Of a stretch of DNA of 64,000 bases, positions 1 to 64,000 are shown piece after piece. A program made the translations under genes and the position numbers. The notes beneath the pieces are model-generated. The model saw only the letters and a list, made by a program, of their open reading frames with translations, was not told the DNA's origin and ran no database searches. The stretch lies in the NCBI GenBank assembly GCA_021849425.1, contig JAJZSY010000003.1, positions 124,001-188,000 of the forward strand, in the 5' to 3' direction. How positions within the stretch are numbered: the stretch's first letter is position 1; each line of letters begins with the position of its first letter. The DNA comes from Pseudomonadota bacterium (GTDB lineage: Bacteria > Pseudomonadota > Alphaproteobacteria > Acetobacterales > Acetobacteraceae).

Positions 1-908
1 TGCTTGCGAGCCATCCGCAGGCCGGGAAGCTCGCCATAATGCGCCCGCATCGCCCGGTAATGCCGGATCAGCACATCGCGCCGCGTTGCGAGATCAGGCG
101 CCGGAACCCTCTGCCCGGCGGTGAGATAGCGCGCGACCTGGGCGAGAAACCACGGCCGCCCATAGGCGCCGCGGCCGATCATGACGCCATCGGCCCCCGA
201 GCGGCGCAGCGCGTCCTCCGCCTCGTCCTCGGTCGTGATGTCGCCATTGGCGATGACGGGGATCGACACCGCGCCCTTCACCGAGGCGATGAAATCCCAG
301 TCCGCCGTGCCCTCGTAGAATTGCTGGCGGGTGCGGCCATGCACCGTGACCATGGCGATGCCGCTTTCCTGGGCGATCCGCGCGAGGGCGGGGGCGTTGA
401 GGCTCTGCCGGTCCCAGCCCATGCGCATCTTCAGCGTCACCGGCACGTCGACCGCCTTTACGGTGGCTTCGAGAATGCGGGCGGCGCGCAGCTCGTCGCG
501 CATCAGCGCCGAGCCGGCCATCTGGCCGACCGCCACCTTCTTCACCGGGCAGCCGAAATTCATGTCGACCAGATCGGCGCCGCCGGCGACGGCGATGCGC
601 GCGGCCTCCGCCATCGCATCGGGGTCGCAACCGGCCAATTGCACAGAATTCGGCCCCGTGCCCTCATCGACCGACGCCATGCGGAGTGTCGCCGCGTTCT
701 CGTGGATCATCGCCCAGGAGGCGATCATTTCCGACACCACGAGCCCCGCCCCCATCGACTTGACCAGCCGGCGGAACGGCAGGTCGGTCACGCCGGACAT
801 CGGCGCCAGGATCACCGGCGTCTCGATCGTCACATCGCGCGCGGCGCCGCCCGGCGCCTTGAGCCGGATCGGCCGCAATTTCGGAAAGCTGCTCATCTCG
901 TTGCCCAT
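1..908 (-). CDS. dusB: tRNA-dihydrouridine synthase DusB (NifR3 family), 3' end cut by window edge
   Basis: FMN-dependent enzyme that reduces uridines to dihydrouridine in the tRNA D-loop; cytosolic. Reading the minus strand from ATG at 908 gives an open frame of about 302 residues that runs off the left edge. It shows the family hallmarks: [12 protein letters not shown] near the N-terminus, the FGCPVKKV motif with the catalytic Cys, [28 protein letters not shown] and [10 protein letters not shown] (FMN phosphate site). A second ATG in frame at 896 is also possible. It is divergent from ispF across about 100 bp, a common alphaproteobacterial neighbourhood. Family members are about 320-340 residues, so little is missing. 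Confidence 0.95.
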
Positions 909-1014
909 GAATTAAGCACTACAGGGCCGGGCATTGACGCGCAATCGTCCAGTTGCCAAAGCCGCCCTGTTCCGGCGCGAACCCCGCCCGCCAGCCATCT
1001 GGAGATTCCGGCCC

Positions 1015-1533
1015 ATGGACATCAAGACCCTTCTCGCCAGCGGCGCGCTGCCCCGTGTCGGCACCGGCTATGACGTGCATGTGCTGGCCGAGGGCAGGAA
1101 ACTGATGCTTTGCGGCATCGAGGTGCCGCATGAAAAGGGGCTGGCCGGCCATTCCGATGCCGATGTGGCGCTGCACGCGCTGTGCGACGCGATTTACGGC
1201 GCCATGGCCGAGGGCGACATCGGCCGGCATTTTCCTCCCTCCGAAGCCACCTGGAAGGACGCCGATTCGGCGCGGTTTCTCCGCCACGCGGCGGGGCTGG
1301 TCGCGGAAAAAGGCGGCGCGATCGCCAATGTCGACATCACCATCATCTGTGAGCGGCCGAAAATCACTCCCCACGCGCTGGCGATGCGCACCCGCGTGGC
1401 GGCGCTGGCCGGCATTCCGCTCGATCGGGTGTCGGTGAAGGCGACGACCTCCGAGCGCCTCGGCTTCACCGGCCGCGGCGAGGGGATCGCGGCGCAGGCC
1501 GCGGTGATGCTGCTGATGCCGCTCGCGGCGTAA
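1015..1533 (+). CDS. ispF: 2-C-methyl-D-erythritol 2,4-cyclodiphosphate synthase IspF
   Basis: Non-mevalonate isoprenoid pathway: converts CDP-methylerythritol 2-phosphate to the cyclic diphosphate with release of CMP. The product is 172 residues. The Zn ligands D20, H22 (TGYDVH) and H54 match D8, H10 and H42 of the E. coli enzyme at a constant offset of 12; GHSDADV, GDIG and the C-terminal [14 protein letters not shown] are present. The frame is open upstream of 1015, but family similarity begins just after this ATG. Here IspF stands alone rather than fused to IspD as in many alphaproteobacteria, so ispD must lie elsewhere. Confidence 0.95.
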
Positions 1534-1563
1534 TCCCGGCAGCGACGGACCGCGAGCGCCCGT

Positions 1564-3111
1564 TCATCCCCCCTGGCGGTGGGGCTTCTTCAGCAGGACG
1601 AGCGAGACCGCCGCGGCACCAAGGCAGATCCAGGCGGAAAGGCGCAGCGCGTCATCGAGGCTCCAGGTGCTGGCGTCGAGCTGCAACCGCCCGGCGATCA
1701 GCGCCATGGCCTGCGCATGGGACACGCCCCGCTGCGCCGCCTCGGCGAGGGTCTGCCGCACGAGGGCGTCGCTCATGGCGCCGCGCGTCAGCGCCGCAAC
1801 GGCTTCGGCGTGCCGTTGCCACAGCGTCTGCAGCATGGTGACGCCGACAATGTCGCTGGCGAGGCGGATGAAGTTGCTGGTCGTCGAGGCCGCCGCCAGG
1901 TCCTCGACCGGAATTTCCGACAGGATGATCATGGTGAGCGGCACGAACAGCATCCCCACCGCGATCCCCTGCAACAGCTCGCTCGGCACCGTTGCCGCGA
2001 GGCCGATCTCGGGGTTGTAGACGGCGATGGCGAAGGCGATGGCGAAGAGCAGGAAACAGAGGGCGGCGAGGGCCCGCAGGCTCACATGCCGGGCAATGCG
2101 CCCCATGGCGGACGCCACCGGAATCGCCGTCAGCGCCAGCGGTATCAGCAACACCCCGCCCCACCAGCCGTTATAGCCGAGGTCGATCTCGGTCCAGAGC
2201 GGCAGAATCGAACTCCAGCCGACGAAGATCGACCAGCCGAGGCAGAGCAGCAGCAGGCCGAAGCCGAAATTCCGGTTAGTCACGAAGCGAAGTTCGAGCA
2301 GCGGGGCCTCGCTCGTCAGCTCCCAGATCACGAAGCAGCCGAGCAGCAGGAGGGCGGCGATCGTGTAGCGCTGGATGAAAGGCGAGCCGAACCAGCCGAA
2401 CTGCTCGCCCTGGTTCAGCACGATCTGTAGCGCGATCAGCCCGAGCCAGAGCAGGGCGAGGCCGACAAGATCGAAAGGCGGCGGCGCCGCCGCCGGACGG
2501 TCTTCCGGCAGGGAGACGCGGATCAGCACGAAGGCGAGCAGGGCGAACGGGATGACCAGCCAGAACAGGTCGATCCAGTTGTAATTCACCGCGAGCCAGC
2601 CGCCGAAGGCCGGGCCGAAGAAGAACGGCACCAGCATCGAATTGCTCCACAGCGCCGTCGCCAGCGTGTGATGGCGCTTGGGGAAATGGCGCAGCAGCAG
2701 CGTCTGCACCAGCGGCACCAGCAGGCCCGAGGAAATGCCCTGCACCCCGCGCGCGACCAGCATCGTCATCAGCGAATGAGACAGAATGCCCATGCCGGCG
2801 CCGATCGCCAGCATGATCATGCTGGCGAGGAACAGCCGCTTGAAGCCGAGCTTGCGGGCGAACCAGGGCATCAGCGCGATGCCGAGCGCCCAGTGGATGA
2901 GGAAATAGGTCAGGGTCCAGAGCGCGTGATCGCTGCTCGTCGCCAGCCGGCCGGCGACATAGGGATAGATGCTTTGCAGCGAACCGCCGCAGAACGACCC
3001 CGCGGCAAGGCCGAGGCAGGCGCCGATGGTCATCGGCACCAGCGCGACCCGGCCGTTAGCGCCGGCGGGGGCTGGGAGATCAAGTTCGCGTGTGGATGAT
3101 GAGGCAGACAT
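1564..3111 (-). CDS. MFS transporter, DHA2 (EmrB/QacA-like) drug exporter family
   Basis: Predicted proton-driven exporter of the inner membrane, 515 residues, with about 14 hydrophobic segments. The first TM region has the unusual GSFCGGSLQSIYPYVAGRL instead of the common TALPTI motif. The motif-A region reads ARKLGFKRLFLASM and the motif-C region GVQGISSGLLVPLVQTLLL. The 14-TM layout with the FDLVGLALL start of the central pair is typical of the DHA2 subgroup. It converges on ispF with 30 bp between the stops and is divergent from the isocitrate dehydrogenase gene. The substrate cannot be read from the sequence. Confidence 0.85.
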   Translation of the reverse strand: MSASSSTRELDLPAPAGANGRVALVPMTIGACLGLAAGSFCGGSLQSIYPYVAGRLATSSDHALWTLTYFLIHWALGIALMPWFARKLGFKRLFLASMIMLAIGAGMGILSHSLMTMLVARGVQGISSGLLVPLVQTLLLRHFPKRHHTLATALWSNSMLVPFFFGPAFGGWLAVNYNWIDLFWLVIPFALLAFVLIRVSLPEDRPAAAPPPFDLVGLALLWLGLIALQIVLNQGEQFGWFGSPFIQRYTIAALLLLGCFVIWELTSEAPLLELRFVTNRNFGFGLLLLCLGWSIFVGWSSILPLWTEIDLGYNGWWGGVLLIPLALTAIPVASAMGRIARHVSLRALAALCFLLFAIAFAIAVYNPEIGLAATVPSELLQGIAVGMLFVPLTMIILSEIPVEDLAAASTTSNFIRLASDIVGVTMLQTLWQRHAEAVAALTRGAMSDALVRQTLAEAAQRGVSHAQAMALIAGRLQLDASTWSLDDALRLSAWICLGAAAVSLVLLKKPHRQGG

Positions 3112-3331
3112 TCTGCCCGAAAATAGAAAAACCCGCCGCCCTGTCCAGATGGCGACGCGGGGTTCAGCCTTGCGAAAACGCGATCATGCGCCGGGCCGGC
3201 GCAGATTTCGTTAACCGTTTCGTGTCATCGTCGCGGTATTCCGTCTGGGCTGCCATTTGTTGCGCTGCGGTGGCCTCGGCGGACCGGCGGGCGTATACGC
3301 GCAGCCACAACCTGACCATGGGGGACCAACG

Positions 3332-4795
3332 ATGAACGCAGCCTCGCCCGCCCTCGCCAAGACCCGTGTCACCGCCCTGCCGGGCGATGGGATCGGTCCC
3401 GAAGTCTTCGACGCGACGCGCCGCATCTTCGAGGCCGCCAACGCGCCGGTCGAGTGGGACATCGCCGAAGCCGGCGCCGCCGCGTTCAGGAAGGGCATCG
3501 CCTCCGGCGCGCCGCGCGAAACCCTCGATAGCATCGCCCGCAACCGGATCGCGCTGAAGGGGCCGCTCGAAACCCCGGTCGGCCATGGCAACAAATCGGC
3601 CAACGTCACGCTGCGCAAGCATTTCGAGCTATACGCCAATATCCGCCCGGTCCGCGAACTGCCCGGCGTGAAGACGCCCTTCACCGGGCGGGGGATCGAC
3701 ATGGTCATCGTCCGCGAGAATGTCGAAGACGTCTATGCCGGCATCGAACACATGCAGACGCCGGATGTCGCCCAGTGCCTCAAGCTGATGACGCGGCCGG
3801 GCTGCGAGCGGATCATCCGCGCCGCCTTCGGCCTCGCCCAGGCGGAAGACCGCCGGAAGCTGACCTGTGCGACCAAGGCGAACATCATGAAACTCACCGA
3901 GGGCATGATGAAGCGCGTGTTCGAGGCGGTCGGCCCCGACTATCCGGATATCGCGCAGGACCACATCATCATCGACAACTGCGCCCACCAGCTCGTGATC
4001 GCCCCCGAGCAGTTCGACGTGATCGTGACCTCGAACATGAACGGTGACATCATTTCCGATCTCGCCGCCGGGCTGGTTGGCGGTCTCGGCATCGCGCCAT
4101 CCTCCAATGTCGGCGATCACGCGGCGATTTTCGAGGCGGTGCACGGTTCGGCACCGACCATCGCCGGCAAGGGCCTCGCCAACCCCACCGCGCTGCTCTC
4201 CGCCGCCATCATGATGCTCCGCCATATCGGCGCCTTCGAGACGGCCGAGACGATCGAGCAGGCGCTGTTCATCACCCTCGCCGAGGGGGAGAACCTGACC
4301 GGCGACCTGTCGCCGCGCGGCCACGGCGTCGGCACCGACAAGTTCGTCGGCCAGGTGATCGAAAATCTCGGCCGCACCAGCAATCTGCCCTCGCGCGCCT
4401 ACCGCCCGCTCACGCTCAAGGCCTGGCCGGACCGCACCGCCCATACCGAGCCCGCAAGCCGCGAGTTGCTCGGCGTCGACATCTTCCTCGAAAGTAGCCT
4501 GTCCGCGGCCGAACTCGGCGCCTCGCTGACCGCGATCGCCGAAGGCAGCGCGCTGCGCCTCGATTCGATCTCCAATCGCGGCGTGCAGGTCTGGCCGGCG
4601 ACCGGCGGCAGCACCTTCCTGGTCGACCATTTCGACTGTCGGTTCATGCTCAAGGAGCCTGCGGCCGGCAATGGGCCGCAGGGCATCTCCGACCTGGTCA
4701 AGGCGATTGGTCAGAAACACTCCTGGATGCATGTCGAAAAGCTCCAGCGTTTCGACGGCAAGGACGCCTTCGAGCGGCCGCAGGGAGAGAGCTGA
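3332..4795 (+). CDS. icd: Isocitrate dehydrogenase (isocitrate/isopropylmalate dehydrogenase superfamily, long form)
   Basis: TCA-cycle oxidative decarboxylation of isocitrate to 2-oxoglutarate. The product is 487 residues. [10 protein letters not shown] is at the N-terminus, [14 protein letters not shown] carries substrate-binding residues, the conserved Lys/Tyr region follows, and the nucleotide loop is [21 protein letters not shown]. Beyond about residue 340 there is a C-terminal extension of about 140 residues, as in the Rickettsia/Thermus type. Coenzyme choice is not certain. ATG 3332 is chosen because similarity begins at once ([10 protein letters not shown]). The frame is open further upstream, but that part overlaps the promoter region. 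Confidence 0.88.
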
Positions 4796-4804
4796 ACCGC
4801 CGCC

Positions 4805-5221
4805 CTACCTGAAGATGCGCGGCCGCAACAGCCGCCGCGCCGCCAGCCATCCGCACAGCGCGGCAAGAGCCGAGACCGTGCCGCCCCAGGCGATGTCGGT
4901 CAGGCTGAGCCCGACCGTCCAGCCCGTGAGGGTGGCAAGATTGGTAAGATCGTAGAGACCATAGGTGAAAACGCCGAACGCGGCGCCGTAGGCAAGTGCG
5001 GCGGCGCCGCCTTGCGCGAAGGCGCGCGGCCGCACGAACACCGCGAGCCCGACCACCTGGAGCAGATACACCGCGAAGGCCGGCAGCGGCCGGAAATGTT
5101 CGAGCATGATCCGCCCGAGTGCGGCGCGATAGAGCGTATCGGCGGTCAGCCCCAGCCAGATCGCATCGATCAGCAGGTAGGCGAGCAGGGCCACACCGTA
5201 GAAGACGATGGTTGCGCGCAT
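4805..5221 (-). CDS. DUF2177 family inner-membrane protein
   Basis: 138 residues with four hydrophobic segments; function unknown. Family marks visible are the LLIDAIWLG segment in the first helix and the AYGAAFGVFTYGLYDLTNLATL segment, of which the TYGLYDLTN core is highly conserved in DUF2177. The start at 5221 is favoured by a purine-rich AGGGGAAAAC site just upstream. The gene converges on icd with only 9 bp between the two stops and is divergent from the amidase gene. Confidence 0.82.
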   Translation of the reverse strand: MRATIVFYGVALLAYLLIDAIWLGLTADTLYRAALGRIMLEHFRPLPAFAVYLLQVVGLAVFVRPRAFAQGGAAALAYGAAFGVFTYGLYDLTNLATLTGWTVGLSLTDIAWGGTVSALAALCGWLAARRLLRPRIFR

Positions 5222-5402
5222 GATGTTTTCCCCTGGGCTGATATGCGACGGGCGCAGCAAATCACAACCCGGGGGGCGTCGGAAGCCGGGGGACGTCAAT
5301 CAATCTTATGTCAATCTCAATGATTTAACGTGCATTCCTGAGAGCATGATGGCACTTCATGGCCGAAGTCAATAATTTCGGTCGACAGAAAGGAGGTTTG
5401 CG

Positions 5403-6242
5403 ATGCGTCTGTCCCGTCGCTTCCTGCTCGATTCAGGCGTGAAAGCCACGATCACGCTGCCGCTGTGGATGCAATCCGCCCTGGCGCGCGCCACCCCCGG
5501 CCTGCCGCCGCGGCTCAGCCACGCCGCCTGGCGCGAGGCCTCGGCAAGGCGCCTCGTCGTGATCGACCCCGGTCATGGCGGGCACGATCCCGGTGCCATC
5601 GGCCAGGGCAACATTTTCGAGAAAAGCATCGTGCTTTCCACCGCCCACGATCTGCGCCAGGCGCTGGAGCGCGGCGGCTATGAGGTGGTGATGACACGGT
5701 CGCGGGACATCTTCATCCCGTTGCAGACAAGGGTGGATATCGCGGAACGCCACAAGGCGACACTGTTTCTCTCGATCCACGCCAATTCCGTGGCGCACGA
5801 CCCCGCGGTGCGTGGCGCCAGCATCTACACCTTCTCGAATCATGCCTCCGACCAGCTCGCGGCGCGGATGGCGCAGTCAGAAAACAGTGTCGAGAGCCTG
5901 TCCAACCCCAATTTCCGTGGCGTGTCGCCGCAAGTCGCGAAAATCCTGTTCGCGCTGATGGCGCACAGCACCAAGATCGAGTCGCATCTGCTGCAACAGA
6001 AAATGGTCGGCGCGCTTGCGCCCCATGTGCCGCTGCTGCCGAACCCGGCCCGCCACGCCACGTTCGCGGTGCTGCAATCCTCCGCCATCCCCAGCGTTCT
6101 GGTGGAAACCGCGTTTCTTTCCAACCCCGCGGACGAGGCCGAACTGCGCACGCCGGCCTTCCGCCGCCGCATCGCGCAATCGATGAAATCGGCGGTGGAC
6201 GCCTGGTTCCTCGCGCGGCAGCACGCCGTCGCCAACCTGTAG
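5403..6242 (+). CDS. N-acetylmuramoyl-L-alanine amidase (Amidase_3 / AmiC type)
   Basis: Zn-dependent peptidoglycan hydrolase that cuts the bond between MurNAc and the stem peptide, acting in the periplasm at division or during wall turnover. It has 279 residues with a basic start (MRLSRR) and a hydrophobic stretch that fits an export signal. Zn ligands H58 (DPGHGG), E73 and H126 (SIHAN) and catalytic E235 (VETAFLSN) are all present. A perfect AGGAGG site lies upstream of ATG 5403. The N-terminal AMIN domain of E. coli AmiC is absent, so this is the short form. It is followed by a strong hairpin. Confidence 0.92.
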   Translation: MRLSRRFLLDSGVKATITLPLWMQSALARATPGLPPRLSHAAWREASARRLVVIDPGHGGHDPGAIGQGNIFEKSIVLSTAHDLRQALERGGYEVVMTRSRDIFIPLQTRVDIAERHKATLFLSIHANSVAHDPAVRGASIYTFSNHASDQLAARMAQSENSVESLSNPNFRGVSPQVAKILFALMAHSTKIESHLLQQKMVGALAPHVPLLPNPARHATFAVLQSSAIPSVLVETAFLSNPADEAELRTPAFRRRIAQSMKSAVDAWFLARQHAVANL

Positions 6243-6251
6243 GAGCGCCGC

Positions 6252-6283
6252 GGCGGCCGGGCGGATCGCACCGCCCGGCCGCC
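6252..6283. terminator. Strong inverted repeat, probable bidirectional terminator
   Basis: A perfect 13-bp GC-only stem (6252-6264 pairs with 6271-6283) encloses a 6-nt loop. It sits between the stops of the converging amidase and gshB genes, where a shared terminator is expected. There is no clear T-run on either side. Confidence 0.6.
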
Positions 6284-6293
6284 GGCGAGGCGA

Positions 6294-7247
6294 TCAGACG
6301 CCCTGCGCCCGCCGCGCCTCGATCCGGTCCCAGATCGTCGCTTCGAGATGCACGTTGTCGAACCGGGCCACCTGCTGCAGGCCGGTCGGCGAGGTGACGT
6401 TGATTTCGGTGAGATAGTCGCCGATCACGTCGATCCCGGTGAAGAGCAGGCCGCGCGCCTTCAGTGTCGGCCCGATCCGCTCGCAGATCTCGCGGTCGCG
6501 CGCGGTCATCGTGGTCGGCCGGGCGACGCCGCCGGCATGCATGTTCGACCGCGCGTCGCCCTCGGCGGGAACCCGGTTGATCGCGCCCAGCGGCTCGCCA
6601 TCGATCAGGATGATCCGCTTGTCGCCCGCCCGCACCGCCGGTTCGTACCGCTGGACCATCAGCGGTTCGCGGGAATTGCCGAAATGCGTGTCGAGCAGGG
6701 CGCCGAGATTTTCATCATCCGGCTTGATCCGGAAAATCCCCATCCCGCCATTGCCGAAGAGCGGCTTGACGATGATGTCGCGGTGATGGGCACGGAATTC
6801 GCGGATCGCGGCGCGGTCCCACGCGATCAGCGTGGGCGGCATCAGGTCGGGGAACTCCATGACCAGCAGTTTCTCGGGCGCGTTGCGCACCGATGCGGGG
6901 TCGTTCACCACGAGAGTCCGCGGGTGGATATGCTCCAGCAGGTGCGTCGCCGTGATATACCCCATGTCGAAGGGCGGATCCTGGCGCATCAGCACCACGT
7001 CCATCGCCGCGAGATCCACCGTCTCGGCCGGCCCGAAAGTGAAATGGTTGCCCGCCTCGCGGCGCACCGTCACCGGCCGCACCCGCGCCTTGAGCGCCCC
7101 GCTTTCCAGCCACATCTCGCGCACCGAGTAGTGCCAGAGCATATGGCCGCGCCGCTGTGCCTCGAGCATCAGCACGAAGGTCGAGTCGCCGTCGATATCC
7201 ACGCTTTCCATCGGATCCATCTGGATCGCGACCCGTAAACCGTTCAT
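6294..7247 (-). CDS. gshB: Glutathione synthase
   Basis: ATP-grasp ligase that joins gamma-glutamylcysteine and glycine to make glutathione, 317 residues, cytosolic. Visible marks are IQMDPMESVDIDGDSTF at the N-terminus, LMRQDPPFDMGYITATHLLE, the Gly-rich loop GNGGMGIFRI, and the C-terminal GIDVIGDYLTEINVTSPTG with the Mg-binding Glu and Asn. ATG 7247 has a clear GGAGGG ribosome site 5 nt upstream. Glutathione supply is relevant to the thiol-reactive metals handled elsewhere in the window, though this gene is in the core region. Confidence 0.95.
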   Translation of the reverse strand: MNGLRVAIQMDPMESVDIDGDSTFVLMLEAQRRGHMLWHYSVREMWLESGALKARVRPVTVRREAGNHFTFGPAETVDLAAMDVVLMRQDPPFDMGYITATHLLEHIHPRTLVVNDPASVRNAPEKLLVMEFPDLMPPTLIAWDRAAIREFRAHHRDIIVKPLFGNGGMGIFRIKPDDENLGALLDTHFGNSREPLMVQRYEPAVRAGDKRIILIDGEPLGAINRVPAEGDARSNMHAGGVARPTTMTARDREICERIGPTLKARGLLFTGIDVIGDYLTEINVTSPTGLQQVARFDNVHLEATIWDRIEARRAQGV

Positions 7248-7311
7248 GTGCCCTCCGTCATGCATCGCGCCCCGCGCGCTTTCGGCACGCCGGTCATCCG
7301 TCCGTTCGATA

Positions 7312-7662
7312 TCAGGAGGCGCGCTGCTGTTCCAGACTGGCAACGCAGGTAGCATCGGGCACGCCGTGCGGCATTGTTCGCGCCAGGCGAACGACGGGAA
7401 GGCCGACTGTGCCGCGATAGAGCACCAGATCGAGCCGGCAGATCGGGGAATGGTAAAGCCAGACCTGCGCCGGCCCATCGACCCGCAACAGCGAGGGCAT
7501 GCCCAGACTGGCGCGCAGATCGCCCGGCGTCGCGCCGACCAGGCTGACCGGTGCAGCCGACGCGAAGGAGGCGGCCGATCCACCCGCCATCGTTCCCGGC
7601 CGCGCGGCGCAGCCTGCGAGCGCGGCTGCGCTCAACAGGCCGATAAAGACGCGGCGTCTCAT
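7312..7662 (-). CDS. Small predicted lipoprotein
   Basis: 116 residues with a classic lipoprotein signal: RRR, a hydrophobic run and a lipobox ending in LAGC at Cys18. The mature part contains GATPGDLRASLGMPSLLRVDG and a central VWLYHSPICRLDLVLY stretch, a layout reminiscent of the small SmpA/BamE-like fold (a GM-x-P turn and a W-x-Y strand). Family membership is not certain. It lies upstream of gshB in the same direction (64 bp) and downstream of the bactofilin gene. Confidence 0.7.
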   Translation of the reverse strand: MRRRVFIGLLSAAALAGCAARPGTMAGGSAASFASAAPVSLVGATPGDLRASLGMPSLLRVDGPAQVWLYHSPICRLDLVLYRGTVGLPVVRLARTMPHGVPDATCVASLEQQRAS

Positions 7663-7694
7663 CCGTGCTCACGCCCTCCGCGGGCCGGTCAGGG

Positions 7695-8333
7695 TCAGTC
7701 GGTGGCCTGGGAGCTGGCAGCACCTTCGGTGATCATCTCGATCCGGCCGGTGATCTGCCCGCCATCCTCGACCTGCAGCCGCCGGCAGCGCGCGGTTCCG
7801 AGAACCCGGCCCGTCGCCCGCACGATGAGGGAGTGCCGCGCCGTCAGCGTGCCGTCGATCACGCCGGCAACCTCGGCCTCCTCGACCTCGACCTCGCCCT
7901 TGAAAACGCCGCCTGGGCTGATCGCAAGCTCGGCGGCCTTGATCATCGTCGCCTCGACCGTCCCCTCGACCACCAGCCGCTCGGCATCCTGAACCACGCC
8001 CTGCAGGCTGATGCCGCGGCCGACCACCAGGGTGCGGCGTTCGGCGGTTTCGGCATCCCGCACCGGCGGACGGAAGCCGGTCCCGGTAGCCGGAAGGCTC
8101 GCCGGGGCGCCGCCTGCCGCGGGCGTAGCCGGCTGGCTGGGCGAAAAGGGGGTTCGGGCCATGGGCATCTCCTTAGCCTTTGTGTCATCCGCTTGTTGCG
8201 GGACCGTTTCGGGGGAAGCGGGACGGAAGGGAGGCATGCTGAGGCCGTCATCCATGGCGCCATCCTGCCGTGCGGGAGTCTGCCGCGGCTTGCCCTCCGG
8301 CGGCTGGTCGTCGCGTTTTCTGAAGCTGATCAC
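7695..8333 (-). CDS. Bactofilin family polymer-forming protein
   Basis: 212 residues. A disordered, Pro/Ala-rich head (about residues 1-95) is followed by the bactofilin beta-helix core (TLVVGRGISLQG...VVEGTVEA...ISPGGVFKGEVEVEEAEVAGVIDGTL...GRVLGTARCRRLQVEDG), built of repeating hydrophobic strands. Bactofilins form nucleotide-independent filaments at the membrane that position cell-wall enzymes or shape determinants. No M23 peptidase is adjacent, but a cell-wall amidase is encoded 1.5 kb away. The start at 8333 gives the longest frame; MPMAR inside the head could be an alternative. Confidence 0.85.
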   Translation of the reverse strand: MISFRKRDDQPPEGKPRQTPARQDGAMDDGLSMPPFRPASPETVPQQADDTKAKEMPMARTPFSPSQPATPAAGGAPASLPATGTGFRPPVRDAETAERRTLVVGRGISLQGVVQDAERLVVEGTVEATMIKAAELAISPGGVFKGEVEVEEAEVAGVIDGTLTARHSLIVRATGRVLGTARCRRLQVEDGGQITGRIEMITEGAASSQATD

Positions 8334-8547
8334 GAACCCTCCACAACTTTTACTGTCTGTCCGCTAGCACGCGACACGCGCTCCGGACAATCGCCTGCGG
8401 CCCCAAATGCGTGCATTTTTACTAAGGTTCCGCAAGGAGATCGTATGGATCAGGATTAACTGCGCGTTCATGACGGGCGCGGATTTGTGACCTGGCCTTT
8501 CGGGTGATAGGCGAAGGGAGCATTCACCGACCTTGCAGGGGACAGGC

Positions 8548-9540
8548 ATGGACACGACCCGCTACGACATCATCGGCATCGGCAATGCGATCGTCGATGT
8601 GCTGGCCCGCACCGATGATCATTTTCTCGACCGGCACGACATGCGCAAGGGCGCGATGCGGCTGATCGACGCCGAGGCCGCCGAGCGCATTCTCGGAGTG
8701 ATGCCGCCAGGGCAGATCGCCTCCGGTGGCTCGGTTGCCAACAGTTGCGCGGTCGCGGCCGGCCTCGGCGCCCGCGCGGCCTTTCTCGGCAAGGTGGCGC
8801 GCGACGAGCTTGGCATCGCCTTCGCCAACGATCTCCGGGCGATCGGCGTCGATTTTCCGCACGCGCCGCTGCCCGAGGGCGCGCCGACGGCCCGCTGCCT
8901 GATCCTGGTCACGCCGGATGGCCAGCGCACCATGAACACCTATCTCGGCGCCTGCATCGATTTCGACCACACCGACCTCGATGCCGAGGCGATCCAGTCC
9001 TCCTCGATCCTTTATCTCGAGGGATATCTCTTCGATCCGCCGCGGGCGCAGCATGCCTTCCGCGAGGCCGTGCGCATCGCCCGCGGCGCCGGGCGCAAGG
9101 TGGCGCTCTCGCTGTCCGACGCGTTCTGCGTCGATCGCCATCGCGCCGCCTTCCTCGACCTGATCACCTCCGGCGGCATCGACATCCTGTTCGCCAACGA
9201 GGCCGAGATCTGTTCGCTGTTCGAACAGAACGACTTCGACGGGGCGGTGACCGAGGCCGCCCACACGCTGCCGCTCGCGGTGCTGACGCGCAGCGAGGCG
9301 GGAAGCGTCGTCGTCGCCGGTGCGGAACGCCATGTCGTCGCCGCGGTTCCGGTGGAGGTCGTCGACACCACGGGCGCCGGCGATGCCTATGCCGCGGGCT
9401 TCATGGTCGGCCTTACCCGCAAGGTGTCGCTCGTCGAGAGCGCGGCCCTGGCCAGCCGCGTGGCCGCGACGGCGATTGGCCGGATCGGCGCCCGGCCGGA
9501 TGCGGCGGCGCTATCCCTCCTCGCCAGCGAGACAGCCTGA
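8548..9540 (+). CDS. PfkB-family carbohydrate/nucleoside kinase (adenosine kinase-like)
   Basis: 330 residues. N-terminal IGIGNAIVDVLA and the glycine pair GGSVANSCAVAAGLG bind the sugar moiety. The anion hole and catalytic Asp are in DTTGAGD (273-279). Such alphaproteobacterial proteins are usually annotated as adenosine kinase, which phosphorylates adenosine to AMP; ribokinase-type activity cannot be excluded. The start at 8548 rather than the ATG at 8533 is preferred because GGGGA lies just upstream and the fold begins directly (MDTTRYDIIGIG). It is a single gene between the bactofilin promoter region and the pilus locus. Confidence 0.82.
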   Translation: MDTTRYDIIGIGNAIVDVLARTDDHFLDRHDMRKGAMRLIDAEAAERILGVMPPGQIASGGSVANSCAVAAGLGARAAFLGKVARDELGIAFANDLRAIGVDFPHAPLPEGAPTARCLILVTPDGQRTMNTYLGACIDFDHTDLDAEAIQSSSILYLEGYLFDPPRAQHAFREAVRIARGAGRKVALSLSDAFCVDRHRAAFLDLITSGGIDILFANEAEICSLFEQNDFDGAVTEAAHTLPLAVLTRSEAGSVVVAGAERHVVAAVPVEVVDTTGAGDAYAAGFMVGLTRKVSLVESAALASRVAATAIGRIGARPDAAALSLLASETA

Positions 9541-9726
9541 GACGGTGCAAAAGTAATCTTTCACAGTCCAGTTAATTAACGTTTTAGTAAGGTTGTTTTG
9601 ATTTGATCATGTCGTGGATTTCCGGTCCGCGGCATTGGTCCGCGGGTCTTCTGCCAGCAAAATTCTGGCGCTGTCGTCAATATCGCCGCGCAGTGGATCG
9701 TCATGCGGTGTGCAGGAGACATGACA

Positions 9727-9933
9727 ATGCTTGACTACGTGAAAACCTGGCTCGCGGTTCGCGGCCTTGCGTTCGCACGGGATGATCGCGGGGTGACCGC
9801 GATGGAATATGGGCTGATCGCGGCGCTGATGGCGGTTGTCATCATCGGTGCGTTCGGTCTGCTCGCCAACGATCTCGGCAACGCCGTCAACAAGATCGCC
9901 GGAACGCTGAGCAACAACACAACCAATCTCTGA
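9727..9933 (+). CDS. flp: Flp/Fap-type type IVb pilin
   Basis: Major subunit of the Tad pilus, 68 residues. A short charged leader ends at Gly22; the processing signature G/VTAMEYGLIAALM follows, with Glu and Tyr at mature positions 5 and 6 as required for Flp pilins, then a hydrophobic helix and a Asn/Thr-rich tail. ATG 9727 is chosen because AGGAG lies 8 nt upstream; ATG 9721 is in frame but too close to that site. It heads the cpa/tad cluster and is separated from cpaB by a terminator-like hairpin, consistent with separate, high-level expression of the pilin. Confidence 0.92.
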   Translation: MLDYVKTWLAVRGLAFARDDRGVTAMEYGLIAALMAVVIIGAFGLLANDLGNAVNKIAGTLSNNTTNL

Positions 9934-9956
9934 CCTCGTTGAACCGGGTATGAGCA

Positions 9957-9994
9957 GGCCCCGTCGCCCGGTCGTTCCACGCGGCGCCGGGGCC
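9957..9994. repeat. Inverted repeat downstream of flp
   Basis: A 7-bp GC-rich arm (9957-9963) pairs with 9988-9994 around a 24-nt, itself GC-rich, interior. It lies 24 bp after the flp stop. It may stabilise the 3' end of the pilin mRNA. Confidence 0.35.
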
Positions 9995-10052
9995 ATCTAC
10001 AGCGAAATTCCGCCGGGCGAGGCTGCGGGCGCCGTGTTGGGGCCGTGCCAGT

Positions 10053-10081
10053 CACAGGCCAATCCGGCCTGTGCTTCTTTT
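10053..10081 (+). terminator. Rho-independent terminator between flp and cpaB
   Basis: A perfect 8-bp stem (10053-10060 pairs with 10066-10073) with a 5-nt loop is followed directly by CTTCTTTT. It is the best intrinsic terminator seen in the window. It would let flp be transcribed in excess of the assembly genes. It also argues against a GTG start of cpaB at 10071, which would lie inside the stem. Confidence 0.7.
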
Positions 10082-10094
10082 GAGACATGTCCTG

Positions 10095-10922
10095 ATGATT
10101 CTTAGACTCGTTCTGTTCATCGTCCTGGCCGTGGGGCTTGCCGGCTTCGGAACCGTCGCCTGGATCGACATGCATCCGGCACACCCCCACAAGAAGGCGG
10201 CGCCAACCATCGCCTTGCTGGCGACGGGCAAGGCTCTGCCGCCCGGCACGCTGCTGCAACCCTCCGATTTCATCGTGCAGGACCGCCCCCCGGCGCAGGT
10301 GCCCGCGGATGCGGTGCGAGACACACCGGCGAACCGCGCCTCCTATACCGGCGCAATGATCCGCCGCCGGCTGAGCGCCGGGGCGCTTCTGACCACGGAT
10401 ATCGCCATTCGCCCCGGCGATCACGGCTTTCTCGCCGCCGTGCTGCAACCAGGCATGCGGGCGGTGTCGGTCGGGGTCGATGCGATCACCGGCGCCGCCG
10501 GCCTGATCTGGCCGGGCGACCATGTAGATCTTCTGCTGACCCAGAACCTGGTCGGCGCCAACCTGCCGCCGACGCGCAAGGTGGCCGCGGAAACCGTCCT
10601 GTCCGACGTGCGGGTGATCGCGATCGATCAGCGCCTGGTGCAAGGCGCAAGCGGCAGCCACACGGCCGCGCAGTCGACGGCGCGGACCGTCACGCTGGAA
10701 GTCACGCCGGAACAGGCCGAACAGGTCGAGGTCGCCGCCCATCTTGGCCCGCTGTCGCTGATCGTCCGCCCCAGCGAGGCGCCGAAAGGCAGCCCGTCCA
10801 AACCGCCGCCGGTCTTCAGCGGCCAGGTATCCCCCGCCCTCGCCGCGCTCGACATGCCGGGCCAGACCGGGATCACGGTCTTCCAGGGCGCCACAGGCAA
10901 AACCGAGTATCATCCGCAATGA
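10095..10922 (+). CDS. cpaB: Flp pilus assembly protein CpaB/RcpC
   Basis: 275 residues from ATG 10095. It has an N-terminal membrane anchor (LRLVLFIVLAVGLAGFG), an SAF-type domain (LLATGKALPPGTLLQPSDFIVQ) and the RcpC/CpaB core (GMRAVSVGVDAITGAAGLIWPGDHVDLLLT). It is a periplasmic component of the Tad system that works with the outer-membrane secretin. The stop overlaps the tadZ start by 4 nt (ATGA). The secretin gene that normally follows cpaB is not here. The ribosome site is weak. Confidence 0.88.
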   Translation: MILRLVLFIVLAVGLAGFGTVAWIDMHPAHPHKKAAPTIALLATGKALPPGTLLQPSDFIVQDRPPAQVPADAVRDTPANRASYTGAMIRRRLSAGALLTTDIAIRPGDHGFLAAVLQPGMRAVSVGVDAITGAAGLIWPGDHVDLLLTQNLVGANLPPTRKVAAETVLSDVRVIAIDQRLVQGASGSHTAAQSTARTVTLEVTPEQAEQVEVAAHLGPLSLIVRPSEAPKGSPSKPPPVFSGQVSPALAALDMPGQTGITVFQGATGKTEYHPQ

Positions 10923-12121
10923 CGGCTTCCGCCTTCGATCGGGTGGGCGCTTCGCACGCGCCGCCGCAGGGGCCGCAAGGGAGCGGCCGCCCCGCCTTCA
11001 TGGGCTTCGTCAGCGATGACGCGAGCCTGCAGACCATCCGCACGGCGCTGGTGCCGGCATTTCCCACCGGCGTCCCGCTCCAGCGCGCCACCTTCGCCGA
11101 AACGCTGGACTATCTCGCCCGGTTCGACACGCCGCGAACCCTCCTTGTCGACATCTCCGGCGAGGAACAGCCGATGAGCGCCGTGCATCGGCTGGAACCG
11201 GTGGTGGACCCCGGAACCCGCGTGCTGATCATCGGCAGCGAGCGCAGCATCGGCTTCTATCGCAGCCTCACGCGCACGCTGGGCGTCAGCGAATATCTCT
11301 CGAAGCCGCTCGATCCGGCGATGGTGGCGCGCGAGCTGCTGCCATGGGCGGCCGGCGGCGTGCCCGCCTTCGAAGCGGCGCGCGGCGGCTCGATGGTCGC
11401 TGTGTGCGGCGCAGCCGGCGGCGTTGGCGCCACCACGGTTGCCAGCAGCCTCGCCTGGCATGTGGGCGGGGATGTTCGCCGCCATACAATCCTGCTGGAC
11501 GCCGACCTGCAACGCGGCAGCGCCGCGCTGGCAACCAACGTCCCGCCCAGTACCGGCCTGCGCAACGCGCTCGACACGCCGGACCGGATCGACCCCCTGC
11601 TGATCGAGCGCGCCGCCCAGCCCTCGACCGGCCGCCTTCATGTCCTCGGCGCGGAGGAGCCCCTGAACGAAGCCTGGCATTACCAGGCCGGAGGCGGCGC
11701 TGCGCTGGTGTCGGCGCTGCGCCAGCGATACAATCTTGTTGTGGCGGACATTCCGGCGCGCCCCTCCCGGTTTGCAACGGAACTGCTCGCGCTCGCCCAT
11801 GCGCGCGTCATCGTGACCACCGGATCGCCGCACAGCATCGCGAATGCGCGCCGCTGGCTTGCATTGCCGGCCGGCCAGATGCAGTCCGGCCCGCCCCTCG
11901 TCATTCTGAACCGCCACAACCGCCGGACCGCACCCGCCGTGTCGCGGATCGCCGAACTGCTTGGAACCGAAATCGCCATCGTGATCCCCGAACTCCCCGC
12001 CCTGGTCGCCCAGGGAAACAATCTCGGCGAGCCCGCCGTCGGCCGGAAAGGCGTCTTCCGCAAGGCGATCATCGCGCTCGCCGCCAGGCTCGGCGTCGGC
12101 ACCACGGCCATGGCTGCCTGA
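10919..12121 (+). CDS. cpaE: Pilus localisation ATPase-like protein TadZ/CpaE
   Basis: 400 residues: an atypical receiver-like N-terminal half (about 25-145) and a MinD/ParA-like ATPase half. The P-loop reads CGAAGGVGATT (163-173) and lacks the conserved lysines of the deviant Walker A motif, as is usual in TadZ/CpaE proteins. TILLDADLQRGS is the switch I/Walker A' region and VVADIPARPS the Walker B region. The protein places the Tad machine at the cell pole. Its start overlaps cpaB and its stop (TGATG) overlaps the tadA start. Confidence 0.88.
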   Translation: MTASAFDRVGASHAPPQGPQGSGRPAFMGFVSDDASLQTIRTALVPAFPTGVPLQRATFAETLDYLARFDTPRTLLVDISGEEQPMSAVHRLEPVVDPGTRVLIIGSERSIGFYRSLTRTLGVSEYLSKPLDPAMVARELLPWAAGGVPAFEAARGGSMVAVCGAAGGVGATTVASSLAWHVGGDVRRHTILLDADLQRGSAALATNVPPSTGLRNALDTPDRIDPLLIERAAQPSTGRLHVLGAEEPLNEAWHYQAGGGAALVSALRQRYNLVVADIPARPSRFATELLALAHARVIVTTGSPHSIANARRWLALPAGQMQSGPPLVILNRHNRRTAPAVSRIAELLGTEIAIVIPELPALVAQGNNLGEPAVGRKGVFRKAIIALAARLGVGTTAMAA

Positions 12122-13455
12122 TGGACGCGCTACCGGTCTTCGGCCGCCGCTCGGTCGATCCATCCGCGCCTGTTCACCAGGCGGTGCGGTTGCGCCAGGA
12201 AGATGTCGAAATGATCCGGGGCCTCTGCCTCGCCAGCATCGACGCCTCGACCATCGTGGGGCTCAATCACCCGCGTCTGCTGCAACGCGTCGAGGCCATG
12301 GTGGCGGAGCTGGCGACCGAACATCGCATCCAGCTGAACCGCAACGAGCAAAACCAGATTGCCGCCGAACTGGTGGACGACATGCTCGGGCTGGGGCCGC
12401 TGGAGCCCCTGCTCGAGGACGAGACCATTACCGACATCATGGTCAATGGGCCGGAACGGGTTTTCGTCGAACGGCGGGGTCGGCTCGAGCAGCTCGGGGT
12501 GCGCTTCCGCGACAATGCCCATCTGACCAATATCTGCCAGCGCATCGCCGCCACAGTGGGGCGCCGGGTCGATGAATCCAGCCCAATGGTCGATGCGCGA
12601 CTCAAGGACGGCTCGCGCGTCAACATCGTATTGCCGCCGCTGTCGATCGACGGCCCCTGTCTCTCGATCCGCAAGTTTTCACGCAAGCCGATCAATTTCG
12701 GCAAGCTGATCGAGTATGGATCGCTGACCCCGCCGGTCGCGCGGGTGCTTGAAATCGCCGCGCGTTGCCGTCTCAATGTCATCATTTCCGGCGGCACCGG
12801 CTCCGGCAAGACGACGATGATGAACGCGATGAGCAGCTTCATCGATCCGCAGGAACGCATCGTCACCGTCGAGGACGCCGCCGAACTCCAGCTCCAGCAG
12901 CCGCATGTCGTCCGTCTCGAAACCAGGCCGGTGAACCTTGAGGGCAAGGGCGAAATCACCCAGCGCGACCTCGTCCGCAACGCGCTGCGCATGCGCCCCG
13001 ACCGCATCATCATCGGCGAGGTCCGCGGCCCCGAGGCGTTCGACATGCTTCAGGCGATGAACACCGGCCATGACGGGTCGATGTCCACCATCCACGCCAA
13101 CACCACGCGCGATGCGCTGGCCCGTATCGAGAACATGGTGCAGATGGCGAGCATGGGCCTGTCGCCGCGGGCGATCCGCATGCAGGTGGTCTCGGCGGTC
13201 AACCTGATCGTCCAGGTGGAACGCCAGCGCGATGGCGGCCGCCGTCTCATTCAGCTCACCGAAATCGCCGGAATCGAGGGCGAAACCCCCCTGCTCAACG
13301 ACATCTTCAAGTTCGAGGTTCTGGGCGAGGATGCAACGGGCCGGGTCATCGGCCGCTACGCCGTCTCCCACACGCGGGCGAGCTTCCACGAGCGGCTCAG
13401 CTATTTCGGCCTGCTCCGCGCATGGACGGTGGCGCTCGAGGAGGCGGCGGCGTGA
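12121..13455 (+). CDS. cpaF: Tad pilus assembly/secretion ATPase TadA (CpaF)
   Basis: 444 residues, GspE/VirB11 superfamily hexameric ATPase that powers Flp pilus assembly on the cytosolic side. Walker A is GGTGSGKT (224-231), and Asp-box IVTVEDAAELQLQQPHVVRLETRP, Walker B IIIGEVRGPEAFDMLQAMNTGHDGS and the His box MSTIHANT follow in order. The N-terminal helical region (about 20-100) is typical of CpaF. Translationally coupled to tadZ (overlap of one base) and to tadB (GTGA overlap). Confidence 0.95.
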   Translation: MDALPVFGRRSVDPSAPVHQAVRLRQEDVEMIRGLCLASIDASTIVGLNHPRLLQRVEAMVAELATEHRIQLNRNEQNQIAAELVDDMLGLGPLEPLLEDETITDIMVNGPERVFVERRGRLEQLGVRFRDNAHLTNICQRIAATVGRRVDESSPMVDARLKDGSRVNIVLPPLSIDGPCLSIRKFSRKPINFGKLIEYGSLTPPVARVLEIAARCRLNVIISGGTGSGKTTMMNAMSSFIDPQERIVTVEDAAELQLQQPHVVRLETRPVNLEGKGEITQRDLVRNALRMRPDRIIIGEVRGPEAFDMLQAMNTGHDGSMSTIHANTTRDALARIENMVQMASMGLSPRAIRMQVVSAVNLIVQVERQRDGGRRLIQLTEIAGIEGETPLLNDIFKFEVLGEDATGRVIGRYAVSHTRASFHERLSYFGLLRAWTVALEEAAA

Positions 13456-14405
13456 GCGGCCTGCTCCTCCTGCCGCTCCTGCTTCTGATCCTCGGCGCCA
13501 CCTCGCTCGCGCTGATGGGCGGGGTGCGGGCGGACCGGACCAAAAAGGCGATCGAACTGCGCCTTATGCGGGTATCGGGCCAGACCCTCGTCACAAGAAT
13601 CGAGAGCCAGAGCGAGTCGAATGATCCGCTCGGCCGGTTCCGGCGCCCCGCAATGGCGGTGCTGGGACTCGTCGGGGTCGATCTGGCGCGCGCGCCGGAT
13701 TACCCTGTCCCGTGGTGGATCATCATGATCGGCGCCGTCGTTGCGTCCAGGGGTATCTCCTTCCTGATCGGCACCGTGGCCGCGGGGCTCGGCTGGCTCG
13801 TCTGGTTACCGCTGTTCATTCTCGTGGCGCGGCTTGCCTTCGGCACCGTGCATGCCCGCCGGTCAACCCTGCTGCTGCGCCAGTTTCCCGACGCGCTGAC
13901 CACGATCGTCCGCACCGTTCGCGTTGGCATCCCCGTGCAAGAGGCGCTCCGGGTCGTCGCCCAGGACATGCCGGCGCCAACCGGCAGGGAGTTCAGCCGG
14001 ATCGCCGATCAGGTGGCGATCGGCACGCCGCTCGAACAGGCGCTAAGGCAGATGGCGGACCGGGTGAAGCTCGCCGAATACGGGTTTTTCGCCACGGCCA
14101 TCAGCCTGCAATCGCGCTATGGCGGCGGTCTCGTGACAACACTTGAGGGGTTGGCGGAAGTCATCCGCAAGCGTGTCGCGATGAAGGCCCGCGGCTATGC
14201 GCTGGCGTCCGAAGCGCGCACCAGCGCCCTTGTCCTCGGTATCATTCCCCTCGTTGCAGCGCTTGCGATCGAGGTGATCCAGCCCTCCTATCTGCGTGTG
14301 CTGTTCGTGACCCATGCCGGGAAAATCCTGCTGGCGGTCGCCATCGGGCTGCTGGCCGGCGGCGCGATGGTCATGCGCGAAATCATCCGGCGCAGCCTCA
14401 ACTGA
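13452..14405 (+). CDS. tadB: Tad pilus inner-membrane platform protein TadB
   Basis: 317 residues from GTG 13452, whose GTGA overlaps the tadA stop. Two N-terminal TM segments, a cytosolic T2SSF/GspF domain (FPDALTTIVRTVRVGIPVQEALRVVAQDM...LAEYGFFATAISLQSRYGGGLVTTLEGLAEVIRKR) and two C-terminal TM segments give the standard TadB architecture. It forms the membrane platform with TadC. The longer frame from 13422 would overlap tadA by more than 30 bp and has no better ribosome site. Confidence 0.9.
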   Translation: MSGLLLLPLLLLILGATSLALMGGVRADRTKKAIELRLMRVSGQTLVTRIESQSESNDPLGRFRRPAMAVLGLVGVDLARAPDYPVPWWIIMIGAVVASRGISFLIGTVAAGLGWLVWLPLFILVARLAFGTVHARRSTLLLRQFPDALTTIVRTVRVGIPVQEALRVVAQDMPAPTGREFSRIADQVAIGTPLEQALRQMADRVKLAEYGFFATAISLQSRYGGGLVTTLEGLAEVIRKRVAMKARGYALASEARTSALVLGIIPLVAALAIEVIQPSYLRVLFVTHAGKILLAVAIGLLAGGAMVMREIIRRSLN

Positions 14406-14406
14406 A

Positions 14407-15327
14407 ATGAATACCGCGCTCGTGTGGATTTTCGGCCTCTTTCTCTTCGTGACGGCGGTTGCGGTGCTGATGCTGCGTCTGGTCATCGCGGAAGAGAGGT
14501 TGCAGCGGCGGCTGGACCGGGCGATCGGCGCGGGCTCCGCCGCGGGCGACAGCGACGAGCCGGCTCAGCTCCTGCATATGCGGATCGCCATGGGTGTAGG
14601 CCTCGCGGTCGCCCGCAGCGGCCTGCTCAGCAACCGCACGCTCGAAGAACTGCGGCACACATTGCGAATGGCCGGAATTCGGGACAAAGGCGCGCTGGCC
14701 GTATTCGTCGGAACCAAGCTGCTTTCACTGGTGGGTTTTTTCGCCGGCGTTCTGGCGGCCTCCCGCGTTCTGCGCTTCGGCATGCTGCATGGACTGATCG
14801 CCGCCGCCATCGCCGCCGCGTTCGGTCTTCTCCTGCCGGACATCCTGATCCAGCAGCGGCGGAAGCGGTTTATCCGCAAGGTCGAGGCCGGGCTGGCCGA
14901 GGCGCTCGATCTGATGGTGATCTGCGCCGATGCTGGACTCAGCCTCGAACCCGGCCTCACCCGTGTTGCCGCCGAACTGCAACTGACGCATCCGGCGGTG
15001 TCTCAGGAACTGACACTGACGGCGCAGGAAATGCGCATCAGCGGCAATATCCGCGACTCGCTCGCCGGCCTCGGCCAGCGAACCGGGCTCGACAATCTGA
15101 AGCGCTTGGCCTCGACCTTGATCCAGACGCTCCAATACGGCACCCCGCTGACCCAGGCGCTCAGAACCCTCTCCGCTGAAATGCGCCAGGAACAGCTGAC
15201 CCGCTTCGAGGAACGTGCCGCGCGGCTGCCGGTTCTGCTGACCCTGCCAATGATCCTGTTTATTCTGCCATGCGTGTTTCTGGTCGTCGGTGGCCCGGCC
15301 GTGCTCAGACTGGTTGGCTCTCTTTAG
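14407..15327 (+). CDS. tadC: Tad pilus inner-membrane platform protein TadC
   Basis: 306 residues, paralogue of TadB. It has an N-terminal TM, then a region of two TMs, a GspF-like domain (KVEAGLAEALDLMVICADAGLSLEPGLTRVAAEL...GLGQRTGLDNLKRLASTLIQTLQYGTPLTQALRTLSAEMRQ) and a C-terminal TM pair. Its ATG lies one base after the tadB stop. It is the last gene of the locus. The genes for the secretin, TadD lipoprotein, prepilin peptidase and minor pilins TadE/F/G are not within the window. Confidence 0.9.
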   Translation: MNTALVWIFGLFLFVTAVAVLMLRLVIAEERLQRRLDRAIGAGSAAGDSDEPAQLLHMRIAMGVGLAVARSGLLSNRTLEELRHTLRMAGIRDKGALAVFVGTKLLSLVGFFAGVLAASRVLRFGMLHGLIAAAIAAAFGLLLPDILIQQRRKRFIRKVEAGLAEALDLMVICADAGLSLEPGLTRVAAELQLTHPAVSQELTLTAQEMRISGNIRDSLAGLGQRTGLDNLKRLASTLIQTLQYGTPLTQALRTLSAEMRQEQLTRFEERAARLPVLLTLPMILFILPCVFLVVGGPAVLRLVGSL

Positions 15328-15362
15328 AGCAGTCTGCTTCGCACCGCGGGCAGGTAAGCATG

Positions 15363-15392
15363 CCCCTGAAAATCTCGTCTGAATTTCAGGGG
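15363..15392. terminator. Inverted repeat between tadC and hpf
   Basis: A perfect 9-bp stem (15363-15371 pairs with 15384-15392) with a 12-nt loop, placed between the converging tadC and hpf genes. There is no T-tract, so it is a probable but not certain terminator. Confidence 0.45.
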
Positions 15393-15496
15393 CTGCTCGC
15401 CATCAGCCTATAGGTGGTGAGTGTCCGAACGCTGATCCGCAATCCACCCGTCCCTGGAGCGGATAAAGGACGCGACCCGGGCGCCGGACAAGGAGG

Positions 15497-16102
15497 TCAG
15501 CTCAGTGCCGAACTGTCGATCCAGCCAATATTGCCGTCGCTGCGGCGATAGACCACGCTGAGCGCCCGGTTCGCGGAGTTGCGAAACATGAGCATTGTCT
15601 GGTTCGCCAGATCCATCCGCATCACCGCCTCGCTGACGGACAGGAACGCTATCTCCGCCGGCGTTTCCGCAACCACGGCGGCATATGGCCCGGGATCGAG
15701 CCCAGCAGCTCCATCGACCGGCGCATGCGGGGTAGCGCCTTCGGCTTCCACCTCCTGCAACACGTATTGCCGGACAGTCTCCGTTCGGCCGCGCGTGGCA
15801 CTCTCGCGCGCGTGATCGTTCACACGGCGGCGGTAGCGCCGCAGCCGCTTCGCAATGTGTTCCGCCGCGTCGTCAAATGCCGCATGTGCGTCAGCCGCCT
15901 CGCCCTCGCCGCGCAAAGTCAGCCCCCGTCCGGCGTGAACATTGATGTCGCAAGTGAAAAAGCTGCGGGCGCGGCTGAACGTTACGTTCGCCTCGAGTGC
16001 GTGATCGAAATATTTTCCAGCGATATTGTCGAGCTGGTTCGCGACATGAACGCGCAGGGCATCCGAGAGGTCGACCTGCTTACCGGAAACCGTGATCTGC
16101 AT
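15497..16102 (-). CDS. hpf: Ribosome hibernation promoting factor, long form
   Basis: 201 residues. The N-terminal S30AE domain (residues 1 to about 100: QITVSGKQVDLSDALRVHV...ANVTFSRARSFFTCDINVHAGRGLTLRGEG) binds the 30S decoding centre. A linker of about 40 residues leads to the C-terminal dimerisation domain (IAFLSVSEAVMRMDLANQTMLMFRNSANRALSVVYRRSDGNIGWID), which makes this the long form that drives 100S dimers. It lies downstream of rpoN in the same direction, the usual proteobacterial order, with 127 bp between. Confidence 0.95.
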   Translation of the reverse strand: MQITVSGKQVDLSDALRVHVANQLDNIAGKYFDHALEANVTFSRARSFFTCDINVHAGRGLTLRGEGEAADAHAAFDDAAEHIAKRLRRYRRRVNDHARESATRGRTETVRQYVLQEVEAEGATPHAPVDGAAGLDPGPYAAVVAETPAEIAFLSVSEAVMRMDLANQTMLMFRNSANRALSVVYRRSDGNIGWIDSSALS

Positions 16103-16229
16103 AGAGAGATCCTTTTGCTAGAGCCAATGCGGTTATTGTAGCCCCGCCTTGATGAAGCGGGCGTTTACGCTTGCTCGGAGACGGCTCGATCCTAGACAAA
16201 AGCATTACACTGCTGCGGGTCGTGGCGCG

Positions 16230-17702
16230 TCAACCTCCCGCCAGCAGGTTTTTTTCCCGCTTGCGCTGCGCCGAACCGGGGATGCGCATGGCTTCGCGAT
16301 ATTTTGCGACGGTCCGCCTCGCGATATCCACACCCTCCTTCTGCAACAGTTGCGCCAGCGCATCGTCGGATAGGACCCTCCCTGGCGGTTCCGCCTCGAT
16401 CAGCGCCGCAATCCGGTGCCGCACGGATTCGGCACTGTGGCTTTCGCCATTCGCACCGGCGAGCGCCGTGGTGAAAAAGAACTTCATCTCGAAAATGCCG
16501 CGCGGTGTTGCAATCACCTTGTTCGATGTCACTCGGCTGACGGTGCTTTCATGGATTTCAAGCGCGGCGGCGACCTCGCGCAGCGTAAGCGGCCGGAGGA
16601 ACCCGATGCCGCGGCGGAAGAAGGCCTCCTGATGCGCGACGATCTCGCCCGCAACGCGCAGGATCGTCTCGGCCCGCGACTCAAGGGCGCGAACCAGCCA
16701 GTTCGCGCTCTGCACCCGTTCCGAGAGAAACTGCTTCGCCTCGCGCGTGGCCCGCGCCGCAATCTGTGCATGAAAGCCGCGCCGGATCAGAACCCGCGGC
16801 ATTGTTTCGGGATTAAGCTCAAGCAGATATTGGCCATCCGGCCCGGGGCGCATGAGCACATCGGGGATCACCGGCGTAATCGCTGCGGCGTCGGTAGCGG
16901 CTCCTGGCTTGGGGTTCAGTTGCCGAATCTCTGCAATCATGTCGCGAAGATCTTCCCCATCGACGCCGCACACCTCCATGAGCGCACGGTGATCACGCCG
17001 CGCCAGCAGATCGAGATGAGCGAGGAGGGCAGACATCGCAGGGTCGAGCCGGTTTCGCTCCTCCAACTGGACAGCCAGACATTCGGCAAGATCTATGGCG
17101 AAAATACCAGTTGGCTCGAACCGGAGCATGATCTGCCGCACCGATTCCAGCACATCCTGCTCAATCCCGAGCATCTCGGCGATGCGTTCAGGCGGCTCGG
17201 CCAGCCGCCCTGCCGGGTCGAGCGCCATGATCAGCGCAAGCGCGATCTGGCGGCGGGTCGGGTCGGAAAAGGCGAGCCGCGCCTGCTGTTCCAGGCTTTC
17301 CTGCAACCCCGGGGGACTATCCGCGATTTGCCCGATCCAGTCATGGTCTTCGGCGGAGCCATTACCGGCTGCCTCTGCGCCGCCACCAGGGTCGTAGACA
17401 TTGGAAAAGTCGGCGTCGAGCGGCAGATGGACCCCTGAAGGATCGGGGTCGACGACCTTCTCGACAGTATCCGTGACCGCAAGCTTGGAGTCGATCAACG
17501 CCGTCCCACCGGACACTTCAGCAATCCCCCCGGAGGTATCAGAGTCGTCCCGTTCGAGGAGCGGGTTGCGGAGCAGTTCTTCTTCGATGAATTGGTTGAC
17601 CTCGGCGTTGTTGAACTGCAAAAGCTGTATGGCTTGCCGTAGCTGGGGGGTCATCACCAGCGACTGCGTATGCCTCAGATCGAGACGGGGTCCTATCGCC
17701 AT
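16230..17702 (-). CDS. rpoN: RNA polymerase sigma-54 factor RpoN
   Basis: 490 residues. Region I is Gln/Leu-rich (RLDLRHTQSLVMTPQLRQAIQLLQ), followed by an acidic spacer with NPLLE, the core-binding region, the HTH (LTLREVAAALEIHESTVSRV) and the RpoN box ARRTVAKYRE near the C-terminus. It directs enhancer-dependent transcription from -24/-12 promoters. In many proteobacteria lptB lies directly upstream of rpoN; here the upstream DNA is instead the scrambled junction with the accessory region, so the chromosome may be broken just behind this gene. Confidence 0.96.
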   Translation of the reverse strand: MAIGPRLDLRHTQSLVMTPQLRQAIQLLQFNNAEVNQFIEEELLRNPLLERDDSDTSGGIAEVSGGTALIDSKLAVTDTVEKVVDPDPSGVHLPLDADFSNVYDPGGGAEAAGNGSAEDHDWIGQIADSPPGLQESLEQQARLAFSDPTRRQIALALIMALDPAGRLAEPPERIAEMLGIEQDVLESVRQIMLRFEPTGIFAIDLAECLAVQLEERNRLDPAMSALLAHLDLLARRDHRALMEVCGVDGEDLRDMIAEIRQLNPKPGAATDAAAITPVIPDVLMRPGPDGQYLLELNPETMPRVLIRRGFHAQIAARATREAKQFLSERVQSANWLVRALESRAETILRVAGEIVAHQEAFFRRGIGFLRPLTLREVAAALEIHESTVSRVTSNKVIATPRGIFEMKFFFTTALAGANGESHSAESVRHRIAALIEAEPPGRVLSDDALAQLLQKEGVDIARRTVAKYREAMRIPGSAQRKREKNLLAGG

Positions 17703-18078
17703 GCATGTATCATACCAAATCCACGCTTAAAGCGGAATACGGCACTAGCGTTCGCGACACTATTTAAATTTCCGAGATCATACTGCCAGAACGACAAGAA
17801 CCGCGCTGTGTGGCGCGGCTGTATCTGGTTTGTTCGCGAGTTCGGTAATGGTGGTTGCGGGGAACCGCAACCATCATGACTTGCGCGGGCTTCAGGGACT
17901 CGCGCGAGAGATCAAACTGGTCGCAGGCGAAGAATTTCAGCAGGACTTGCTTTTCCGGGCTGCAGCGTGAGCCGTTCATGTTCAAATGCGAGCCCAAACG
18001 GGGCATATACCTTGGTTGTGATCTCAAGCTATTTTCACATCGAGTCTAACTTGTGAGCGTGATTCTTTTGAGGACGGA
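17703..18078. other. Gene-free stretch upstream of rpoN, junction with accessory DNA
   Basis: About 375 bp without a convincing gene. The first part is the rpoN upstream region and is more AT-rich than its surroundings. The right-hand part (from about 17903) is the first copy of the long diverged repeat also found at about 20026-20180. I see no tRNA and no clear attachment site. Confidence 0.6.
17903..18060. repeat. Diverged direct repeat, copy 1 of 2
   Basis: Shares a core of 20 identical bases (TTGCTTTTCCGGGCTGCAGC) and, in the same orientation, recognisable similarity over roughly 150 bp with 20026-20180, including the trailing stretch TTGGTTGTGATCTCAAG against TTGGTCGTGATTTGAAA. Both copies lie directly 3' of a leftward reading frame (the OLD nuclease remnant here, DUF2274 in copy 2). 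The edges are approximate because the copies have diverged. Confidence 0.6.
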
Positions 18079-18297
18079 TTATCTTCTGGACAGGTGGAAA
18101 TCCGATCTCTGCACCGTGCGCTGATCCCTCGTGACACCGAAGAGCTTCGACAAGCCCTGTAGCAGAGCGGTCTTCCCTGACGCATTTGGCCCCACGATCG
18201 TCGTAAGGTCATTGGCAAGATCAACGGTCACCGGATTGGGACCGAAGGATCGCAATCCCGAAAGGGTGACGCTCTCGATCCTCATTGTCTGTTTCAT
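18079..18297 (-). pseudogene. N-terminal remnant of an OLD-family ATP-dependent nuclease
   Basis: 72 codons only. The frame starts MKQTMRIESVTLSGLRSFG and contains a complete Walker A segment, TIVGPNASGKTALLQGLSKLFG, the typical N-terminus of OLD-like/AAA_21 nucleases (several hundred residues when intact). It continues to RSDFHLSRR and then stops; no continuation in another frame is apparent before the repeat begins. I read it as a gene truncated by rearrangement. OLD nucleases act in DNA processing and phage defence; this fragment cannot. Confidence 0.7.
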
Positions 18298-18476
18298 TTC
18301 GACCGGCTCAATTCGAGTGACGCAAACAGTGTGCTAAAATCACTGTGGGCGGTGGTCGCGACGATGGTTGCGGGGGTATCGGTTTGCATCGGTTGCCTTC
18401 ATGCTGGTGTGTGGAAGCTCAGCCTACCAAGTTAGGCCGCCGCCCACCCGCATAGGATCTTTTTATCGTTGCCGGA

Positions 18477-19667
18477 TCAGCCCGCGACCGGAAGCGGTGC
18501 GGTGCCCTCATTGAGGATGTCGAGATAGGCGCGATACCCAAAAACGCGACCGCGCCGGCGGCCAGTCACCTCGTCGACGACGCCGAGGCGCTGCAAATCC
18601 GCGAGTGCCGCGTTGATGGTCGGCGCCGTAAGCCCAGTCAGCTCGACCAGCGCCACCGCAGTCGTAAACGGGTTCCGTTGGAGCAGATCATGTACGCGCA
18701 GTGACGATCCTGCCCGCTCGCTCTCGGCGGTAATCCGCTCACGATCGTGCTTGAACAGCTCGGCGATTCGTGTGGCCGCATCGAAAGCCTGGTTCGCTGT
18801 CTCGGCGACCCCGACGAGAAAAAAGTCGAGCCAAGCTTCCCAAGCGCCGTGTTCGCGCACTTCCTGCAAAAGCCGATAGTAGTCCGCGCGATGGGTCTTG
18901 AGGTAAAGGCTGAGGTAGAGAAGCGGCTTGCGCAGGACGCCTTCGACGCAGAGATAGAGGGTTACGAGGAGACGGCCGATGCGGCCATTGCCATCCAGGA
19001 ACGGGTGGATGGTTTCGAATTGGACGTGGAGCAGTCCCGCTTTGATGAGCGGCGGAAGGCGTGAGGCGTCCTCGTGCATGAATCGTTCAAACTGGTCGAG
19101 ACAGACGTCCAGTTCTGCGACGGGCGGCGGCACGAAGAGCGCGTTGCTTGGCCGCGTGCCGCCAATCCAGTTTTGCGAGCGGCGGAACTCGCCAGGATTC
19201 TTGGTCCCCCCGCGCGCGCTTCGGAGGAGGCGTGCGTGCATCTCACGGATTAGGCGGAGCGACAGCGGCAACTCCGCCAGCCTTTCCAGGCCGTACATCA
19301 TCGCGTCGACGTAGTTTGATACCTCACGAATATCGTCGATCGGTTGTCCGGCTTGGGCCTCGGTCTCAAATCTCAGCAGGTCGGCAAGGGTCGATTGGGT
19401 GCCCTCGATTTGGGAAGACAGAACGGCTTCTTTACGGACATACATATATAGGAAAAACTCCTGCCTTGGGAGGAGTACGGTGATTCCGTCCAACCGGCCA
19501 AGCGCGCGCTCGGCGGCGCTCAATTGGGGCAGTAGCCCAAGAATGTCGATCGGCGGGTCGGGGGGTAGAGCGGGTGGCACAAATGCGCGCACAAGCTCGC
19601 CTGCCACCAGTGCTTTGACCAGTCGCCCTACGCGTCCATTGCGAGTGTCGTTGCTCGATTCTGTCAC
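18477..19667 (-). CDS. Fic family protein (probable AMP transferase) with C-terminal winged helix
   Basis: 396 residues. The Fic core motif HPFLDGNGR is intact (221-229), so transfer of AMP from ATP to target hydroxyls is possible. An inhibitory helix motif (SSQIEG, residues 84-89) lies N-terminal to the Fic core, which is class II auto-inhibition. There is an N-terminal Fic_N region and a C-terminal winged-helix-like segment (VALVELTGLTAPTINAALADLQRLGVVDEVTGRRRGR), as in many Fic proteins of mobile DNA. It stands alone between two diverged repeats beside a nuclease remnant. Targets are unknown. Confidence 0.9.
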   Translation of the reverse strand: MTESSNDTRNGRVGRLVKALVAGELVRAFVPPALPPDPPIDILGLLPQLSAAERALGRLDGITVLLPRQEFFLYMYVRKEAVLSSQIEGTQSTLADLLRFETEAQAGQPIDDIREVSNYVDAMMYGLERLAELPLSLRLIREMHARLLRSARGGTKNPGEFRRSQNWIGGTRPSNALFVPPPVAELDVCLDQFERFMHEDASRLPPLIKAGLLHVQFETIHPFLDGNGRIGRLLVTLYLCVEGVLRKPLLYLSLYLKTHRADYYRLLQEVREHGAWEAWLDFFLVGVAETANQAFDAATRIAELFKHDRERITAESERAGSSLRVHDLLQRNPFTTAVALVELTGLTAPTINAALADLQRLGVVDEVTGRRRGRVFGYRAYLDILNEGTAPLPVAG

Positions 19668-20170
19668 CGACGGATTATCGGAGGGCAGCCTTATTTAAGC
19701 AATACCTTATTTTCTTTAACAAGCGGGAGGCTAAAGAAAGTCCGCTTTAATAGCACCGGGGATTGGAAAGACCGGGGACATCAAGCCAATGAAGCAGGCA
19801 TCCGTGGCGGACGGGCGGACGATTGGGCAGCCAGCAGCGACAGCGAAAGCACCATATTGCACCATATTCACGTTTGTGTGAACGCGACTCCGCTGATTCC
19901 CGCCGAAAGCTTTCTGTGTGGTGCTTTCACTGTGCTGCCACGGCTTGGTGTTGGGCAGCAACAAGCTCGCTAGTTAGACGGATAAATGCTGATAAAAATG
20001 GAATTTTGTGGCTGCAGAAATTCGCATGCGAGGTCAAAGCGATCGTTGGTGGAAAATTCCGGCACGATTTGCTTTTCCGGGCTGCAGCTTGAGCCGTGTG
20101 TGTTCAAATGGGGGGCGCAAACTGAGCTTGCCATTTTGGTCGTGATTTGAAAATTTTTTTCGCATTGACC
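19668..20170. other. Gene-free stretch between the Fic gene and the trb operon
   Basis: About 500 bp with lower GC than its neighbours and no convincing gene on either strand. The short tandem CACCATATT...CACCATATT occurs near 19850-19868. The right-hand third is copy 2 of the diverged repeat. No insertion-sequence ends or attachment site could be identified. Confidence 0.55.
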
Positions 20171-20180
20171 CTAAATTGTA
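20026..20180. repeat. Diverged direct repeat, copy 2 of 2
   Basis: Partner of 17903-18060, same orientation. It ends at or just inside the 3' end of the DUF2274 gene (stop at 20171-20173). Together the two copies bracket the OLD remnant and the Fic gene. Confidence 0.6.
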
Positions 20181-20479
20181 GGACGATTTTTCGTACTCGT
20201 ATCGCCGGGTGTCTCGCCACGCTTCGAGCCGGACTGATTGACCGTCTCTGACAAGCCCACCGCTTTCTTCTTCCGGCTCCGGAAACCCCGATCGGTCGTG
20301 ATGAACCGCTCGACGATCAAGGGCACGAGTTTCTCGACCAGTGGGGCATCCGCCAAACTGTCCTGGGCGGCGATCGCGGCGGCATAGTCGTGCAGCAGAT
20401 TATCCTGCGCGGCGGTGAAGGTAATGGTCCGTTTTACCGGTCTGTCGTCCGGCAAAGCGCCAATGCGAAGTTTTGCCAT
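20171..20479 (-). CDS. DUF2274 protein of conjugative operons
   Basis: 102 residues. MAKLRIGALPDDRPVKRTITFTA at the start and the helical LVEKLVPLIVERFITTDRGF segment match the short DUF2274 proteins that follow trbI in Tn4371-like conjugation modules. The function is unknown. The tail after residue 70 is basic and low in complexity. It begins 24 bp after the trbI stop and is the last gene of the leftward transfer operon. Confidence 0.8.
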   Translation of the reverse strand: MAKLRIGALPDDRPVKRTITFTAAQDNLLHDYAAAIAAQDSLADAPLVEKLVPLIVERFITTDRGFRSRKKKAVGLSETVNQSGSKRGETPGDTSTKNRPTI

Positions 20480-20503
20480 TCTTTTGATCCATCCCCTTCT
20501 CTC

Positions 20504-21790
20504 TCACGACCCTGTGTAGGGCCGGAATACGATGTCGCGGTTGACCATCACGTCGAACGGGAATCCCGGACGAACGGTGAGCGTCGGCTGGACTCCGAGG
20601 TCATGCGAGATGATCTGCTGGCCCGCTTGGTTGGTCGCCTGGTCGCCGCTCTGGCCGAGCGAGATGATCAGATTGCCGGAACTGTTGCCACCAGCGACGT
20701 TGTTGGTTGCGAGCGCACTGGAGACGCCGAGCAAGGATGACAGCACGACGCCGCGCAGCAGCTTCCAGAAATGATAATCCACGCCGTCCTTGAGCCCCGC
20801 ATATCCCTGGGTGTCGGCTGCGGGCAGATTGTCGAGCACGATCGAACTGCCATCCGGCATGATGAGGCGCGTCCAGATCAGCAGCACGCGCGACTGACCA
20901 TAGGCGACGACGCTGTCATATTTGCCGATCAGCTTGGCGCCCTGGGGGATCAGCAGAGTGCGGCCGGTGACGCTGTCGTAGACATCCTGCGTCACCTGGG
21001 CGATCACCGGGCCGGGCAGATCGGAGTTCAGGCCGGTGATCAAAGCGGCCGGGATGATGCTCCCGGCCATCAGCTCGTAGGGGCTGATCGGCTTTTGCAG
21101 GCGGTCCGGCGAATAGACCGAGCGATCGACCGGGCTGTTCAGGAAGGCTTGTTTTTCTCCCTGCCCAGAATGGGTTTGTCTCGCGGCCAGTGTTGCACGC
21201 CGAGGATAGAATTGATCCGCTGATCCACCGGGGGATGGATTTGCCGGTGCGCTGTTCGATACTGCTCCAGTCGAAGCGTCCTCACCGCCGGGGTTCGTGG
21301 TCATGGTGAAGAACACTCCGGCAAGGGCAGCCTGGTCATGGAGCCGGGCGGCCGCCTGTTCCGATGAATTGGTTGAATTGGTCGGCGCCGGCGCAAGATC
21401 GGACGGCGCGGGTTGACCCGGCATTGGCGGTCCGAGATCGCCCTGCAGCGGCGGTCCCAGCTGGGGGACCTTCGGTGGCACGGGTGGCGGCTTCGGCTTG
21501 GTCAGGGCGGCATACCCCTTCGGCAAGCCATTCATTGCCTGGGCCGATGGCCTGACATCGGTGTTGTAGAGCTGCTTGCCCGTGGTGATCCGAAAACTGT
21601 GCAGCGCGAACGCCCACCAGACTGCGCCGCCGATGCAGAGCGCGAGGCTACCGGCGGCGATGCTCAGCACCCGGCGCGACAACCGGGTCACGGCGCGCGG
21701 CTTGGCACGGATCGCAAACGATGCCGGATCGGCTTTTGGCGGCGGTGCCGAGGGGGGCGCCGGCGCCTGGTTGTTCTCCGGGTCGGTCAT
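20504..21790 (-). CDS. trbI: Conjugal transfer protein TrbI (VirB10-like)
   Basis: 428 residues. A cytosolic Pro-rich head, one TM (about 40-60), a Pro/Gly-rich periplasmic linker and a C-terminal beta-barrel domain (LITGLNSDLPGPVIAQVTQDVYDSVTGRTLLIPQGAKLIGKYDSVVAYGQSRVLL) form the standard TrbI/VirB10 order. It spans the envelope and forms the core complex with TrbG and TrbF. Its start overlaps the trbG stop by 4 nt. Confidence 0.93.
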   Translation of the reverse strand: MTDPENNQAPAPPSAPPPKADPASFAIRAKPRAVTRLSRRVLSIAAGSLALCIGGAVWWAFALHSFRITTGKQLYNTDVRPSAQAMNGLPKGYAALTKPKPPPVPPKVPQLGPPLQGDLGPPMPGQPAPSDLAPAPTNSTNSSEQAAARLHDQAALAGVFFTMTTNPGGEDASTGAVSNSAPANPSPGGSADQFYPRRATLAARQTHSGQGEKQAFLNSPVDRSVYSPDRLQKPISPYELMAGSIIPAALITGLNSDLPGPVIAQVTQDVYDSVTGRTLLIPQGAKLIGKYDSVVAYGQSRVLLIWTRLIMPDGSSIVLDNLPAADTQGYAGLKDGVDYHFWKLLRGVVLSSLLGVSSALATNNVAGGNSSGNLIISLGQSGDQATNQAGQQIISHDLGVQPTLTVRPGFPFDVMVNRDIVFRPYTGS

Positions 21791-22770
21791 CCGCTGCTGC
21801 CGTCCGTGCGGGTGATCCGCACGATCTGCTGCGGCCCGGCGCCGAGGCGGAGTTCTGCTCCGGGGAACAGCCGATCGACGATCATCGTATTGCCGCGCAC
21901 CCGGTAGTTGACGATCTCCGCTTTGCCGCCGGACGCGCCGAGGATGAACAGCGGCGGCATGTCGCCCTGGGCGATGCCTGGCGGGAACTGGATGTAGACT
22001 TTCGAGCCGTCATCGAACACCTGAACCGGCCGCCAGGGCGGATGATCGCCGCTGATCCGGTACCGGAAATGCAAATCGGCAAGATCGACATCACTCGCCG
22101 CGACGGTGGTGGCATAATCGGTGGCGGCGATGTTCTGCGCCTTCAGCGCGAGCAGATCGCCCTGCGGATAGTTCCAGGACACCGCGGCCATATAGGTGTG
22201 CTTCGTGGGGTGAATCTCGAGGTGATAGGCGCGCCGGTCGGTCATGATAACGATGTTGTTCATCGGCAGATCGGCCGAAATCGGCTTGACCAGAACATGG
22301 ACCTGTGTGGTCGGGCCTGACCCGCTGGTGGTGTTGCCGATCTTCCATTGCACGGTATCGCCGGCGGCGATCGAGATCAGGCGCTCGCCGGGCTGTAGCG
22401 CGATATCGGTGACGTGCAGCGGCGACGCGTAGATTTCATAGAGCGCGCCGGTCGACCAGGGGAACACCTGCATGGCGTTGATGTAGCCGTCGCGCGTCGG
22501 GTCGATCCGTGCGGCTGCATTGGCTGCAGCCACCCGCGCGACCGGGTTCGCTGGCTGCGCCGGTTGCCGATACGCCGTAGCCGGGGGGAGTTTCTTCAAC
22601 TGACCCGGCAAGGGCAGCGGTTCCGGCAGCTTCACCACGCGAACGGGCGGCGGGGGCGGTGCAATCAGATGGGCCGGTTGCGGATCGTCATAGGCAATTT
22701 TCGGCACTTGCTGCGCGCAGGCGGAGAGCGCCAAAGCGCCGGCGACCGGGAGCAGGAGCAAAAATCTCAT
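21787..22770 (-). CDS. trbG: Conjugal transfer protein TrbG (VirB9-like), lipoprotein-type signal
   Basis: 327 residues from ATG 22770. The signal MRFLLLLPVAGALALSACAQ carries a lipobox-like LSAC, suggesting lipidation. A Pro-rich linker and the VirB9/CagX domain follow (ALYEIYASPLHVTDIALQPGERL...GDTVQWKI...LVKPISADLPMNNIVIMTDRRAYHLEI). Outer-membrane core-complex subunit. Overlaps trbF by 4 nt at the start and trbI by 4 nt at the stop. The frame open to 22908 has no reason to be used, as it would bury the signal peptide. Confidence 0.93.
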   Translation of the reverse strand: MRFLLLLPVAGALALSACAQQVPKIAYDDPQPAHLIAPPPPPVRVVKLPEPLPLPGQLKKLPPATAYRQPAQPANPVARVAAANAAARIDPTRDGYINAMQVFPWSTGALYEIYASPLHVTDIALQPGERLISIAAGDTVQWKIGNTTSGSGPTTQVHVLVKPISADLPMNNIVIMTDRRAYHLEIHPTKHTYMAAVSWNYPQGDLLALKAQNIAATDYATTVAASDVDLADLHFRYRISGDHPPWRPVQVFDDGSKVYIQFPPGIAQGDMPPLFILGASGGKAEIVNYRVRGNTMIVDRLFPGAELRLGAGPQQIVRITRTDGSSG

Positions 22771-23477
22771 GGGGTGGATCCTTCGGTCTGGACGGTGTTG
22801 ACCTCGCGGGTCCAGCTGATCGCGTCGATGTAGATGCCGAGTGGGTTCTGGCGCAGCGCTGCCTCGGTATGCGGGGTCTGGATCACCACGGTTAGGATGG
22901 CGGTCCAATGCTGGGGCGGCAGGGCAGTGCCGTCCTGGTAGGGATGCTCGACCCAGGCGACGCGGAAGGAACGCGGACTTGCGCGGACGACGCTGGTGAC
23001 ATCGACGGTAATGGCGCGCTTGCCGATCTGTCCGAACGGATCGGTCCGGCGGGCATAGGCATCGAGCATCGGTTTGGCGTGGCTGGTAATCTGCGCGTAG
23101 GCATCGAGCCAGGCCTTGCGGACAACGACAGGATCGACCGAGAGGCCACGCACCCGCTCGATGAACTGTGCCAGAAAGTAAGCGATCTCGGTGTCGGTTG
23201 GCTGTACTTCGGCCCGAGCCGGCGCGACGGCTTGCACCGAGCCAAGGTGGTTCACTTCGACAACGAACGGCGTGACCATCGCGCGCGAATGGGTGCGGAT
23301 ATCATCGGCGGTGACGACGGCCGTTAGGGCGAGGCAGCCGAAGGCCATCAGCCGCCAGTTTGCGGCCTGAACCCGGGCTGAGCCGATCCGCTGGTCCCAG
23401 AGCTGCCCGGCACGCTGGTAGGGTGTGGCCGGGGTTTCGGTCTCGGAGAGACGGGTGGAGAAACGGCGCCATCTCAT
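22767..23477 (-). CDS. trbF: Conjugal transfer protein TrbF (VirB8-like)
   Basis: 236 residues: a short cytosolic head (TPYQRAGQLWDQRIGSARVQAANWRL), one TM, and a periplasmic VirB8/NTF2-like domain (PTDTEIAYFLAQFIERVRGLSVDPVVVRKAWLDAYAQIT...RTWV-type strand region ending YIDAISWTREV). Nucleates assembly of the secretion channel. Four-base overlaps join it to trbL and trbG. Confidence 0.93.
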   Translation of the reverse strand: MRWRRFSTRLSETETPATPYQRAGQLWDQRIGSARVQAANWRLMAFGCLALTAVVTADDIRTHSRAMVTPFVVEVNHLGSVQAVAPARAEVQPTDTEIAYFLAQFIERVRGLSVDPVVVRKAWLDAYAQITSHAKPMLDAYARRTDPFGQIGKRAITVDVTSVVRASPRSFRVAWVEHPYQDGTALPPQHWTAILTVVIQTPHTEAALRQNPLGIYIDAISWTREVNTVQTEGSTP

Positions 23478-24829
23478 GTCCGGTCTCCCCGGAGATTGGG
23501 CCGCATCCCGCCGCCACCGGCTTCGCCCTCGCGGATGATTCGCTCCGCCGTCCGTTGGGCTTGGCGCCGCCGCAGATTTTCGGCCCAGGCCGGCGCACCG
23601 GATCGAGCGGGCGTCGCCGTGGTCCCTGGTGGCGCCGATGCGGGTTCTGCACCCCCACCGCCACCCCCGCCGGAACTGCCGGAACCGCCAGCACCGGTGC
23701 CGCTACCGCCGGTCACCGCCCAGCCGGCCCGTTGGCCGGCGGCAAAGCGATCGCGCAATCCCGACGTAGCGTTCCGGGCAATACCGCGTAATCCGCTGCC
23801 AGCCGCACCGGCGGCACCACGGGCGACACCGCCGAGGCCGGCCGAGACGGAGCCGCCACCAGCGACGCTGCCGGAGGCGTAGGCGCCGCTGGCACCACCA
23901 GCGAGGGAAGTTGCGGCACCGACGCCGGAGGCCGCGGCGCGGACCGCCGCGATCCCGCCTGTTCCGGCCAATGTCACAACACCGGCAGCGGCACCGCCCG
24001 CTGCGGCCGCACTGCCAAGGCCAAGCTGCGGCGCACCGGAGGTGATGCCGGCAGCGAGGCGGTTTGCCGAGAACGCAAGACCGGCAATGGTCATGGATGC
24101 CAGCAGGATGGTGAGCGCGTCCTGCAGCGACAGGACCGCCGACGGGTTCCTCGGCAGGATCTGGCTGAACAGCTGGGTGCCGATACCGGTCACCACCGCA
24201 AAGACCAGAACGCGGACGCCGGAGGTGACGATCTGGCCGAGCACCGGCTCGGCGATGAAGGCGGTGCCGCGCCAGAGGGCGAAGGGAACGAGGATGAAGC
24301 CCTTCAGCGTCGTCAGCTTGAATTCGATGATGGCGAGGAAGAGCAGAATGGCGAGGACAAAGAAGCCGAGCAGCGTGACGATCCAGGACAGACCCATGAC
24401 CAGGATTTCACCGAGGTTCCAGAAGATGTTCGGAAACCCGGCGAGACGCTGGATTTGCGAGAGCAGGACATCGGCGCCTTGCACCCCGGCTTGGGCGAGC
24501 AGGCCGGGATGGAGGAATTGGGCATAGGTAAGGGACGATCCGGTTGCCTTCAGACCGAGCCCGGCAAAACTTTCGAAAACGATTTGCGCCAGGAACTGCC
24601 AATTATTCAGGATAAAGGCGAAGAACCCGACATACAACACCTTCTTCGCGAAGGCCTGAATGACGTTGTCCTCGCCAAGCGCCCATGCGAGACCCGCAAG
24701 GGTGGCGTCGATGCCGATCAGCACGACGACGAGGAAGCCCATGTCAGGAGCGATCAGACCAAACCCGGAGCTGATGTACTCGCTAAAGACGTTGAGGAAA
24801 TGGTCGATAATCGACGGATTACTACCCAT
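23474..24829 (-). CDS. trbL: Conjugal transfer protein TrbL (VirB6-like polytopic channel protein)
   Basis: 451 residues from ATG 24829. About six to eight hydrophobic segments in the first 280 residues (IIDHFLNVFSEYISSGFGLI..., LAGLAWALGEDNV...) are followed by a long Gly/Ala/Ser-rich tail with a run of Gly near residue 400. ATG 24829 overlaps the trbK stop, as expected for coupling; an ATG at 24868 would give a 13-residue longer, basic start. Inner-membrane substrate-conducting subunit. Confidence 0.9.
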   Translation of the reverse strand: MGSNPSIIDHFLNVFSEYISSGFGLIAPDMGFLVVVLIGIDATLAGLAWALGEDNVIQAFAKKVLYVGFFAFILNNWQFLAQIVFESFAGLGLKATGSSLTYAQFLHPGLLAQAGVQGADVLLSQIQRLAGFPNIFWNLGEILVMGLSWIVTLLGFFVLAILLFLAIIEFKLTTLKGFILVPFALWRGTAFIAEPVLGQIVTSGVRVLVFAVVTGIGTQLFSQILPRNPSAVLSLQDALTILLASMTIAGLAFSANRLAAGITSGAPQLGLGSAAAAGGAAAGVVTLAGTGGIAAVRAAASGVGAATSLAGGASGAYASGSVAGGGSVSAGLGGVARGAAGAAGSGLRGIARNATSGLRDRFAAGQRAGWAVTGGSGTGAGGSGSSGGGGGGGAEPASAPPGTTATPARSGAPAWAENLRRRQAQRTAERIIREGEAGGGGMRPNLRGDRT

Positions 24830-25145
24830 GCGGCGTTCCAGCCTTGGATGGATTTTTATTCTGTTCATGTTCTGCGGGAACAAGCTTGTCAGGCGTGTTG
24901 GGAAAGAGATTGACTGGCTTCTGCGTGTAGGTCGGAGCATGCCCAAAGAACTGTTTGTTCTCGGCCTGCCACGCCGTACGGCACCGTGCATCGTTATTAG
25001 CGGCCATACCGAGATGCTTGCAGCGATCGAGTTCGGCGGTGAGCATTTTGGGATTGGCGACCAGTTGATTGATCGTCGGTGCCGCCGCCCATGCTGGAGC
25101 AGACATACAGGACAGGCCGATAACGACAAGGGATTTGGTGTTCAT
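24822..25145 (-). CDS. trbK: Small exported protein in the trbK position
   Basis: 107 residues with a cleavable signal (MNTKSLVVIGLSCMSAPAWA) and a mature part with ELDRCKHLGMAANNDARCRTAWQAENKQFF. Two Cys and this helical pattern are typical of EexN/TrbK-like entry-exclusion proteins that lie between trbJ and trbL. Whether it is lipidated is doubtful: Cys13 is not in a clean lipobox. The symbol rests on position and pattern. It overlaps trbJ by 4 nt and trbL by 8 nt. Confidence 0.72.
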   Translation of the reverse strand: MNTKSLVVIGLSCMSAPAWAAAPTINQLVANPKMLTAELDRCKHLGMAANNDARCRTAWQAENKQFFGHAPTYTQKPVNLFPNTPDKLVPAEHEQNKNPSKAGTPHG

Positions 25146-25921
25146 GGTGCTGATCCTCCGAACAGATTGACCGGAGCAAAAGTATAGCCGACGCCGTTGC
25201 CATAAAAGCGTTGCCATTCCGCCTGCGCGGCCGACTGGACCTCCGCGTTTTGCATGGCATTCGCGGCCTGAGCGCGTGCATCCGCGGCGATCAGATCTTG
25301 CGTCGCGGAAAGCTGACGCGATTGCAGGGCCAGAAGCTGATTGCTGGATTGGATCGCTTGCAGCGCGCCCACCGCCCCCTGGCTTTCGGTGACCAGGGAT
25401 GAAAGATCGGCTTGATCGTTTGGAATTGCCGCGACGATCTGGCTTTGCACGTCCATCGTGTGCTGGAAGGTGTTGATCGAGGCCTGCCAGCGCGCATTGG
25501 CATCGGCCAGCAGACCGGCCTGGGTGACATTGCCCTGGAAACCTGCCGACTGGTAGTTCGGATACAGCGTGCGAAACTGCTGCTGTACCTGCTGGACGGT
25601 GTAGGCGAGGCTTTGCGCCTGGCCCATCAGCTGATTGATCTGCCCCATCGAGGACTGCAACTGGGAGAGCACCGAGAACGGCAGGGCAGTCAGATTGCGA
25701 GCCTGGTTCTCCAGCATGGAGATGCCTTGCTGAAGCTGGGCGATTTGGTTGTTGACCTCTTCCAGCGTTCGCGCGGCGGTCAGCACGTTCTGGGTCAGGT
25801 TCGAGAAATCGATCACCGGGATATCGGCTTGCGCCGCGATCGGGGCGGCGATTTCCAGCAATCCGATCAAGGCCATTCCGATGATTTTCTGTCGGCGGGC
25901 CGGCCGGGTAGAACGATTCAT
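25142..25921 (-). CDS. trbJ: Conjugal transfer protein TrbJ (VirB5-like)
   Basis: 259 residues. A signal peptide (hydrophobic run ending IAAQA at about residue 32) is followed by a nearly all-helical, Gln-rich coiled-coil body (LEEVNNQIAQLQQGISMLENQARNL...) and the conserved ending region. A minor pilus-tip component in VirB5 systems. GGAGG lies 6 nt upstream of ATG 25921. Overlaps trbE by 4 nt. Confidence 0.92.
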   Translation of the reverse strand: MNRSTRPARRQKIIGMALIGLLEIAAPIAAQADIPVIDFSNLTQNVLTAARTLEEVNNQIAQLQQGISMLENQARNLTALPFSVLSQLQSSMGQINQLMGQAQSLAYTVQQVQQQFRTLYPNYQSAGFQGNVTQAGLLADANARWQASINTFQHTMDVQSQIVAAIPNDQADLSSLVTESQGAVGALQAIQSSNQLLALQSRQLSATQDLIAADARAQAANAMQNAEVQSAAQAEWQRFYGNGVGYTFAPVNLFGGSAP

Positions 25922-28626
25922 GATGGGACCTCCATCGTGGAAGTGGCGGGCATTTGGGATGGGTTTTGCCCTTCGACACCATCGCTGAACGGGAGATGGG
26001 GGTGCTGTAGGGCGGGCTCGACACCGGCATCCAGTCGCAATCGGTAACGGGTTTTTGGGCTGACATAGGGTTGATCCGGTGCCGCGGCGTGTGAAGCCGG
26101 CAGCAGTTCCGCTGCCCAAGCGAGGCCGCGCTCACGCAGCCAAGCCCCCGAAAAGCCATCAGGACCGTGGGTGGCCATTACCCGGTCGATTGCGGCGAGG
26201 TCTTCCGCCCGGCTGGCCCCGCAGAAGGCCAGGGCGATATCGCCAAGGCCCAGTTCGAACAGCCGGCAGCCGGCAGCCGCCTGGAACCAGTATTCGCGCT
26301 TGGGCACCGCGCGCGCGATGGTCTCGATCTGCCGGTCATTGAGGCCGAGACGCGCATAGGCATCCCGGCTCTCCGGCTCGATTGCGCGCGCATTCGGCAG
26401 GAAGATGCGCGCCAGGCAGCTTTCGATCACCGCGGGGGCGACCGGCGAACGGGTGATATCGGCAAGGCTCTGGGTCGAGAACAGCACCGAGGCATTCTTG
26501 CGCCGGAGCGTTTTCAACCATTCGCGGAGTTTTGGCGCAAAGACCGGGTCGTCGAGGGCGAACCACGCCTCGTCGACGGCGATCAGGGTCGGCCGCCCGT
26601 CGAGCCCGGCTTCGATCCGGTGAAACAGATAGGTCAGCACGGCGCGCGCCGCGTGTTTTGCGCCGAACAGATCCTCGGTCTCGAAGGCCAGCACGTCGGC
26701 GGTGCCGATGCTCTCCTGCTCGGCATCGAGCAGCCGGCCGAACGGGCCGGCGATGGTGTAGGGTTCCAGCGCCGCCTTCAGCCTATTGGCTTGCAGCAGT
26801 GCGGCGAAACCCGACAGCGTGCGCTCGGGCACCGGCGCCGTAGCGAGCGAGCCGAGCGCCGACCAGACCGCGCCGCGGACCTCCGGCGTTAGCTCGATGC
26901 TCTCCTGGACCAAGAGCGTCGCAATCCATTCCGCCGCCCACGCGCGGTCGGCGGCATGGTCGATGCGCGCCAGCGGCTGGAAGGCAACCGCGTGATTTTG
27001 GTCGTGCGATGCCTCGCCGCCGCGGGCGAGATCGTGAAATGCGCCGCCCATGCCGAGCACGGCCGCCTTGGACGAGCGGCCCTTGTCGAAAACCACCACC
27101 CGCGCGCCAGGGTAGCGACGGAACTGTAGCGCGATCAGCGCCAGAAGTACGCTCTTGCCGGCGCCGGTGGGGCCGACGATCAGCGTGTGGCCGACATCAC
27201 CCTGGTGTAGCACGAGGCGGAACGGCGTCGATCCGGCGGTATGGACGATCAGCAGCGGCGGACCGTCGAGATGGGCGTTTTGCTCAGGCCCGGCCCAGAC
27301 CGCCGAGAGCGGCAGCAGGTGGACGAGGTTGAGCGAGGAGACCAGCGGCTGGCGGATATTGGCGTAGCACTGGCCGGGCAGGCTGCCGAGCCAGGCTTCC
27401 ACCGCGTTCAGGGTTTCCTCGACGGCGACGAAACCCTGCGCGCGCACCGCGCGGCCGACCTGGCGGATCTTTTCGGCGACGGTCGCTTCGTCAATATCCC
27501 AGACCGTCACCGTCGCGGTAAAATAGCCGAAGCTGACCGCATCCGAGCCGAGTTCCTGGAGTGCTAAATCGGCGTCGAGCGATTGGTTCTCGGCGTCGGT
27601 ATCGAGCAGCCGTGTCTCCTGCTGCCAGATCACCTCACGCAGCAGGGCGGCGATGCCTTTGCGTTTAGCCCACCAGTGGCGGCGCTTCTTGCCCAGCTCT
27701 TTCTGCGCCTCGGGTTTTTCCAAGGGAAGCCAGCGCGCGACCCAGCGATATTCGAGGTGCAGGCGGTTGAGTTCGTCCAGCAATCCCGGCCAGGTCCGGT
27801 CCGGCAAGCCGCGAAGCGTGATCATGCGGAGATGGCACCTCCCGAGCATTGGCGCGACGCCGGGCGTCAGATCGCAATCAGGAAGGAGCCCGTCGAGATA
27901 GAACGGCACTTCCGGCACGGCGACCGGATGATGCCCGTTGGCCGAAATCGTGGCATGCAGATAGGCGAGCGTCTCGGCGTCACCGAGCCAGCCGCACTCC
28001 GGCATGAGAGAGGCGAGCAAATCGAGCACGCGGTCGGTCTCGGCGGCGAATCCGTCCAGAATGCTGCGCCAGTCGATCTCGCTGGAATTGCCCCAGCCTT
28101 GCTTGCGGCCTTGTGGTCCGTATTGGTTTTGGTGCTGGCTCTGTTCGTGGTTGTCGGTCTGCCCTTGGGACTGGCGTTGTCGCTGATCCGGTCGATGGCC
28201 CCGCTCGTAGAGCAGCCGGTTGGTGCGCTCGGCGCGTTCCGGTGGCGCGAGATAGCAGAACGTCAGATAATACCGGCTCTCGAAATGCGCCCCCTCCTCC
28301 TCGAAGCCGTGCCGGCGCTCTTCATCGACCAGCCACGACACCGGATCGGGGAATGAACTCGCCGGATAGCCCGGAGCGGCGGATCGTGCGGCCTCGACAA
28401 AGATCGCCCAGCCTTCACCGAGCCGCTTGAGCGCGTTATTTACCCGCGCGGTCACCGCGATCAATTCGGCTGCGGTGCTGGAATCGAGATCAGGACCGCG
28501 GAATTGCGCGGTACGCTGGAAGGCACCGTCCTTGTTCAGCACGATGCCCGGACCGACCAGCCCCGCCCAAGGCAGAAAGTCGGCGAGTTCCCTGCGTCTG
28601 GTTTGATATTCCCGAAGGTCGAGCAT
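25918..28626 (-). CDS. trbE: Conjugal transfer ATPase TrbE (VirB4-like)
   Basis: 902 residues. CagE/VirB4 N-terminal domain; Walker A GPTGAGKS at 485-492; Walker B and following motifs RPTLIAVDEAWFALDD and LFSTQSLADI. Energises pilus assembly and transfer at the inner membrane. An insertion rich in Gln and His (about residues 143-180) interrupts the N-terminal domain and looks disordered. The length is slightly above the usual 810-870. It overlaps trbJ and follows trbD by 18 bp. Confidence 0.95.
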   Translation of the reverse strand: MLDLREYQTRRRELADFLPWAGLVGPGIVLNKDGAFQRTAQFRGPDLDSSTAAELIAVTARVNNALKRLGEGWAIFVEAARSAAPGYPASSFPDPVSWLVDEERRHGFEEEGAHFESRYYLTFCYLAPPERAERTNRLLYERGHRPDQRQRQSQGQTDNHEQSQHQNQYGPQGRKQGWGNSSEIDWRSILDGFAAETDRVLDLLASLMPECGWLGDAETLAYLHATISANGHHPVAVPEVPFYLDGLLPDCDLTPGVAPMLGRCHLRMITLRGLPDRTWPGLLDELNRLHLEYRWVARWLPLEKPEAQKELGKKRRHWWAKRKGIAALLREVIWQQETRLLDTDAENQSLDADLALQELGSDAVSFGYFTATVTVWDIDEATVAEKIRQVGRAVRAQGFVAVEETLNAVEAWLGSLPGQCYANIRQPLVSSLNLVHLLPLSAVWAGPEQNAHLDGPPLLIVHTAGSTPFRLVLHQGDVGHTLIVGPTGAGKSVLLALIALQFRRYPGARVVVFDKGRSSKAAVLGMGGAFHDLARGGEASHDQNHAVAFQPLARIDHAADRAWAAEWIATLLVQESIELTPEVRGAVWSALGSLATAPVPERTLSGFAALLQANRLKAALEPYTIAGPFGRLLDAEQESIGTADVLAFETEDLFGAKHAARAVLTYLFHRIEAGLDGRPTLIAVDEAWFALDDPVFAPKLREWLKTLRRKNASVLFSTQSLADITRSPVAPAVIESCLARIFLPNARAIEPESRDAYARLGLNDRQIETIARAVPKREYWFQAAAGCRLFELGLGDIALAFCGASRAEDLAAIDRVMATHGPDGFSGAWLRERGLAWAAELLPASHAAAPDQPYVSPKTRYRLRLDAGVEPALQHPHLPFSDGVEGQNPSQMPATSTMEVPS

Positions 28627-28644
28627 CTCCCGTTCCGCTCCTGG

Positions 28645-28917
28645 TCAGGTGTCGAGATGATGTCGAGCGGCGCGCAGATGCCGCGCGAAGACCGGCCCGA
28701 ATTGCGGGTCCTGGCGGGTCAGGAACAACGCTGCGGTATGGCCGATCAGATAGATCGCGATCCCCGCCAGCCAGAGCTGCAATCCGAGTCCGATCGCCGC
28801 CGCCAACGTGCCGAGTGCGATCGCCATGCCGCGCGGGATGCCCGCGAGCAGGATCGGTTCGGTCAGACTGCGATGCAGCGGCACCGACCAGCCGGGGATG
28901 TCTGCCGGGTTGCTCAT
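28645..28917 (-). CDS. trbD: Conjugal transfer protein TrbD (VirB3-like)
   Basis: 90 residues. VPLHRSLTEPILLAGIPRGMAIALGTLAAAIG is the characteristic TrbD start, with two hydrophobic segments and an ending DPQFGPVFARHLRAARHHLD. Small inner-membrane subunit associated with the VirB4 ATPase. ATG 28917 overlaps the trbC stop by 4 nt; a longer open frame upstream lies inside trbC. Confidence 0.92.
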   Translation of the reverse strand: MSNPADIPGWSVPLHRSLTEPILLAGIPRGMAIALGTLAAAIGLGLQLWLAGIAIYLIGHTAALFLTRQDPQFGPVFARHLRAARHHLDT

Positions 28918-29318
28918 CCGACCAACGCCCCGCCGGAGAAATTGAAGAAGGTCAGGAAGAAACTCGCAGCGGCAAAAGCGATCGACAGACCAAAGACGAT
29001 CTGGATCAGCCGGCGCATGCCGCCGGAGCTTTCGCCGAAAGCGAGACCAAGGCCAGTGCCGATGATGATCAGCACGGCGATGATTTTTGCCACCGGTCCC
29101 TCGATTGAATTCAGGATTTGTTGGAGCGGCTGCTCCCACGGCATATTTGATCCGGCCGCCAGGGCGGAGGCCGGCCACAACATCACCCCCGCCAGAATGA
29201 CGATCAGGTTCGGCTGCCAAGGATGGGCCGGGGTCGTCAAATGCTTGGAAGGTCCGGGCGTTTTGGGCGCCTTGCGTGCATCTGACGTCTTGAGTTTCTG
29301 GAGCGATTTGCGTGTCAT
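28914..29318 (-). CDS. trbC: Conjugal transfer pilin TrbC (VirB2-like)
   Basis: 134 residues. Unusually long basic head (about 40 residues), a signal-like hydrophobic segment ending ASALAAG, then the pilin core with two TM helices (MPWEQPLQQILNSIEGPVAKIIAVLIIIGTGLGLAFGESSGGMRRLIQIVFGLSIAFAAASFFLTFF). Processed to the conjugative pilus subunit. Overlaps trbB and trbD by 4 nt each. Confidence 0.92.
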   Translation of the reverse strand: MTRKSLQKLKTSDARKAPKTPGPSKHLTTPAHPWQPNLIVILAGVMLWPASALAAGSNMPWEQPLQQILNSIEGPVAKIIAVLIIIGTGLGLAFGESSGGMRRLIQIVFGLSIAFAAASFFLTFFNFSGGALVG

Positions 29319-30322
29319 GGCTGGCTCCCGGGTTGGAGAGTAAAAACGTTGGAAGGGCTGGTGGACCCGATCTCGGCGAGAGCGTAGTCGCCGGCGGTCA
29401 GTGTCTTGGCGACCTGCCAGATGCCGGCGAGACGGCGGTGCCGACCGCGGCCTTGCAGAACGGCGATCAGGTCGATGGTTTCGGCGATCAGCGGGCGCGG
29501 CACGTTGACCACGACCTCCTGGATCAGCTGCTCCAGCCGGCGCAGCGCGCCGAGGGCGGAGCCGGCGTGGATCGTGCCGATCCCGCCGGGATGGCCGGTG
29601 CCCCAGGCCTTCAGCAGGTCGAGCGCCTCTGCTCCGCGGACTTCGCCGATCGGGATGCGGTCGGGCCGCAGCCGCAGACTGGACCTGACGAGATCGGCGA
29701 GCGAACAGGCGCCCTCCCTGGTGCGCAGCGCCACCAGGTTCGGCGCTTCGACCTGGAGTTCGCGCGTGTCCTCGATGACCACGACACGATCGCCGGTGGC
29801 AGCGACCTCTCTGAGCAGCGCATTGGCGAGCGTGGTCTTGCCGGTCGAGGTGCCACCGGCGACCAGAATGTTCCAGCGTTCGGTGATCGCCGTGCGCAGC
29901 AGGGCTGCCTGACCGGGCAACATGATCCTGGCTGCGACGTAATCGTCCAGCGAGAACACCGCTATGGCGGGCTTGCGGATGGCGAAAGTCGGCCCCGTCA
30001 CGATCGGCGGCAGCAGACCCTCGAAGCGTTCGCCGGTCTCCGGCAGTTCGGCCGAGATGCGCGGGTTGTGCGCATGCGCCTCCAGGCCGACATGATGGGC
30101 CACCAGACGGATGATCCGCTCGCCATCGGCGGGCTGCATGATCAGGCCGGTATCGGCGAGGCCTGTGCCGAGCCGGTCCACCCAGAGTTTGCCGTCCGGG
30201 TTGAGCATCACCTCGACGATCTCCGGGTCCGCCAGCAGCGCTGCGATTGCCGGACCCAATGCGGTGCGCAGCATGCGCACCGAGCGGGAAAGCAGGACCC
30301 CTGCCCCATCAGAGCCCGACAT
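29315..30322 (-). CDS. trbB: Conjugal transfer ATPase TrbB (VirB11-like)
   Basis: 335 residues. VirB11/GspE-family traffic ATPase: N-terminal [16 protein letters not shown], Walker [31 protein letters not shown], Walker [38 protein letters not shown] 30322 gives the normal length and overlaps the upstream CopG-like gene by 14 bp; the open frame continues to 30535 inside that gene. Confidence 0.95.
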
Positions 30323-30824
30323 TTTTGTCCTCCATCCCGGCCAGGACCGCGTCATGGTCGTCCGTGTTACCGCTGGCGCCAGTGCTGGTGCCCGCCGCCA
30401 CGTTGTCCCGCCCATTGAATTCGGGAGTAATCTCTTTGCTGATCTCGCGGACCAGGGAGTCGCTGCGCTGGAGCCGTTTGGCCAAAATCTCGATGAAACC
30501 CTGGTAACGGCTCGCGCCGCGGGCCTTGGCGGCATCCTGCTGGTCGGGCGGGATCGGTGGTGAGGCTGACAGCCAGAACCGCACGAACTGGGCCTGCACC
30601 TCGATGGCGATGGTCAGGTCGCGCTCGATCCGCTCCATGTGCCGCGATAGGCGATCCAGCCGGCGGACAAAGGCGGCTTCGCGGCGATCCAGCGCGTCGG
30701 GCGAGAGGAACGCCATGACCGCCGCCTCGACCAGTTGCGAGCGATGGATACCCTGGCGCAGCGCAAAAGTGGTGAGCTGGTCGGCGAGTTTGGGATCGAA
30801 GTAGCAGTTGAGGCGGCTCTTCAT
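30309..30824 (-). CDS. CopG/ribbon-helix-helix-like protein of the transfer operon
   Basis: 171 residues. The N-terminus MKSRLNCYFDPKLADQLTTFALRQGIHRSQLVEAAVMAFL has the strand-helix-helix pattern of RHH DNA-binding proteins; a long charged helical region follows (RREAAFVRRLDRLSRHMERIERDL) and a low-complexity tail. This gene type regularly sits between traG and trbB in Tn4371-like modules and is often annotated as a CopG-family regulator; its operator is not known. It starts 3 bp after the traG stop. Confidence 0.8.
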   Translation of the reverse strand: MKSRLNCYFDPKLADQLTTFALRQGIHRSQLVEAAVMAFLSPDALDRREAAFVRRLDRLSRHMERIERDLTIAIEVQAQFVRFWLSASPPIPPDQQDAAKARGASRYQGFIEILAKRLQRSDSLVREISKEITPEFNGRDNVAAGTSTGASGNTDDHDAVLAGMEDKNVGL

Positions 30825-30827
30825 GAT

Positions 30828-32855
30828 CTACATGTCCAGTCCCAGGCCATCGTCGTGATCCATCGCAACGGCGCGCACGGTCTGGCGTTGCAGCGCCGCC
30901 AGGGTCCGCTGGCGCTGCGGCTCGTCGTCCGGGTCATCCTCCGGGAAATCGAATTCGTGAGCCGGCTCGCGCATCGGAACGACGGACTCGTGCGCCGGGA
31001 GTTCCGGCTCCTGGCGAATGCCGCCATTGGCCGGATCGGCAGGTGCTTCGTCTGCCTTGCTGAATTCGAAGCCGCGGGTTCCGATCGCGGCTATTCCGGT
31101 CCAGTCATCGCCGCGCGATGGCGGGCGATCACCATAGCCGTGTTCCGACAGCACTGGCGCAGGCAGCATCCGGTCCCGGAACGCTGGTTCCTCATAGTAT
31201 CGCAGCTTCTTGGCCCGGATCGGCGGCAGGCCGGCGATCATGATGATCTCGTCGGTCGGCGGCAGCTGCATCACCTCGCCAGGCGTCAGCAGCGGTCGCG
31301 CCGTCTCCTGGCGACTGACCATCAGATGCGACAGCCATGGTGCCAGCCGATGGCCGGCGTAATTCTTCATGGCGCGGAGTTCGGTCGCGGTGCCGAGCGC
31401 GTCGGACACACGCTTGGCGGTCCGTTCGTCGTTGGTCGCGAAGCAGACCCGGACATGGCAATTATCCAGGATCGCGTCGTGCTCGCCATAGGCTTTCTGG
31501 ATCTGGTTGAGCGACTGCGCGATCAGGAAGGCGCGAATGCCGTAGCCGGCCATGAAGGCGAGCGTGGATTCGAAGAAGTCCAGCCTGCCGAGCGCAGGAA
31601 ACTCGTCGAGCATCATCAGCAGGCGCGACGGCGCCTGGCCTGTCGCGCGGCGTGTGGGAACGTCGAGTGTCTCGGTCAGCCGGCGGCCGATCTGGTTGAG
31701 CACCAGGCGGATGAGCGGCTTGGTGCGCGAGATATCCGAGGGTGGCACGACGAGATAGAGCGAGACGGGCCGTTCCACCGAGGCCAGATCGGCGATCCGC
31801 CAATCCGAGTGCGCAGTGACTTTCGCCACCACCGGGTCGCGGTACAGCCCGAGGAACGACATTGCCGTGCTGAGCACGCCGGAGCGCTCGTTCTCCGACT
31901 TGTTGAGCAGCTCACGGGCCGACTGCGCGATGACCGGGTGGATGCCACGCGTGCCGAGATGCCGCGTGGTCATCATCGCGCGCAGGGTTCGCTCGATCGG
32001 CCGTGCCGGGTCGGACAGAAAGGCGGCGACGCCGGCCAGGGTCTTGTCCGGCTCGGCGTAGAGCACGTGCAGGATCGCGCCGACCAGGAGCGAATGACTG
32101 GTTTTCTCCCAATGGTTACGTCGTTCCAGCGCACCTTCCGGATCGACCAGCACATCGGCGATGTTCTGGACGTCGCGCACCTCCGATTCGCCGCGCCGGA
32201 CTTCGAGCAGCGGGTTATAGGCGGCGGAGCGCGGGTTGGTCGGGTCGAACAGCAGGCAATGGCTGAACTGGGCGCGCCAGCCAGCGGTCAGGGTCCAGTT
32301 CTCGCCCTTGATATCGTGGACGATGACGCTACTGGTCCATGACAGCAGCGTCGGCACGACCAGGCCGACGCCTTTGCCGGAGCGCGTCGGCGCGAAGCAC
32401 AGCACGTGCTCCGGCCCGTCGTGGCGCAGGGCATTGCGGCCAACCCGACCAAGCTGGACACCGGCACCGCCCGCCAACCCGGCGGCATCGATGTCGCGCC
32501 TGGTTGCCCAGCGCGCGGAGCCATAGGTGGTGATGCGGCGGGATTGCCGGGCACGAAACACCGAGGCCCCGATCGCCAGCAGCGCCGCGCCAAGACCGCC
32601 AGCGGACGCGATCACCGTGCCTTTGGCGAAAACCCCCGGGGCATAGGCGTCGAAGTGATACCACCAGGCGAAGAAAAGTTGCGGCTGGTAGAGCGGGGTG
32701 GAACCGAGACGGACCCAGGGCGCACCGAGTTCGGGCTGAAAGCCGAGCCGCCACGCGGTCCATTCGGTCGCCGCCCAGCAACCGAGCAGCACCATCGCCA
32801 GCGCTCCCAGCATCTGGCCCCAGAGAATTTTCGTTCCGCTCATCAACCCGCTCAT
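30828..32855 (-). CDS. traG: Type IV coupling protein TraG (VirD4-like)
   Basis: 675 residues. N-terminal TM segments (about 12-35 and 75-100), Walker A APTRSGKGVGLVVPTLL, Walker B LLMMLDEFPALGRLDFFESTLAFMAGYGIRAFLIAQSLNQI, and the acidic C-terminal tail. Recruits the relaxosome to the secretion channel. MSGLMSGTK allows starts at 32855 or 32843. It is the first gene of the operon in the window; the relaxase gene expected upstream is absent. Confidence 0.95.
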   Translation of the reverse strand: MSGLMSGTKILWGQMLGALAMVLLGCWAATEWTAWRLGFQPELGAPWVRLGSTPLYQPQLFFAWWYHFDAYAPGVFAKGTVIASAGGLGAALLAIGASVFRARQSRRITTYGSARWATRRDIDAAGLAGGAGVQLGRVGRNALRHDGPEHVLCFAPTRSGKGVGLVVPTLLSWTSSVIVHDIKGENWTLTAGWRAQFSHCLLFDPTNPRSAAYNPLLEVRRGESEVRDVQNIADVLVDPEGALERRNHWEKTSHSLLVGAILHVLYAEPDKTLAGVAAFLSDPARPIERTLRAMMTTRHLGTRGIHPVIAQSARELLNKSENERSGVLSTAMSFLGLYRDPVVAKVTAHSDWRIADLASVERPVSLYLVVPPSDISRTKPLIRLVLNQIGRRLTETLDVPTRRATGQAPSRLLMMLDEFPALGRLDFFESTLAFMAGYGIRAFLIAQSLNQIQKAYGEHDAILDNCHVRVCFATNDERTAKRVSDALGTATELRAMKNYAGHRLAPWLSHLMVSRQETARPLLTPGEVMQLPPTDEIIMIAGLPPIRAKKLRYYEEPAFRDRMLPAPVLSEHGYGDRPPSRGDDWTGIAAIGTRGFEFSKADEAPADPANGGIRQEPELPAHESVVPMREPAHEFDFPEDDPDDEPQRQRTLAALQRQTVRAVAMDHDDGLGLDM

Positions 32856-33024
32856 GGATAAGAACGGGCATAGATAGAGAGCCAGAAAATCAGCCGCGCA
32901 ACAGGAAAAACTCTTTGTCGTAAAAGATCGAAGAAATAGAAACGGACGGCGGCGTGCTTGATAACTACGTTATGTCACATGTTGGGGTCGCGCGTAGAAT
33001 CCGCGGCCGGAGAGAATCCCATGC

Positions 33025-34455
33025 TTATCGCGGCAGGGTGACTTGTGCCGTAAGACCACCGCCGGGGCGGTTCTCCAGTTGGATCGTGCTGCCATGTGCC
33101 TCGACAACGGCCAACGCGATGGCGAGACCGAGGCCACTGCCGCCGGTCTCTCGGCTGCGCGACTCCTCGATCCGGTAGAACGGCTCGAAGACCTTGGAAA
33201 GCTCGGCAGCGGGAATGCCCGGTCCATGATCATCGATCGTGACCGTCACCGTATGCCGATCGGACGCGATTGCCACATCCGCCGACCCACCATATTTGAC
33301 GGCATTATCAAGCAGGTTAACAAACGCACGACGCAGCGCGACTGGCTGGCAGCTCATCGTGACCGGTGCGGCCGGTGCCATTGCCACGTTCAAACCGGCA
33401 TCGGCCAGATCATCGACGATCGCAACCAGCAGTGCTGCCAGATCGATGCGCCGGAGCGGTTCGACTGCTGCGTCATCGCGGGCGAAGGCGAGTGTCGCTT
33501 CGATCATCTGATTCATCGACGCGATGGCCGCCAACATGCGTTCGCGTTCCTCGACTTCCTGCACATCCTCAACGCGCAACTGCAGCAAGGTGAGCGGTGT
33601 GCGGAGATCGTGTGAGAGTGCCGCCAGCATGCGGGTGCGGCTTTCCACCAACTGCCGCAGACGGGCCTGCATCACGTTGAAGGCATGCGCCGCCTGGCGT
33701 ATCTCCGTACTGCCGGTCTCGGCAAGTGGCGGTGCTGCAACGTCTCGACCCAGCCGCTCGGCCGCCTCGGCCAGCGTCCTGAGTGGCGCGGTGACCCGCC
33801 GCACTGCCCATACGGAAGCCGGAACGACGATCATCCCCATCGCGACCAGAGCGATCAGGAAGGGCCAGGAGAGTCCGAACCCGCTTGGGGGCAGTACAAC
33901 GGCGAAAGTGACCCACGGTCCGCTGGGAAGCCTCACCGCCGCCCGCATGCGACGCCCAGCCGTCATGCCCGGCATCCCCGAACGATCCATCATCGGCATG
34001 CCCCGCAACGATGGCTGGTGCATCATCGCCATCATGCCGCGCTGCGCAGTCAGCGCCCGAAGCGACGCGGTTCCAACGGTGACGTGCAAGCTGCTCGTCA
34101 GGTTCGGCGGCAACTGGCGGGCCAGGAACGCGTGGATCGTCCGCGCCCCCTCGCCCGTTGCCCGAACCTTCCCCCAGGATGGGCGATGGGTCGATACCGT
34201 GATCTGCAGCGTCTCGCCACTTGCCGCCCTGACGAGCCGGCCGCGCCAATCGGCCGGCACGTCATCGATCAGGCGCGCCAGATTAACGATCCGTTGGGTG
34301 GCCGCGAAGGCACCCATTTCGCGCACAACCGTCGCTTGGTTGAAGGCGAGGATCGAGATCCCGAGCAGGGCCGAGAACACCAGCCCGGCCAGCAGGATCA
34401 GTACGGTCTGGCCAAACAACGTGGCCGGAGCCAAACGGGGCATCCGCGACATCAA
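33025..34455 (-). CDS. Sensor histidine kinase with Met-rich periplasmic segment, probable copper/silver sensor
   Basis: 476 residues. TM1 at about 12-37, a periplasmic domain to about 192, TM2, HAMP (RRVTAPLRTLAEAAERLG), HisKA with phospho-acceptor His281 (ALSHDLRTPLT) and HATPase_c with NLLDNAVKYGG, DHGPGIP and GGSGLGLAIA. Residues 140-169 hold ten methionines and a His (RGMMAMMHQ, GMPMMD, GMPGM), a pattern used by extracytoplasmic proteins to bind Cu(I) or Ag(I). That the kinase senses these metals is inferred. Four-base overlap with the response-regulator gene upstream. Confidence 0.9.
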   Translation of the reverse strand: MMSRMPRLAPATLFGQTVLILLAGLVFSALLGISILAFNQATVVREMGAFAATQRIVNLARLIDDVPADWRGRLVRAASGETLQITVSTHRPSWGKVRATGEGARTIHAFLARQLPPNLTSSLHVTVGTASLRALTAQRGMMAMMHQPSLRGMPMMDRSGMPGMTAGRRMRAAVRLPSGPWVTFAVVLPPSGFGLSWPFLIALVAMGMIVVPASVWAVRRVTAPLRTLAEAAERLGRDVAAPPLAETGSTEIRQAAHAFNVMQARLRQLVESRTRMLAALSHDLRTPLTLLQLRVEDVQEVEERERMLAAIASMNQMIEATLAFARDDAAVEPLRRIDLAALLVAIVDDLADAGLNVAMAPAAPVTMSCQPVALRRAFVNLLDNAVKYGGSADVAIASDRHTVTVTIDDHGPGIPAAELSKVFEPFYRIEESRSRETGGSGLGLAIALAVVEAHGSTIQLENRPGGGLTAQVTLPR

Positions 34456-35177
34456 TCGCCCCGCCGGAGCGGCTCGACTGCGGGTGTGAACATGTAGCCG
34501 CTCCCCCAGATCGTCTTGATCAGTTGCGGCTCGGAGACGTCCCGCTCGATCTTGCGGCGCAACCGGCTGATCTGGGTATCGATGCTGCGATCCAGCGGGG
34601 CAGCATTGCGCCCCCGGGCCAGATCGAGCAATTGTTCGCGGCTCAGCACACGCTGTGGTCGCTCGACCAGGACCAGAAGCAGATCGAACTCACCGGAACT
34701 CAGGGGCACGCTTACCCCGTCCTCGCCCAGTAATTCCCGGCGTTCGACATCCAGAACCCAACGATCGAAGCGGTATCGCACGTCTTGCCGCCCAGGTTCG
34801 CTGACAAACGGGGCGCGGCGCAAGACCGCCCGGATCCGGGCGATCAACTCGCGGCTGCCGAAGGGTTTTGCCAAATAGTCATCGGCACCCATCTCCAGGC
34901 CGATGACCCGATCGACCTCTTCGCCCTTGGCCGTCAGCATGATGATCGGCACGCGGCTTTCCGTGCGCACCGAGCGACAGAGCGACAGCCCATCCTCGCC
35001 CGGCAGCATGAGGTCGAGCAGGATCAGGTCGATCCGGTTGTCGGCCAGCAGTTTGCGCATGGCGCGGCCGTCGGCCACCAGACTGACCCGGAACCCTTCG
35101 CGTTGCAGCACCCGCTGCACCAAATCGCGAATTTCGCGATGGTCTTCGACGAGCAGGATATGTGGGGCTTCGTTCAT
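34452..35177 (-). CDS. OmpR/PhoB-family response regulator
   Basis: 241 residues. Receiver domain with acidic pair ED at 11-12, phospho-acceptor D55 (LILLDLMLPGEDG) and Lys in LAKPFGSRELIARI; C-terminal winged helix (VPLSSGEFDLLLVLVERPQRVLSREQLLDLARG...RSIDTQISRLRRKIE...LIKTIWGSGYMFTP). Partner of the adjacent kinase. It is divergent from the Met-rich protein gene at 35411 across a region with TGACAA repeats that I propose as its binding sites. A truncated paralogue lies at 36010-36114. Confidence 0.93.
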   Translation of the reverse strand: MNEAPHILLVEDHREIRDLVQRVLQREGFRVSLVADGRAMRKLLADNRIDLILLDLMLPGEDGLSLCRSVRTESRVPIIMLTAKGEEVDRVIGLEMGADDYLAKPFGSRELIARIRAVLRRAPFVSEPGRQDVRYRFDRWVLDVERRELLGEDGVSVPLSSGEFDLLLVLVERPQRVLSREQLLDLARGRNAAPLDRSIDTQISRLRRKIERDVSEPQLIKTIWGSGYMFTPAVEPLRRGD

Positions 35178-35250
35178 GTTCGTGATCTAGCCGGGCACAG
35201 CAGAACATGCCTCAACAAATATGTGTCAGGTTGTGTCGGATGCCCGGCGT

Positions 35251-35370
35251 GGCAGGAATTGTCACAGCTTCGCCTCCCGCTGACAATCTTCGGTGACAAA
35301 TGATCCGTATATTGCTTCTCGGCGGGCAAGATCCTGCCGTTGCGGCATACGGGGATATCCGTTGGATCGC
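35251..35370 (+). promoter_or_regulatory. Promoter/leader region A (twin of region B at 41413-41534)
   Basis: In order: TTGTCA (35259-35264) forming an inverted pair with TGACAA (35281-35286), a second TGACAA at 35294-35299 (13-nt period), a -10-like TATATT at 35308-35313, then two short palindromes, GGCA...TGCC near 35323-35336 and ACGG...CCGT near 35349-35362. The same order and spacings recur in region B. TGACAA/TTGTCA resembles the half-site known for CusR/CopR-type copper response regulators. Drives the Met-rich gene at 35411. Confidence 0.6.
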
Positions 35371-35410
35371 AACAAGCTCCTTTGCCTGCACCAGGAAGAA
35401 GGAAAATGCC

Positions 35411-35752
35411 ATGAAGATTCTGCCCGCTATGCTGCTCTCGGTGGCTGTGGTCGCGACGGCGGTCCCGGCTCTGGCCGCAACCACGCCCCCAACGCCTCCC
35501 GTGTCTGCATCCCAGTCCAACCGCGCCGGGACCATGCCGCAGTGGAACGGCATGTCGGGTGGCTGGATGAGGGGAGGCAGGATGATGTCCTATCGGGGTG
35601 GCCAGAGCGGGATAATGGGTCCCATGATGGTCATGATGCGGATGATGACCACGGTGCAGGGAGCCTCGAACCGAGCGGGTTCCATGCCGGGCAACCTGAT
35701 GATGGGCAGACCGCCGGCCAGACCGGCCGGGACGCAATCCCAGTCGCATTAA
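35411..35752 (+). CDS. Methionine-rich periplasmic protein
   Basis: 113 residues. Cleavable signal ending at AALAA (about residue 22), then a Met/Gly/Arg-rich mature part with clusters such as RGGRMMSYRGG and GPMMVMMRMMTT. No known domain. Met-rich secreted proteins of this kind commonly bind Cu(I) or Ag(I) in the periplasm; a direct role is inferred from this and from the adjacent two-component system. AAGGA precedes ATG 35411; the longer open frame from 35300 includes the promoter region. Confidence 0.72.
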   Translation: MKILPAMLLSVAVVATAVPALAATTPPTPPVSASQSNRAGTMPQWNGMSGGWMRGGRMMSYRGGQSGIMGPMMVMMRMMTTVQGASNRAGSMPGNLMMGRPPARPAGTQSQSH

Positions 35753-35859
35753 CGACCCGAAATGGTTGGTCAAACGCTGCGGAGAGTCCTCGACTGGCTT
35801 GACCACAGGCGGTCAGGCCAGTCCGAGGAGCATGCAACGAACCATGGGGAAGTAAGACA

Positions 35860-36000
35860 ATGATAGGCAGCGGCATGATGAATGGTTGGGGATGGGGCAT
35901 GATGGGAGGTGTCGGCCTGGTTTGGCTCCTGATCGTGATCCTCGTCATTCTCGCAATCGTCGCGTTGGCTAAATACGTTTTTTCGGGAAGACGCGACTGA
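35860..36000 (+). CDS. 46-residue small membrane protein
   Basis: A short open frame starting MIGSGMMNGWGWGMMGG, then a single hydrophobic helix (VGLVWLLIVILVILAIVALAKYVF) and the basic end SGRRD. The GWGWGMMGG head plus one TM is a recurring layout for tiny proteins near copper-resistance genes, usually left unannotated. Same direction as the Met-rich gene, 107 bp downstream, so probably co-transcribed. No strong ribosome site (GGGGAAGTAAGACA precedes the ATG). Confidence 0.6.
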   Translation: MIGSGMMNGWGWGMMGGVGLVWLLIVILVILAIVALAKYVFSGRRD

Positions 36001-36009
36001 CTGTCGATG

Positions 36010-36114
36010 TCATTTTTCAAAGCCGGTTGCGGTGTGGTCCAAAGACACCTTGAGGGCCAAATCACGAATCTCGCGATGGTCCTCCACCATCAGGATATGC
36101 GGGACGTCGCTCAT
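36010..36114 (-). pseudogene. Truncated response regulator (first 34 residues)
   Basis: ATG 36114 opens a frame reading MSDVPHILMVEDHREIRDLA, nearly the same as the N-terminus of the intact regulator at 34452-35177 (NEAPHILLVEDHREIRDL). After residue 20 it diverges and stops at residue 34, before the phospho-acceptor Asp. It is therefore a remnant of a second, related regulator gene, left when the neighbouring MFS/ATPase block joined here. Confidence 0.75.
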
Positions 36115-36160
36115 CTCCCTAATCGTTACGCGTGAGCACGCAAGTGTAACCTTCTCTGCC

Positions 36161-37420
36161 TCACAGCAAGTCTTGCCGCGTCGGGCTTGCTTTCTCGACC
36201 GCGCCGGGCGGAATCTCTGACCGGAACAGCGCGACCGAGGCCCAGGCTGCGGCGGCCTCTACAGCAGCAAAAGCCCCAAGCGCAGGCCCGAAGCCGAGGC
36301 GGAGCACGTCGCCGAAAACGAGACTTCCAAGGCCGAAACCGGTAAACAAAAAGAACACGTTGAGGCCCATGGCCTGCCCCGGCCGCTTGCCACCGAGGGA
36401 CGTGACAATTCCGGCAAACAGCGGTTGTGTCATGTCGTAGCCGAGCGACAGGATCGTGACCGCGATCGCGGCGGCAAGCAGCGGCAGGCCGAGGATCAGC
36501 GCTGTCGTTGCGAGAGAACCAAGCCCAAGTCCGATCGGAAGGAGCCGGCCCCGGCCCAGCCGGTCCGCTGCTCGCCCGATCACCGGGCCGAACAGAAAGC
36601 CCGGAACGCCATAGCCAAGAAGCGCCAGGCCAATACCGATCGGGCCGAGGTTGTAGCGGCGCTCGAAGTAGACGCCGAGCCAGGTGAACACGCCGGACTG
36701 GAACACGGAATTGAGCAAAACACAGAAGTAGGTGCGCCGGCCTCGTGGCGTGCCGAGCAGATCCCGGTAGCCCCGGAATAGATCGCCCAAGGTCGCGGCC
36801 GCTTGGCGCGGGCGCGCCCCGATGAATCCACGGTAGGGCAAGAGCAGGAGCAGGACGCCAGATCCGGCCGTACCGACGAGGAGAAACAATCCCTGCCAGC
36901 CGATATACGGCTCCAGCACGGCACCGAAGGTCGAGCCGAAGGCCATGCCGCCGGCCATGGCGCCGAACAGCCAGCCAAGCGGCCGGCCTCTTTGCTCGTA
37001 GGGGAACATACCACCGACCAGCACGAGTGCGAGCGGCACAACCCCACTCGCGCCGAGACCGGTCAGCACGCGCCACGCCGCCAGCGCTGCGACGGAATGC
37101 GCCGTCGCGGTCAGGACCGTGAGCACGGCGAAGGCGGCGAGCGAGGCGAAGATGAGAGGACGGATGCCGAGCCGGTCCGCGAGCAGACCGTAGGCCAACG
37201 TCGCGGCCCCATAGGGAATCAGATAGGCGGGAACGATCAGACCGACGGCTTCGGCAGACACACCGAAGGCCGCGGAGAACTGCGGGATGATTGGCGCCAC
37301 CATGAACGCCTGGAAAAAGACGATGAAGGTCGCCAGCGCGAGCACCTGCAGGAGGCGCTCGCGCTCAACCGTTGCGCTTGACTGGCCCTCGGTCACCGCC
37401 CCCGGTGGTGTTGCGTTCAC
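36161..37420 (-). CDS. MFS transporter (DHA1-like), last gene of the merR-ATPase operon
   Basis: 419 residues with 12 hydrophobic segments. Motif A region GLLADRLGIRPLIFASL, motif C-like LTGLGASGVVPLALVLVGG, and a second-half motif GRAADRLGRGRLLPIGLG. Predicted inner-membrane secondary transporter; substrate not readable. Its start overlaps the stop of the P-type ATPase gene by 4 nt, so it belongs to the operon that begins with merR at 41293. It may export the same metal or a metal complex. Confidence 0.82.
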   Translation of the reverse strand: MNATPPGAVTEGQSSATVERERLLQVLALATFIVFFQAFMVAPIIPQFSAAFGVSAEAVGLIVPAYLIPYGAATLAYGLLADRLGIRPLIFASLAAFAVLTVLTATAHSVAALAAWRVLTGLGASGVVPLALVLVGGMFPYEQRGRPLGWLFGAMAGGMAFGSTFGAVLEPYIGWQGLFLLVGTAGSGVLLLLLPYRGFIGARPRQAAATLGDLFRGYRDLLGTPRGRRTYFCVLLNSVFQSGVFTWLGVYFERRYNLGPIGIGLALLGYGVPGFLFGPVIGRAADRLGRGRLLPIGLGLGSLATTALILGLPLLAAAIAVTILSLGYDMTQPLFAGIVTSLGGKRPGQAMGLNVFFLFTGFGLGSLVFGDVLRLGFGPALGAFAAVEAAAAWASVALFRSEIPPGAVEKASPTRQDLL

Positions 37421-39876
37421 GCTGCCGCCTCCGCTCGCAGCGCCGCGTCCTCCACGGGATGTCCGACGCTGACGATGGCGTCGAAGAACAGGCGCGGCCG
37501 GCCCCAGAGCGAGTTAGCGAAAATCGCCGTGACGCTGACCGCCATCGCGACCATTGCCCAGACCGGGTAGATCAGCCCGGTCGCCGCGACCGGGATGCCG
37601 ATCCCGTTGAACAGAAAGGCCAGGGCGATGTTCTGCAGCATCTTGCGGTAGCTGTTCCGGCTGATCATCCGGGCGACCGGAAGCGCGTCGATCCGGTTGG
37701 AGAGGATGATGATGTCGGCCGACTCGATGGCGATGTCGGTGCCGCCGCCCATCGCGATCCCGACATCCGCCTGCATCAGCGCGGGGGCATCGTTGATGCC
37801 GTCGCCCATCATCGCAACCCGGCTGCCATCGGCCTGAAGGCCGCGCACGATTTCCGCTTTCTCATGGGGCAGGACACCAGCACGCACCTCATCGATCCCC
37901 ACTTCCAGGGCGACATGCCGTGCCGCGCGTTCGTTGTCGCCAGTGACCATGATTGGCACCATCCCCGTCTTGCGCAACGCCGCTACCGCCCGCGCCGCGT
38001 CGGGCCGCAGCGTATCGCCCAGGGCCAGCGCCCCAAGCGCGCGGCCGTTCCGGCCCACCACGATCACCGTGTGCCCGGCCTTTTCCAAGGCGCCGATCCG
38101 TTCAACGAGACGTGATAGATCGATGCCGCGCTCCGTCAGAAAGCGCGGGTTGCCAACCAGCACGTCGTCTCCCTCAATGCGCGCGACCACGCCCTTGCCG
38201 GGTATCGCCTCGAACGACCCGACCTCGGGCGGAACGATGCCGCGCTCGAACGCCGCATTCACCACGGCTTGCGCGAGGGGGTGCTCGGATGATGCCTCGG
38301 CCGCGGCGGCAACAGCAAGAAGTTCGTCTTGATTTCCTTCGATAACCTTGATGTCCTGCAGGACAGGGTGCCCTTCCGTGAGCGTGCCGGTCTTGTCGAG
38401 CACGATCCTCGTCGCCAGCCGGTAACCCTGGAACGCTTCGCCTGTGCGCATCAGGATACCCCGTCCGGCAGCGTCCCCTGCCCCGCGTACGATGGAGAGC
38501 GGCGCGGAGATGCCGACGGCGCACGGATAGCCCATGACCAGCACACTCAGGCCGGCGAATACCGCCCGCTCCACATCGATGTGCCCAGTGCCGAGCCATG
38601 AGCCGATGAGCCAGCCCACGAAGGCCGTCATCGCGACGAGCAGCACCGTCGGGGTATAGACGCGCAGCACGCGGTCAACCAGGTGCAGCAGACCCGGCTT
38701 GAGTGCCCGCGAATCCTCGACCTCGCGGATGACCTTGTTCAGGAAGCTGGCCTCGCCGACCGCCGTGACCTGCACCAGCAGCGTGCCGGTACCGTTGATC
38801 GAGCCGCCGATGACGGCGGCACCTTCTGTCATCTCGACAGGGATAGGCTCTCCGGTCACCAGGGATTGGTCAACCCCGGAGCGGCCGCTCACGACAACAC
38901 CGTCCACCGGTACGCGCTCGCCGGGACGAACCCGGACCCGATCACCAACCGTCACATCCGCGAGCGGAACTTCCATTTCGATATCGCCGCGCAGGATGCG
39001 GGCCGTCTCCGGCTGCAGGTCGAGCAGCTTCTTCACCGCCTGCGAGCTGCGCGTCTTGACGATGAGCGACAGCCACTCCGAGAAGATGTGATAGGTCAGG
39101 ACCATCACCGAGACGGCGAAGAACGGCGCGGTCGGGTAGCCTGGCTGCTTCAGCGAGAGCCCGATGATGCCGCCGGCCATGCCCGCAAAAGCACCGATTT
39201 CGAGCAGCACATGCTGGTTGAGGATGCCGCGCCGCAGTGCCTGATACGCCATCACCAGGATGTGCTGACCGATGCCGAAGACCAGGACCAGGGCCAGCGT
39301 GGCGACAATCCAGGGCGTTGCTCCGACAATCCAACCAAGCTGCCGCGCGAGGAGCAGCGCGACCACCGCGCCGGCCAGCACCGCAGTGCCAAAAATCGCC
39401 GTGGCGAGGCCGCGAGCACGCAATACGAGGAAGACCAAACCAAGCAGACTCGCGAACACGGCAACGCTGAGCGTGATCGCGGCCGAACCGTTGGCCGGGT
39501 TCGCGATCAACGCGATCGCCAGCAGGCTGAACGCCGTCGCGGTGAGAAAACGCCGCCCCTCGCGTACCAGGTCACGCTCCTCGTCCTCGAACGGGCGCAG
39601 CTTGCGCGGGTCCGAGACGGTATAGCCGATCTCGCGCAATATCTGGAGCAGTTGGTCAGGGCGCGCGACACTCGGATCGTATTCGACGAGGGCCTGCTCG
39701 TGCGTAAGGCTCACCGACACCTTGTCGACGCCGGGCTGACGCCCAAGCGCCTTCTCGATGGTGCCGGTGCAGAGCGAGCAGTGCAAGCCGCCGATCCGGG
39801 CGCGGATCTTGCACCGGTTGGGCCGATTTGACGGTTCTTCGGTCCAGAACGTTTCAGGGGCAATTGTTTCTGACAT
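37417..39876 (-). CDS. Heavy-metal P1B-type ATPase with YPC motif in place of CPC
   Basis: 819 residues. N-terminal HMA domain with C33-x2-C36 (GLHCSLC); A-domain TGEP (341-344); TM6 motif Y450-P-C452; P-domain DKTGT (494-498); HP (532-533); GDGINDAP (691-698). Exports a soft metal from the cytosol using ATP. Cu(I) pumps have CPC in TM6 and a YN pair in TM7; here the first Cys is Tyr and TM7 reads LFNGIGIP, so specificity may differ. It is the fourth gene of a five-gene operon headed by a mercury-type MerR, with Hg(II) as the candidate substrate by inference. Confidence 0.9.
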   Translation of the reverse strand: MSETIAPETFWTEEPSNRPNRCKIRARIGGLHCSLCTGTIEKALGRQPGVDKVSVSLTHEQALVEYDPSVARPDQLLQILREIGYTVSDPRKLRPFEDEERDLVREGRRFLTATAFSLLAIALIANPANGSAAITLSVAVFASLLGLVFLVLRARGLATAIFGTAVLAGAVVALLLARQLGWIVGATPWIVATLALVLVFGIGQHILVMAYQALRRGILNQHVLLEIGAFAGMAGGIIGLSLKQPGYPTAPFFAVSVMVLTYHIFSEWLSLIVKTRSSQAVKKLLDLQPETARILRGDIEMEVPLADVTVGDRVRVRPGERVPVDGVVVSGRSGVDQSLVTGEPIPVEMTEGAAVIGGSINGTGTLLVQVTAVGEASFLNKVIREVEDSRALKPGLLHLVDRVLRVYTPTVLLVAMTAFVGWLIGSWLGTGHIDVERAVFAGLSVLVMGYPCAVGISAPLSIVRGAGDAAGRGILMRTGEAFQGYRLATRIVLDKTGTLTEGHPVLQDIKVIEGNQDELLAVAAAAEASSEHPLAQAVVNAAFERGIVPPEVGSFEAIPGKGVVARIEGDDVLVGNPRFLTERGIDLSRLVERIGALEKAGHTVIVVGRNGRALGALALGDTLRPDAARAVAALRKTGMVPIMVTGDNERAARHVALEVGIDEVRAGVLPHEKAEIVRGLQADGSRVAMMGDGINDAPALMQADVGIAMGGGTDIAIESADIIILSNRIDALPVARMISRNSYRKMLQNIALAFLFNGIGIPVAATGLIYPVWAMVAMAVSVTAIFANSLWGRPRLFFDAIVSVGHPVEDAALRAEAAA

Positions 39877-39879
39877 TTT

Positions 39880-40590
39880 CTATCCTCTCATTCCAGGCAT
39901 TCCCATTCCGGGCATCGGCTGGCGGATCGAGACGAACAATCCGAACCAGATCGACCAGAGGCCAACGGCAATCAGGATCAGCCCCGTGATGATCGGCATG
40001 CGACGCGACAGGCCGCCCAGCCAATCGATCACCCGGCGCGCCGGCGCGAACAGCACCGCGACGACGAGCGGCAGCGACAGCGCCAGGCCGAACAGCGCGA
40101 GCGAAAGAAATCCCGTGGCGAGCGGCCTGCCGTCCGCACCACCCGCCGCGGCCGTGCCAAGCAGGGCAAGGACAAGAGGCGCCGCGCAGGAAGGAATGTT
40201 AAAGCCGAACAGCACGCCTAGGCCGAGCGATCCGCGCAGGTTCGACAGACGGGAGAAGCTGGGACCGAGCGCGACCATCAAACGTCCTGTTTGGCCGGTG
40301 ATCAGGAGCAGGCCGAGAATGGCATAAAGGCTGCCCAGGGCGATCCAGACATCCTTCTGCGCCCCCAGAAACCGGCTGCCCAGAAACGCCGCGAGCAGGC
40401 CGAACAAGCCGATCGTCCCGGCGCGGGTCAGGGCAAACCCGATCGTCTCGACTAGCTTGCGTCGGGCACTCTTGCGTTCGAGAAATCCGACGAACACCAG
40501 CGTGGCGCCCAGCGTGCAGGGTTCGACGAAACCGACCAGGCCGAGCCCGATCGGCAGCAGAACGGTCGTGACGGCGACATTCGGCGTCAT
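39880..40590 (-). CDS. CcdA-like transmembrane thiol-electron carrier
   Basis: 236 residues with about six TM segments. Two conserved Cys-containing TM motifs, VEPCTLG (C25) and IPSCAAP (C135), match the redox pair of CcdA/DsbD-type proteins, which pass electrons from cytosolic thioredoxin across the membrane. A Met/Pro/Gly tail (MPGMGMPGMRG) could touch metal. It lies between the HMA chaperone and the ATPase, with a 4-nt overlap and a 3-bp gap. In this operon it could keep metal-binding thiols reduced or carry metal directly; neither is proven. Confidence 0.82.
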   Translation of the reverse strand: MTPNVAVTTVLLPIGLGLVGFVEPCTLGATLVFVGFLERKSARRKLVETIGFALTRAGTIGLFGLLAAFLGSRFLGAQKDVWIALGSLYAILGLLLITGQTGRLMVALGPSFSRLSNLRGSLGLGVLFGFNIPSCAAPLVLALLGTAAAGGADGRPLATGFLSLALFGLALSLPLVVAVLFAPARRVIDWLGGLSRRMPIITGLILIAVGLWSIWFGLFVSIRQPMPGMGMPGMRG

Positions 40591-40802
40591 TGTCGGGCCG
40601 TGACCCGGTAGCCGGGGCGTTCGATGGTCGCTGCGAGACGATCTTCCGTGACGATTCCTGGATCATACAAAACGCGCGCCTCGCCGCTTGCGAACGAGAC
40701 CGAAACGGCCTTCACGCCCGGCTCCTTCTCCAGCAGGGCCTTGACGGTGCTGGCGCACCCGTCGCAGCGCAGACCCTCGATCCTGAAAATCGTGTTCTTC
40801 AT
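40587..40802 (-). CDS. Small HMA-domain metal-binding protein (CopZ/MerP-like, no signal peptide)
   Basis: 71 residues: a single ferredoxin-like HMA domain with the metal-binding loop RCDGCAST (C13, C16) and the usual ending Y-x-V. There is no export signal, so it is a cytosolic chaperone rather than periplasmic MerP. Probably delivers metal to the HMA domain or TM site of the ATPase encoded two genes downstream, or buffers it for MerR. Four-base overlaps on both sides. Confidence 0.88.
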   Translation of the reverse strand: MKNTIFRIEGLRCDGCASTVKALLEKEPGVKAVSVSFASGEARVLYDPGIVTEDRLAATIERPGYRVTARQ

Positions 40803-41293
40803 CGCGTGTTCTCTTTTTTATGCTTTGTGCAGGACGATTTTCTCGGGTTGGTGTGCGGGCGCCTCCCATTCTCGGCGCGCCCGCCGGAGCGAGGCGTCAG
40901 CGCATCCATGATCGAGCACGCCTGTAAGGCGCCCTGTCCAGGGCAGGCCGCGATCAGCCGCTCCAGCGCGGCGCCGATATCCTGGAGCCGCTGGATCTTC
41001 CGCCGCACGTCAGCAAGTTTCGTGGTGGCCTGCTCCCGGACTTCCGAGCAGTCGGTAGCGGGATCGGCCCGCAAGGCCAGCAGTTCGTGGATCTCGCGCA
41101 GCGAGAAGCCGAGCTCCTGGGCCTCCTTGATGAACCGGATGTGCTCGATCGTATCGGCCGGATACCGCCGCGCGCCCGAACCCTCCAGCTTCGGCGGCTG
41201 CCGGACAAGGCGCTGCCGTTCGTAGAAGCGGATCGTCTCGACGCCGACGCCCGCCTCACGCGCGGCTTTCCCAATGGTCAGTTCTGCTCTCAT
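40799..41293 (-). CDS. merR: MerR-family regulator of the mercury type
   Basis: 164 residues. N-terminal winged helix (LTIGKAAREAGVGVETIRFYERQRLV), linker helix, and the three cysteines that bind Hg(II) in Tn501/Tn21 MerR at exactly the same numbers, C82, C117 and C126 (C-x8-C between the last two). The C-terminal tail (about residues 132-164) is longer than usual, basic and overlaps the HMA gene. First gene of its own operon, preceded by the ribosome site AGGTGG and the operator at 41311-41342. Represses, and with Hg(II) activates, that promoter (established for the family). Confidence 0.9.
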   Translation of the reverse strand: MRAELTIGKAAREAGVGVETIRFYERQRLVRQPPKLEGSGARRYPADTIEHIRFIKEAQELGFSLREIHELLALRADPATDCSEVREQATTKLADVRRKIQRLQDIGAALERLIAACPGQGALQACSIMDALTPRSGGRAENGRRPHTNPRKSSCTKHKKENTR

Positions 41294-41310
41294 CTTTCCA
41301 CCTCGTGCCC

Positions 41311-41342
41311 AATATGGGGTCCGTACTGTAGTACGGAGTCAA
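41311..41342 (-). promoter_or_regulatory. MerR-type promoter with mercury operator
   Basis: Read leftward: -35 TTGACT (41337-41342), a 20-bp spacer and -10 CATATT (41311-41316). The spacer holds the perfect dyad CCGTAC-TACA-GTACGG (41321-41336). The over-long spacer is the signature of MerR-controlled promoters, and the dyad is nearly the same as the CCGTAC...GTACGG operator of the Tn21/Tn501 mer operons. It lies 18 bp upstream of the merR start. Confidence 0.85.
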
Positions 41343-41412
41343 GGGAGATCGGCAGACGTCACTCGATGGACGATACGACGCGCAACTGGAATGCCCCGCT
41401 CCAGATGCACGT

Positions 41413-41534
41413 GGCACAAATTGGCACAGTTTCCCGTCCCGCTGACAAGTTTTGGTGACACATAGTCCCTATATCTTGCTTTCGGCGGGCAAAGCTCTGC
41501 CGCGGCGGCACACGGAGATTCTCCGTAGGATCGC
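41413..41534 (+). promoter_or_regulatory. Promoter/leader region B (twin of region A at 35251-35370)
   Basis: TTGGCA (41421-41426), TGACAA (41443-41448), TGACAC (41456-41461, again 13 nt later), -10-like TATATC (41470-41475, again 14 nt later), then palindromes GGCA...TGCC and ACGGAG-ATT-CTCCGT. The palindrome arms are kept while the centres differ from region A. Drives the metallo-hydrolase gene at 41570 and lies back to back with the merR promoter. Confidence 0.6.
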
Positions 41535-41569
41535 GCATCTTTGCCAGATCCAAACTCGATGGAGGCACC

Positions 41570-42460
41570 ATGACCGAAAACGCTCCCCTGATCCGGGCAT
41601 TCTTCGACGAAGCCACCCATACGGTGAGCTATCTCGTGGCCGACCTTGCCACCCGCCGTGCCGCGGTAATCGATCCCGTGCTCGATTACGACGCAGGGTC
41701 AGGCGAGGTAGACACGCGCTCCGTTGAGGCAATCCTGCGCGGCGCCGAGGCGGATGGGCTCGTCATCGAGCGCGCGTTGGAAACCCACGCCCACGCCGAT
41801 CATTTGTCGGGCGCTCCGTTCATCAAAATGCATACCGGCGCGCGGATCGGGATCGGCGAGCATATTCGTGATGTGCAGCGTATTTTCCGGCCGGTTTTCA
41901 ATGCGACCGACGTGAAGGCCGATGGCAGCGACTTCGATTGCCTGTTTCGCAATGGTGAACGCTTCCGCATCGGCGATCTGGAGGTGGAAGTGCTGCACGT
42001 TCCGGGCCACACGCCTGCCGATATCGCGTATAAGATCGGCGATGCAGTGTTCGTGGGTGACAGTCTGTTCATGCCCGATTACGGCACCGCACGTGCCGAC
42101 TTCCCCGGTGGCGACGCGCATCAACTCTACCGCTCGATCCACCGCCTGCTGGCGCTACCCCCCGAGACGCGGCTGTTCATGTGCCACGACTACAAGGCGC
42201 CGGGACGCGAGCACTATGCCTGGGAGACCACGGTGGCCGAGCAGCGTGCCGGCAACAAGCACGTCCATGACGGCGTCACCGAAGACGAGTTCGTCGCGAT
42301 GCGAGAAGCGCGTGACGCGACCCTCGCCGCTCCAGCGCTTCTGCTGCCGTCAATCCAGGTCAATATCCGCGCCGGGCGGTTTCCGCCCGCCGAGTCCAAC
42401 GGCGTGCGTTACCTGCTCATCCCTGTGAAGTCCAAGGGTGAAGCGATCACGACTTCCTGA
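41570..42460 (+). CDS. MBL-fold hydrolase of the persulfide dioxygenase (ETHE1/Blh) group
   Basis: 296 residues. Metal motif THAHADH (72-78), VPGHTPADI, GDSLFMPDYGTARADFPGG and a late HDY. The DYGTARADFPGG segment marks the ETHE1/Blh subgroup, mononuclear Fe(II) enzymes that oxidise glutathione persulfide to sulfite. No rhodanese domain is fused. Cytosolic. GGAGG lies 5 nt upstream of ATG 41570. It shares its promoter type with the Met-rich gene at 35411, which suggests a link between sulfur and metal responses. Confidence 0.85.
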   Translation: MTENAPLIRAFFDEATHTVSYLVADLATRRAAVIDPVLDYDAGSGEVDTRSVEAILRGAEADGLVIERALETHAHADHLSGAPFIKMHTGARIGIGEHIRDVQRIFRPVFNATDVKADGSDFDCLFRNGERFRIGDLEVEVLHVPGHTPADIAYKIGDAVFVGDSLFMPDYGTARADFPGGDAHQLYRSIHRLLALPPETRLFMCHDYKAPGREHYAWETTVAEQRAGNKHVHDGVTEDEFVAMREARDATLAAPALLLPSIQVNIRAGRFPPAESNGVRYLLIPVKSKGEAITTS

Positions 42461-42479
42461 CCGGTCCGGCCGATCTACG

Positions 42480-42493
42480 GCAGCGAAGGCTGC
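42480..42493 (+). terminator. Weak hairpin downstream of the MBL-fold gene
   Basis: GCAGC-gaag-GCTGC stem of 5 bp followed by TTCAAATAAAAAG. A possible but weak terminator 20 bp after the stop; the downstream tract is A-rich rather than T-rich on this strand. Confidence 0.3.
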
Positions 42494-42583
42494 TTCAAAT
42501 AAAAAGTTGCCAACCTGCCGCTAGAAGCCCGATCGAAGCGGCAAAATCCGAAACTCGTACCGTTACCATTAAGGATGGATGCT

Positions 42584-43156
42584 ATGAAACGTCGTACCGT
42601 TGCCGCTGGAATCGGCGGACTTATTTCGGGCTGGCTCGCGCTTGTCGGGTTCGGTCGCAAAGAGGCTCTGGCCGACTCATCTAGAGACGCCACCGGAGGC
42701 ATGATGGGTGGAATGATGTCCGGCAATGGCATGCAGGACATGATGTCGCGCGGGAACATGATGGGGCCGATGAAGCTCGGCATGGAATTGTTCGAGCGCC
42801 ACGCCGAGATCCAGCGCGCCACCCAATATCTGCCGAACGGCATCATCGACGCCACGGTGTCGGGCAATGCGAAGACCGCCGGCATCATCCAGGCCCATGT
42901 GATCGAGATGTACAACCGTCTCGCCGCGAACCGGCCGTTCAATTACATGATGAGCCCGAGTGCGAGCACGATGCTGCAGAACCCCGATAAATATCAGCGC
43001 TCGTACCGGCTGCTGCCGACCGGCATCGAGGTGACCGAGACCTCGGATGATCCGGAAATGGTCAAGGTGATCTACGCGCACGCCAAGGAGCTCGACCGCT
43101 TCGCCAAGGACGGCATGCCGGCGATGATGCGCGGCATGATGGGCAATAAAATGTAG
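42584..43156 (+). CDS. Tat-like exported Met-rich protein of unknown function
   Basis: 190 residues. N-terminus MKRRTVAAGIGGLISGWLALVG looks like a twin-arginine type signal (KRR then a weakly hydrophobic run). The mature head is Met/Gly-rich (GGMMGGMMSG, MQDMMSRGNMMGPMKLGMELF), then a conserved-looking helical domain (RHAEIQRATQYLPNGIIDATVSGNAKTAGIIQAHVIEMYNRL) with His residues, ending MMRGMMGNKM. I do not recognise a named family. A periplasmic copper/silver-binding role is inferred. AAGGA 8 nt upstream supports ATG 42584 over ATG 42575. Confidence 0.68.
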   Translation: MKRRTVAAGIGGLISGWLALVGFGRKEALADSSRDATGGMMGGMMSGNGMQDMMSRGNMMGPMKLGMELFERHAEIQRATQYLPNGIIDATVSGNAKTAGIIQAHVIEMYNRLAANRPFNYMMSPSASTMLQNPDKYQRSYRLLPTGIEVTETSDDPEMVKVIYAHAKELDRFAKDGMPAMMRGMMGNKM

Positions 43157-43242
43157 CAATCATGGCACGACCGTGATCAAGCAATTTGCCGAACAAACCG
43201 AGCATTCATACACCATTCGCTGATCCCAAGCGATGTCAGCCT

Positions 43243-44436
43243 TTATTTAACAAACACCCAACCTGGGTGGAGAAACGGAAAAGCAATCAGACCGATCACT
43301 GCTGTTACGGCGATGAGCGCTGGATTGCTGATCTTCCAGCGGAACAGCGCGCCAAGCGAAACGAGGCCGATCAGAACGGTTAGCCAATCGCCGATGGCAA
43401 GCTTCCCAAGGAGAACGCAGGCGCCGAGAATAGTTCCTATCGCAGCCGCGTAGGCACCTTTGACAAAGCCCTGCACATTTGGGTTGGCACGGTGACGGAT
43501 CAGGAGCGGTGCCGCGACCAGGACGTAGATGAACGACGGCAGAAAGATACCAACCGTTGCAATTAGCGCTCCCCAAAACCCGGCCACGAGATAGCCGACA
43601 AACGTCGCGGTGATGACGACCGGTCCTGGACTCACCATGCCGATGGCAACCGCGATCAAAAACTCACGCGGATCGAGCCAATGATACTGGTGAACGATGC
43701 CAGCCTCCAAAAACGGGACAATGACCAACCCGCTGCCGAAGGTCAGAGATCCAGCCTTCAGAAAGAAAAACAACAGCTTGGGAAGCACGGAGCCGACCGC
43801 ACCGGGCGTAACCGGCACCACCATTGCGGCCAGATTGCCGGGCGGCCTCTGGCGGAAGATATTGCCATACGCCAGCACGCCGATGAGACCAGCGCCCATG
43901 AACAGCAAGGCGACTTCGGCCTTGAGGATGACCGTGACGGCAAAACAGCCAGCGGCGAGCAGCCATTGCAGCCACCCTTCCATGCCGAGCTTGGCCAGCC
44001 GGTAACAGGAGTACAAAATCAGCGCGATGACCGCTGGACTGACGCCATAGAAAATTGCGGTTATCAGCGGCAGGCCGCCAAAATGGACGTAGAGCGCGCC
44101 AAGGACCGCGACGATCACGAAGTTAGGAAAAATGAACGCCCAGCCCCCCGCTACGGCGCCGAGAAGCCCGCCGCGAAGATAAGCGATAAAAATGCCAACC
44201 TGTATGGCGAGCGGCCCCGGCAAGGACTGGCACACTGCAATCGCTTCGCGCATTTGCTCTTTCGACAGCCAGCCGCGCTCGACCACCAGTTCACGTTCCA
44301 TCTGGCCAACCAGAGCGACGGGGCCGCCGAATCCAAACGCTCCCAGACGCAGAAAATAAAGGATCAGCTCGGCCAGATGCCCTGTTGGATGAGGGGCCTG
44401 GGCAATTGGTCCTTCAACGGGCGGTCCGTTCAGCAT
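43243..44436 (-). CDS. chrA: Chromate transporter ChrA
   Basis: 397 residues, two homologous CHR halves. The first half begins LILYFLRLGAFGFGGPVALVGQME and contains CQSLPGPLAIQVGIFIAYLRGG; the second begins LLFFFLKAGSLTFGSGLVIVPFLEAG with IGMVSPGPVVITATFVGYL. This is the long ChrA form that exports chromate from the cytosol. It follows chrB by 14 bp in the same direction. Confidence 0.93.
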   Translation of the reverse strand: MLNGPPVEGPIAQAPHPTGHLAELILYFLRLGAFGFGGPVALVGQMERELVVERGWLSKEQMREAIAVCQSLPGPLAIQVGIFIAYLRGGLLGAVAGGWAFIFPNFVIVAVLGALYVHFGGLPLITAIFYGVSPAVIALILYSCYRLAKLGMEGWLQWLLAAGCFAVTVILKAEVALLFMGAGLIGVLAYGNIFRQRPPGNLAAMVVPVTPGAVGSVLPKLLFFFLKAGSLTFGSGLVIVPFLEAGIVHQYHWLDPREFLIAVAIGMVSPGPVVITATFVGYLVAGFWGALIATVGIFLPSFIYVLVAAPLLIRHRANPNVQGFVKGAYAAAIGTILGACVLLGKLAIGDWLTVLIGLVSLGALFRWKISNPALIAVTAVIGLIAFPFLHPGWVFVK

Positions 44437-44450
44437 GATGCGGAGGCCTT

Positions 44451-45449
44451 CTAGCGGCGCTTTTTTCTGAACGATTCATAGAGATCGTCGAACAAGGCCG
44501 AACCGCGCACGAAGCGCTGTTCGTCTTCTTTATGCGTCTTGGTCAGGCCGACAATAAGCGAACCGATACCAGGGGTTTCCTCACGGCCGAATTTCTCGTC
44601 CTTAAGGTCAATGTCGTGGACAATCTCGGCAATCGCGCCAAGGGCTGGATCATTTAGCCCGATATGGGCCAGCAATACCTCGAAGGTGCAGCGGTCGCCT
44701 TCATGGGTGAATTCCGCCTCGAACATGTCGAAACGCAGCTCTCCGGGGTTTGGCTGGTAACCCTTCGCGGCGACGAATTTGAACCGCGCATCAGGATCGA
44801 CAAAGCGGCGGATCAGCCATGCCGATGCAATCCGATCGACATGCACATCCTGCCTCGTCACCCAAGTCCGGCCTTTAAGGGCATCAAGGTTGCTTGCTGC
44901 CTGAGCAGCTCCATCCACTTGCATTTTAGCTTCTCCCTGGAGTTCTTGCTCAAGCGCGCCCAGCAGCCCATCCACAGTCTCTCGGCCATTGGCGCCAAAG
45001 AAATCCAGAGCAACGAGCTTGGCCACCTTCGCCTTCAACTTTGACAATCGGCTTTTGACCTCCGCGGTTCCTGCCGATTCTTGCCGCAGCGCCCCGCTCA
45101 GTTCACGGGCTTCCTTGGCAAGCGCCTCGTAATCGGCATCGCGTGCCGCATTGAAGATGGCCCGCACTTCCTGATCCGACAGGCCGTCGATCAGCTTTGC
45201 CTCGCAAATCAAAGCTTCGCCTCCGGATGCAGTGATCTCACGCAGGACCCAGACAAAATCCTCTTTCGTCTGTTCATTGGCGGGCAGCACATAGACGGTG
45301 CTTTTTACTGCCACGGCGCCAAGCGCCTGTAGCCGGCGCCAGATCTTGACGCGCGCATAAGCCGGATTAGCCGGCAGCTGATGGATCAGCAGAAGCCACC
45401 GCTCGGCTTCAGCGGCCGCGTCGCTCCCGGCAGGCTTAAAATCTATCAT
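44451..45449 (-). CDS. chrB: Chromate resistance protein ChrB (chromate-sensing regulator)
   Basis: 332 residues. N-terminal ChrB_N region (RWLLLIHQLPANPAYARVKIWRRLQALGAVAVKSTVYVLP) and the C-terminal ChrB domain (TWVTRQDVHVDRIASAWLIRRFVDPDARFKFV...FDMFEAEFTHEGDRCTFEVLLAHIGL). ChrB proteins act as chromate-responsive repressors of chr operons (established for Ochrobactrum). The ATG at 45449 lacks a ribosome site and lies 7 nt after a likely -10 box, so the mRNA may be leaderless. Confidence 0.92.
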   Translation of the reverse strand: MIDFKPAGSDAAAEAERWLLLIHQLPANPAYARVKIWRRLQALGAVAVKSTVYVLPANEQTKEDFVWVLREITASGGEALICEAKLIDGLSDQEVRAIFNAARDADYEALAKEARELSGALRQESAGTAEVKSRLSKLKAKVAKLVALDFFGANGRETVDGLLGALEQELQGEAKMQVDGAAQAASNLDALKGRTWVTRQDVHVDRIASAWLIRRFVDPDARFKFVAAKGYQPNPGELRFDMFEAEFTHEGDRCTFEVLLAHIGLNDPALGAIAEIVHDIDLKDEKFGREETPGIGSLIVGLTKTHKEDEQRFVRGSALFDDLYESFRKKRR

Positions 45450-45455
45450 AAGGAT

Positions 45456-45501
45456 ATCGTATCATCATTCCTATTGATTGCAACAACTGTATCATTATAT
45501 A
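45456..45501. promoter_or_regulatory. Overlapping divergent promoters of chrB and the cupredoxin gene
   Basis: Leftward: TTGCAA (45478-45483), 16 bp, TACGAT (45456-45461). Rightward: TTGATT (45474-45479), 16 bp, TATATA (45496-45501). The two -35 elements overlap. The direct repeat GTATCAT occurs on both sides (near 45459 and 45489) and is a candidate ChrB binding site. Confidence 0.5.
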
Positions 45502-45645
45502 CTTCTCGGCAGACGCCACGGAATGAAGCTGATTCGGACTAGCGATGTTCATCAGTTTCTCCGGGGTCCTGTGAGTGGCGGCGTTGCGTTGCAAGAGCTG
45601 CGCCGATCATCGAACGAACCAAAATGGTCTATGAAAGGAATTCTC

Positions 45646-46065
45646 ATGCGATCCATTCAGCTTGCCGGTGCGGCACTGGCCCTTGTCTCGGGGCTGGCAG
45701 TTTCGGCCCCGGCTTTTGCGGCAACGACGCGTACATTCAATCTGCAGACGGTGGTGTGGGTATCCAAGGAAAATCCTGCCCAAAAGAAAACCGTGAAAAA
45801 GTTTGGCGAAGTCTATGGTTTTTCGCCCAGCACTCTGGTGGTACGGCAGGGCGATAAGGTTGTGATCAACATCCGCAATCTTGAGGCGGGCGGTGACGAT
45901 GGACATACCTTCACCCTGAAGGCCTACGGCATCAACCAGACGCTTTCACCACTCTCAACGGACAAGGTATCCTTCACGGCGACCAAGGCGGGGGTTTTTC
46001 AATATTATTGCGAGTTTCATAAGCCCTGGATGAGCGGAGAACTCGTGGTTCTGCCTTCAAAATGA
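45646..46065 (+). CDS. Periplasmic cupredoxin with a type 1 copper site
   Basis: 139 residues. Signal peptide to about residue 26 (SAPAFAA), then a small beta-barrel with ligands H87 (GDDGHTFTL), C122, H125 and M129 (YCEFHKPWM), the C-x2-H-x3-M spacing of type 1 copper proteins. Carries single electrons or copper in the periplasm. AAAGGA lies 7 nt before ATG 45646. The longer frame from 45478 would include the promoter. Stop overlaps the start of the beta-propeller gene by 4 nt. Confidence 0.85.
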   Translation: MRSIQLAGAALALVSGLAVSAPAFAATTRTFNLQTVVWVSKENPAQKKTVKKFGEVYGFSPSTLVVRQGDKVVINIRNLEAGGDDGHTFTLKAYGINQTLSPLSTDKVSFTATKAGVFQYYCEFHKPWMSGELVVLPSK

Positions 46066-47087
46066 GGCGTCCCCTTCTAGCTGCCGCGACGCGGGCGCTT
46101 GGTGCGCTCGCGTTCGTCTTCACCATCAGCGCAGGCGCTGCCGCGGCGCCTGTAGGCTCATTGCCGTTGAAGATCGCGCATCCAGACGTTCCCTTGGCCG
46201 GCAAGCCCAACCGGTTTGACTACGAGACCGTCGACCCGCAGCACCGGCTGCTGTTCATCGCGCATCTTGGGTCGGGGATCATCACCGCCTTCAATCTTCG
46301 CACCAACAGCGTTACCGCCAATATCAAGGACGTTCCTGGTGTTCACGGCGTCCTAGCGGTTCCTTCGCTCAATGAAGTATTTGCGACGGCGACCAACCAG
46401 AACAGGCTTGATGTCATTTCCGAAAAGAATTTTCATATTATCGCGCATGCCCCGGCTGGTGTGTACCCGGATGGCATGACCTACGCGCCACCTCAACATA
46501 AAATCTTCATCTCCGACGAAGCCGGTCAAACCGAAACCGTATTTAGTACGCGCACGAATAAACGTGTGGCGACGATTCCAATGGGTGGCGAGGTGGGGAA
46601 CTCACAGTACGACCCGATCAGCCATCTGGTGTTCGTGGACGTACAAACACGCGATGAAATCGTCGCGATCGAGCCTCTTACGGATAAGATCGTGCACCGG
46701 TACCCTCTGCCGACCGCGTGCAATGACGACCACAGCCTGCTGCTGGATTCACCGGCTCGCCTCGCCTTCGTCGCCTGCGACGGCAATGCGAAGCTGCTGG
46801 TAGTTGACATGAAAACCATGCACGTCTTGTCCATCCACAGAACCGGACATGGCCCGGATGTGCTGGCCTTCGATGCCGGACTCCAAAGGCTGTATGTCGC
46901 GAGTGAAAGCGGCGTCGTCGCGATTTTTCATCTTGAAGGTAGCAAACTGACTTTGCTCGGACGCAGCTTTCTTGCCCCGGAAGCCCATTCGGTCGCCGTC
47001 GATCCAAAAACGCACGAGGTCTATTTTCCGCTGCAAAACATCAATGGTCGCGGCGTCTTGCGCATTATGGCCCCTCAAGGCGGATAA
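46062..47087 (+). CDS. YncE-like beta-propeller protein, exported
   Basis: 341 residues with a signal peptide (ends about SAGAAAA, residue 29). Repeated blades of the YVTN/YncE type: RFDYETVDPQHRLLFIAHLGSGIITAFNL, GVLAVPSLNEVFATA, PDGMTYAPPQHKIFISDEAG, SQYDPISHLVFVDVQ, DVLAFDAGLQRLYVASESG, HSVAVDPKTHEVYFPL. A periplasmic scaffold; no catalytic residues are evident. Translationally coupled to the cupredoxin gene, so the two may act together. Confidence 0.82.
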   Translation: MRRPLLAAATRALGALAFVFTISAGAAAAPVGSLPLKIAHPDVPLAGKPNRFDYETVDPQHRLLFIAHLGSGIITAFNLRTNSVTANIKDVPGVHGVLAVPSLNEVFATATNQNRLDVISEKNFHIIAHAPAGVYPDGMTYAPPQHKIFISDEAGQTETVFSTRTNKRVATIPMGGEVGNSQYDPISHLVFVDVQTRDEIVAIEPLTDKIVHRYPLPTACNDDHSLLLDSPARLAFVACDGNAKLLVVDMKTMHVLSIHRTGHGPDVLAFDAGLQRLYVASESGVVAIFHLEGSKLTLLGRSFLAPEAHSVAVDPKTHEVYFPLQNINGRGVLRIMAPQGG

Positions 47088-47113
47088 CGAGTGTTCAGCA
47101 TGGAGGCCATCTT

Positions 47114-48190
47114 GTGGTAATGGCAGCCGATCCGGTCGCAAGACTGGCGATCCTCTGGCGTGGCGGCCGCAACGCAAGAACTGCGGCAACGCTGCAGAAC
47201 AGCCGGCTGCACCGTGTCTTCAAGGCTCTGGCGGCACTGAATGTCGCAGCCGAGCCTGCGGTGTATGCCGAGGAAGTGGCTGTGGAAGTGCGCGAGCAGC
47301 TTCTCCAGGTAGATGGCGTCCTGGTCTGGGTCGATCCCATCACCGGCGGGCAGGACCGCTCCCAGCTGGACCCACTGCTTCGCGAAGTTGCATCCAAAGG
47401 CGTCTGGGTGAGCGCCCATCCTGACATCATCCTCAAGATGGGCGTCAAGGACGTGCTGTTCCGAACGCGTGACCTCGGATGGGGAACGGATACCGAGCTT
47501 TATGTGACCATCGATGACTTTAAGAAGCGGTTTCCGCCGCGGCTTGCCTCCGGTGCGGTTCGCGTCCTCAAGCAAAACCGTGGCAACGGCGGCAACGGAG
47601 TGTGGAGCGTGCAACTTGGCCCCGACCAACCGGCTTCGTCTGACGCCGATGCCATCGTCCGCGTCGAGCATGCCCTGCGCGGTAGCGTGGCGGAAACGAT
47701 GCGGCTCGGCGACTTCATTGACCGGTGCGAGATTTACTTCTCAGGATCAGGGCGGCTGATTGACCAGCCATTCCTGCCGCGTCTGCCGGAGGGAACCATC
47801 CGCTGCTACATGGTTCATGATCGTCTGGTGGGCTTCTCTCACCAGTTCTCTCAGGGACTTCTGCCAGAATCCGCGAAGGCCGAAGGGTCAGCGCCGGGGA
47901 AGGTCATGTACGGACCGGCAGAGCCCCGTTTTCAGGTGCTGAGAACGAAAATGGAGAGCGACTGGGTGCCCGCAATGCAGCGACTGCTCGATATCGACAC
48001 CTTGTCGCTGCCGGCAATCTGGGACGCCGATTTCCTCTACGGACCGAAAACGGAATCAGGTGACGACACCTATATTCTCTGCGAGATCAATGTCAGCTCC
48101 GTATTCCCGTTCCCTGATGAGGCAGTTGGAAAGATTGCTGAAGCTGCGGTGAGCCGGATGCAGGCCATCAAATTGGCCCGCTTATCTTAA
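47114..48190 (+). CDS. Cj0069-family (DUF6815) protein, ATP-grasp-like
   Basis: 358 residues. LAILWRGGRNARTAATLQNSRL at the start, VDGVLVWVDPITGGQDRSQLDPLLREVASKGVWVSAHPDIILKMGVKDVLFRTRDLGWGTDT, RVLKQNRGNGGNGVW and LPEGTIRCYMVHDRLVGF follow the pattern of the Cj0069 family, and the G-N-G-G-N-G loop with a late CEINVSS suggests an ATP-grasp fold. The reaction is unknown. GTG 47114 has GGAGG 7 nt upstream; ATG 47120 is an alternative. 26 bp after the beta-propeller gene, probably the same operon. Confidence 0.78.
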   Translation: MVMAADPVARLAILWRGGRNARTAATLQNSRLHRVFKALAALNVAAEPAVYAEEVAVEVREQLLQVDGVLVWVDPITGGQDRSQLDPLLREVASKGVWVSAHPDIILKMGVKDVLFRTRDLGWGTDTELYVTIDDFKKRFPPRLASGAVRVLKQNRGNGGNGVWSVQLGPDQPASSDADAIVRVEHALRGSVAETMRLGDFIDRCEIYFSGSGRLIDQPFLPRLPEGTIRCYMVHDRLVGFSHQFSQGLLPESAKAEGSAPGKVMYGPAEPRFQVLRTKMESDWVPAMQRLLDIDTLSLPAIWDADFLYGPKTESGDDTYILCEINVSSVFPFPDEAVGKIAEAAVSRMQAIKLARLS

Positions 48191-48523
48191 ACATGATCCA
48201 TTTTAATCCGCTTGCAATATCGCCCCTCTCTACCGGACAAAAAACGCTTCCAATTCCAACCGGCCTGACGTTTTGTGTGGGCACCCGTCCTAACGCCCAA
48301 GACGGGCCGTGAAGAGCTTTTCAGGGTACAAGGGTGATCGTCCGGCGCCTTTCGGCGTCGCGCGTGCCATGGTTGCCGCTGCGACGAAGTGGCCACGGGT
48401 CATGCCGGAAACTTTCAACATGAGCATCGCAATCTCAATCGACCGGTGTGTTCAATAAGATGATGGTTCCATAATGGGCAAGGTGAAGCCGTGGTGCGAC
48501 ATGACAATCCACACCGGACGATG
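48191..48523. other. Gene-free stretch between convergent operons
   Basis: About 330 bp between the stops of the Cj0069-family gene (+) and copD (-). A 6-bp inverted repeat CCCGTC...GACGGG (48284-48289 with 48301-48306) could help terminate either transcript. No gene, RNA or repeat is evident otherwise. Confidence 0.5.
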
Positions 48524-49459
48524 CTAACCGGTCAGATTCATTTTCGCCATGTCCATCGCAGGCGGAAGTTCCATCAGAATGCCGGCGAGCACCACGACGG
48601 CAACGCCGATCGCTGTTTCGATCGCAATGGATTTGTATAGAAAATCCTTGACGCGCTGACCGCGCAACGTCGTGAGGCGGGACGTCTGCCATCGGTTCGT
48701 CGCTGCGATCACCAAGAGGATCAGGAATAATGCAAGTTTTCCGACCGCGACCAATCCATAGACCGTGCCTGTGAGTGCGGCGATGCTGCCGATCAGATAC
48801 CAGCCCTGAATTGCGGCCGTCACGGCGATGGTGATGACGCAGGCGATACCCAGTCGGGAAAACCGCGTCGCCGCCCGAAAAGCAGCCTCCGGCGTGACGG
48901 CTTTGACGACGATGAGAAGGGAAACCAAGCCGCCGAGCCACAGTCCCGCGGCGAGCAGATGCAGGATCAGGGTCGCGAGCAGCAGATGCCCCTCGGGGCC
49001 GCCCATGGCGGCACCGTGCCCAAGCCCGGCCTGCAACGCGACGGCGACGGCGGCAAAGCTTCCGGCCAACAGGACGCGACGGTTACTCTGTCCGTGGCCG
49101 AATACCAACACGGCACCAGCTATCAAGATCATCCGGATAATGAGAAGGTGACCAAAGTTCGTGTCGCGCAGCAACGGCAGAATCGCATCAAAACCAGCGG
49201 TGATCTGGTTTGATCCCGAGGCATAGATGGCTTCGCAGACGAGCCAGATTAAACCTGCGATGACAGCCACGACGAAACTTGCATGGAGAAACTTGACAAT
49301 TGCATTCTGGGCGTCGCGTGCGGCCAATGATTTATCATGCTGCAAGCCGGCCTGAGCAAATAGCCGATAACCTGCGGTGGTGCCAAGAATGGCGAGCGAA
49401 GCCGCGACATGAATGCCGCGGGCGACACCTCGAACGAGCAGATCGGTGGAGATGCTCAC
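48524..49459 (-). CDS. copD: CopD-family copper-resistance membrane protein
   Basis: 311 residues from GTG 49459, with about eight TM segments. RGVARGIHVAASLAILGTTAGYRLFAQ at the start, FGHLLIIRMILI, LLLATLILHLLAAGLWLGGLVSLL (conserved His and Gly-rich helix) and GTVYGLVAVGKLALFLILLVIAATNRW match CopD. Takes up or exchanges copper with CopC at the periplasmic face. GTGA overlap with the copC stop indicates coupling. Last gene of the leftward copper cluster. Confidence 0.88.
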   Translation of the reverse strand: MSISTDLLVRGVARGIHVAASLAILGTTAGYRLFAQAGLQHDKSLAARDAQNAIVKFLHASFVVAVIAGLIWLVCEAIYASGSNQITAGFDAILPLLRDTNFGHLLIIRMILIAGAVLVFGHGQSNRRVLLAGSFAAVAVALQAGLGHGAAMGGPEGHLLLATLILHLLAAGLWLGGLVSLLIVVKAVTPEAAFRAATRFSRLGIACVITIAVTAAIQGWYLIGSIAALTGTVYGLVAVGKLALFLILLVIAATNRWQTSRLTTLRGQRVKDFLYKSIAIETAIGVAVVVLAGILMELPPAMDMAKMNLTG

Positions 49460-49848
49460 GGCGTCACTCGAAAACTGTAGCGTCCATGCGTTCGATGCCC
49501 GTCGGATGCGAGCGCATGCCAAAGAACGGTGTAGCGCCCGGCTCGATTTGATCGACGCAGATGGATGATCAGTGTCTTGGGGTTGTTGTGTTCTAACGTC
49601 GCTTCGCCGTGACTGACTTGTTTACCATTCGGTCCTTGGACCACGATACCGCTGAAATGCCGGTTGACGGTCTCGGTGAAGTTGATTGAGACCTCGCCGG
49701 GAAGTAGTTTCAGCACAGCACCCGACGGTGGCGTTTCGTGAGCAGGATAGGCATGGGCCATTGCCGATACCGGTACCGCAAGAAGAGCCGCGATGACGGA
49801 AGCTGACTTCAGGGATTTTCTCATTTTGTCTCGCTTTGCGTGATGCAT
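49456..49848 (-). CDS. copC: Periplasmic copper-binding protein CopC
   Basis: 130 residues from ATG 49848 (AGGAAG upstream); ATG 49824 is an alternative. Signal peptide ending SAMA, then mature HAYPAHETPPSGAVLKLLPGEVSINFTETVN, the CopC hallmark with N-terminal His ligand, and C-terminal YTVLWHALASDGHRTHGRYSFRV, which holds the Cu(II) ligands. The Met-rich Cu(I) loop of plasmid-borne CopC is absent, so this is the Cu(II)-only type. Confidence 0.9.
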   Translation of the reverse strand: MHHAKRDKMRKSLKSASVIAALLAVPVSAMAHAYPAHETPPSGAVLKLLPGEVSINFTETVNRHFSGIVVQGPNGKQVSHGEATLEHNNPKTLIIHLRRSNRAGRYTVLWHALASDGHRTHGRYSFRVTP

Positions 49849-49949
49849 GGACTTCCTGGCACCACATTTTCGATGGATTGTGTAAAGAGGAATGCGGCCC
49901 CACAAAAATTAGGCATATGTGGGGCCGGTTTGGCGTCATGTCGGCGCGA

Positions 49950-50597
49950 TCACTGCCGATGTGGCAGTTTGGGTTGGGCGACCATGCGAAGATACGGCCG
50001 CAGGGTTCTCCAGCCCTCCGGGAACCGTGTCTTGGCGTCATCGTCGGAGAAGCTTGGGAGAATGATGACCTCGTCGCCATCGTTCCAGTTCACCGGCGTC
50101 GCAACCTTATGCGCATCGGTGAGTTGCAGACTGTCGATGACCCGGACGATTTCGTCGAAGTTTCGGCCGGTGCTGGGCGGATAGGTGATGATGAGCCGAA
50201 CCTTTTTGTTGGGATCGATAATGAACACGCTGCGCACCGTGACCGTGGGGTCGGCTTCCGGGTGGATCATGCCGTAGAGATGGGAGACCTTGCGGTCGGC
50301 ATCGGCGAGGAGTGGAAAATTCAGCGCGTGACCTTGGGTTTCCCTGATGTCGTCTTCCCAGCCCTTATGGCTGTCGGCAGGGTCCACCGAAAGCCCGATC
50401 GGCTTGGCATTTCGCTTGTCCCATTCGGGCTTCAACCGCGCGACTTCGGCAAGCTCGGTGGTGCAGACCGGGGTATAATCCTTCGGGTGGCTGAACAGCA
50501 CACCCCAGGAGTTGTCGAGCCATTCGTGGAATTTGATCGTACCGTGCGTGCTGACCTGCTCGAAGTCGGGCGCGATCTGTCCGAGTTGGATATTCAT
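49950..50597 (-). CDS. 1-Cys peroxiredoxin (Prx6 group)
   Basis: 215 residues. Peroxidatic C45 in the PVCTTE motif; no second Cys anywhere in the protein, so it needs an external thiol for recycling. GQIAPDFEQVSTHGTIKFHEWL at the start and the C-terminal Prx6 extension (TPVNWNDGDEVIILPSFSDDDAKTRFP) are typical. No signal peptide, so cytosolic. AAGGAA lies upstream of ATG 50597. In the same direction as the ScsB and TlpA genes. Confidence 0.92.
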   Translation of the reverse strand: MNIQLGQIAPDFEQVSTHGTIKFHEWLDNSWGVLFSHPKDYTPVCTTELAEVARLKPEWDKRNAKPIGLSVDPADSHKGWEDDIRETQGHALNFPLLADADRKVSHLYGMIHPEADPTVTVRSVFIIDPNKKVRLIITYPPSTGRNFDEIVRVIDSLQLTDAHKVATPVNWNDGDEVIILPSFSDDDAKTRFPEGWRTLRPYLRMVAQPKLPHRQ

Positions 50598-50640
50598 GCG
50601 TGGATTCCTTTCGTTTTGATTTGACTGAACGAAGCTGATT

Positions 50641-51000
50641 TCAAGTGACATTCTGACTTTGACGGTGGGCGAGCGACGGGACAGCGGACGACGGCATCGA
50701 GTCACCCCGGCGGACTGTGCCATCACCATTCTGGATCGCTGCGTCGATGGCTGGTGCGGCGTTCGATTTCGATTTGTTCATGCCCATCATGCAGAGCCCG
50801 AGGCCGCACATGACGAGACAGGGCAGCAGCGACAGGATGATCGGCGCCAAACCGGCGGCAACCAGCCAGCCCCAGCCGCCAACGGCAAGACCACCGCCGG
50901 CGATGACAACAAGGCCGACGACGATCGCAATCCGTCCGGTCAAGAAGCGCCGCCAGCCGGATCGGCGCGTGGTGCCAGTGTTATCGCAACATGTATTCAT
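50641..51000 (-). CDS. Small Cys-rich membrane protein
   Basis: 119 residues. N-terminal CC pair (MNTCCDNTG), two hydrophobic segments (RIAIVVGLVVIAGGGLAVGGWGWLVAAGLAPIILSLL) and a Cys/Met cluster (PCLVMCGLGLCMMGMN), then a polar tail. I know the layout from unnamed proteins in metal-resistance clusters but no function. Cys and Met at membrane borders suggest soft-metal contact. 18 bp after the TlpA-like gene. Confidence 0.6.
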   Translation of the reverse strand: MNTCCDNTGTTRRSGWRRFLTGRIAIVVGLVVIAGGGLAVGGWGWLVAAGLAPIILSLLPCLVMCGLGLCMMGMNKSKSNAAPAIDAAIQNGDGTVRRGDSMPSSAVPSLAHRQSQNVT

Positions 51001-51018
51001 GGTTGAAAACTCCTTGGT

Positions 51019-51639
51019 TCAGGTGGGTGACTTCGACGAGATCACATGGGTCAGAAACCTGACCATGCGCGGGCTGTCCCAGACGGCGGTGCCGGATCGG
51101 AGACCGATCGCCTTGCCGTCTGGCTTGATCAGAAAGCTGATCGGAATTTCCTGAAGATTGAGGATTTCCATGGTGCTGCCGCTCGGATCGAGAAAAATGC
51201 CAAGATGCTGGATCTTGAATCGGGCGTAGAATTCCTTGACCGGAGCTAATCCGCCGGTATCGATCGACACGGGAACGATCTGGAAGTGCGGACCGCCGAG
51301 TTTGGCCTGCAGCTGATCCAGCGTGGCCATCTCCTTTTGGCAGGGGATGTACCAGGTCGCCCAGATGCTGAGCAGCACGAACTTGCCATGAAAGGACGCG
51401 AGCGAGATGTGCTGACCGGCTTCATCCAGGAACCTGAGTGCCGGAAATGTTTTTGGTGCAAAAAGCTGGAATGGCGGATGTGCGGGGACCGCGGCGGATG
51501 CCGAGCCGGACGCTACGATCGCGCTGCCGGCCACCAGGGAGGACAGTCCGAGCAACTCACGCCGCGAGGCGGGCAATCGAGACCAAATCCCGTCTTCTGG
51601 CCGACACGCAGTCCTGGTGTTCCGTCTTTGGTTATTCAT
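51019..51639 (-). CDS. TlpA-like thioredoxin-fold protein lacking the first active-site Cys
   Basis: 206 residues with an N-terminal export signal (RRELLGLSSLVAGSAIVASG). The fold matches its neighbour 51632-52192 throughout (FHGKFVLLSIWATW...KEMATLDQLQAKLGGPHFQIVPVSIDTGGL), but the active site reads W-Y-I-P-C: residue 97 is Tyr (TAC) where the paralogue has Cys (TGC), leaving only C100. It cannot act as an ordinary disulfide reductase; it might bind metal or form mixed disulfides. Start overlaps the paralogue's stop by 8 nt. Confidence 0.85.
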   Translation of the reverse strand: MNNQRRNTRTACRPEDGIWSRLPASRRELLGLSSLVAGSAIVASGSASAAVPAHPPFQLFAPKTFPALRFLDEAGQHISLASFHGKFVLLSIWATWYIPCQKEMATLDQLQAKLGGPHFQIVPVSIDTGGLAPVKEFYARFKIQHLGIFLDPSGSTMEILNLQEIPISFLIKPDGKAIGLRSGTAVWDSPRMVRFLTHVISSKSPT

Positions 51640-52192
51640 GGGAATGCCCGGCTATCTGATGGGCCAGGAATTTGACCACGTTCGGGCTATCCCAGACCAC
51701 AGCGCCGGTCTCCCGCCCGATCTGCCTACCGTTCGGGTCGATCAGGAAACTGGTCGGAACGCCTTCCAGGTTGAGCACCTGCATCGCGCTGCCGCTGGGA
51801 TCGAGAAAAATGCCGAGATGCTTGACCTTGATCTCGGCATAGAATTTCCTGACCGCTTCCAGTCCACCGGAATCGATCGAGACCGGCACCACTTCGAGAT
51901 GCGGACCGCCAAGCTTCGCCTGCAACCGATCCAAGGTCGGCATTTCCTTGCGGCAGGGGATGCACCAGGTCGCCCAGATGTTGAGCAGCACGAATTTGCC
52001 GTGGAAATCGGCGAGCGTGAGGGGGTGACCGGATGCGTCGGAGAAGTTGAAGGCCGGCAACGGCTTCGGTGTGGTGATATAGAGCGGTGGGGCGTTCGGG
52101 ATGGCGGCTGCGCCGGATCGCGGCAGGCCAAGCGCCGCGCCGGAAGCGGCCATGGCGAAAAAATTGCGTCGCGAGACTGCTGACATCGTCAT
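51632..52192 (-). CDS. TlpA-family thiol-disulfide oxidoreductase
   Basis: 186 residues. Tat-like signal (SRRNFFAMAASGAALG), then the TlpA/ResA fold with complete active site W-C77-I-P-C80 and the cis-Pro region EGVPTSFLIDPNG. Reduces periplasmic disulfides; its likely electron donor is the ScsB-like protein of the same cluster. Overlaps the SCO1 gene by 4 nt. Confidence 0.9.
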   Translation of the reverse strand: MTMSAVSRRNFFAMAASGAALGLPRSGAAAIPNAPPLYITTPKPLPAFNFSDASGHPLTLADFHGKFVLLNIWATWCIPCRKEMPTLDRLQAKLGGPHLEVVPVSIDSGGLEAVRKFYAEIKVKHLGIFLDPSGSAMQVLNLEGVPTSFLIDPNGRQIGRETGAVVWDSPNVVKFLAHQIAGHSHE

Positions 52193-52911
52193 TGTGCGAC
52201 CGAATTTTTCATGACGCGGACGAGTTGCGGCACGGTGATGGACACCGGGAACAGATTCTCGAACTTTCCGTTCGGTGCCATCAAATAAATGAAGGTTGAA
52301 TGACTGATCAGGCTCTGGCCGGAGGCTTCGTGATCGGTCGTGTTGAAATAGGCATCGTATTCCTTGGCGACCTTGGCGATCTCTGGTACCGGCCCGGTGA
52401 GACCGATGATCTTGTCGCTGAACTTGAGCAGATAGGTCTTCAGCACGACCGGCGTATCATGGGCTGGATCGACGGTGATGAAGACAGGGGCGACATGTTT
52501 GGCGAGCGGCCCGAGCGCGTTCATCGTGATCGCCATTTTTTCGAGTGTCAGAGGGCAGTCGTCCGGGCAGCGCGAGTAACCAAAATAGACCAGCATCCAG
52601 CGCCCGCGAAAACTTGCCGGTGTCATCGTCTGGCCGAACTGGTTGGTCAGGGCGAACGGGCCACCGATCGGCGCGCCGGGAGGGATCGCCGAGTCGGTGG
52701 TGGTTGCCAGCCGGCCATGCGGCCTGCTCCAGCCGAGCAGATGCGCCAGAGTCTCGAGCGTATTGTGTTCCGTCACCCCGATAATGCCGGGATCGATGGC
52801 GATGGCGGTCAATGCCGCACCGAGGCCAATCGCCCCGCCGATCGCAATCCGCCGCCCGATCCGATGACTACTCCGAGGCTGATAACCTGAATGTTCGCTC
52901 CGGTCGGTCAT
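52189..52911 (-). CDS. SCO1/SenC family copper chaperone
   Basis: 240 residues. Membrane-anchor segment at about 18-40, then the SCO fold with C115-x3-C119 (YSRCPDDCP) and the third copper ligand H204 (LISHSTF). SCO proteins deliver copper to the CuA site of cytochrome oxidase or act as thiol-disulfide proteins in copper stress; the operon context favours the second. Overlaps the methyltransferase gene by 4 nt. Confidence 0.92.
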   Translation of the reverse strand: MTDRSEHSGYQPRSSHRIGRRIAIGGAIGLGAALTAIAIDPGIIGVTEHNTLETLAHLLGWSRPHGRLATTTDSAIPPGAPIGGPFALTNQFGQTMTPASFRGRWMLVYFGYSRCPDDCPLTLEKMAITMNALGPLAKHVAPVFITVDPAHDTPVVLKTYLLKFSDKIIGLTGPVPEIAKVAKEYDAYFNTTDHEASGQSLISHSTFIYLMAPNGKFENLFPVSITVPQLVRVMKNSVAQ

Positions 52912-53522
52912 ACGGGATGGGCCTTGCCTTCATAGAGATAATTATGCGTCCGCGGACCCGGCATCCGGTCATGCGACAGGCGCTCGATGTGAAACCCGGC
53001 GTCGATGATCAGCGCATCGATCCGGCGGTTGATATGGCATCCGCCGGCGATCAGTCCCCAGGGGCGATCGAGCCGGTCCTGCCAGCGCGCAATGCCGGGT
53101 TCCGGCGCGCGGCCATGCTCGATGAACAGAAGCGTGCCGCCAGGTTTGAGCACCCGCCGCGCCTCGCGCAGCGCCTGCACCGCATCGGGAATGGTGCAGA
53201 GCGTCCATGTGGTGACGACCGTGTCGATGCTCCCGGTGTCGATCGGCAAAGTCTCCGCCGAAGCCTCGATCAGTTCGACTGGCACGGTGGCACTCGTGAC
53301 GCGATCCCGCGCCATGCCCAACAAGGCGGACGATGGTTCGATCCCGGTCACCGAGGTCACGCCGGCCCCGTAGAGCGGCAGGTTAAGGCCGGAGCCGACG
53401 CCGAATTCCAGAACCCGCCCCCGCGCCGCGCCGATGGCACGCTGGCGGAATGGCACCAGCGCCTCCTGGCGCATCACAAAATTCAGAACATGGGGAAGAA
53501 TCCTGCGGTCATAGAAATTCAT
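52908..53522 (-). CDS. Class I SAM-dependent methyltransferase
   Basis: 204 residues. SAM motif I VLEFGVGSGLNLPLY, acidic end of strand 2 VTGIEPSSALL, motif with TWTLCTIPDAVQALREARRVLKPGGTLLFIEHGRA, and a C-terminal HINRRIDALIIDAGF. Such proteins are often labelled phosphatidylethanolamine N-methyltransferase-like; here the substrate is unknown. It is embedded between SCO1 and ScsB with 4-nt overlaps on both sides, so it is a true member of the copper/redox operon. Five Cys are not conserved; no As(III) methyltransferase Cys motif is seen. Confidence 0.85.
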   Translation of the reverse strand: MNFYDRRILPHVLNFVMRQEALVPFRQRAIGAARGRVLEFGVGSGLNLPLYGAGVTSVTGIEPSSALLGMARDRVTSATVPVELIEASAETLPIDTGSIDTVVTTWTLCTIPDAVQALREARRVLKPGGTLLFIEHGRAPEPGIARWQDRLDRPWGLIAGGCHINRRIDALIIDAGFHIERLSHDRMPGPRTHNYLYEGKAHPV

Positions 53523-55672
53523 CGTGCGGCCTCCGCACGGGGTGGTGGTCCGGCCGCGCGCCGGAAAGCCTGCATGACGACGCCCGGTGTCAGCAGAGAC
53601 GGCAGCATGATGCCGGATGGTGCGCCGGGGCCATAGACCACGTCGAGCGGCACGCCGTAGCGCCCGAAACTGCGCAGATAGGCGGTGATCGGCGCACTGG
53701 GACGGGTCCAGTCGGCGCGCATCGCGACCACGCCCGGTGCGCGCAACTGCCGCGCCACCGGGTTGCGGTCCAACACCGTGAGCGCATTGACTTTGCAGAT
53801 CAAGCACCACGCGGCGGTGACATCGACGAAGACAAGCTTCTTTCTGTTGACCAGACTGACGATACGCGCCGGACCGAAAGGCTGCCAGATCGTGTTGTCG
53901 GCGTGTTGTCTGGTGGGTTCCAGGCTGGCCGGGGTGACCGACGGTTCGATAACGGCAAGGGCGACGGCAGCAATGATCGCGAACGCCGCTATGCGGCGCA
54001 GTTGCCTCCGGCCACTCCCGAGACGATGACGCCAGAACAGCAGCGCAAGCATGACGAGAATTGTAGCGCCGATGACGAGTGCGGCCATGGGTGAGACGAC
54101 GGCTTCGATGATCCAGACCAGCCAGATCGCCGTGCCCAGCAGGGCAAAACCGAGAAGAACGCGGAGCACAACCATCCAACGCCCGGGCTTTGGCATCCAG
54201 CGCACCAGGCCGGGGAAAGCCGCGACCAGCAGGTAGGGCAGCGCCATGCCGATCCCGAGGGCTGCGAAAATGCCCAGAATGACCAGTGGCGCGCGAGCGA
54301 GCGCGAAACCGACCGCGACGCCGATAAAAGGTGCGGTGCAGGATGTGGCAAGAAGCGTCGCAAAGACGCCGGTCAGAAACGCTGCGGTTCTGGCACTGGC
54401 TTCGCTGCCCATGGTCTCGGTTCGTGCCGCAAGCCCGGGGAGCGGGATCGGCAGCCACTCCCACAGGCTTGCGGCGAACAGCGTGGTGATCGCCGCCATC
54501 GCGCCGAGAAACCAGGGTTGCTGGAACTGGATGCCCCAGCCGATTGTGGCACCCACCGCCTTCAACACGATGATAATGAAGGCGAGAGCCGCGTAGGAAA
54601 CAATGATCCCCAGCGCGGTTGCCAGTAGTGTGATCCGTAAATCCCGCCGCGCGCCGCCCGATGCTCCGGCGAAGCTCATGAGTTTGAGCGACAGGACCGG
54701 GAGCGTGCAAGGCATCACGTTCAGGATCAGACCGCCGAGCAGCGCGATCGCGAGGATCAGCATGATGCTCACACCGGTGCCATGTGCGGGCACGGGGCCG
54801 AACACCGGGGTTGCCGAAAACGCCGCCGCACCCAATCCGTTTTCCAGCGTGAATCGCAGTTTTCTTCCGGCGATGGCGGCCGCTTTTTCGCCCTTGAGGG
54901 TCACACTCAGCACGCTGCGCCGATGTCCGGTATCGAGCCAGATTTTTGGGGCACCCGGCGTTGCGGTCGAAAAATGGTTCTGGATGAACAGATCGGGGCG
55001 CGACAGGCGGGCGCCATGCGCATCGACAACAAGGGACAATATCGTCGTATTCTTGTGTCCAGGCGATTTGGACACCACCACTTGCAACAGGCTCAGCCCT
55101 GCTTGAGCCAGCGTGCCCGGCACGCGTGTCCAGGCCTTGGCGATCAGGGGCGCTTGCGGTCCGGGGCTCGCGAGGCCCGCAGGCAGGGGAAGCACAAGCT
55201 TGGCGGTGTAGGGGATGCAGATCGTCTTGCACGCCGAATAATGCACGAGCGCGTGCAGAACCATCGGCGCGCCGGGGTGTTTCGGCACGATCGATAGCGG
55301 CAGGACAACGCCGTGCTCGTAGCCCTGGGTAACCAGGCCATAGAGCAGATAGCGGTGCGGTGCAGGCCAGTACATTTTGGTCGATTTGACGTTGGTCGAT
55401 CCCGCCCAGTCGATCGAGGGCGGAATGCCCGCGGCACCCGGATTGCGCCAATAGGCGTGCCAGCCACGCTCGAGCCTGATCTGCAAACCTGCGTCGATCT
55501 GCGGTGCGTTGCCCACAGCCTCGGTCGCGGTGATCAACCGCGCCGCCGCGTGCCGGTTGCCGACCCATTGGGTGCTTGCGGCTAAAGCAGATGTTATCGA
55601 AAACACCCCCAGCATGAATGTCAGGATGAGTATCAGAATGGCGGCAAGACGCGGCTGCGACCGGATGATCAT
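53519..55672 (-). CDS. ScsB/DsbD-like transmembrane thiol reductase
   Basis: 717 residues. Exported N-terminal domain with a Cys pair (YSACKTICIPY), an eight-TM DsbD core with the two redox Cys motifs NVMPCTLPVLSLK and LATSCTAPFIG, and a C-terminal periplasmic thioredoxin domain with AAWCLICK. This order is that of ScsB (suppressor of copper sensitivity), which takes electrons from cytosolic thioredoxin and passes them to periplasmic partners. ATG 55672 overlaps the upstream stop by 4 nt. Confidence 0.9.
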   Translation of the reverse strand: MIIRSQPRLAAILILILTFMLGVFSITSALAASTQWVGNRHAAARLITATEAVGNAPQIDAGLQIRLERGWHAYWRNPGAAGIPPSIDWAGSTNVKSTKMYWPAPHRYLLYGLVTQGYEHGVVLPLSIVPKHPGAPMVLHALVHYSACKTICIPYTAKLVLPLPAGLASPGPQAPLIAKAWTRVPGTLAQAGLSLLQVVVSKSPGHKNTTILSLVVDAHGARLSRPDLFIQNHFSTATPGAPKIWLDTGHRRSVLSVTLKGEKAAAIAGRKLRFTLENGLGAAAFSATPVFGPVPAHGTGVSIMLILAIALLGGLILNVMPCTLPVLSLKLMSFAGASGGARRDLRITLLATALGIIVSYAALAFIIIVLKAVGATIGWGIQFQQPWFLGAMAAITTLFAASLWEWLPIPLPGLAARTETMGSEASARTAAFLTGVFATLLATSCTAPFIGVAVGFALARAPLVILGIFAALGIGMALPYLLVAAFPGLVRWMPKPGRWMVVLRVLLGFALLGTAIWLVWIIEAVVSPMAALVIGATILVMLALLFWRHRLGSGRRQLRRIAAFAIIAAVALAVIEPSVTPASLEPTRQHADNTIWQPFGPARIVSLVNRKKLVFVDVTAAWCLICKVNALTVLDRNPVARQLRAPGVVAMRADWTRPSAPITAYLRSFGRYGVPLDVVYGPGAPSGIMLPSLLTPGVVMQAFRRAAGPPPRAEAAR

Positions 55673-56175
55673 CGGCAGGTCTCGACGGACAATGCGCAAG
55701 GGCGGCGATACGCGAACCAAAGCGCCACTCCCGGCACGACGACCCATTGCAGGAAAGGCGATAGACCGGTGCCGAGCACCGGCAGAACCGGCATCGCCGG
55801 GCTATAGGCCCACGCGCCGCGCACCACGACGTTGAGCCACTCGCTGAACATTGTATAGGCGACACCGCTCGTGAGCGTGACGAGAACGGCACGCCCGCCA
55901 TTTGCAAACGGCCATTGCCGCCCGGCCGCAATGATCCCGAACAGCATCGTGACGGAGCCGATCAGCAGATCGCCGATCCAGCAATGCAGCACGGCAAAAG
56001 CAAGATAGGCGAAGCGTGCCGTCCGCCAGATCGTGTAAAACGGCAGTTGCATCGTTTCCCAGACAAGATTGCCGATCGCCATGGTGACGAAATACCGGCG
56101 CAGCACGGTGCGGCCAGCCACGGTGGTCAACTGCGTTGGCAGCCCTAACATCGCGAGACGGCAATTGATGCGCAT
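55669..56175 (-). CDS. Unnamed integral membrane protein
   Basis: 168 residues with four hydrophobic segments. Motifs NLVWETMQLPFYTIW, VLHCWIGDLLIGSVT and VAYTMFSEWLNVVVRGAWAYSPAMPVLPVLGTGLSPFLQW recur in unnamed proteins of proteobacteria, but I know no function. The W-E-x-x-Q and Y-x-x-F-S-E-W residues within membranes are polar and could form a site. It is translationally coupled to the ScsB-like gene, so a role in the same redox route is possible. Confidence 0.65.
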   Translation of the reverse strand: MRINCRLAMLGLPTQLTTVAGRTVLRRYFVTMAIGNLVWETMQLPFYTIWRTARFAYLAFAVLHCWIGDLLIGSVTMLFGIIAAGRQWPFANGGRAVLVTLTSGVAYTMFSEWLNVVVRGAWAYSPAMPVLPVLGTGLSPFLQWVVVPGVALWFAYRRPCALSVETCR

Positions 56176-56241
56176 GTCGTTTGTCCAGAAGGTAGACGGC
56201 CCGGTGACGCGGAGAGCAGCGCGTCACCGGACGCCGATCCG

Positions 56242-56568
56242 TTACGACTTTTTCGGTACCGCTTTGCCCATCATGGTGCCGTGATGAGCGCCCACTGCGC
56301 CATGACCCATGTTGTCGGCCATCTTGTTCATCACGCGGGTGCAGGCGTTCATCATCGCCATCATGCCCATCATGCCATCCATACCACCGCCCGCCATGCC
56401 GGCACCGGTCTTGCCCTTACCGGTCATCTTGCCTCCCGACATCATACCGCCGCTATTCGTGGTTTTGGTCTGTGGCGCGGGTGTGGTCGCGGCATTGGCG
56501 ATCATCGGCGCGGCGAAGACCGCGACGGACATTGTGGCCGCGATGAGTGAAGTTTTGATGTTCATCAT
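56242..56568 (-). CDS. Methionine/glycine-rich periplasmic protein
   Basis: 108 residues from ATG 56568 (56565 also possible). Signal peptide ending IANAA (about residue 27); mature part with GGMMSGGKMTGKGKTGAGMAGGG, DGMMGMMAMMNACTRVM and GHGAVGAHHGTMMG. One Cys, a His pair and about 20 Met. Likely a copper sponge in the periplasm (inference from composition and context). AAGGAAA lies upstream of the start. Confidence 0.7.
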   Translation of the reverse strand: MMNIKTSLIAATMSVAVFAAPMIANAATTPAPQTKTTNSGGMMSGGKMTGKGKTGAGMAGGGMDGMMGMMAMMNACTRVMNKMADNMGHGAVGAHHGTMMGKAVPKKS

Positions 56569-56603
56569 ATCGGATTTCCTTGTGTGATTGACGAGCAAAA
56601 TGC

Positions 56604-57056
56604 TCAGTTGACGGTTGCGAACACGACCGGTTTCGGGGTGCCGACCAGATAGACCGCGATCGGCTCGGCTTTCATGCCTGCCATCGCCGGCATTCCCGGC
56701 AGACCGACCGGCATTCCCGGAATCGCCAGCCCTTTGGCCGAGGACGGTTCGGCCAGGAATTTCTTGATGAGCGGCGCCGGAATGTGGCCTTCGAAGACAT
56801 GGCCATCGAGCTTGGTCAGGTGGCAGCCGACCAGCGACTGAGGAATGCCGGCTTTCAAAGTGACTTGTTCGAGATTGGGTGTTGGAATAACCGTCACCTT
56901 GAAGCCGTTCTTGTCGAGATATTTGGCATAGGCTTCGCAACACGAGCAGGACGGATCTTTGTAGAGCGTTGCCTTAATCGGCGCGGCGGCGAGCGCCGAG
57001 ACCGGCGCCAAGGCGGCCAAGGCTACGGTGGCATTGAGCAGGGTGCGTCGGTTCAT
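56604..57056 (-). CDS. DUF411 metal-binding protein
   Basis: 150 residues. Signal peptide ending ALAAA, then the DUF411 hallmark KDPSCSCCEAYAKYLDKNGF (C37, C39, C40) and IPQSLVGCHLTKLDGHVFEGHIPAPLIKKFL (C78-H79). Such proteins are common partners of copper oxidases in resistance operons and are thought to bind copper in the periplasm. AAGGAAA precedes ATG 57056. 29 bp after the multicopper oxidase gene. Confidence 0.9.
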   Translation of the reverse strand: MNRRTLLNATVALAALAPVSALAAAPIKATLYKDPSCSCCEAYAKYLDKNGFKVTVIPTPNLEQVTLKAGIPQSLVGCHLTKLDGHVFEGHIPAPLIKKFLAEPSSAKGLAIPGMPVGLPGMPAMAGMKAEPIAVYLVGTPKPVVFATVN

Positions 57057-57085
57057 CGGTTTGATTTCCTTGATCGGTTTAAGGG

Positions 57086-58501
57086 TCATGCCACGCGGAT
57101 CACCGTCATCAGGCCGTTCGCCTGGTGCTCGATGACGTGACAATGGAACATCCAGTCGCCCGGATTGGTGGCGACGAAGGCGATTTCGACCGTATCCTTC
57201 GGGCGCAGGATCACGGTGTCGCGCAGGTGCGGATATCGCTCTTTCACACCGTTGCGCGACAGCACCGAGAAACTGTAGCCGTGCAGATGCATCGGGTGCC
57301 AGAACGCGGTGTGGTTCACCAACGTCAGCAGCGCGGTCCGGCCGAGCGGAATCGTGAAGATCGGCGCCATGCCGTCACTCGTCCGGCTGCCGTCCTTGAT
57401 GCCCCAGATAGGAGCGGGCTTGCCATCGGCCGTCATGCCCATGCCGCCCATCATGCCGCCAACGATGTCCAGATGGTGGCGGACCGGGTTGCCGAGATCG
57501 GGCTTGGGCACTGGATTTGGCGGCAGGATGATCGGCTGTGCCGGCAAGGAGCGCCGGCGCGGTTGCTGCTTCGTGTAAGCCAGCGTCACCAGCCGATAGG
57601 TCGCATGCCGGCCGTAGAAATCGTCGATGACGGGATAATCGCGGCCGGGCTCGCCGGTCGTGTCGAGTTGCAGGTCAACGCGCTGGGCCGGTGCGATAAT
57701 CACCTGTCCGTTCGCGGGTACGAACGGGTGGCACGGCTGGCCGTCGAGCGCGATCACCGTGACCCGATGCCCCGTGAACCGCAGCGCCATGAACCGGGCG
57801 AGGCAGGCATTGACCATTCGGATGCGGAGCCGTTCCCCGGCGCGCAGCTTGATCGGTTCGGGGACGACGCCGTTGATGGTGACGACACTGCCGATCCGCC
57901 CGCTCATCGCCGCTTCCATCGGCGTATCGAAGCCGGGCACGAACTGATCGTTCGGCTCGAACGCCCAATCCTGGAGAACCCAGAGCAATTCGCGGTCGAA
58001 CGGCGGCGGTTCCGGCTCTTTGACGATCAACGCCCCCGCCATACCGCGACCCATCTGGTGCGCCGTGTGTTCGTGCGGGTGATACCAGAAGGTGCCGGCA
58101 TCAGGTGGAGTAAACGCGTAGTGGAAATCGGCGCCCGGCCGGATCGGCTTCTGGGTCAGGAACGGCACGCCGTCCATATCGTTCGGCAGCCTTATGCCGT
58201 GCCAGTGAACCGTGGTGCCCTGGTCGAGGCCGTTGGTCACTGTGGATTGGAATGGGACGGCCTGGTGCATCGTGACCACCGGGCCGGACACCGTTCCGTT
58301 ATAGGCGAGAACGTCGGTTTTTGGGCGATTTGCACCCAGGATCGCGGCCTTGGCAGGAGCTGGCCGCAGATCGGCGGTGATGGCACGGCTGGTTGCCGCC
58401 TCGGCAGGCGCCGCCCAGGGTAGCACGGCAGCCGAGGCGGCAGCGCCGCCCAGCTTCAGCAGACTCCGTCGTCGCACGACGGACGGATATTCGATCGTCA
58501 T
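57086..58501 (-). CDS. Multicopper oxidase (CueO/CopA/CumA type)
   Basis: 471 residues. Tat signal RRRSLLKLGGAAA; copper motifs HWHG (99-102), HPHEH (141-145), HPMHLHG (402-408) and HCHVIEH (453-459) with an axial Met shortly after, so the type 1, 2 and 3 sites are complete. Oxidises Cu(I) to the less toxic Cu(II) in the periplasm using oxygen. A short Met patch (GGMMGGMGM, about residues 355-365) may bind substrate copper. GAGGGA precedes ATG 58501. Confidence 0.94.
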   Translation of the reverse strand: MTIEYPSVVRRRSLLKLGGAAASAAVLPWAAPAEAATSRAITADLRPAPAKAAILGANRPKTDVLAYNGTVSGPVVTMHQAVPFQSTVTNGLDQGTTVHWHGIRLPNDMDGVPFLTQKPIRPGADFHYAFTPPDAGTFWYHPHEHTAHQMGRGMAGALIVKEPEPPPFDRELLWVLQDWAFEPNDQFVPGFDTPMEAAMSGRIGSVVTINGVVPEPIKLRAGERLRIRMVNACLARFMALRFTGHRVTVIALDGQPCHPFVPANGQVIIAPAQRVDLQLDTTGEPGRDYPVIDDFYGRHATYRLVTLAYTKQQPRRRSLPAQPIILPPNPVPKPDLGNPVRHHLDIVGGMMGGMGMTADGKPAPIWGIKDGSRTSDGMAPIFTIPLGRTALLTLVNHTAFWHPMHLHGYSFSVLSRNGVKERYPHLRDTVILRPKDTVEIAFVATNPGDWMFHCHVIEHQANGLMTVIRVA

Positions 58502-58623
58502 AAAATCTGATCCCTCGCAAACCGTGAATGGCGCCCCGAAAGGCATGAATCACGATCAGGATGGGCGCATCCGCGCCCGGACAAAGCGGCTTGTTCCGCC
58601 TGTCCGGGAAAACCGGGCGGCGG

Positions 58624-58980
58624 TTAGCTCAGCGCGAGGGATCGAGGTGGCGGCGCATCCGGCACGGGACGCAGACCGAGATGGGATGACGCGACTGACG
58701 GATGATACGCAGCCGCAGTGGCGATGAACGCCACAGTGTCTGCTCCGATCATTGGCAATGCAACGGCACTGGTGCAGGCCGGGGCGATGCAGCGCGCGCC
58801 CATGGGACGATGGTGCGACTGGCCCGGATTGTGATGTCCCGCGCAACCATGACCAACGCAGACAGGTGCCATCGCGACCGCCTGTGTCATCGGCATCGGC
58901 ATCACGCGCGCGAAACCCGGCACGCTGGTGGAGAGCACGAGAGCAAGGGCGATCAGGAAACGTGTCATGGTTCGGAACAC
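58624..58980 (-). CDS. Small exported Cys/His-rich protein
   Basis: 118 residues. Signal peptide (TRFLIALALVLSTSVPGFA); mature part APVCVGHGCAGHHNPGQSHHRPMGARCIAPACTSA with four Cys and several His in 35 residues, a plausible metal site. No named family recognised. ATG 58980 or 58968. Upstream of the multicopper oxidase gene (122 bp) in the same direction. Confidence 0.6.
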   Translation of the reverse strand: MFRTMTRFLIALALVLSTSVPGFARVMPMPMTQAVAMAPVCVGHGCAGHHNPGQSHHRPMGARCIAPACTSAVALPMIGADTVAFIATAAAYHPSVASSHLGLRPVPDAPPPRSLALS

Positions 58981-59066
58981 GGATTATGCATATGTCACGC
59001 TTGGCAGTCTGGCAAGAGGCACAACTTGGCGTCGCGACCGGCAGGTCGAACCACGGCACCTCACGA

Positions 59067-59423
59067 TCATAGGAAATCGGTCAAATTTGCGTGCTCGACC
59101 ATCAAGGTGCCGGCGAGAAGGATCACGCCGAGCACAAGGATCGGCGGGGTCACCGCATAAGTCATCACTGAAACACGAGATTGGCTGCGCGTGGCGAGTT
59201 GTTGCATCTCGCGCCCCCAGGCGACCGCCCCGAGACCGAGCATCACAATCGATCCCCACAACCACCAGCGCTCGTAGGGGCCGACCAGCACTTGCAGGTG
59301 CAGCGTCCAGACGCCGGCAAGACCGGTTCCGGCCAGCACGATCGGTAACGCACAGCATGCCGCACAGCCGAATGACGAGATCAGGCCCGTGAGGCTCAGC
59401 GTCGGGGACCATCGGCTCTTCAT
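59067..59423 (-). CDS. MerT-like inner-membrane mercury transport protein
   Basis: 118 residues with three hydrophobic segments. First helix carries C20 and C23-C24 (SFGCAACCALPIVLAGTGLAGVWTL), the vicinal pair that takes Hg(II) from the periplasm in MerT. The region LHLQVLVGPYERWWLWGSIVMLGLG matches the MerT loop LTVLEPYRP in form. The cytosolic Cys pair of Tn501 MerT is missing, so transfer onwards would differ. Overlaps the APC permease gene by 4 nt. Confidence 0.75.
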   Translation of the reverse strand: MKSRWSPTLSLTGLISSFGCAACCALPIVLAGTGLAGVWTLHLQVLVGPYERWWLWGSIVMLGLGAVAWGREMQQLATRSQSRVSVMTYAVTPPILVLGVILLAGTLMVEHANLTDFL

Positions 59424-60997
59424 TCGGGTATGGCGATCGACGCCTTCGCGTCGGCCGGGTCGGCAAGGCCGGCACGCGCCGCGACGATCAGGATCGTAAC
59501 GCTGAACAGCATTAGCACCAGCGACAATTGCATATCCGACAGCGCACCGATTCCCGCGGTCAGGTTTTTCGGTCCCAGATTGGCCAACGCCCATAGCCCC
59601 GCAAAATAGGGTGCGATCCACCGTGCGCCGGCGATCTCCAGATGGCCGAACCCGCCCTGCATCACGCGCTGGGTGATCGCGTAAAGTGCAGCGACGATCA
59701 GCACATACACCATGATGACGTTGGCGGTGTGCGCGCCGGTCCACACGATGATGAAATTGGCAACGATGAAGGCCAGCCCAGCCACGGGCACCCCGAAAGG
59801 TAACAGGAACGGGCGCGGATACTGCGTGACGGGCATGGTGCGGCGCAGCGTGATCAGCGAGACGGAGGCCATGCCGTAGGACAGAAGTGCCGCCGCCGAC
59901 ACCACCTTGATGATCGCCCGCCAGGAGGGCAAAGGCAGCAGAAAAACCACCCCGATCGCAAACGCCGCAAGCACGCCGACGAGCGGCACCCCAGCACCCG
60001 AAAGCCGGGCGAATGGCCCGCGCACCAAGCCTTCGCGGCCGGCGGCGTAGAACAGGCGCGGCGTCGAGGTATAGGCGATGATGCCGGTGCCGGCCGGCGA
60101 CACGGCGGAGTCGATATACAGCAGAACCGCGAGCCAGCTCATGCCCATCAGGGTTGCGAGGCCGGCGAACGGGCCGGACAGGCCGGTGAAATGCAGTTTG
60201 CCCCAGCCCTGCGCCAGCGCGTGCGGCGACACGGCGCCGATGAAGGCGGTCTGCAACGCGGCATAGAGCAGAAACCCAATCACCACCGAGCCGATAATCG
60301 CGATCGGCAGGTCGCGCGTGGGACGGCGGGATTCGCCCGCGAGCTCGACCGCCTGACGAAACCCGGTATAGGCGTAGATCACGCCGGAGGTGGCGACGGC
60401 CGAAAAAATGCCCGCGACCCCGTGCGGGGCAAAACTGTGTGCGGTGAAATTGCTGGGGTGAAAGCGTGCGAGCAGAAGGGCGATGACGGTCAGCGCCGGA
60501 ATTGCCAGTTTCCAAATCGTGACGATCCCGTTGATCCGCAGAACCAGCCTTATCGCCAGCGTGTTGATCAGGGCGAACACCGCCAGCAGAGCGACCGCGG
60601 CCAGAAAACCCGACTGGCTCAGCACGCCGCCCGGGAACACCAAGCCGTGATAATAATTGTTCGCATAGGTGACCACGGCCGTGGCTTCGGCCGGCGCCGA
60701 GGTCAGGTAGCCCAACAGCACCACCCAACTCATCACGGTGGCGAGCAGCTTGCCGTGGCTGAGCTTGGGCAGAGCGATCACCGCTCCCGCGCGCGGAAAC
60801 GCGGTGGTGAGTTCGGCATAAACGAACGCGAGCAGCAGAATGGCGAACCCGCCGATCACCCAGGCGACCAGGGAAGCCGGTCCGGCCGATTTCGCGGCAT
60901 TCAACGGGCCGAACAACCAGCCTGAGCCCACGATGCCGCCCAGACTGGCGAGGATCAGACCAAGGACACCCGCGTCACGCTTAAGGCCACCACTCAT
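59420..60997 (-). CDS. APC-superfamily amino-acid permease
   Basis: 525 residues with 12 or more TM segments. GVLGLILASLGGIVGSGWLFGPLNAA is the substrate-binding first helix; FPRAGAVIALPKLSHG and VIYAYTGFRQAVELAGESRRPTRDLPIAIIGS follow the APC pattern. Predicted uptake of an amino acid or derivative; the substrate is not evident. It is coupled to the MerT-like gene, unusual company: it might import a thiol compound or a metal-thiolate, but nothing in the sequence shows this. Confidence 0.85.
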   Translation of the reverse strand: MSGGLKRDAGVLGLILASLGGIVGSGWLFGPLNAAKSAGPASLVAWVIGGFAILLLAFVYAELTTAFPRAGAVIALPKLSHGKLLATVMSWVVLLGYLTSAPAEATAVVTYANNYYHGLVFPGGVLSQSGFLAAVALLAVFALINTLAIRLVLRINGIVTIWKLAIPALTVIALLLARFHPSNFTAHSFAPHGVAGIFSAVATSGVIYAYTGFRQAVELAGESRRPTRDLPIAIIGSVVIGFLLYAALQTAFIGAVSPHALAQGWGKLHFTGLSGPFAGLATLMGMSWLAVLLYIDSAVSPAGTGIIAYTSTPRLFYAAGREGLVRGPFARLSGAGVPLVGVLAAFAIGVVFLLPLPSWRAIIKVVSAAALLSYGMASVSLITLRRTMPVTQYPRPFLLPFGVPVAGLAFIVANFIIVWTGAHTANVIMVYVLIVAALYAITQRVMQGGFGHLEIAGARWIAPYFAGLWALANLGPKNLTAGIGALSDMQLSLVLMLFSVTILIVAARAGLADPADAKASIAIPE

Positions 60998-61197
60998 GCA
61001 GCCGCGTGGGCCATGGTCTTCGTTGCTATGTCAAGGTCGAGCATCAGTTCCGATAGTCTGATCCGCCACACCGACGGCGGACCCAGGGAGGTGGACGAGA
61101 TGGCGTATGTATCGATGATGCATAAACTGGTGCCTGCCAGCAATGTCGGCAACACGCTGCACGCCCGTGCGGCTCAGCATCGGAGCCCATCGACGGT

Positions 61198-61737
61198 TCA
61201 TTCTGCTGGCCCGCAGTCGCAATAGAGAACGCGCTTGGCATTCCCCTGAAGCCCCCAGGCCATCAGCACGATGGCTGCCGTGTAGAATGCAAGTTCGTGA
61301 GTGGCGATGAAGCCTTGCAGCGGCGTGGCCGCGGCACCCACCGCAGGCAGACTGGCACCAATTGTGGCAATCGCGATAGGCAGAATTGGCGAACAGCAGA
61401 GCAACGGCCCGATCAGGGCAACGATTGAGCCCGAGGCGCTGCCGACCACGCCACCGCCCGACCCCATCCGCCAGCCATAGACGCCAAGCGGCAGGGTCAG
61501 GGCGAGAAGGCCAGACATCACGATCGCCAGGATCACGTCCCGCATGGTCAGGAACGGTAATGCCACCGGACCAAAGGCGCCGCCGGTTTCGCTCGCCGGC
61601 AGCAGCATGAGATAGAAGGCAAGCAGGACGACGAAACTCAGCGCCGCCAAAATCCGATAGCCGGGCCGCCCGAACACCAGCCGCAACGCCTGCGGCACGA
61701 TCAGTGATCGGGCGCGGATATGAGCGGCTGCGCTCAT
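61198..61737 (-). CDS. Membrane protein with vicinal Cys pair, third gene of the mer operon
   Basis: 179 residues with about four TM segments. A membrane-embedded pair C114-C115 (GPLLCCSPILPIAI) and a C-terminal cytosolic-type C173-x-C175 (YCDCGPAE) give it the two-step Cys relay expected of an Hg(II) importer such as MerT, though the sequence is not that of MerT. Coupled to the upstream redoxin by a 4-nt overlap. A role in mercury uptake is inferred. Confidence 0.68.
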   Translation of the reverse strand: MSAAAHIRARSLIVPQALRLVFGRPGYRILAALSFVVLLAFYLMLLPASETGGAFGPVALPFLTMRDVILAIVMSGLLALTLPLGVYGWRMGSGGGVVGSASGSIVALIGPLLCCSPILPIAIATIGASLPAVGAAATPLQGFIATHELAFYTAAIVLMAWGLQGNAKRVLYCDCGPAE

Positions 61738-62309
61738 TTTGAACCCGACGCAATGAAACGCTCGATCTTTCCGAACGTCACCGACGGCGCCGAGGATGTG
61801 GTGACGATCTGGTTTTGTGCGTCGATCAGTTGATAGATGTCCACGTAATGGTGCGGATTATACGCGGTGGCCAATTGCTTGGTCGCATCGCCGAACACGA
61901 AATGCGGGTCCTTGAGCAGGGCCGGTGCGACCTGTGCAGCGAATTTTTCGATGGTGATCCCCGGATAACCGCCGTTCTTGTAGTCACGCAGAACAATGAT
62001 TTTCAGGTTCGACTTGTCGATCAGGGCCTCATGATGAACGAAGGCTCTCAGCCCTGCCTTGCAACTGCCGCACCAGGTCGCGATTTCCCAGATCATCAGC
62101 GGTTGACCATGATAGGTCGCAAGCGGCACGTGATGACCCCGCACCAGAAACGGCGCATTTGGCGCCATTTCAGCCGATGAAGCCGGCGGATTTTCGGGTC
62201 CCATCGTCCCGGAAGGCGCCGCATCTGCGTAACCCCGGATTAGGGCGACGGCGGCGATCGCCACTGCGAAAATGGCTGATTTTCGTGTGAGGTGACTTGG
62301 CGGTTTCAT
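61734..62309 (-). CDS. Exported thioredoxin-fold protein with CGSC active site
   Basis: 191 residues. Signal/anchor at about 10-30, then a redoxin-like fold with W-x3-W-C80-G-S-C83 (EIATWCGSCKAGLRAF) and NGGYPGITIEKFAAQVAP. Not the standard TlpA sequence. It lies 37 bp after merA and could handle Hg(II) or disulfides in the periplasm in place of MerP, which is missing here; that is inference. ATG 62309 is preceded by a purine-rich AAAGGCAAC. Confidence 0.75.
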   Translation of the reverse strand: MKPPSHLTRKSAIFAVAIAAVALIRGYADAAPSGTMGPENPPASSAEMAPNAPFLVRGHHVPLATYHGQPLMIWEIATWCGSCKAGLRAFVHHEALIDKSNLKIIVLRDYKNGGYPGITIEKFAAQVAPALLKDPHFVFGDATKQLATAYNPHHYVDIYQLIDAQNQIVTTSSAPSVTFGKIERFIASGSK

Positions 62310-62346
62310 GGCGTTGTTGCCTTTGGGTTCATCGGCGGTCATCGGC

Positions 62347-63786
62347 TCATCCGGCGCAGCAGGAGAGCTTGGCCACATCCTTCTGAAAGCCGAGCGACGC
62401 GAGCTTCAGCCCCTCGACCGTGGTCAGATAGGGGAACAGCGTTTCCGCGAGATCGGTAACCGTGAGATTGTGCTTGATCGCGAGCACCGCGGTCTGGACG
62501 CTGTCCGCTCCTTCAGGAGCAAGAATATGCGCGCCGAGCAGCCGAAGACTGTCCGCCTCAGCGATGAGCTTGATCAGCCCGCGTGTATCGCGTGCCGCGA
62601 GTGCGCGCGGCACCTGGGCAAGATCAAGCCTGACCGTACGGATGTTGTGGCCCTGACGGCGTGCCTCCGTCTCGGTAAGGCCGACGCTTGCTACCTGCGG
62701 ATCGGTGAACACCACTTCGGGCATCGCGCGCGCGTCATACCGCCTCGAGTTGCTGTTCAGCGCGTTCTCCGCCGCGAGTTTGGCGCCATAGGCCGCCATA
62801 TAGACATACTGGTCCCGTCCGGTGACATCGCCCGCCGCATAGGTTCCGCACCGGTTGGTGGCGAGATGCTCGTCGGTCGCGATCGCACCGTTCCGATCGA
62901 GCGTGATTCCGGCGGTGTCGAGACCCATACCGCTTGTGTTCGCGCGCCGTCCGGTAGCGATCAGTACTCGTTCAGCTTCGATGGTCTGGGCAATTTCACC
63001 CGCCATGATGTCGAGTGCGATACCTGCTTCCGTCTGCCTGATCTGCCGATATGTTGCGCCGCATTCGATCCTGATGCCTTCATCCTGCAGATAGCCGGCA
63101 AGCGCATCGCTGATCTCCGGCTCGAACCCCGGCAACAAGTGCGAGCGGCAGACGATGGTGACGGCAACGCCGAATCGCGCGAACATCTGACCGAGTTCGC
63201 AACCGATCACCCCGCCGCCGATGATCAGCAGGGATGTTGGCAGGCGATCGAGCGCCAGCGCCGACGTGCTGGTCAGATAGGGGATTTCGGTAAGTCCCTC
63301 GATCGGTGGGATAGCGGGCGAGGCGCCGGCGGCGATCACCACCCGATCGGCTGGGAAAATTTCGTCCCCCGCCTCAATCCCCGCATCGGTAAACCGCGCA
63401 CGGCCCTGAACATAGCGTATCGTCTCATATTCTGGGAGTAGCGCCTGGTATTTGGCCCCGCGCAGATCGGCGACGAGTTGGTCCTTCTGTGCCATCAGGG
63501 CCGACCAATCATTGATCCGCGCAGCACCCGTGATGCCGGCGAAGCGGCTGGAAGATTTGGCATGATGCAACGCCTCGGCCGCGCGGATCAGGGTTTTCGA
63601 CGGCACGCAGCCGATATTCACGCAGGTGCCGCCAATCGTGCCGTGACCAATCAAGATCACGTTCGCGCCGAGTTCGCTCGCCCGGATCGCGGCAGAAAAC
63701 CCCGCCGATCCAGCACCGATCACCACCAGATCGGGGATCGTGGCGCGGGAGGATGCGCAGCAATCATGTGTCGTCACAGCGTCCAT
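62347..63786 (-). CDS. merA: Mercuric reductase MerA (short form, no HMA domain)
   Basis: 479 residues. FAD site VVIGAGSAGFSAAIRA, redox-active C55/C60 (GGTCVNIGCVPSK), NADPH region LLIIGGGVIGCELGQMFARFG, ATGRRANT, TYAAGDVTGRDQYVYMAAYGAKLAAENAL, dimer interface, and the C-terminal vicinal pair C476-C477 (LSCCAG) that delivers Hg(II) to the active site; this pair separates MerA from other disulfide reductases. Reduces Hg(II) to volatile Hg(0) with NADPH. An N-terminal CC (9-10) replaces the HMA domain. Confidence 0.95.
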   Translation of the reverse strand: MDAVTTHDCCASSRATIPDLVVIGAGSAGFSAAIRASELGANVILIGHGTIGGTCVNIGCVPSKTLIRAAEALHHAKSSSRFAGITGAARINDWSALMAQKDQLVADLRGAKYQALLPEYETIRYVQGRARFTDAGIEAGDEIFPADRVVIAAGASPAIPPIEGLTEIPYLTSTSALALDRLPTSLLIIGGGVIGCELGQMFARFGVAVTIVCRSHLLPGFEPEISDALAGYLQDEGIRIECGATYRQIRQTEAGIALDIMAGEIAQTIEAERVLIATGRRANTSGMGLDTAGITLDRNGAIATDEHLATNRCGTYAAGDVTGRDQYVYMAAYGAKLAAENALNSNSRRYDARAMPEVVFTDPQVASVGLTETEARRQGHNIRTVRLDLAQVPRALAARDTRGLIKLIAEADSLRLLGAHILAPEGADSVQTAVLAIKHNLTVTDLAETLFPYLTTVEGLKLASLGFQKDVAKLSCCAG

Positions 63787-63830
63787 GCCGTTGGTCCTTG
63801 CGATGAGAGCCGGATGGGTCTAGGCGACGA

Positions 63831-63861
63831 TGTATGGGATCTGTAGTAGGTTCAGGTGCAA
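63831..63861 (-). promoter_or_regulatory. Probable MerR-type promoter of merA
   Basis: Read leftward: -35-like TTGCAC (63856-63861), 19-bp spacer, -10-like CATACA (63831-63836). The spacer contains the imperfect dyad CTG-N9-CAG. The long spacer and the position between divergent merA and merR fit MerR control, but the dyad is unlike the CCGTAC...GTACGG operator at 41321-41336. Confidence 0.55.
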
Positions 63862-63911
63862 GCGAAAAAAATGCCCGCGCGCTCACAAAGGCGCGAGACG
63901 TGCCGGGACCG

Positions 63912-64000
63912 ATGATCCTGATTGGCGCGCTAGCCACGCAAACGCGGTGCAATATCGAGACGATCCGATTTTATGAAAAGATCGGCGTGCTACCGAAACC
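63912..64000 (+). CDS. merR: MerR-family regulator, 3' part beyond the window
   Basis: About 29 codons to the right edge from ATG 63912 (GTG 63900 possible). The reading IGALATQTRCNIETIRFYEKIGVLPKP is the MerR winged-helix start (compare IGELA...VNIETIRYYE in the family). Divergent from merA over 125 bp, the usual place for merR. The metal-binding Cys lie outside the window, so Hg specificity cannot be confirmed. Confidence 0.85.
   Translation, partial: MILIGALATQTRCNIETIRFYEKIGVLPK

Follow-up and report, generated by a model that had tools for sequence, protein, structure and literature searches.

A MerR-type operon encoding a YPC-motif P1B ATPase is a candidate unit for mercury handling and export in a member of the Acetobacteraceae

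Here we describe a five-gene operon in a 64,000-nucleotide stretch of genomic DNA from a member of the Acetobacteraceae (contig JAJZSY010000003.1, positions 124,001 to 188,000), referred to throughout as the window. The unit lies on the minus strand and begins with merR (40799-41293; 164 aa), encoding a Pfam/NCBIfam MerR regulator with cysteines at 82, 117, and 126 and a fourth at 155. It is followed by genes for a small HMA metal-binding protein (40587-40802; 71 aa, CDGC at residues 13-16, Pfam HMA 53.9 bits), a CcdA-like membrane protein (39880-40590; 236 aa, with C25 in EPC and C135 in NIPSC), a P1B-type ATPase (37417-39876; 819 aa, N-terminal HMA domain with C33/C36 and a long N-terminal membrane part), and an efflux-type MFS transporter (36161-37420; 419 aa, GTG start, Pfam MFS_1 174.7 bits). 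Genes overlap by 4 nt at merR/HMA, HMA/CcdA, and ATPase/MFS, and the CcdA and ATPase genes are spaced by 3 nt; these open reading frame coordinates bear out the single leftward operon proposed in the preliminary description of this DNA. The MerR, HMA, P1B ATPase, and MFS families were confirmed with Pfam and NCBIfam. Two further features, absent from the preliminary description, are a promoter/operator at 41342-41311 and the YPC motif of the ATPase, for which the GYPC codons (residues 449-452) occupy 38521-38532, minus strand, on the helix bearing CPC in other P1B pumps.

The same contig carries conjugation genes and, 21 kb from the operon, a merA unit. The separate merA expected near the far end of the window is indeed present at 62347-63786, where it scores 536 bits with TIGR02053 (cut-off 454), accompanied by its own divergent merR, which starts at 63912 and extends beyond the window end. 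An operator common to both units was considered and rejected, as no match to the MerR operator with three or fewer mismatches was found at the merA unit (contig positions 185000-193257). Genes for a multicopper oxidase and an SCO protein are also located near the operon within the window.

The promoter region (41311-41342, minus strand) comprises a -35 box TTGACT at 41342-41337 and a palindrome, TCCGTAC-TACA-GTACGGA, at 41337-41320, which is identical at 14 of 14 positions to TCCGTAC-N4-GTACGGA, the operator published for proteobacterial MerR (PMC1526738). A -10-like CATATT (41316-41311) is found at 20-bp spacing, a 19-bp spacing giving CCATAT, and the operator thus lies within a 19- or 20-bp spacer as in mer operons. 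Sites with zero or one mismatch were absent from 20 base-composition shuffles of the window, and the CueR-regulon operator, ACCTTCCC-(5)-TGGAAGGT, was not matched by the operon promoter. Of the 25 further regulators in the clade defined below, 22 have the operator (0-2 mismatches) with a TTGA box before merR; this combination was not found in L016, L029, and L124. A second operator copy stands directly 5' of the ATPase gene in L008, L009, L029, L041 (3 mismatches), L118, L019, and L094.

As first proposed, C82, C117, and C126 of the regulator align with the metal-binding triad of Tn501 MerR (PDB 5crl). Since C79, C114, and C123 of PbrR have the identical 35/9 spacing (PMC3431237), the triad alone is not mercury-specific and was rejected as proof of Hg(II) specificity. 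TIGR02051 (MerR) ranks first of 15 NCBIfam models for the regulator at 127.1 bits, which is under its curated equivalog cut-off of 150.85 bits, while the CadR-PbrR model scores 91 bits. In a regulator tree built without a PbrR reference, because PbrR was absent from the first 50 kb of pMOL30, the window MerR falls in a 26-row clade (100/98) within a 47-row group holding Tn501 MerR (86/87, not starred), and the E. coli CueR group is separate. Relatives do not consistently lose the triad: it is kept in 23 of the 26 clade regulators, the window's included, which, like the other locus counts given here, is a count of rows rather than of independent events since several loci are near copies (regulators are identical in L068/L175, L062/L180, L010/L092, and L014/L101). 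The first Cys is missing in the other three, one of which (L124) lies beside merA.

The neighbourhoods of related ATPases provide a second line of evidence. A pattern scan yielded at least 116 loci; L046 and L070 have no GYPC ATPase open reading frame, and 12 of the other 114 were dropped (ATPase shorter than 600 aa or motif unread in the aligned part), leaving 102. Strict mer genes occur at 14/102 YPC ATPase loci among the matches listed versus 0/60 CopA controls (p = 0.0011), and an operator with TTGA at 15/102 among the matches listed versus 0/60 (p = 0.0006), where the control had been enlarged from 20 to 60, with places from the same search, after an initial comparison (0/20 versus 14/102 among the matches listed) gave p = 0.07, and where all controls come from the window's class and the YPC set covers many phyla. 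By motif, 55 of the 60 controls have CPC and five are unresolved; they include the CopA locus of the window genome itself (L234), and one (L218) also has a regulator with the triad. A strict mer gene was not found in the fetched stretch of 88/102 YPC loci among the matches listed. In relatives, merA (C-terminus SCCAG) lies directly upstream of merR in L008, L009, L010, L092, and L124, whereas in L074 it is two genes upstream, with MerA being the best model for the upstream gene of L008 and L010. Annotated merT, merP, merB, Hg-type merR, or merA was present on 6 of 9 fetched plasmid stretches.

Based on these data, the regulator is likely to sense mercury. The mercury control assumed in the preliminary description is well supported by the perfect operator, by the grouping of the clade with Tn501 MerR, and by the merA genes immediately upstream in relatives, and not by the triad, which is insufficient by itself. 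A regulator of Pb(II) or Cd(II) rather than Hg(II), driving a Pb/Cd exporter, would agree with the triad spacing common to PbrR and with the carriage of Pb and Cd by P1B-2 pumps (PMC4932525), but is very improbable given the CadR-PbrR score of 91 bits versus 127 for MerR, the MerR palindrome, the relatives with adjacent merA, and an ATPase without P1B-2 membrane motifs.

The ATPase has the hallmarks of the P1B superfamily (DKTGT, SEHP, TGD, GDGIND, and an N-terminal CxxC). Its closest pumps by both sequence and fold are CopA and ATP7B proteins, and it shares with P1B-1 CopA (PDB 7r0g, 4bbj) the fold, the HMA domain, DKTGT, SEHP, GDGIND, and the copper-site residues C452, N757, M778, and S781. 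Unlike CopA, its signature helix reads YPC (residues 450-452) in place of CPC, and the P1B-1 motifs YN(X)4P and MXXSS (PMC4932525) are altered to FN(X)4P and MAVSV (MxxSV for MxxSS). A further difference is NQH, whose middle place is Met in 26/27 CopA controls. The P1B-2 (Zn/Cd/Pb) motifs CPC, T(X)5QN(X)7K, and DXG(X)7N (PMC4932525) are likewise missing, as YPC replaces CPC, Asn stands for Lys eighth after QN (748-757), and the last helix has no Asp. Across 68 aligned YPC members, five known or proposed copper-site positions are replaced by Tyr at 450 (68/68), Gln at 221 (68/68), Ser at 270 (63/68), Phe at 756 (67/68), and Val at 782 (66/68), whereas the copper residue is kept in 26 or 27 of 27 CopA controls. 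Unlike in CopA, the N-terminal membrane part is enlarged in 43/68. The P1B superfamily is characterised by six to eight transmembrane helices; an AlphaFold model of the window protein (mean pLDDT 81), which is not a topology test, suggests ten long helices apart from the soluble domains.

The tyrosine is not a local oddity, a possibility that was rejected. For loci fetched by pattern YPC is true by construction and therefore proves nothing, but it is also found in 21/21 motif-covering ATPases fetched without the YPC pattern (9 plasmid loci, 11 family loci, and Leisingera L250). YPC ATPases form a single clade, widespread among Bacteria and Archaea, and apparently represent a P1B class not recognised before: no account of the class or the cassette was found in the literature on mercury, mer operons, and P1B subclasses, mainly open texts, from which absence in print is unproven. 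A P-type ATPase of Nocardia farcinica, listed in a table of a mercury review (PMC12195606), was considered as a member and rejected, as it reads SPC.

It is conceivable that the operon is induced by mercury but that the ion exported by its ATPase is Cu(I), Ag(I), or Au(I), such as copper that mercury has displaced from proteins. The relationship to CopA and ATP7B, the retained N757, M778, and S781, and the copper genes near the window operon and adjoining L016 and L018 are consistent with this, as is a roughly 20-fold increase of E. coli copA by HgCl2 (PMC5769350). Nevertheless, the five replacements across the YPC clade, at positions kept in CopA controls, and an operator that is not of the CueR type make copper-group export rather unlikely.

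The partner proteins were compared in the same manner. A 22-member profile of the CcdA-like protein finds a single solved chain, CcdA 5vkv (E 2.5e-5), and C25 is invariant and C135 at least 90% conserved among the 22 sequences; this homology and the two conserved membrane-helix cysteines place the protein in the CcdA family and liken it to the CcdA/DsbD transmembrane domain. Unlike that domain, the window protein has no Pfam match, and the operon has no thioredoxin partner. Pfam recognises DsbD_TM in four of the 22 members and DsbD_2 in two, and a Foldseek search with the model found nothing at E 0.001 or below. The MFS transporter recurs beside the YPC ATPase in relatives, and on two plasmids (L249, L251) it stands alone behind a merR of the same type with a perfect operator; merA was not found in the fetched stretches of these merR-MFS pairs.

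The last result also bears on whether the module is a trafficking or redox system serving MerA, in which mercury is moved or reduced by the HMA and CcdA-like proteins and the ATPase and MFS transporter handle a by-product, for instance a thiol conjugate. The five loci with merA directly upstream would suit such a role, as would L013, L015, and L017, where the YPC ATPase has a different CcdA protein and a member of the thioredoxin family next to it. Against this, the merR-MFS pairs occur without merA in the fetched stretches, and those P1B ATPases and drug-type MFS proteins whose function is known are exporters from the cytosol; a purely MerA-serving module is improbable.

Judging from sequence, we favour the operon being a mercury-induced mercury-handling and export unit, to which we assign a probability of about 60%, with mercury pumping plausible. 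Cytosolic Hg(II) would be bound by the MerR dimer via C82 and C117/C126, and Hg-bound MerR would twist the long-spacer promoter into an active form, turning on all five genes in concert. The small HMA protein could then deliver Hg(II) on its CxxC pair to the ATPase, which would receive it either on its N-terminal CSLC domain or at its cytosolic entry. The ATPase would carry mercury through the inner membrane, past the one thiol of C452, possibly assisted by M778, N757, S781, and the invariant H222 and H263. MerT thiols pass mercury on; C25 and C135 of the CcdA-like protein would most likely keep CxxC sites reduced or hand mercury on. The MFS protein is taken as a second, separable exporter because it is paired with merR alone on the two plasmids, and the operon as a whole would complement the merA unit 21 kb away. 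Points against Hg pumping are that the membrane site of the ATPase has one Cys and not two, whereas bare Hg(II) prefers two thiols, and that 88/102 YPC loci among the matches listed have no strict mer gene in the fetched stretch. The copper genes near the window operon, L016, and L018, the regulator score under the MerR cut-off, the three clade members without the first Cys, and the triad regulator at control locus L218 also count against the favoured reading. Given the single membrane thiol, the cargo may need one thiol only, e.g. methylmercury, other R-Hg+, or a Hg-thiol adduct. That YPC ATPases are a widespread P1B class dedicated to mercury export is a more tentative proposal, which we put at somewhat less than an even chance.

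Compared with Tn501 and other proteobacterial mer systems, the operon has the triad MerR, the operator, and, in relatives, an adjoining merA, but it is without merT, merP, and merA, merR is first in the operon instead of divergent, and the outputs are an ATPase, an MFS transporter, an HMA protein, and a CcdA-like protein. The CueR/CopA and GolS/GolT/GolB systems, in which MerR-type regulators likewise drive a pump and a chaperone, each unite a MerR-family regulator with a P1B ATPase and an HMA chaperone within a single regulon; both differ from the present case in its MerR(Hg)-type regulator and operator, its CcdA-like and MFS partners, and its YPC pump. In the PbrR/PbrA lead resistance of C. 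metallidurans, too, a P1B ATPase is driven by a MerR-family regulator whose cysteines are spaced 35/9, whereas the CadR-PbrR model fits the window regulator less well and PbrR is outside the regulator tree. ZntA-type P1B-2 pumps are alike in being under a MerR-family regulator and in having mercury among their named substrates (one NCBIfam ZntA-type model is titled zinc/cadmium/mercury/lead-transporting), but their motifs are those missing from the YPC ATPase. ZntR answers Hg(II), while Hg resistance via ZntA was not demonstrated (PMC5769350).

Mercury resistance is usually described as import and reduction, with pumps assigned to other metals (PMC11227200, PMC12195606), and the main text of a 2021 mer-gene survey (PMC8261052) contains no word starting with ATPase. 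If the proposed function is correct, active efflux would be a second general mercury-resistance route beside reduction by MerA. Pumps of a class that is controlled through a MerR operator and has a new metal site would provide a mercury efflux route open to testing, as well as a P1B specificity code not described before and a marker to search for at mercury-polluted sites.

A further point against the favoured reading is that a second regulator type is also present beside YPC ATPases, at 7/102 loci among the matches listed and 4/9 loci; the one member scored gave 120.7 and 116.1 bits with ZntR models versus 106.8 bits with MerR.

On the minus strand, from 41293 to 36161, five genes lie head to tail with three 4-nt overlaps and one 3-nt gap at their junctions, encoding a MerR-family regulator, a 71-aa HMA protein, a CcdA-related membrane protein, a P1B ATPase, and an MFS transporter; coordinates, overlaps, and gene products all agree with the operon proposed in the preliminary description. 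Because merA, merT, and merP are absent from the unit, it is not a strict mer operon. Its novelty lies in the pump class.

In the regulator, Cys 82, 117, and 126 line up with the cysteines of Tn501 MerR (5crl, 90.4 bits, top of 16 solved sequences), as had been proposed. This triad alone cannot separate mercury from lead, since PbrR carries C79, C114, and C123 (PMC3431237). Permina and colleagues (PMC1526738) describe the proteobacterial MerR site as TCCGTAC-(4)-GTACGGA with a 19 bp spacer, or 20 bp in mixed cases, and as different from CueR and ZntR sites. Directly 5' of the operon merR is TTGAC-TCCGTAC-TACA-GTACGGA-CCCCATATT, a consensus match of 14/14 bases; shuffling the window 20 times at constant base composition produced no MerR-type site at 0 or 1 mismatch, and no further such site with a TTGA box was listed at ≤3 mismatches in the rest of the window. 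The best model for the regulator is MerR, at 127 bits, which falls short of the cut-off of 150.85. A phylogeny of 94 MerR proteins, built from few columns relative to its rows, places the regulator in a 26-member clade (support 100/98) that nests in a 47-row group with Tn501 MerR (86/87) and is excluded from the E. coli CueR group. Taken together, operator, triad, top model, and tree make Hg(II) the best reading of what the regulator would sense; at the level of control, the mercury reading of the preliminary description gains strong support.

The spacing C-x34-C-x8-C is kept in 23/26 clade regulators, while those in three stretches from other genomes (L049, L124, L178) lack the first Cys. An operator with 0-2 mismatches plus a TTGA box precedes merR in 22/25 clade relatives; none was found 5' of merR for L016 and L029, and L124 has the palindrome without the TTGA box. 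A second copy lies directly 5' of the ATPase gene in L008, L009, L029, L041 (3 mismatches), L118, L019, and L094. When sought in other genomes, the five-gene order recurs completely in L068, L074, L171, L174, and L175, and also in L029, where two frames share the CcdA-like matches; L173 and L121 show it with one gene unseen owing to ORF or stretch limits. A merA gene (SCCAG end) lies immediately 5' of merR in L008, L009, L010, L092, and L124, and two genes 5' in L074. Counting the window's own genome, the ATPase (E 1e-180 or better) occurs in 10/249 genomes of its family and the CcdA-like protein in 6/289 of its class; the cassette is a rare accessory.

The signature motifs named for P1B pumps in PMC4932525 are CPC, CPH, SPC, or PCP, and all ten ATPases first aligned (10/10) have GYPC instead. 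As neither the P1B-1 nor the P1B-2 motifs were found when tested in the window ATPase, we file it, from its sequence, outside both groups, as a new P1B ATPase variant under MerR control. Across 68 aligned YPC (GYPC-bearing) pumps and 27 CopA controls, residue 450 is Y in 68/68 versus C in 27/27, 221 is Q in 68/68 versus M in 26/27, 270 is S in 63/68 versus E in 27/27, 756 is F in 67/68 versus Y in 27/27, and 782 is V in 66/68 versus S in 27/27; His occupies 222 and 263 in 68/68 YPC pumps, and C452, N757, M778, and S781 are common to both sets. The corresponding CopA sites are the entry site, the CPC cysteines, YN, and MxxSS (PMC9433437), assigned to YPC residues via our alignments. All 57 YPC rows form one branch against 37 others (94 ATPases, SH-aLRT 99), with members from Pseudomonadota, Actinomycetota, Chloroflexota, Acidobacteriota, Deinococcota, haloarchaea, Thermoplasmatota, and a Thorarchaeote. 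The segment from the HMA domain to the start of the core helices measures 80-89 aa in 25 pumps and 128-135 aa in 43, with none of the 68 intermediate. The window ATPase has the long form; its predicted structure has six helices ahead of the actuator domain, two above the usual four, and its top solved folds are CopA and ATP7B. Bare Hg(II) favours two thiols; chemically, the single membrane-part Cys would be odd for it and would suit R-Hg+ or Hg-thiolate. Shorter YPC ATPases occur on a Deinococcus peraridilitoris plasmid (L020) and on Haloarcula plasmid pNG600 (L021), the latter about 2 kb from merA.

Strict merA, merB, or merT was found near 14/102 YPC loci among the matches listed (mean stretch about 7.4 kb) versus 0/60 CopA loci of similar length (p = 0.0011; p = 0.07 with an initial control of 20), and operators with TTGA at 15/102 among the matches listed versus 0/60 (p = 0.0006), a contrast that may be partly taxonomic, as all controls come from the window's class. 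One CopA control, L218, has a triad regulator. Several observations count against a mercury-only reading: 88/102 YPC loci among the matches listed have no strict mer gene in the fetched stretch; YPC copies of Thalassobaculum and Cupriavidus adjoin copper genes; and a regulator with 36/10 Cys spacing occurs at 11 loci (7/102 in the scan, among the matches listed, plus 4/9 plasmid loci). The sole 36/10 member tested fits ZntR models best, though merT or merP genes accompany the 36/10 regulator in L013, L015, and L090. At L013, L015, L017, L018, L030, L031, L059, L090, L128, L130, and L135, this ZntR/MerR-like regulator is grouped with a small thioredoxin-like protein and a further CcdA protein in a second block of conserved genes next to YPC ATPases, which in L013, L015, L090, and L135 also includes merT. 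In Leisingera (L250:7158-8681), the gene for an unnamed 508-aa protein, preceded by a MerR operator with 1 mismatch, lies between the CcdA-like and YPC ATPase genes.

A close MFS homologue (E 1e-50) occurs in 12 plasmid records, 11 of which belong to the 32 that carry the ATPase; the twelfth, from M. fujisawaense, has a merR-MFS pair, as does M. aquaticum in addition to the full cassette. Since each pair shows the triad together with a perfect operator, the MFS protein is part of this response but can be separated from the other genes. MFS matches above 300 bits were found at 26/122 YPC loci among the matches listed. Operon, operator, regulator and pump classes, and partners are all legible in the DNA. 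In the mechanism inferred from them, Hg(II) would bind the regulator and the promoter would switch, with chaperone hand-over and export by the operon as the putative later steps.

The 193 kb host contig, of which the window spans 124001-188000, carries Trb/VirB-type conjugation genes (window 20504-32855), and the operon is therefore probably located on a mobile element. The merA gene at 62347-63786 is paired with a divergent merR (Cys spacing 35/8) that reaches past the window end; the pair lacks the TCCGTAC-N4-GTACGGA operator and is a second mercury unit of the contig, under different control. Next to the operon, 43243-45449 holds two genes, one for a ChrA-type chromate transporter (TIGR00937, 293.5 bits) and, 5' of this, one that matches no NCBIfam model. 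Flanking the operon is a 65-nt direct repeat of 80% identity (35248-35312, 5' of a response-regulator gene, and 41410-41474, 5' of merR), whose core TGTCACCNAAANTTGTCAGCGGGA is present at just two places in the window, where chance would predict none; it is possibly a shared operator or the end of a duplication. A 68-nt repeat of 79% identity (36057-36124 and 35120-35187) places a truncated second copy of the response-regulator gene start just 3' of the operon.
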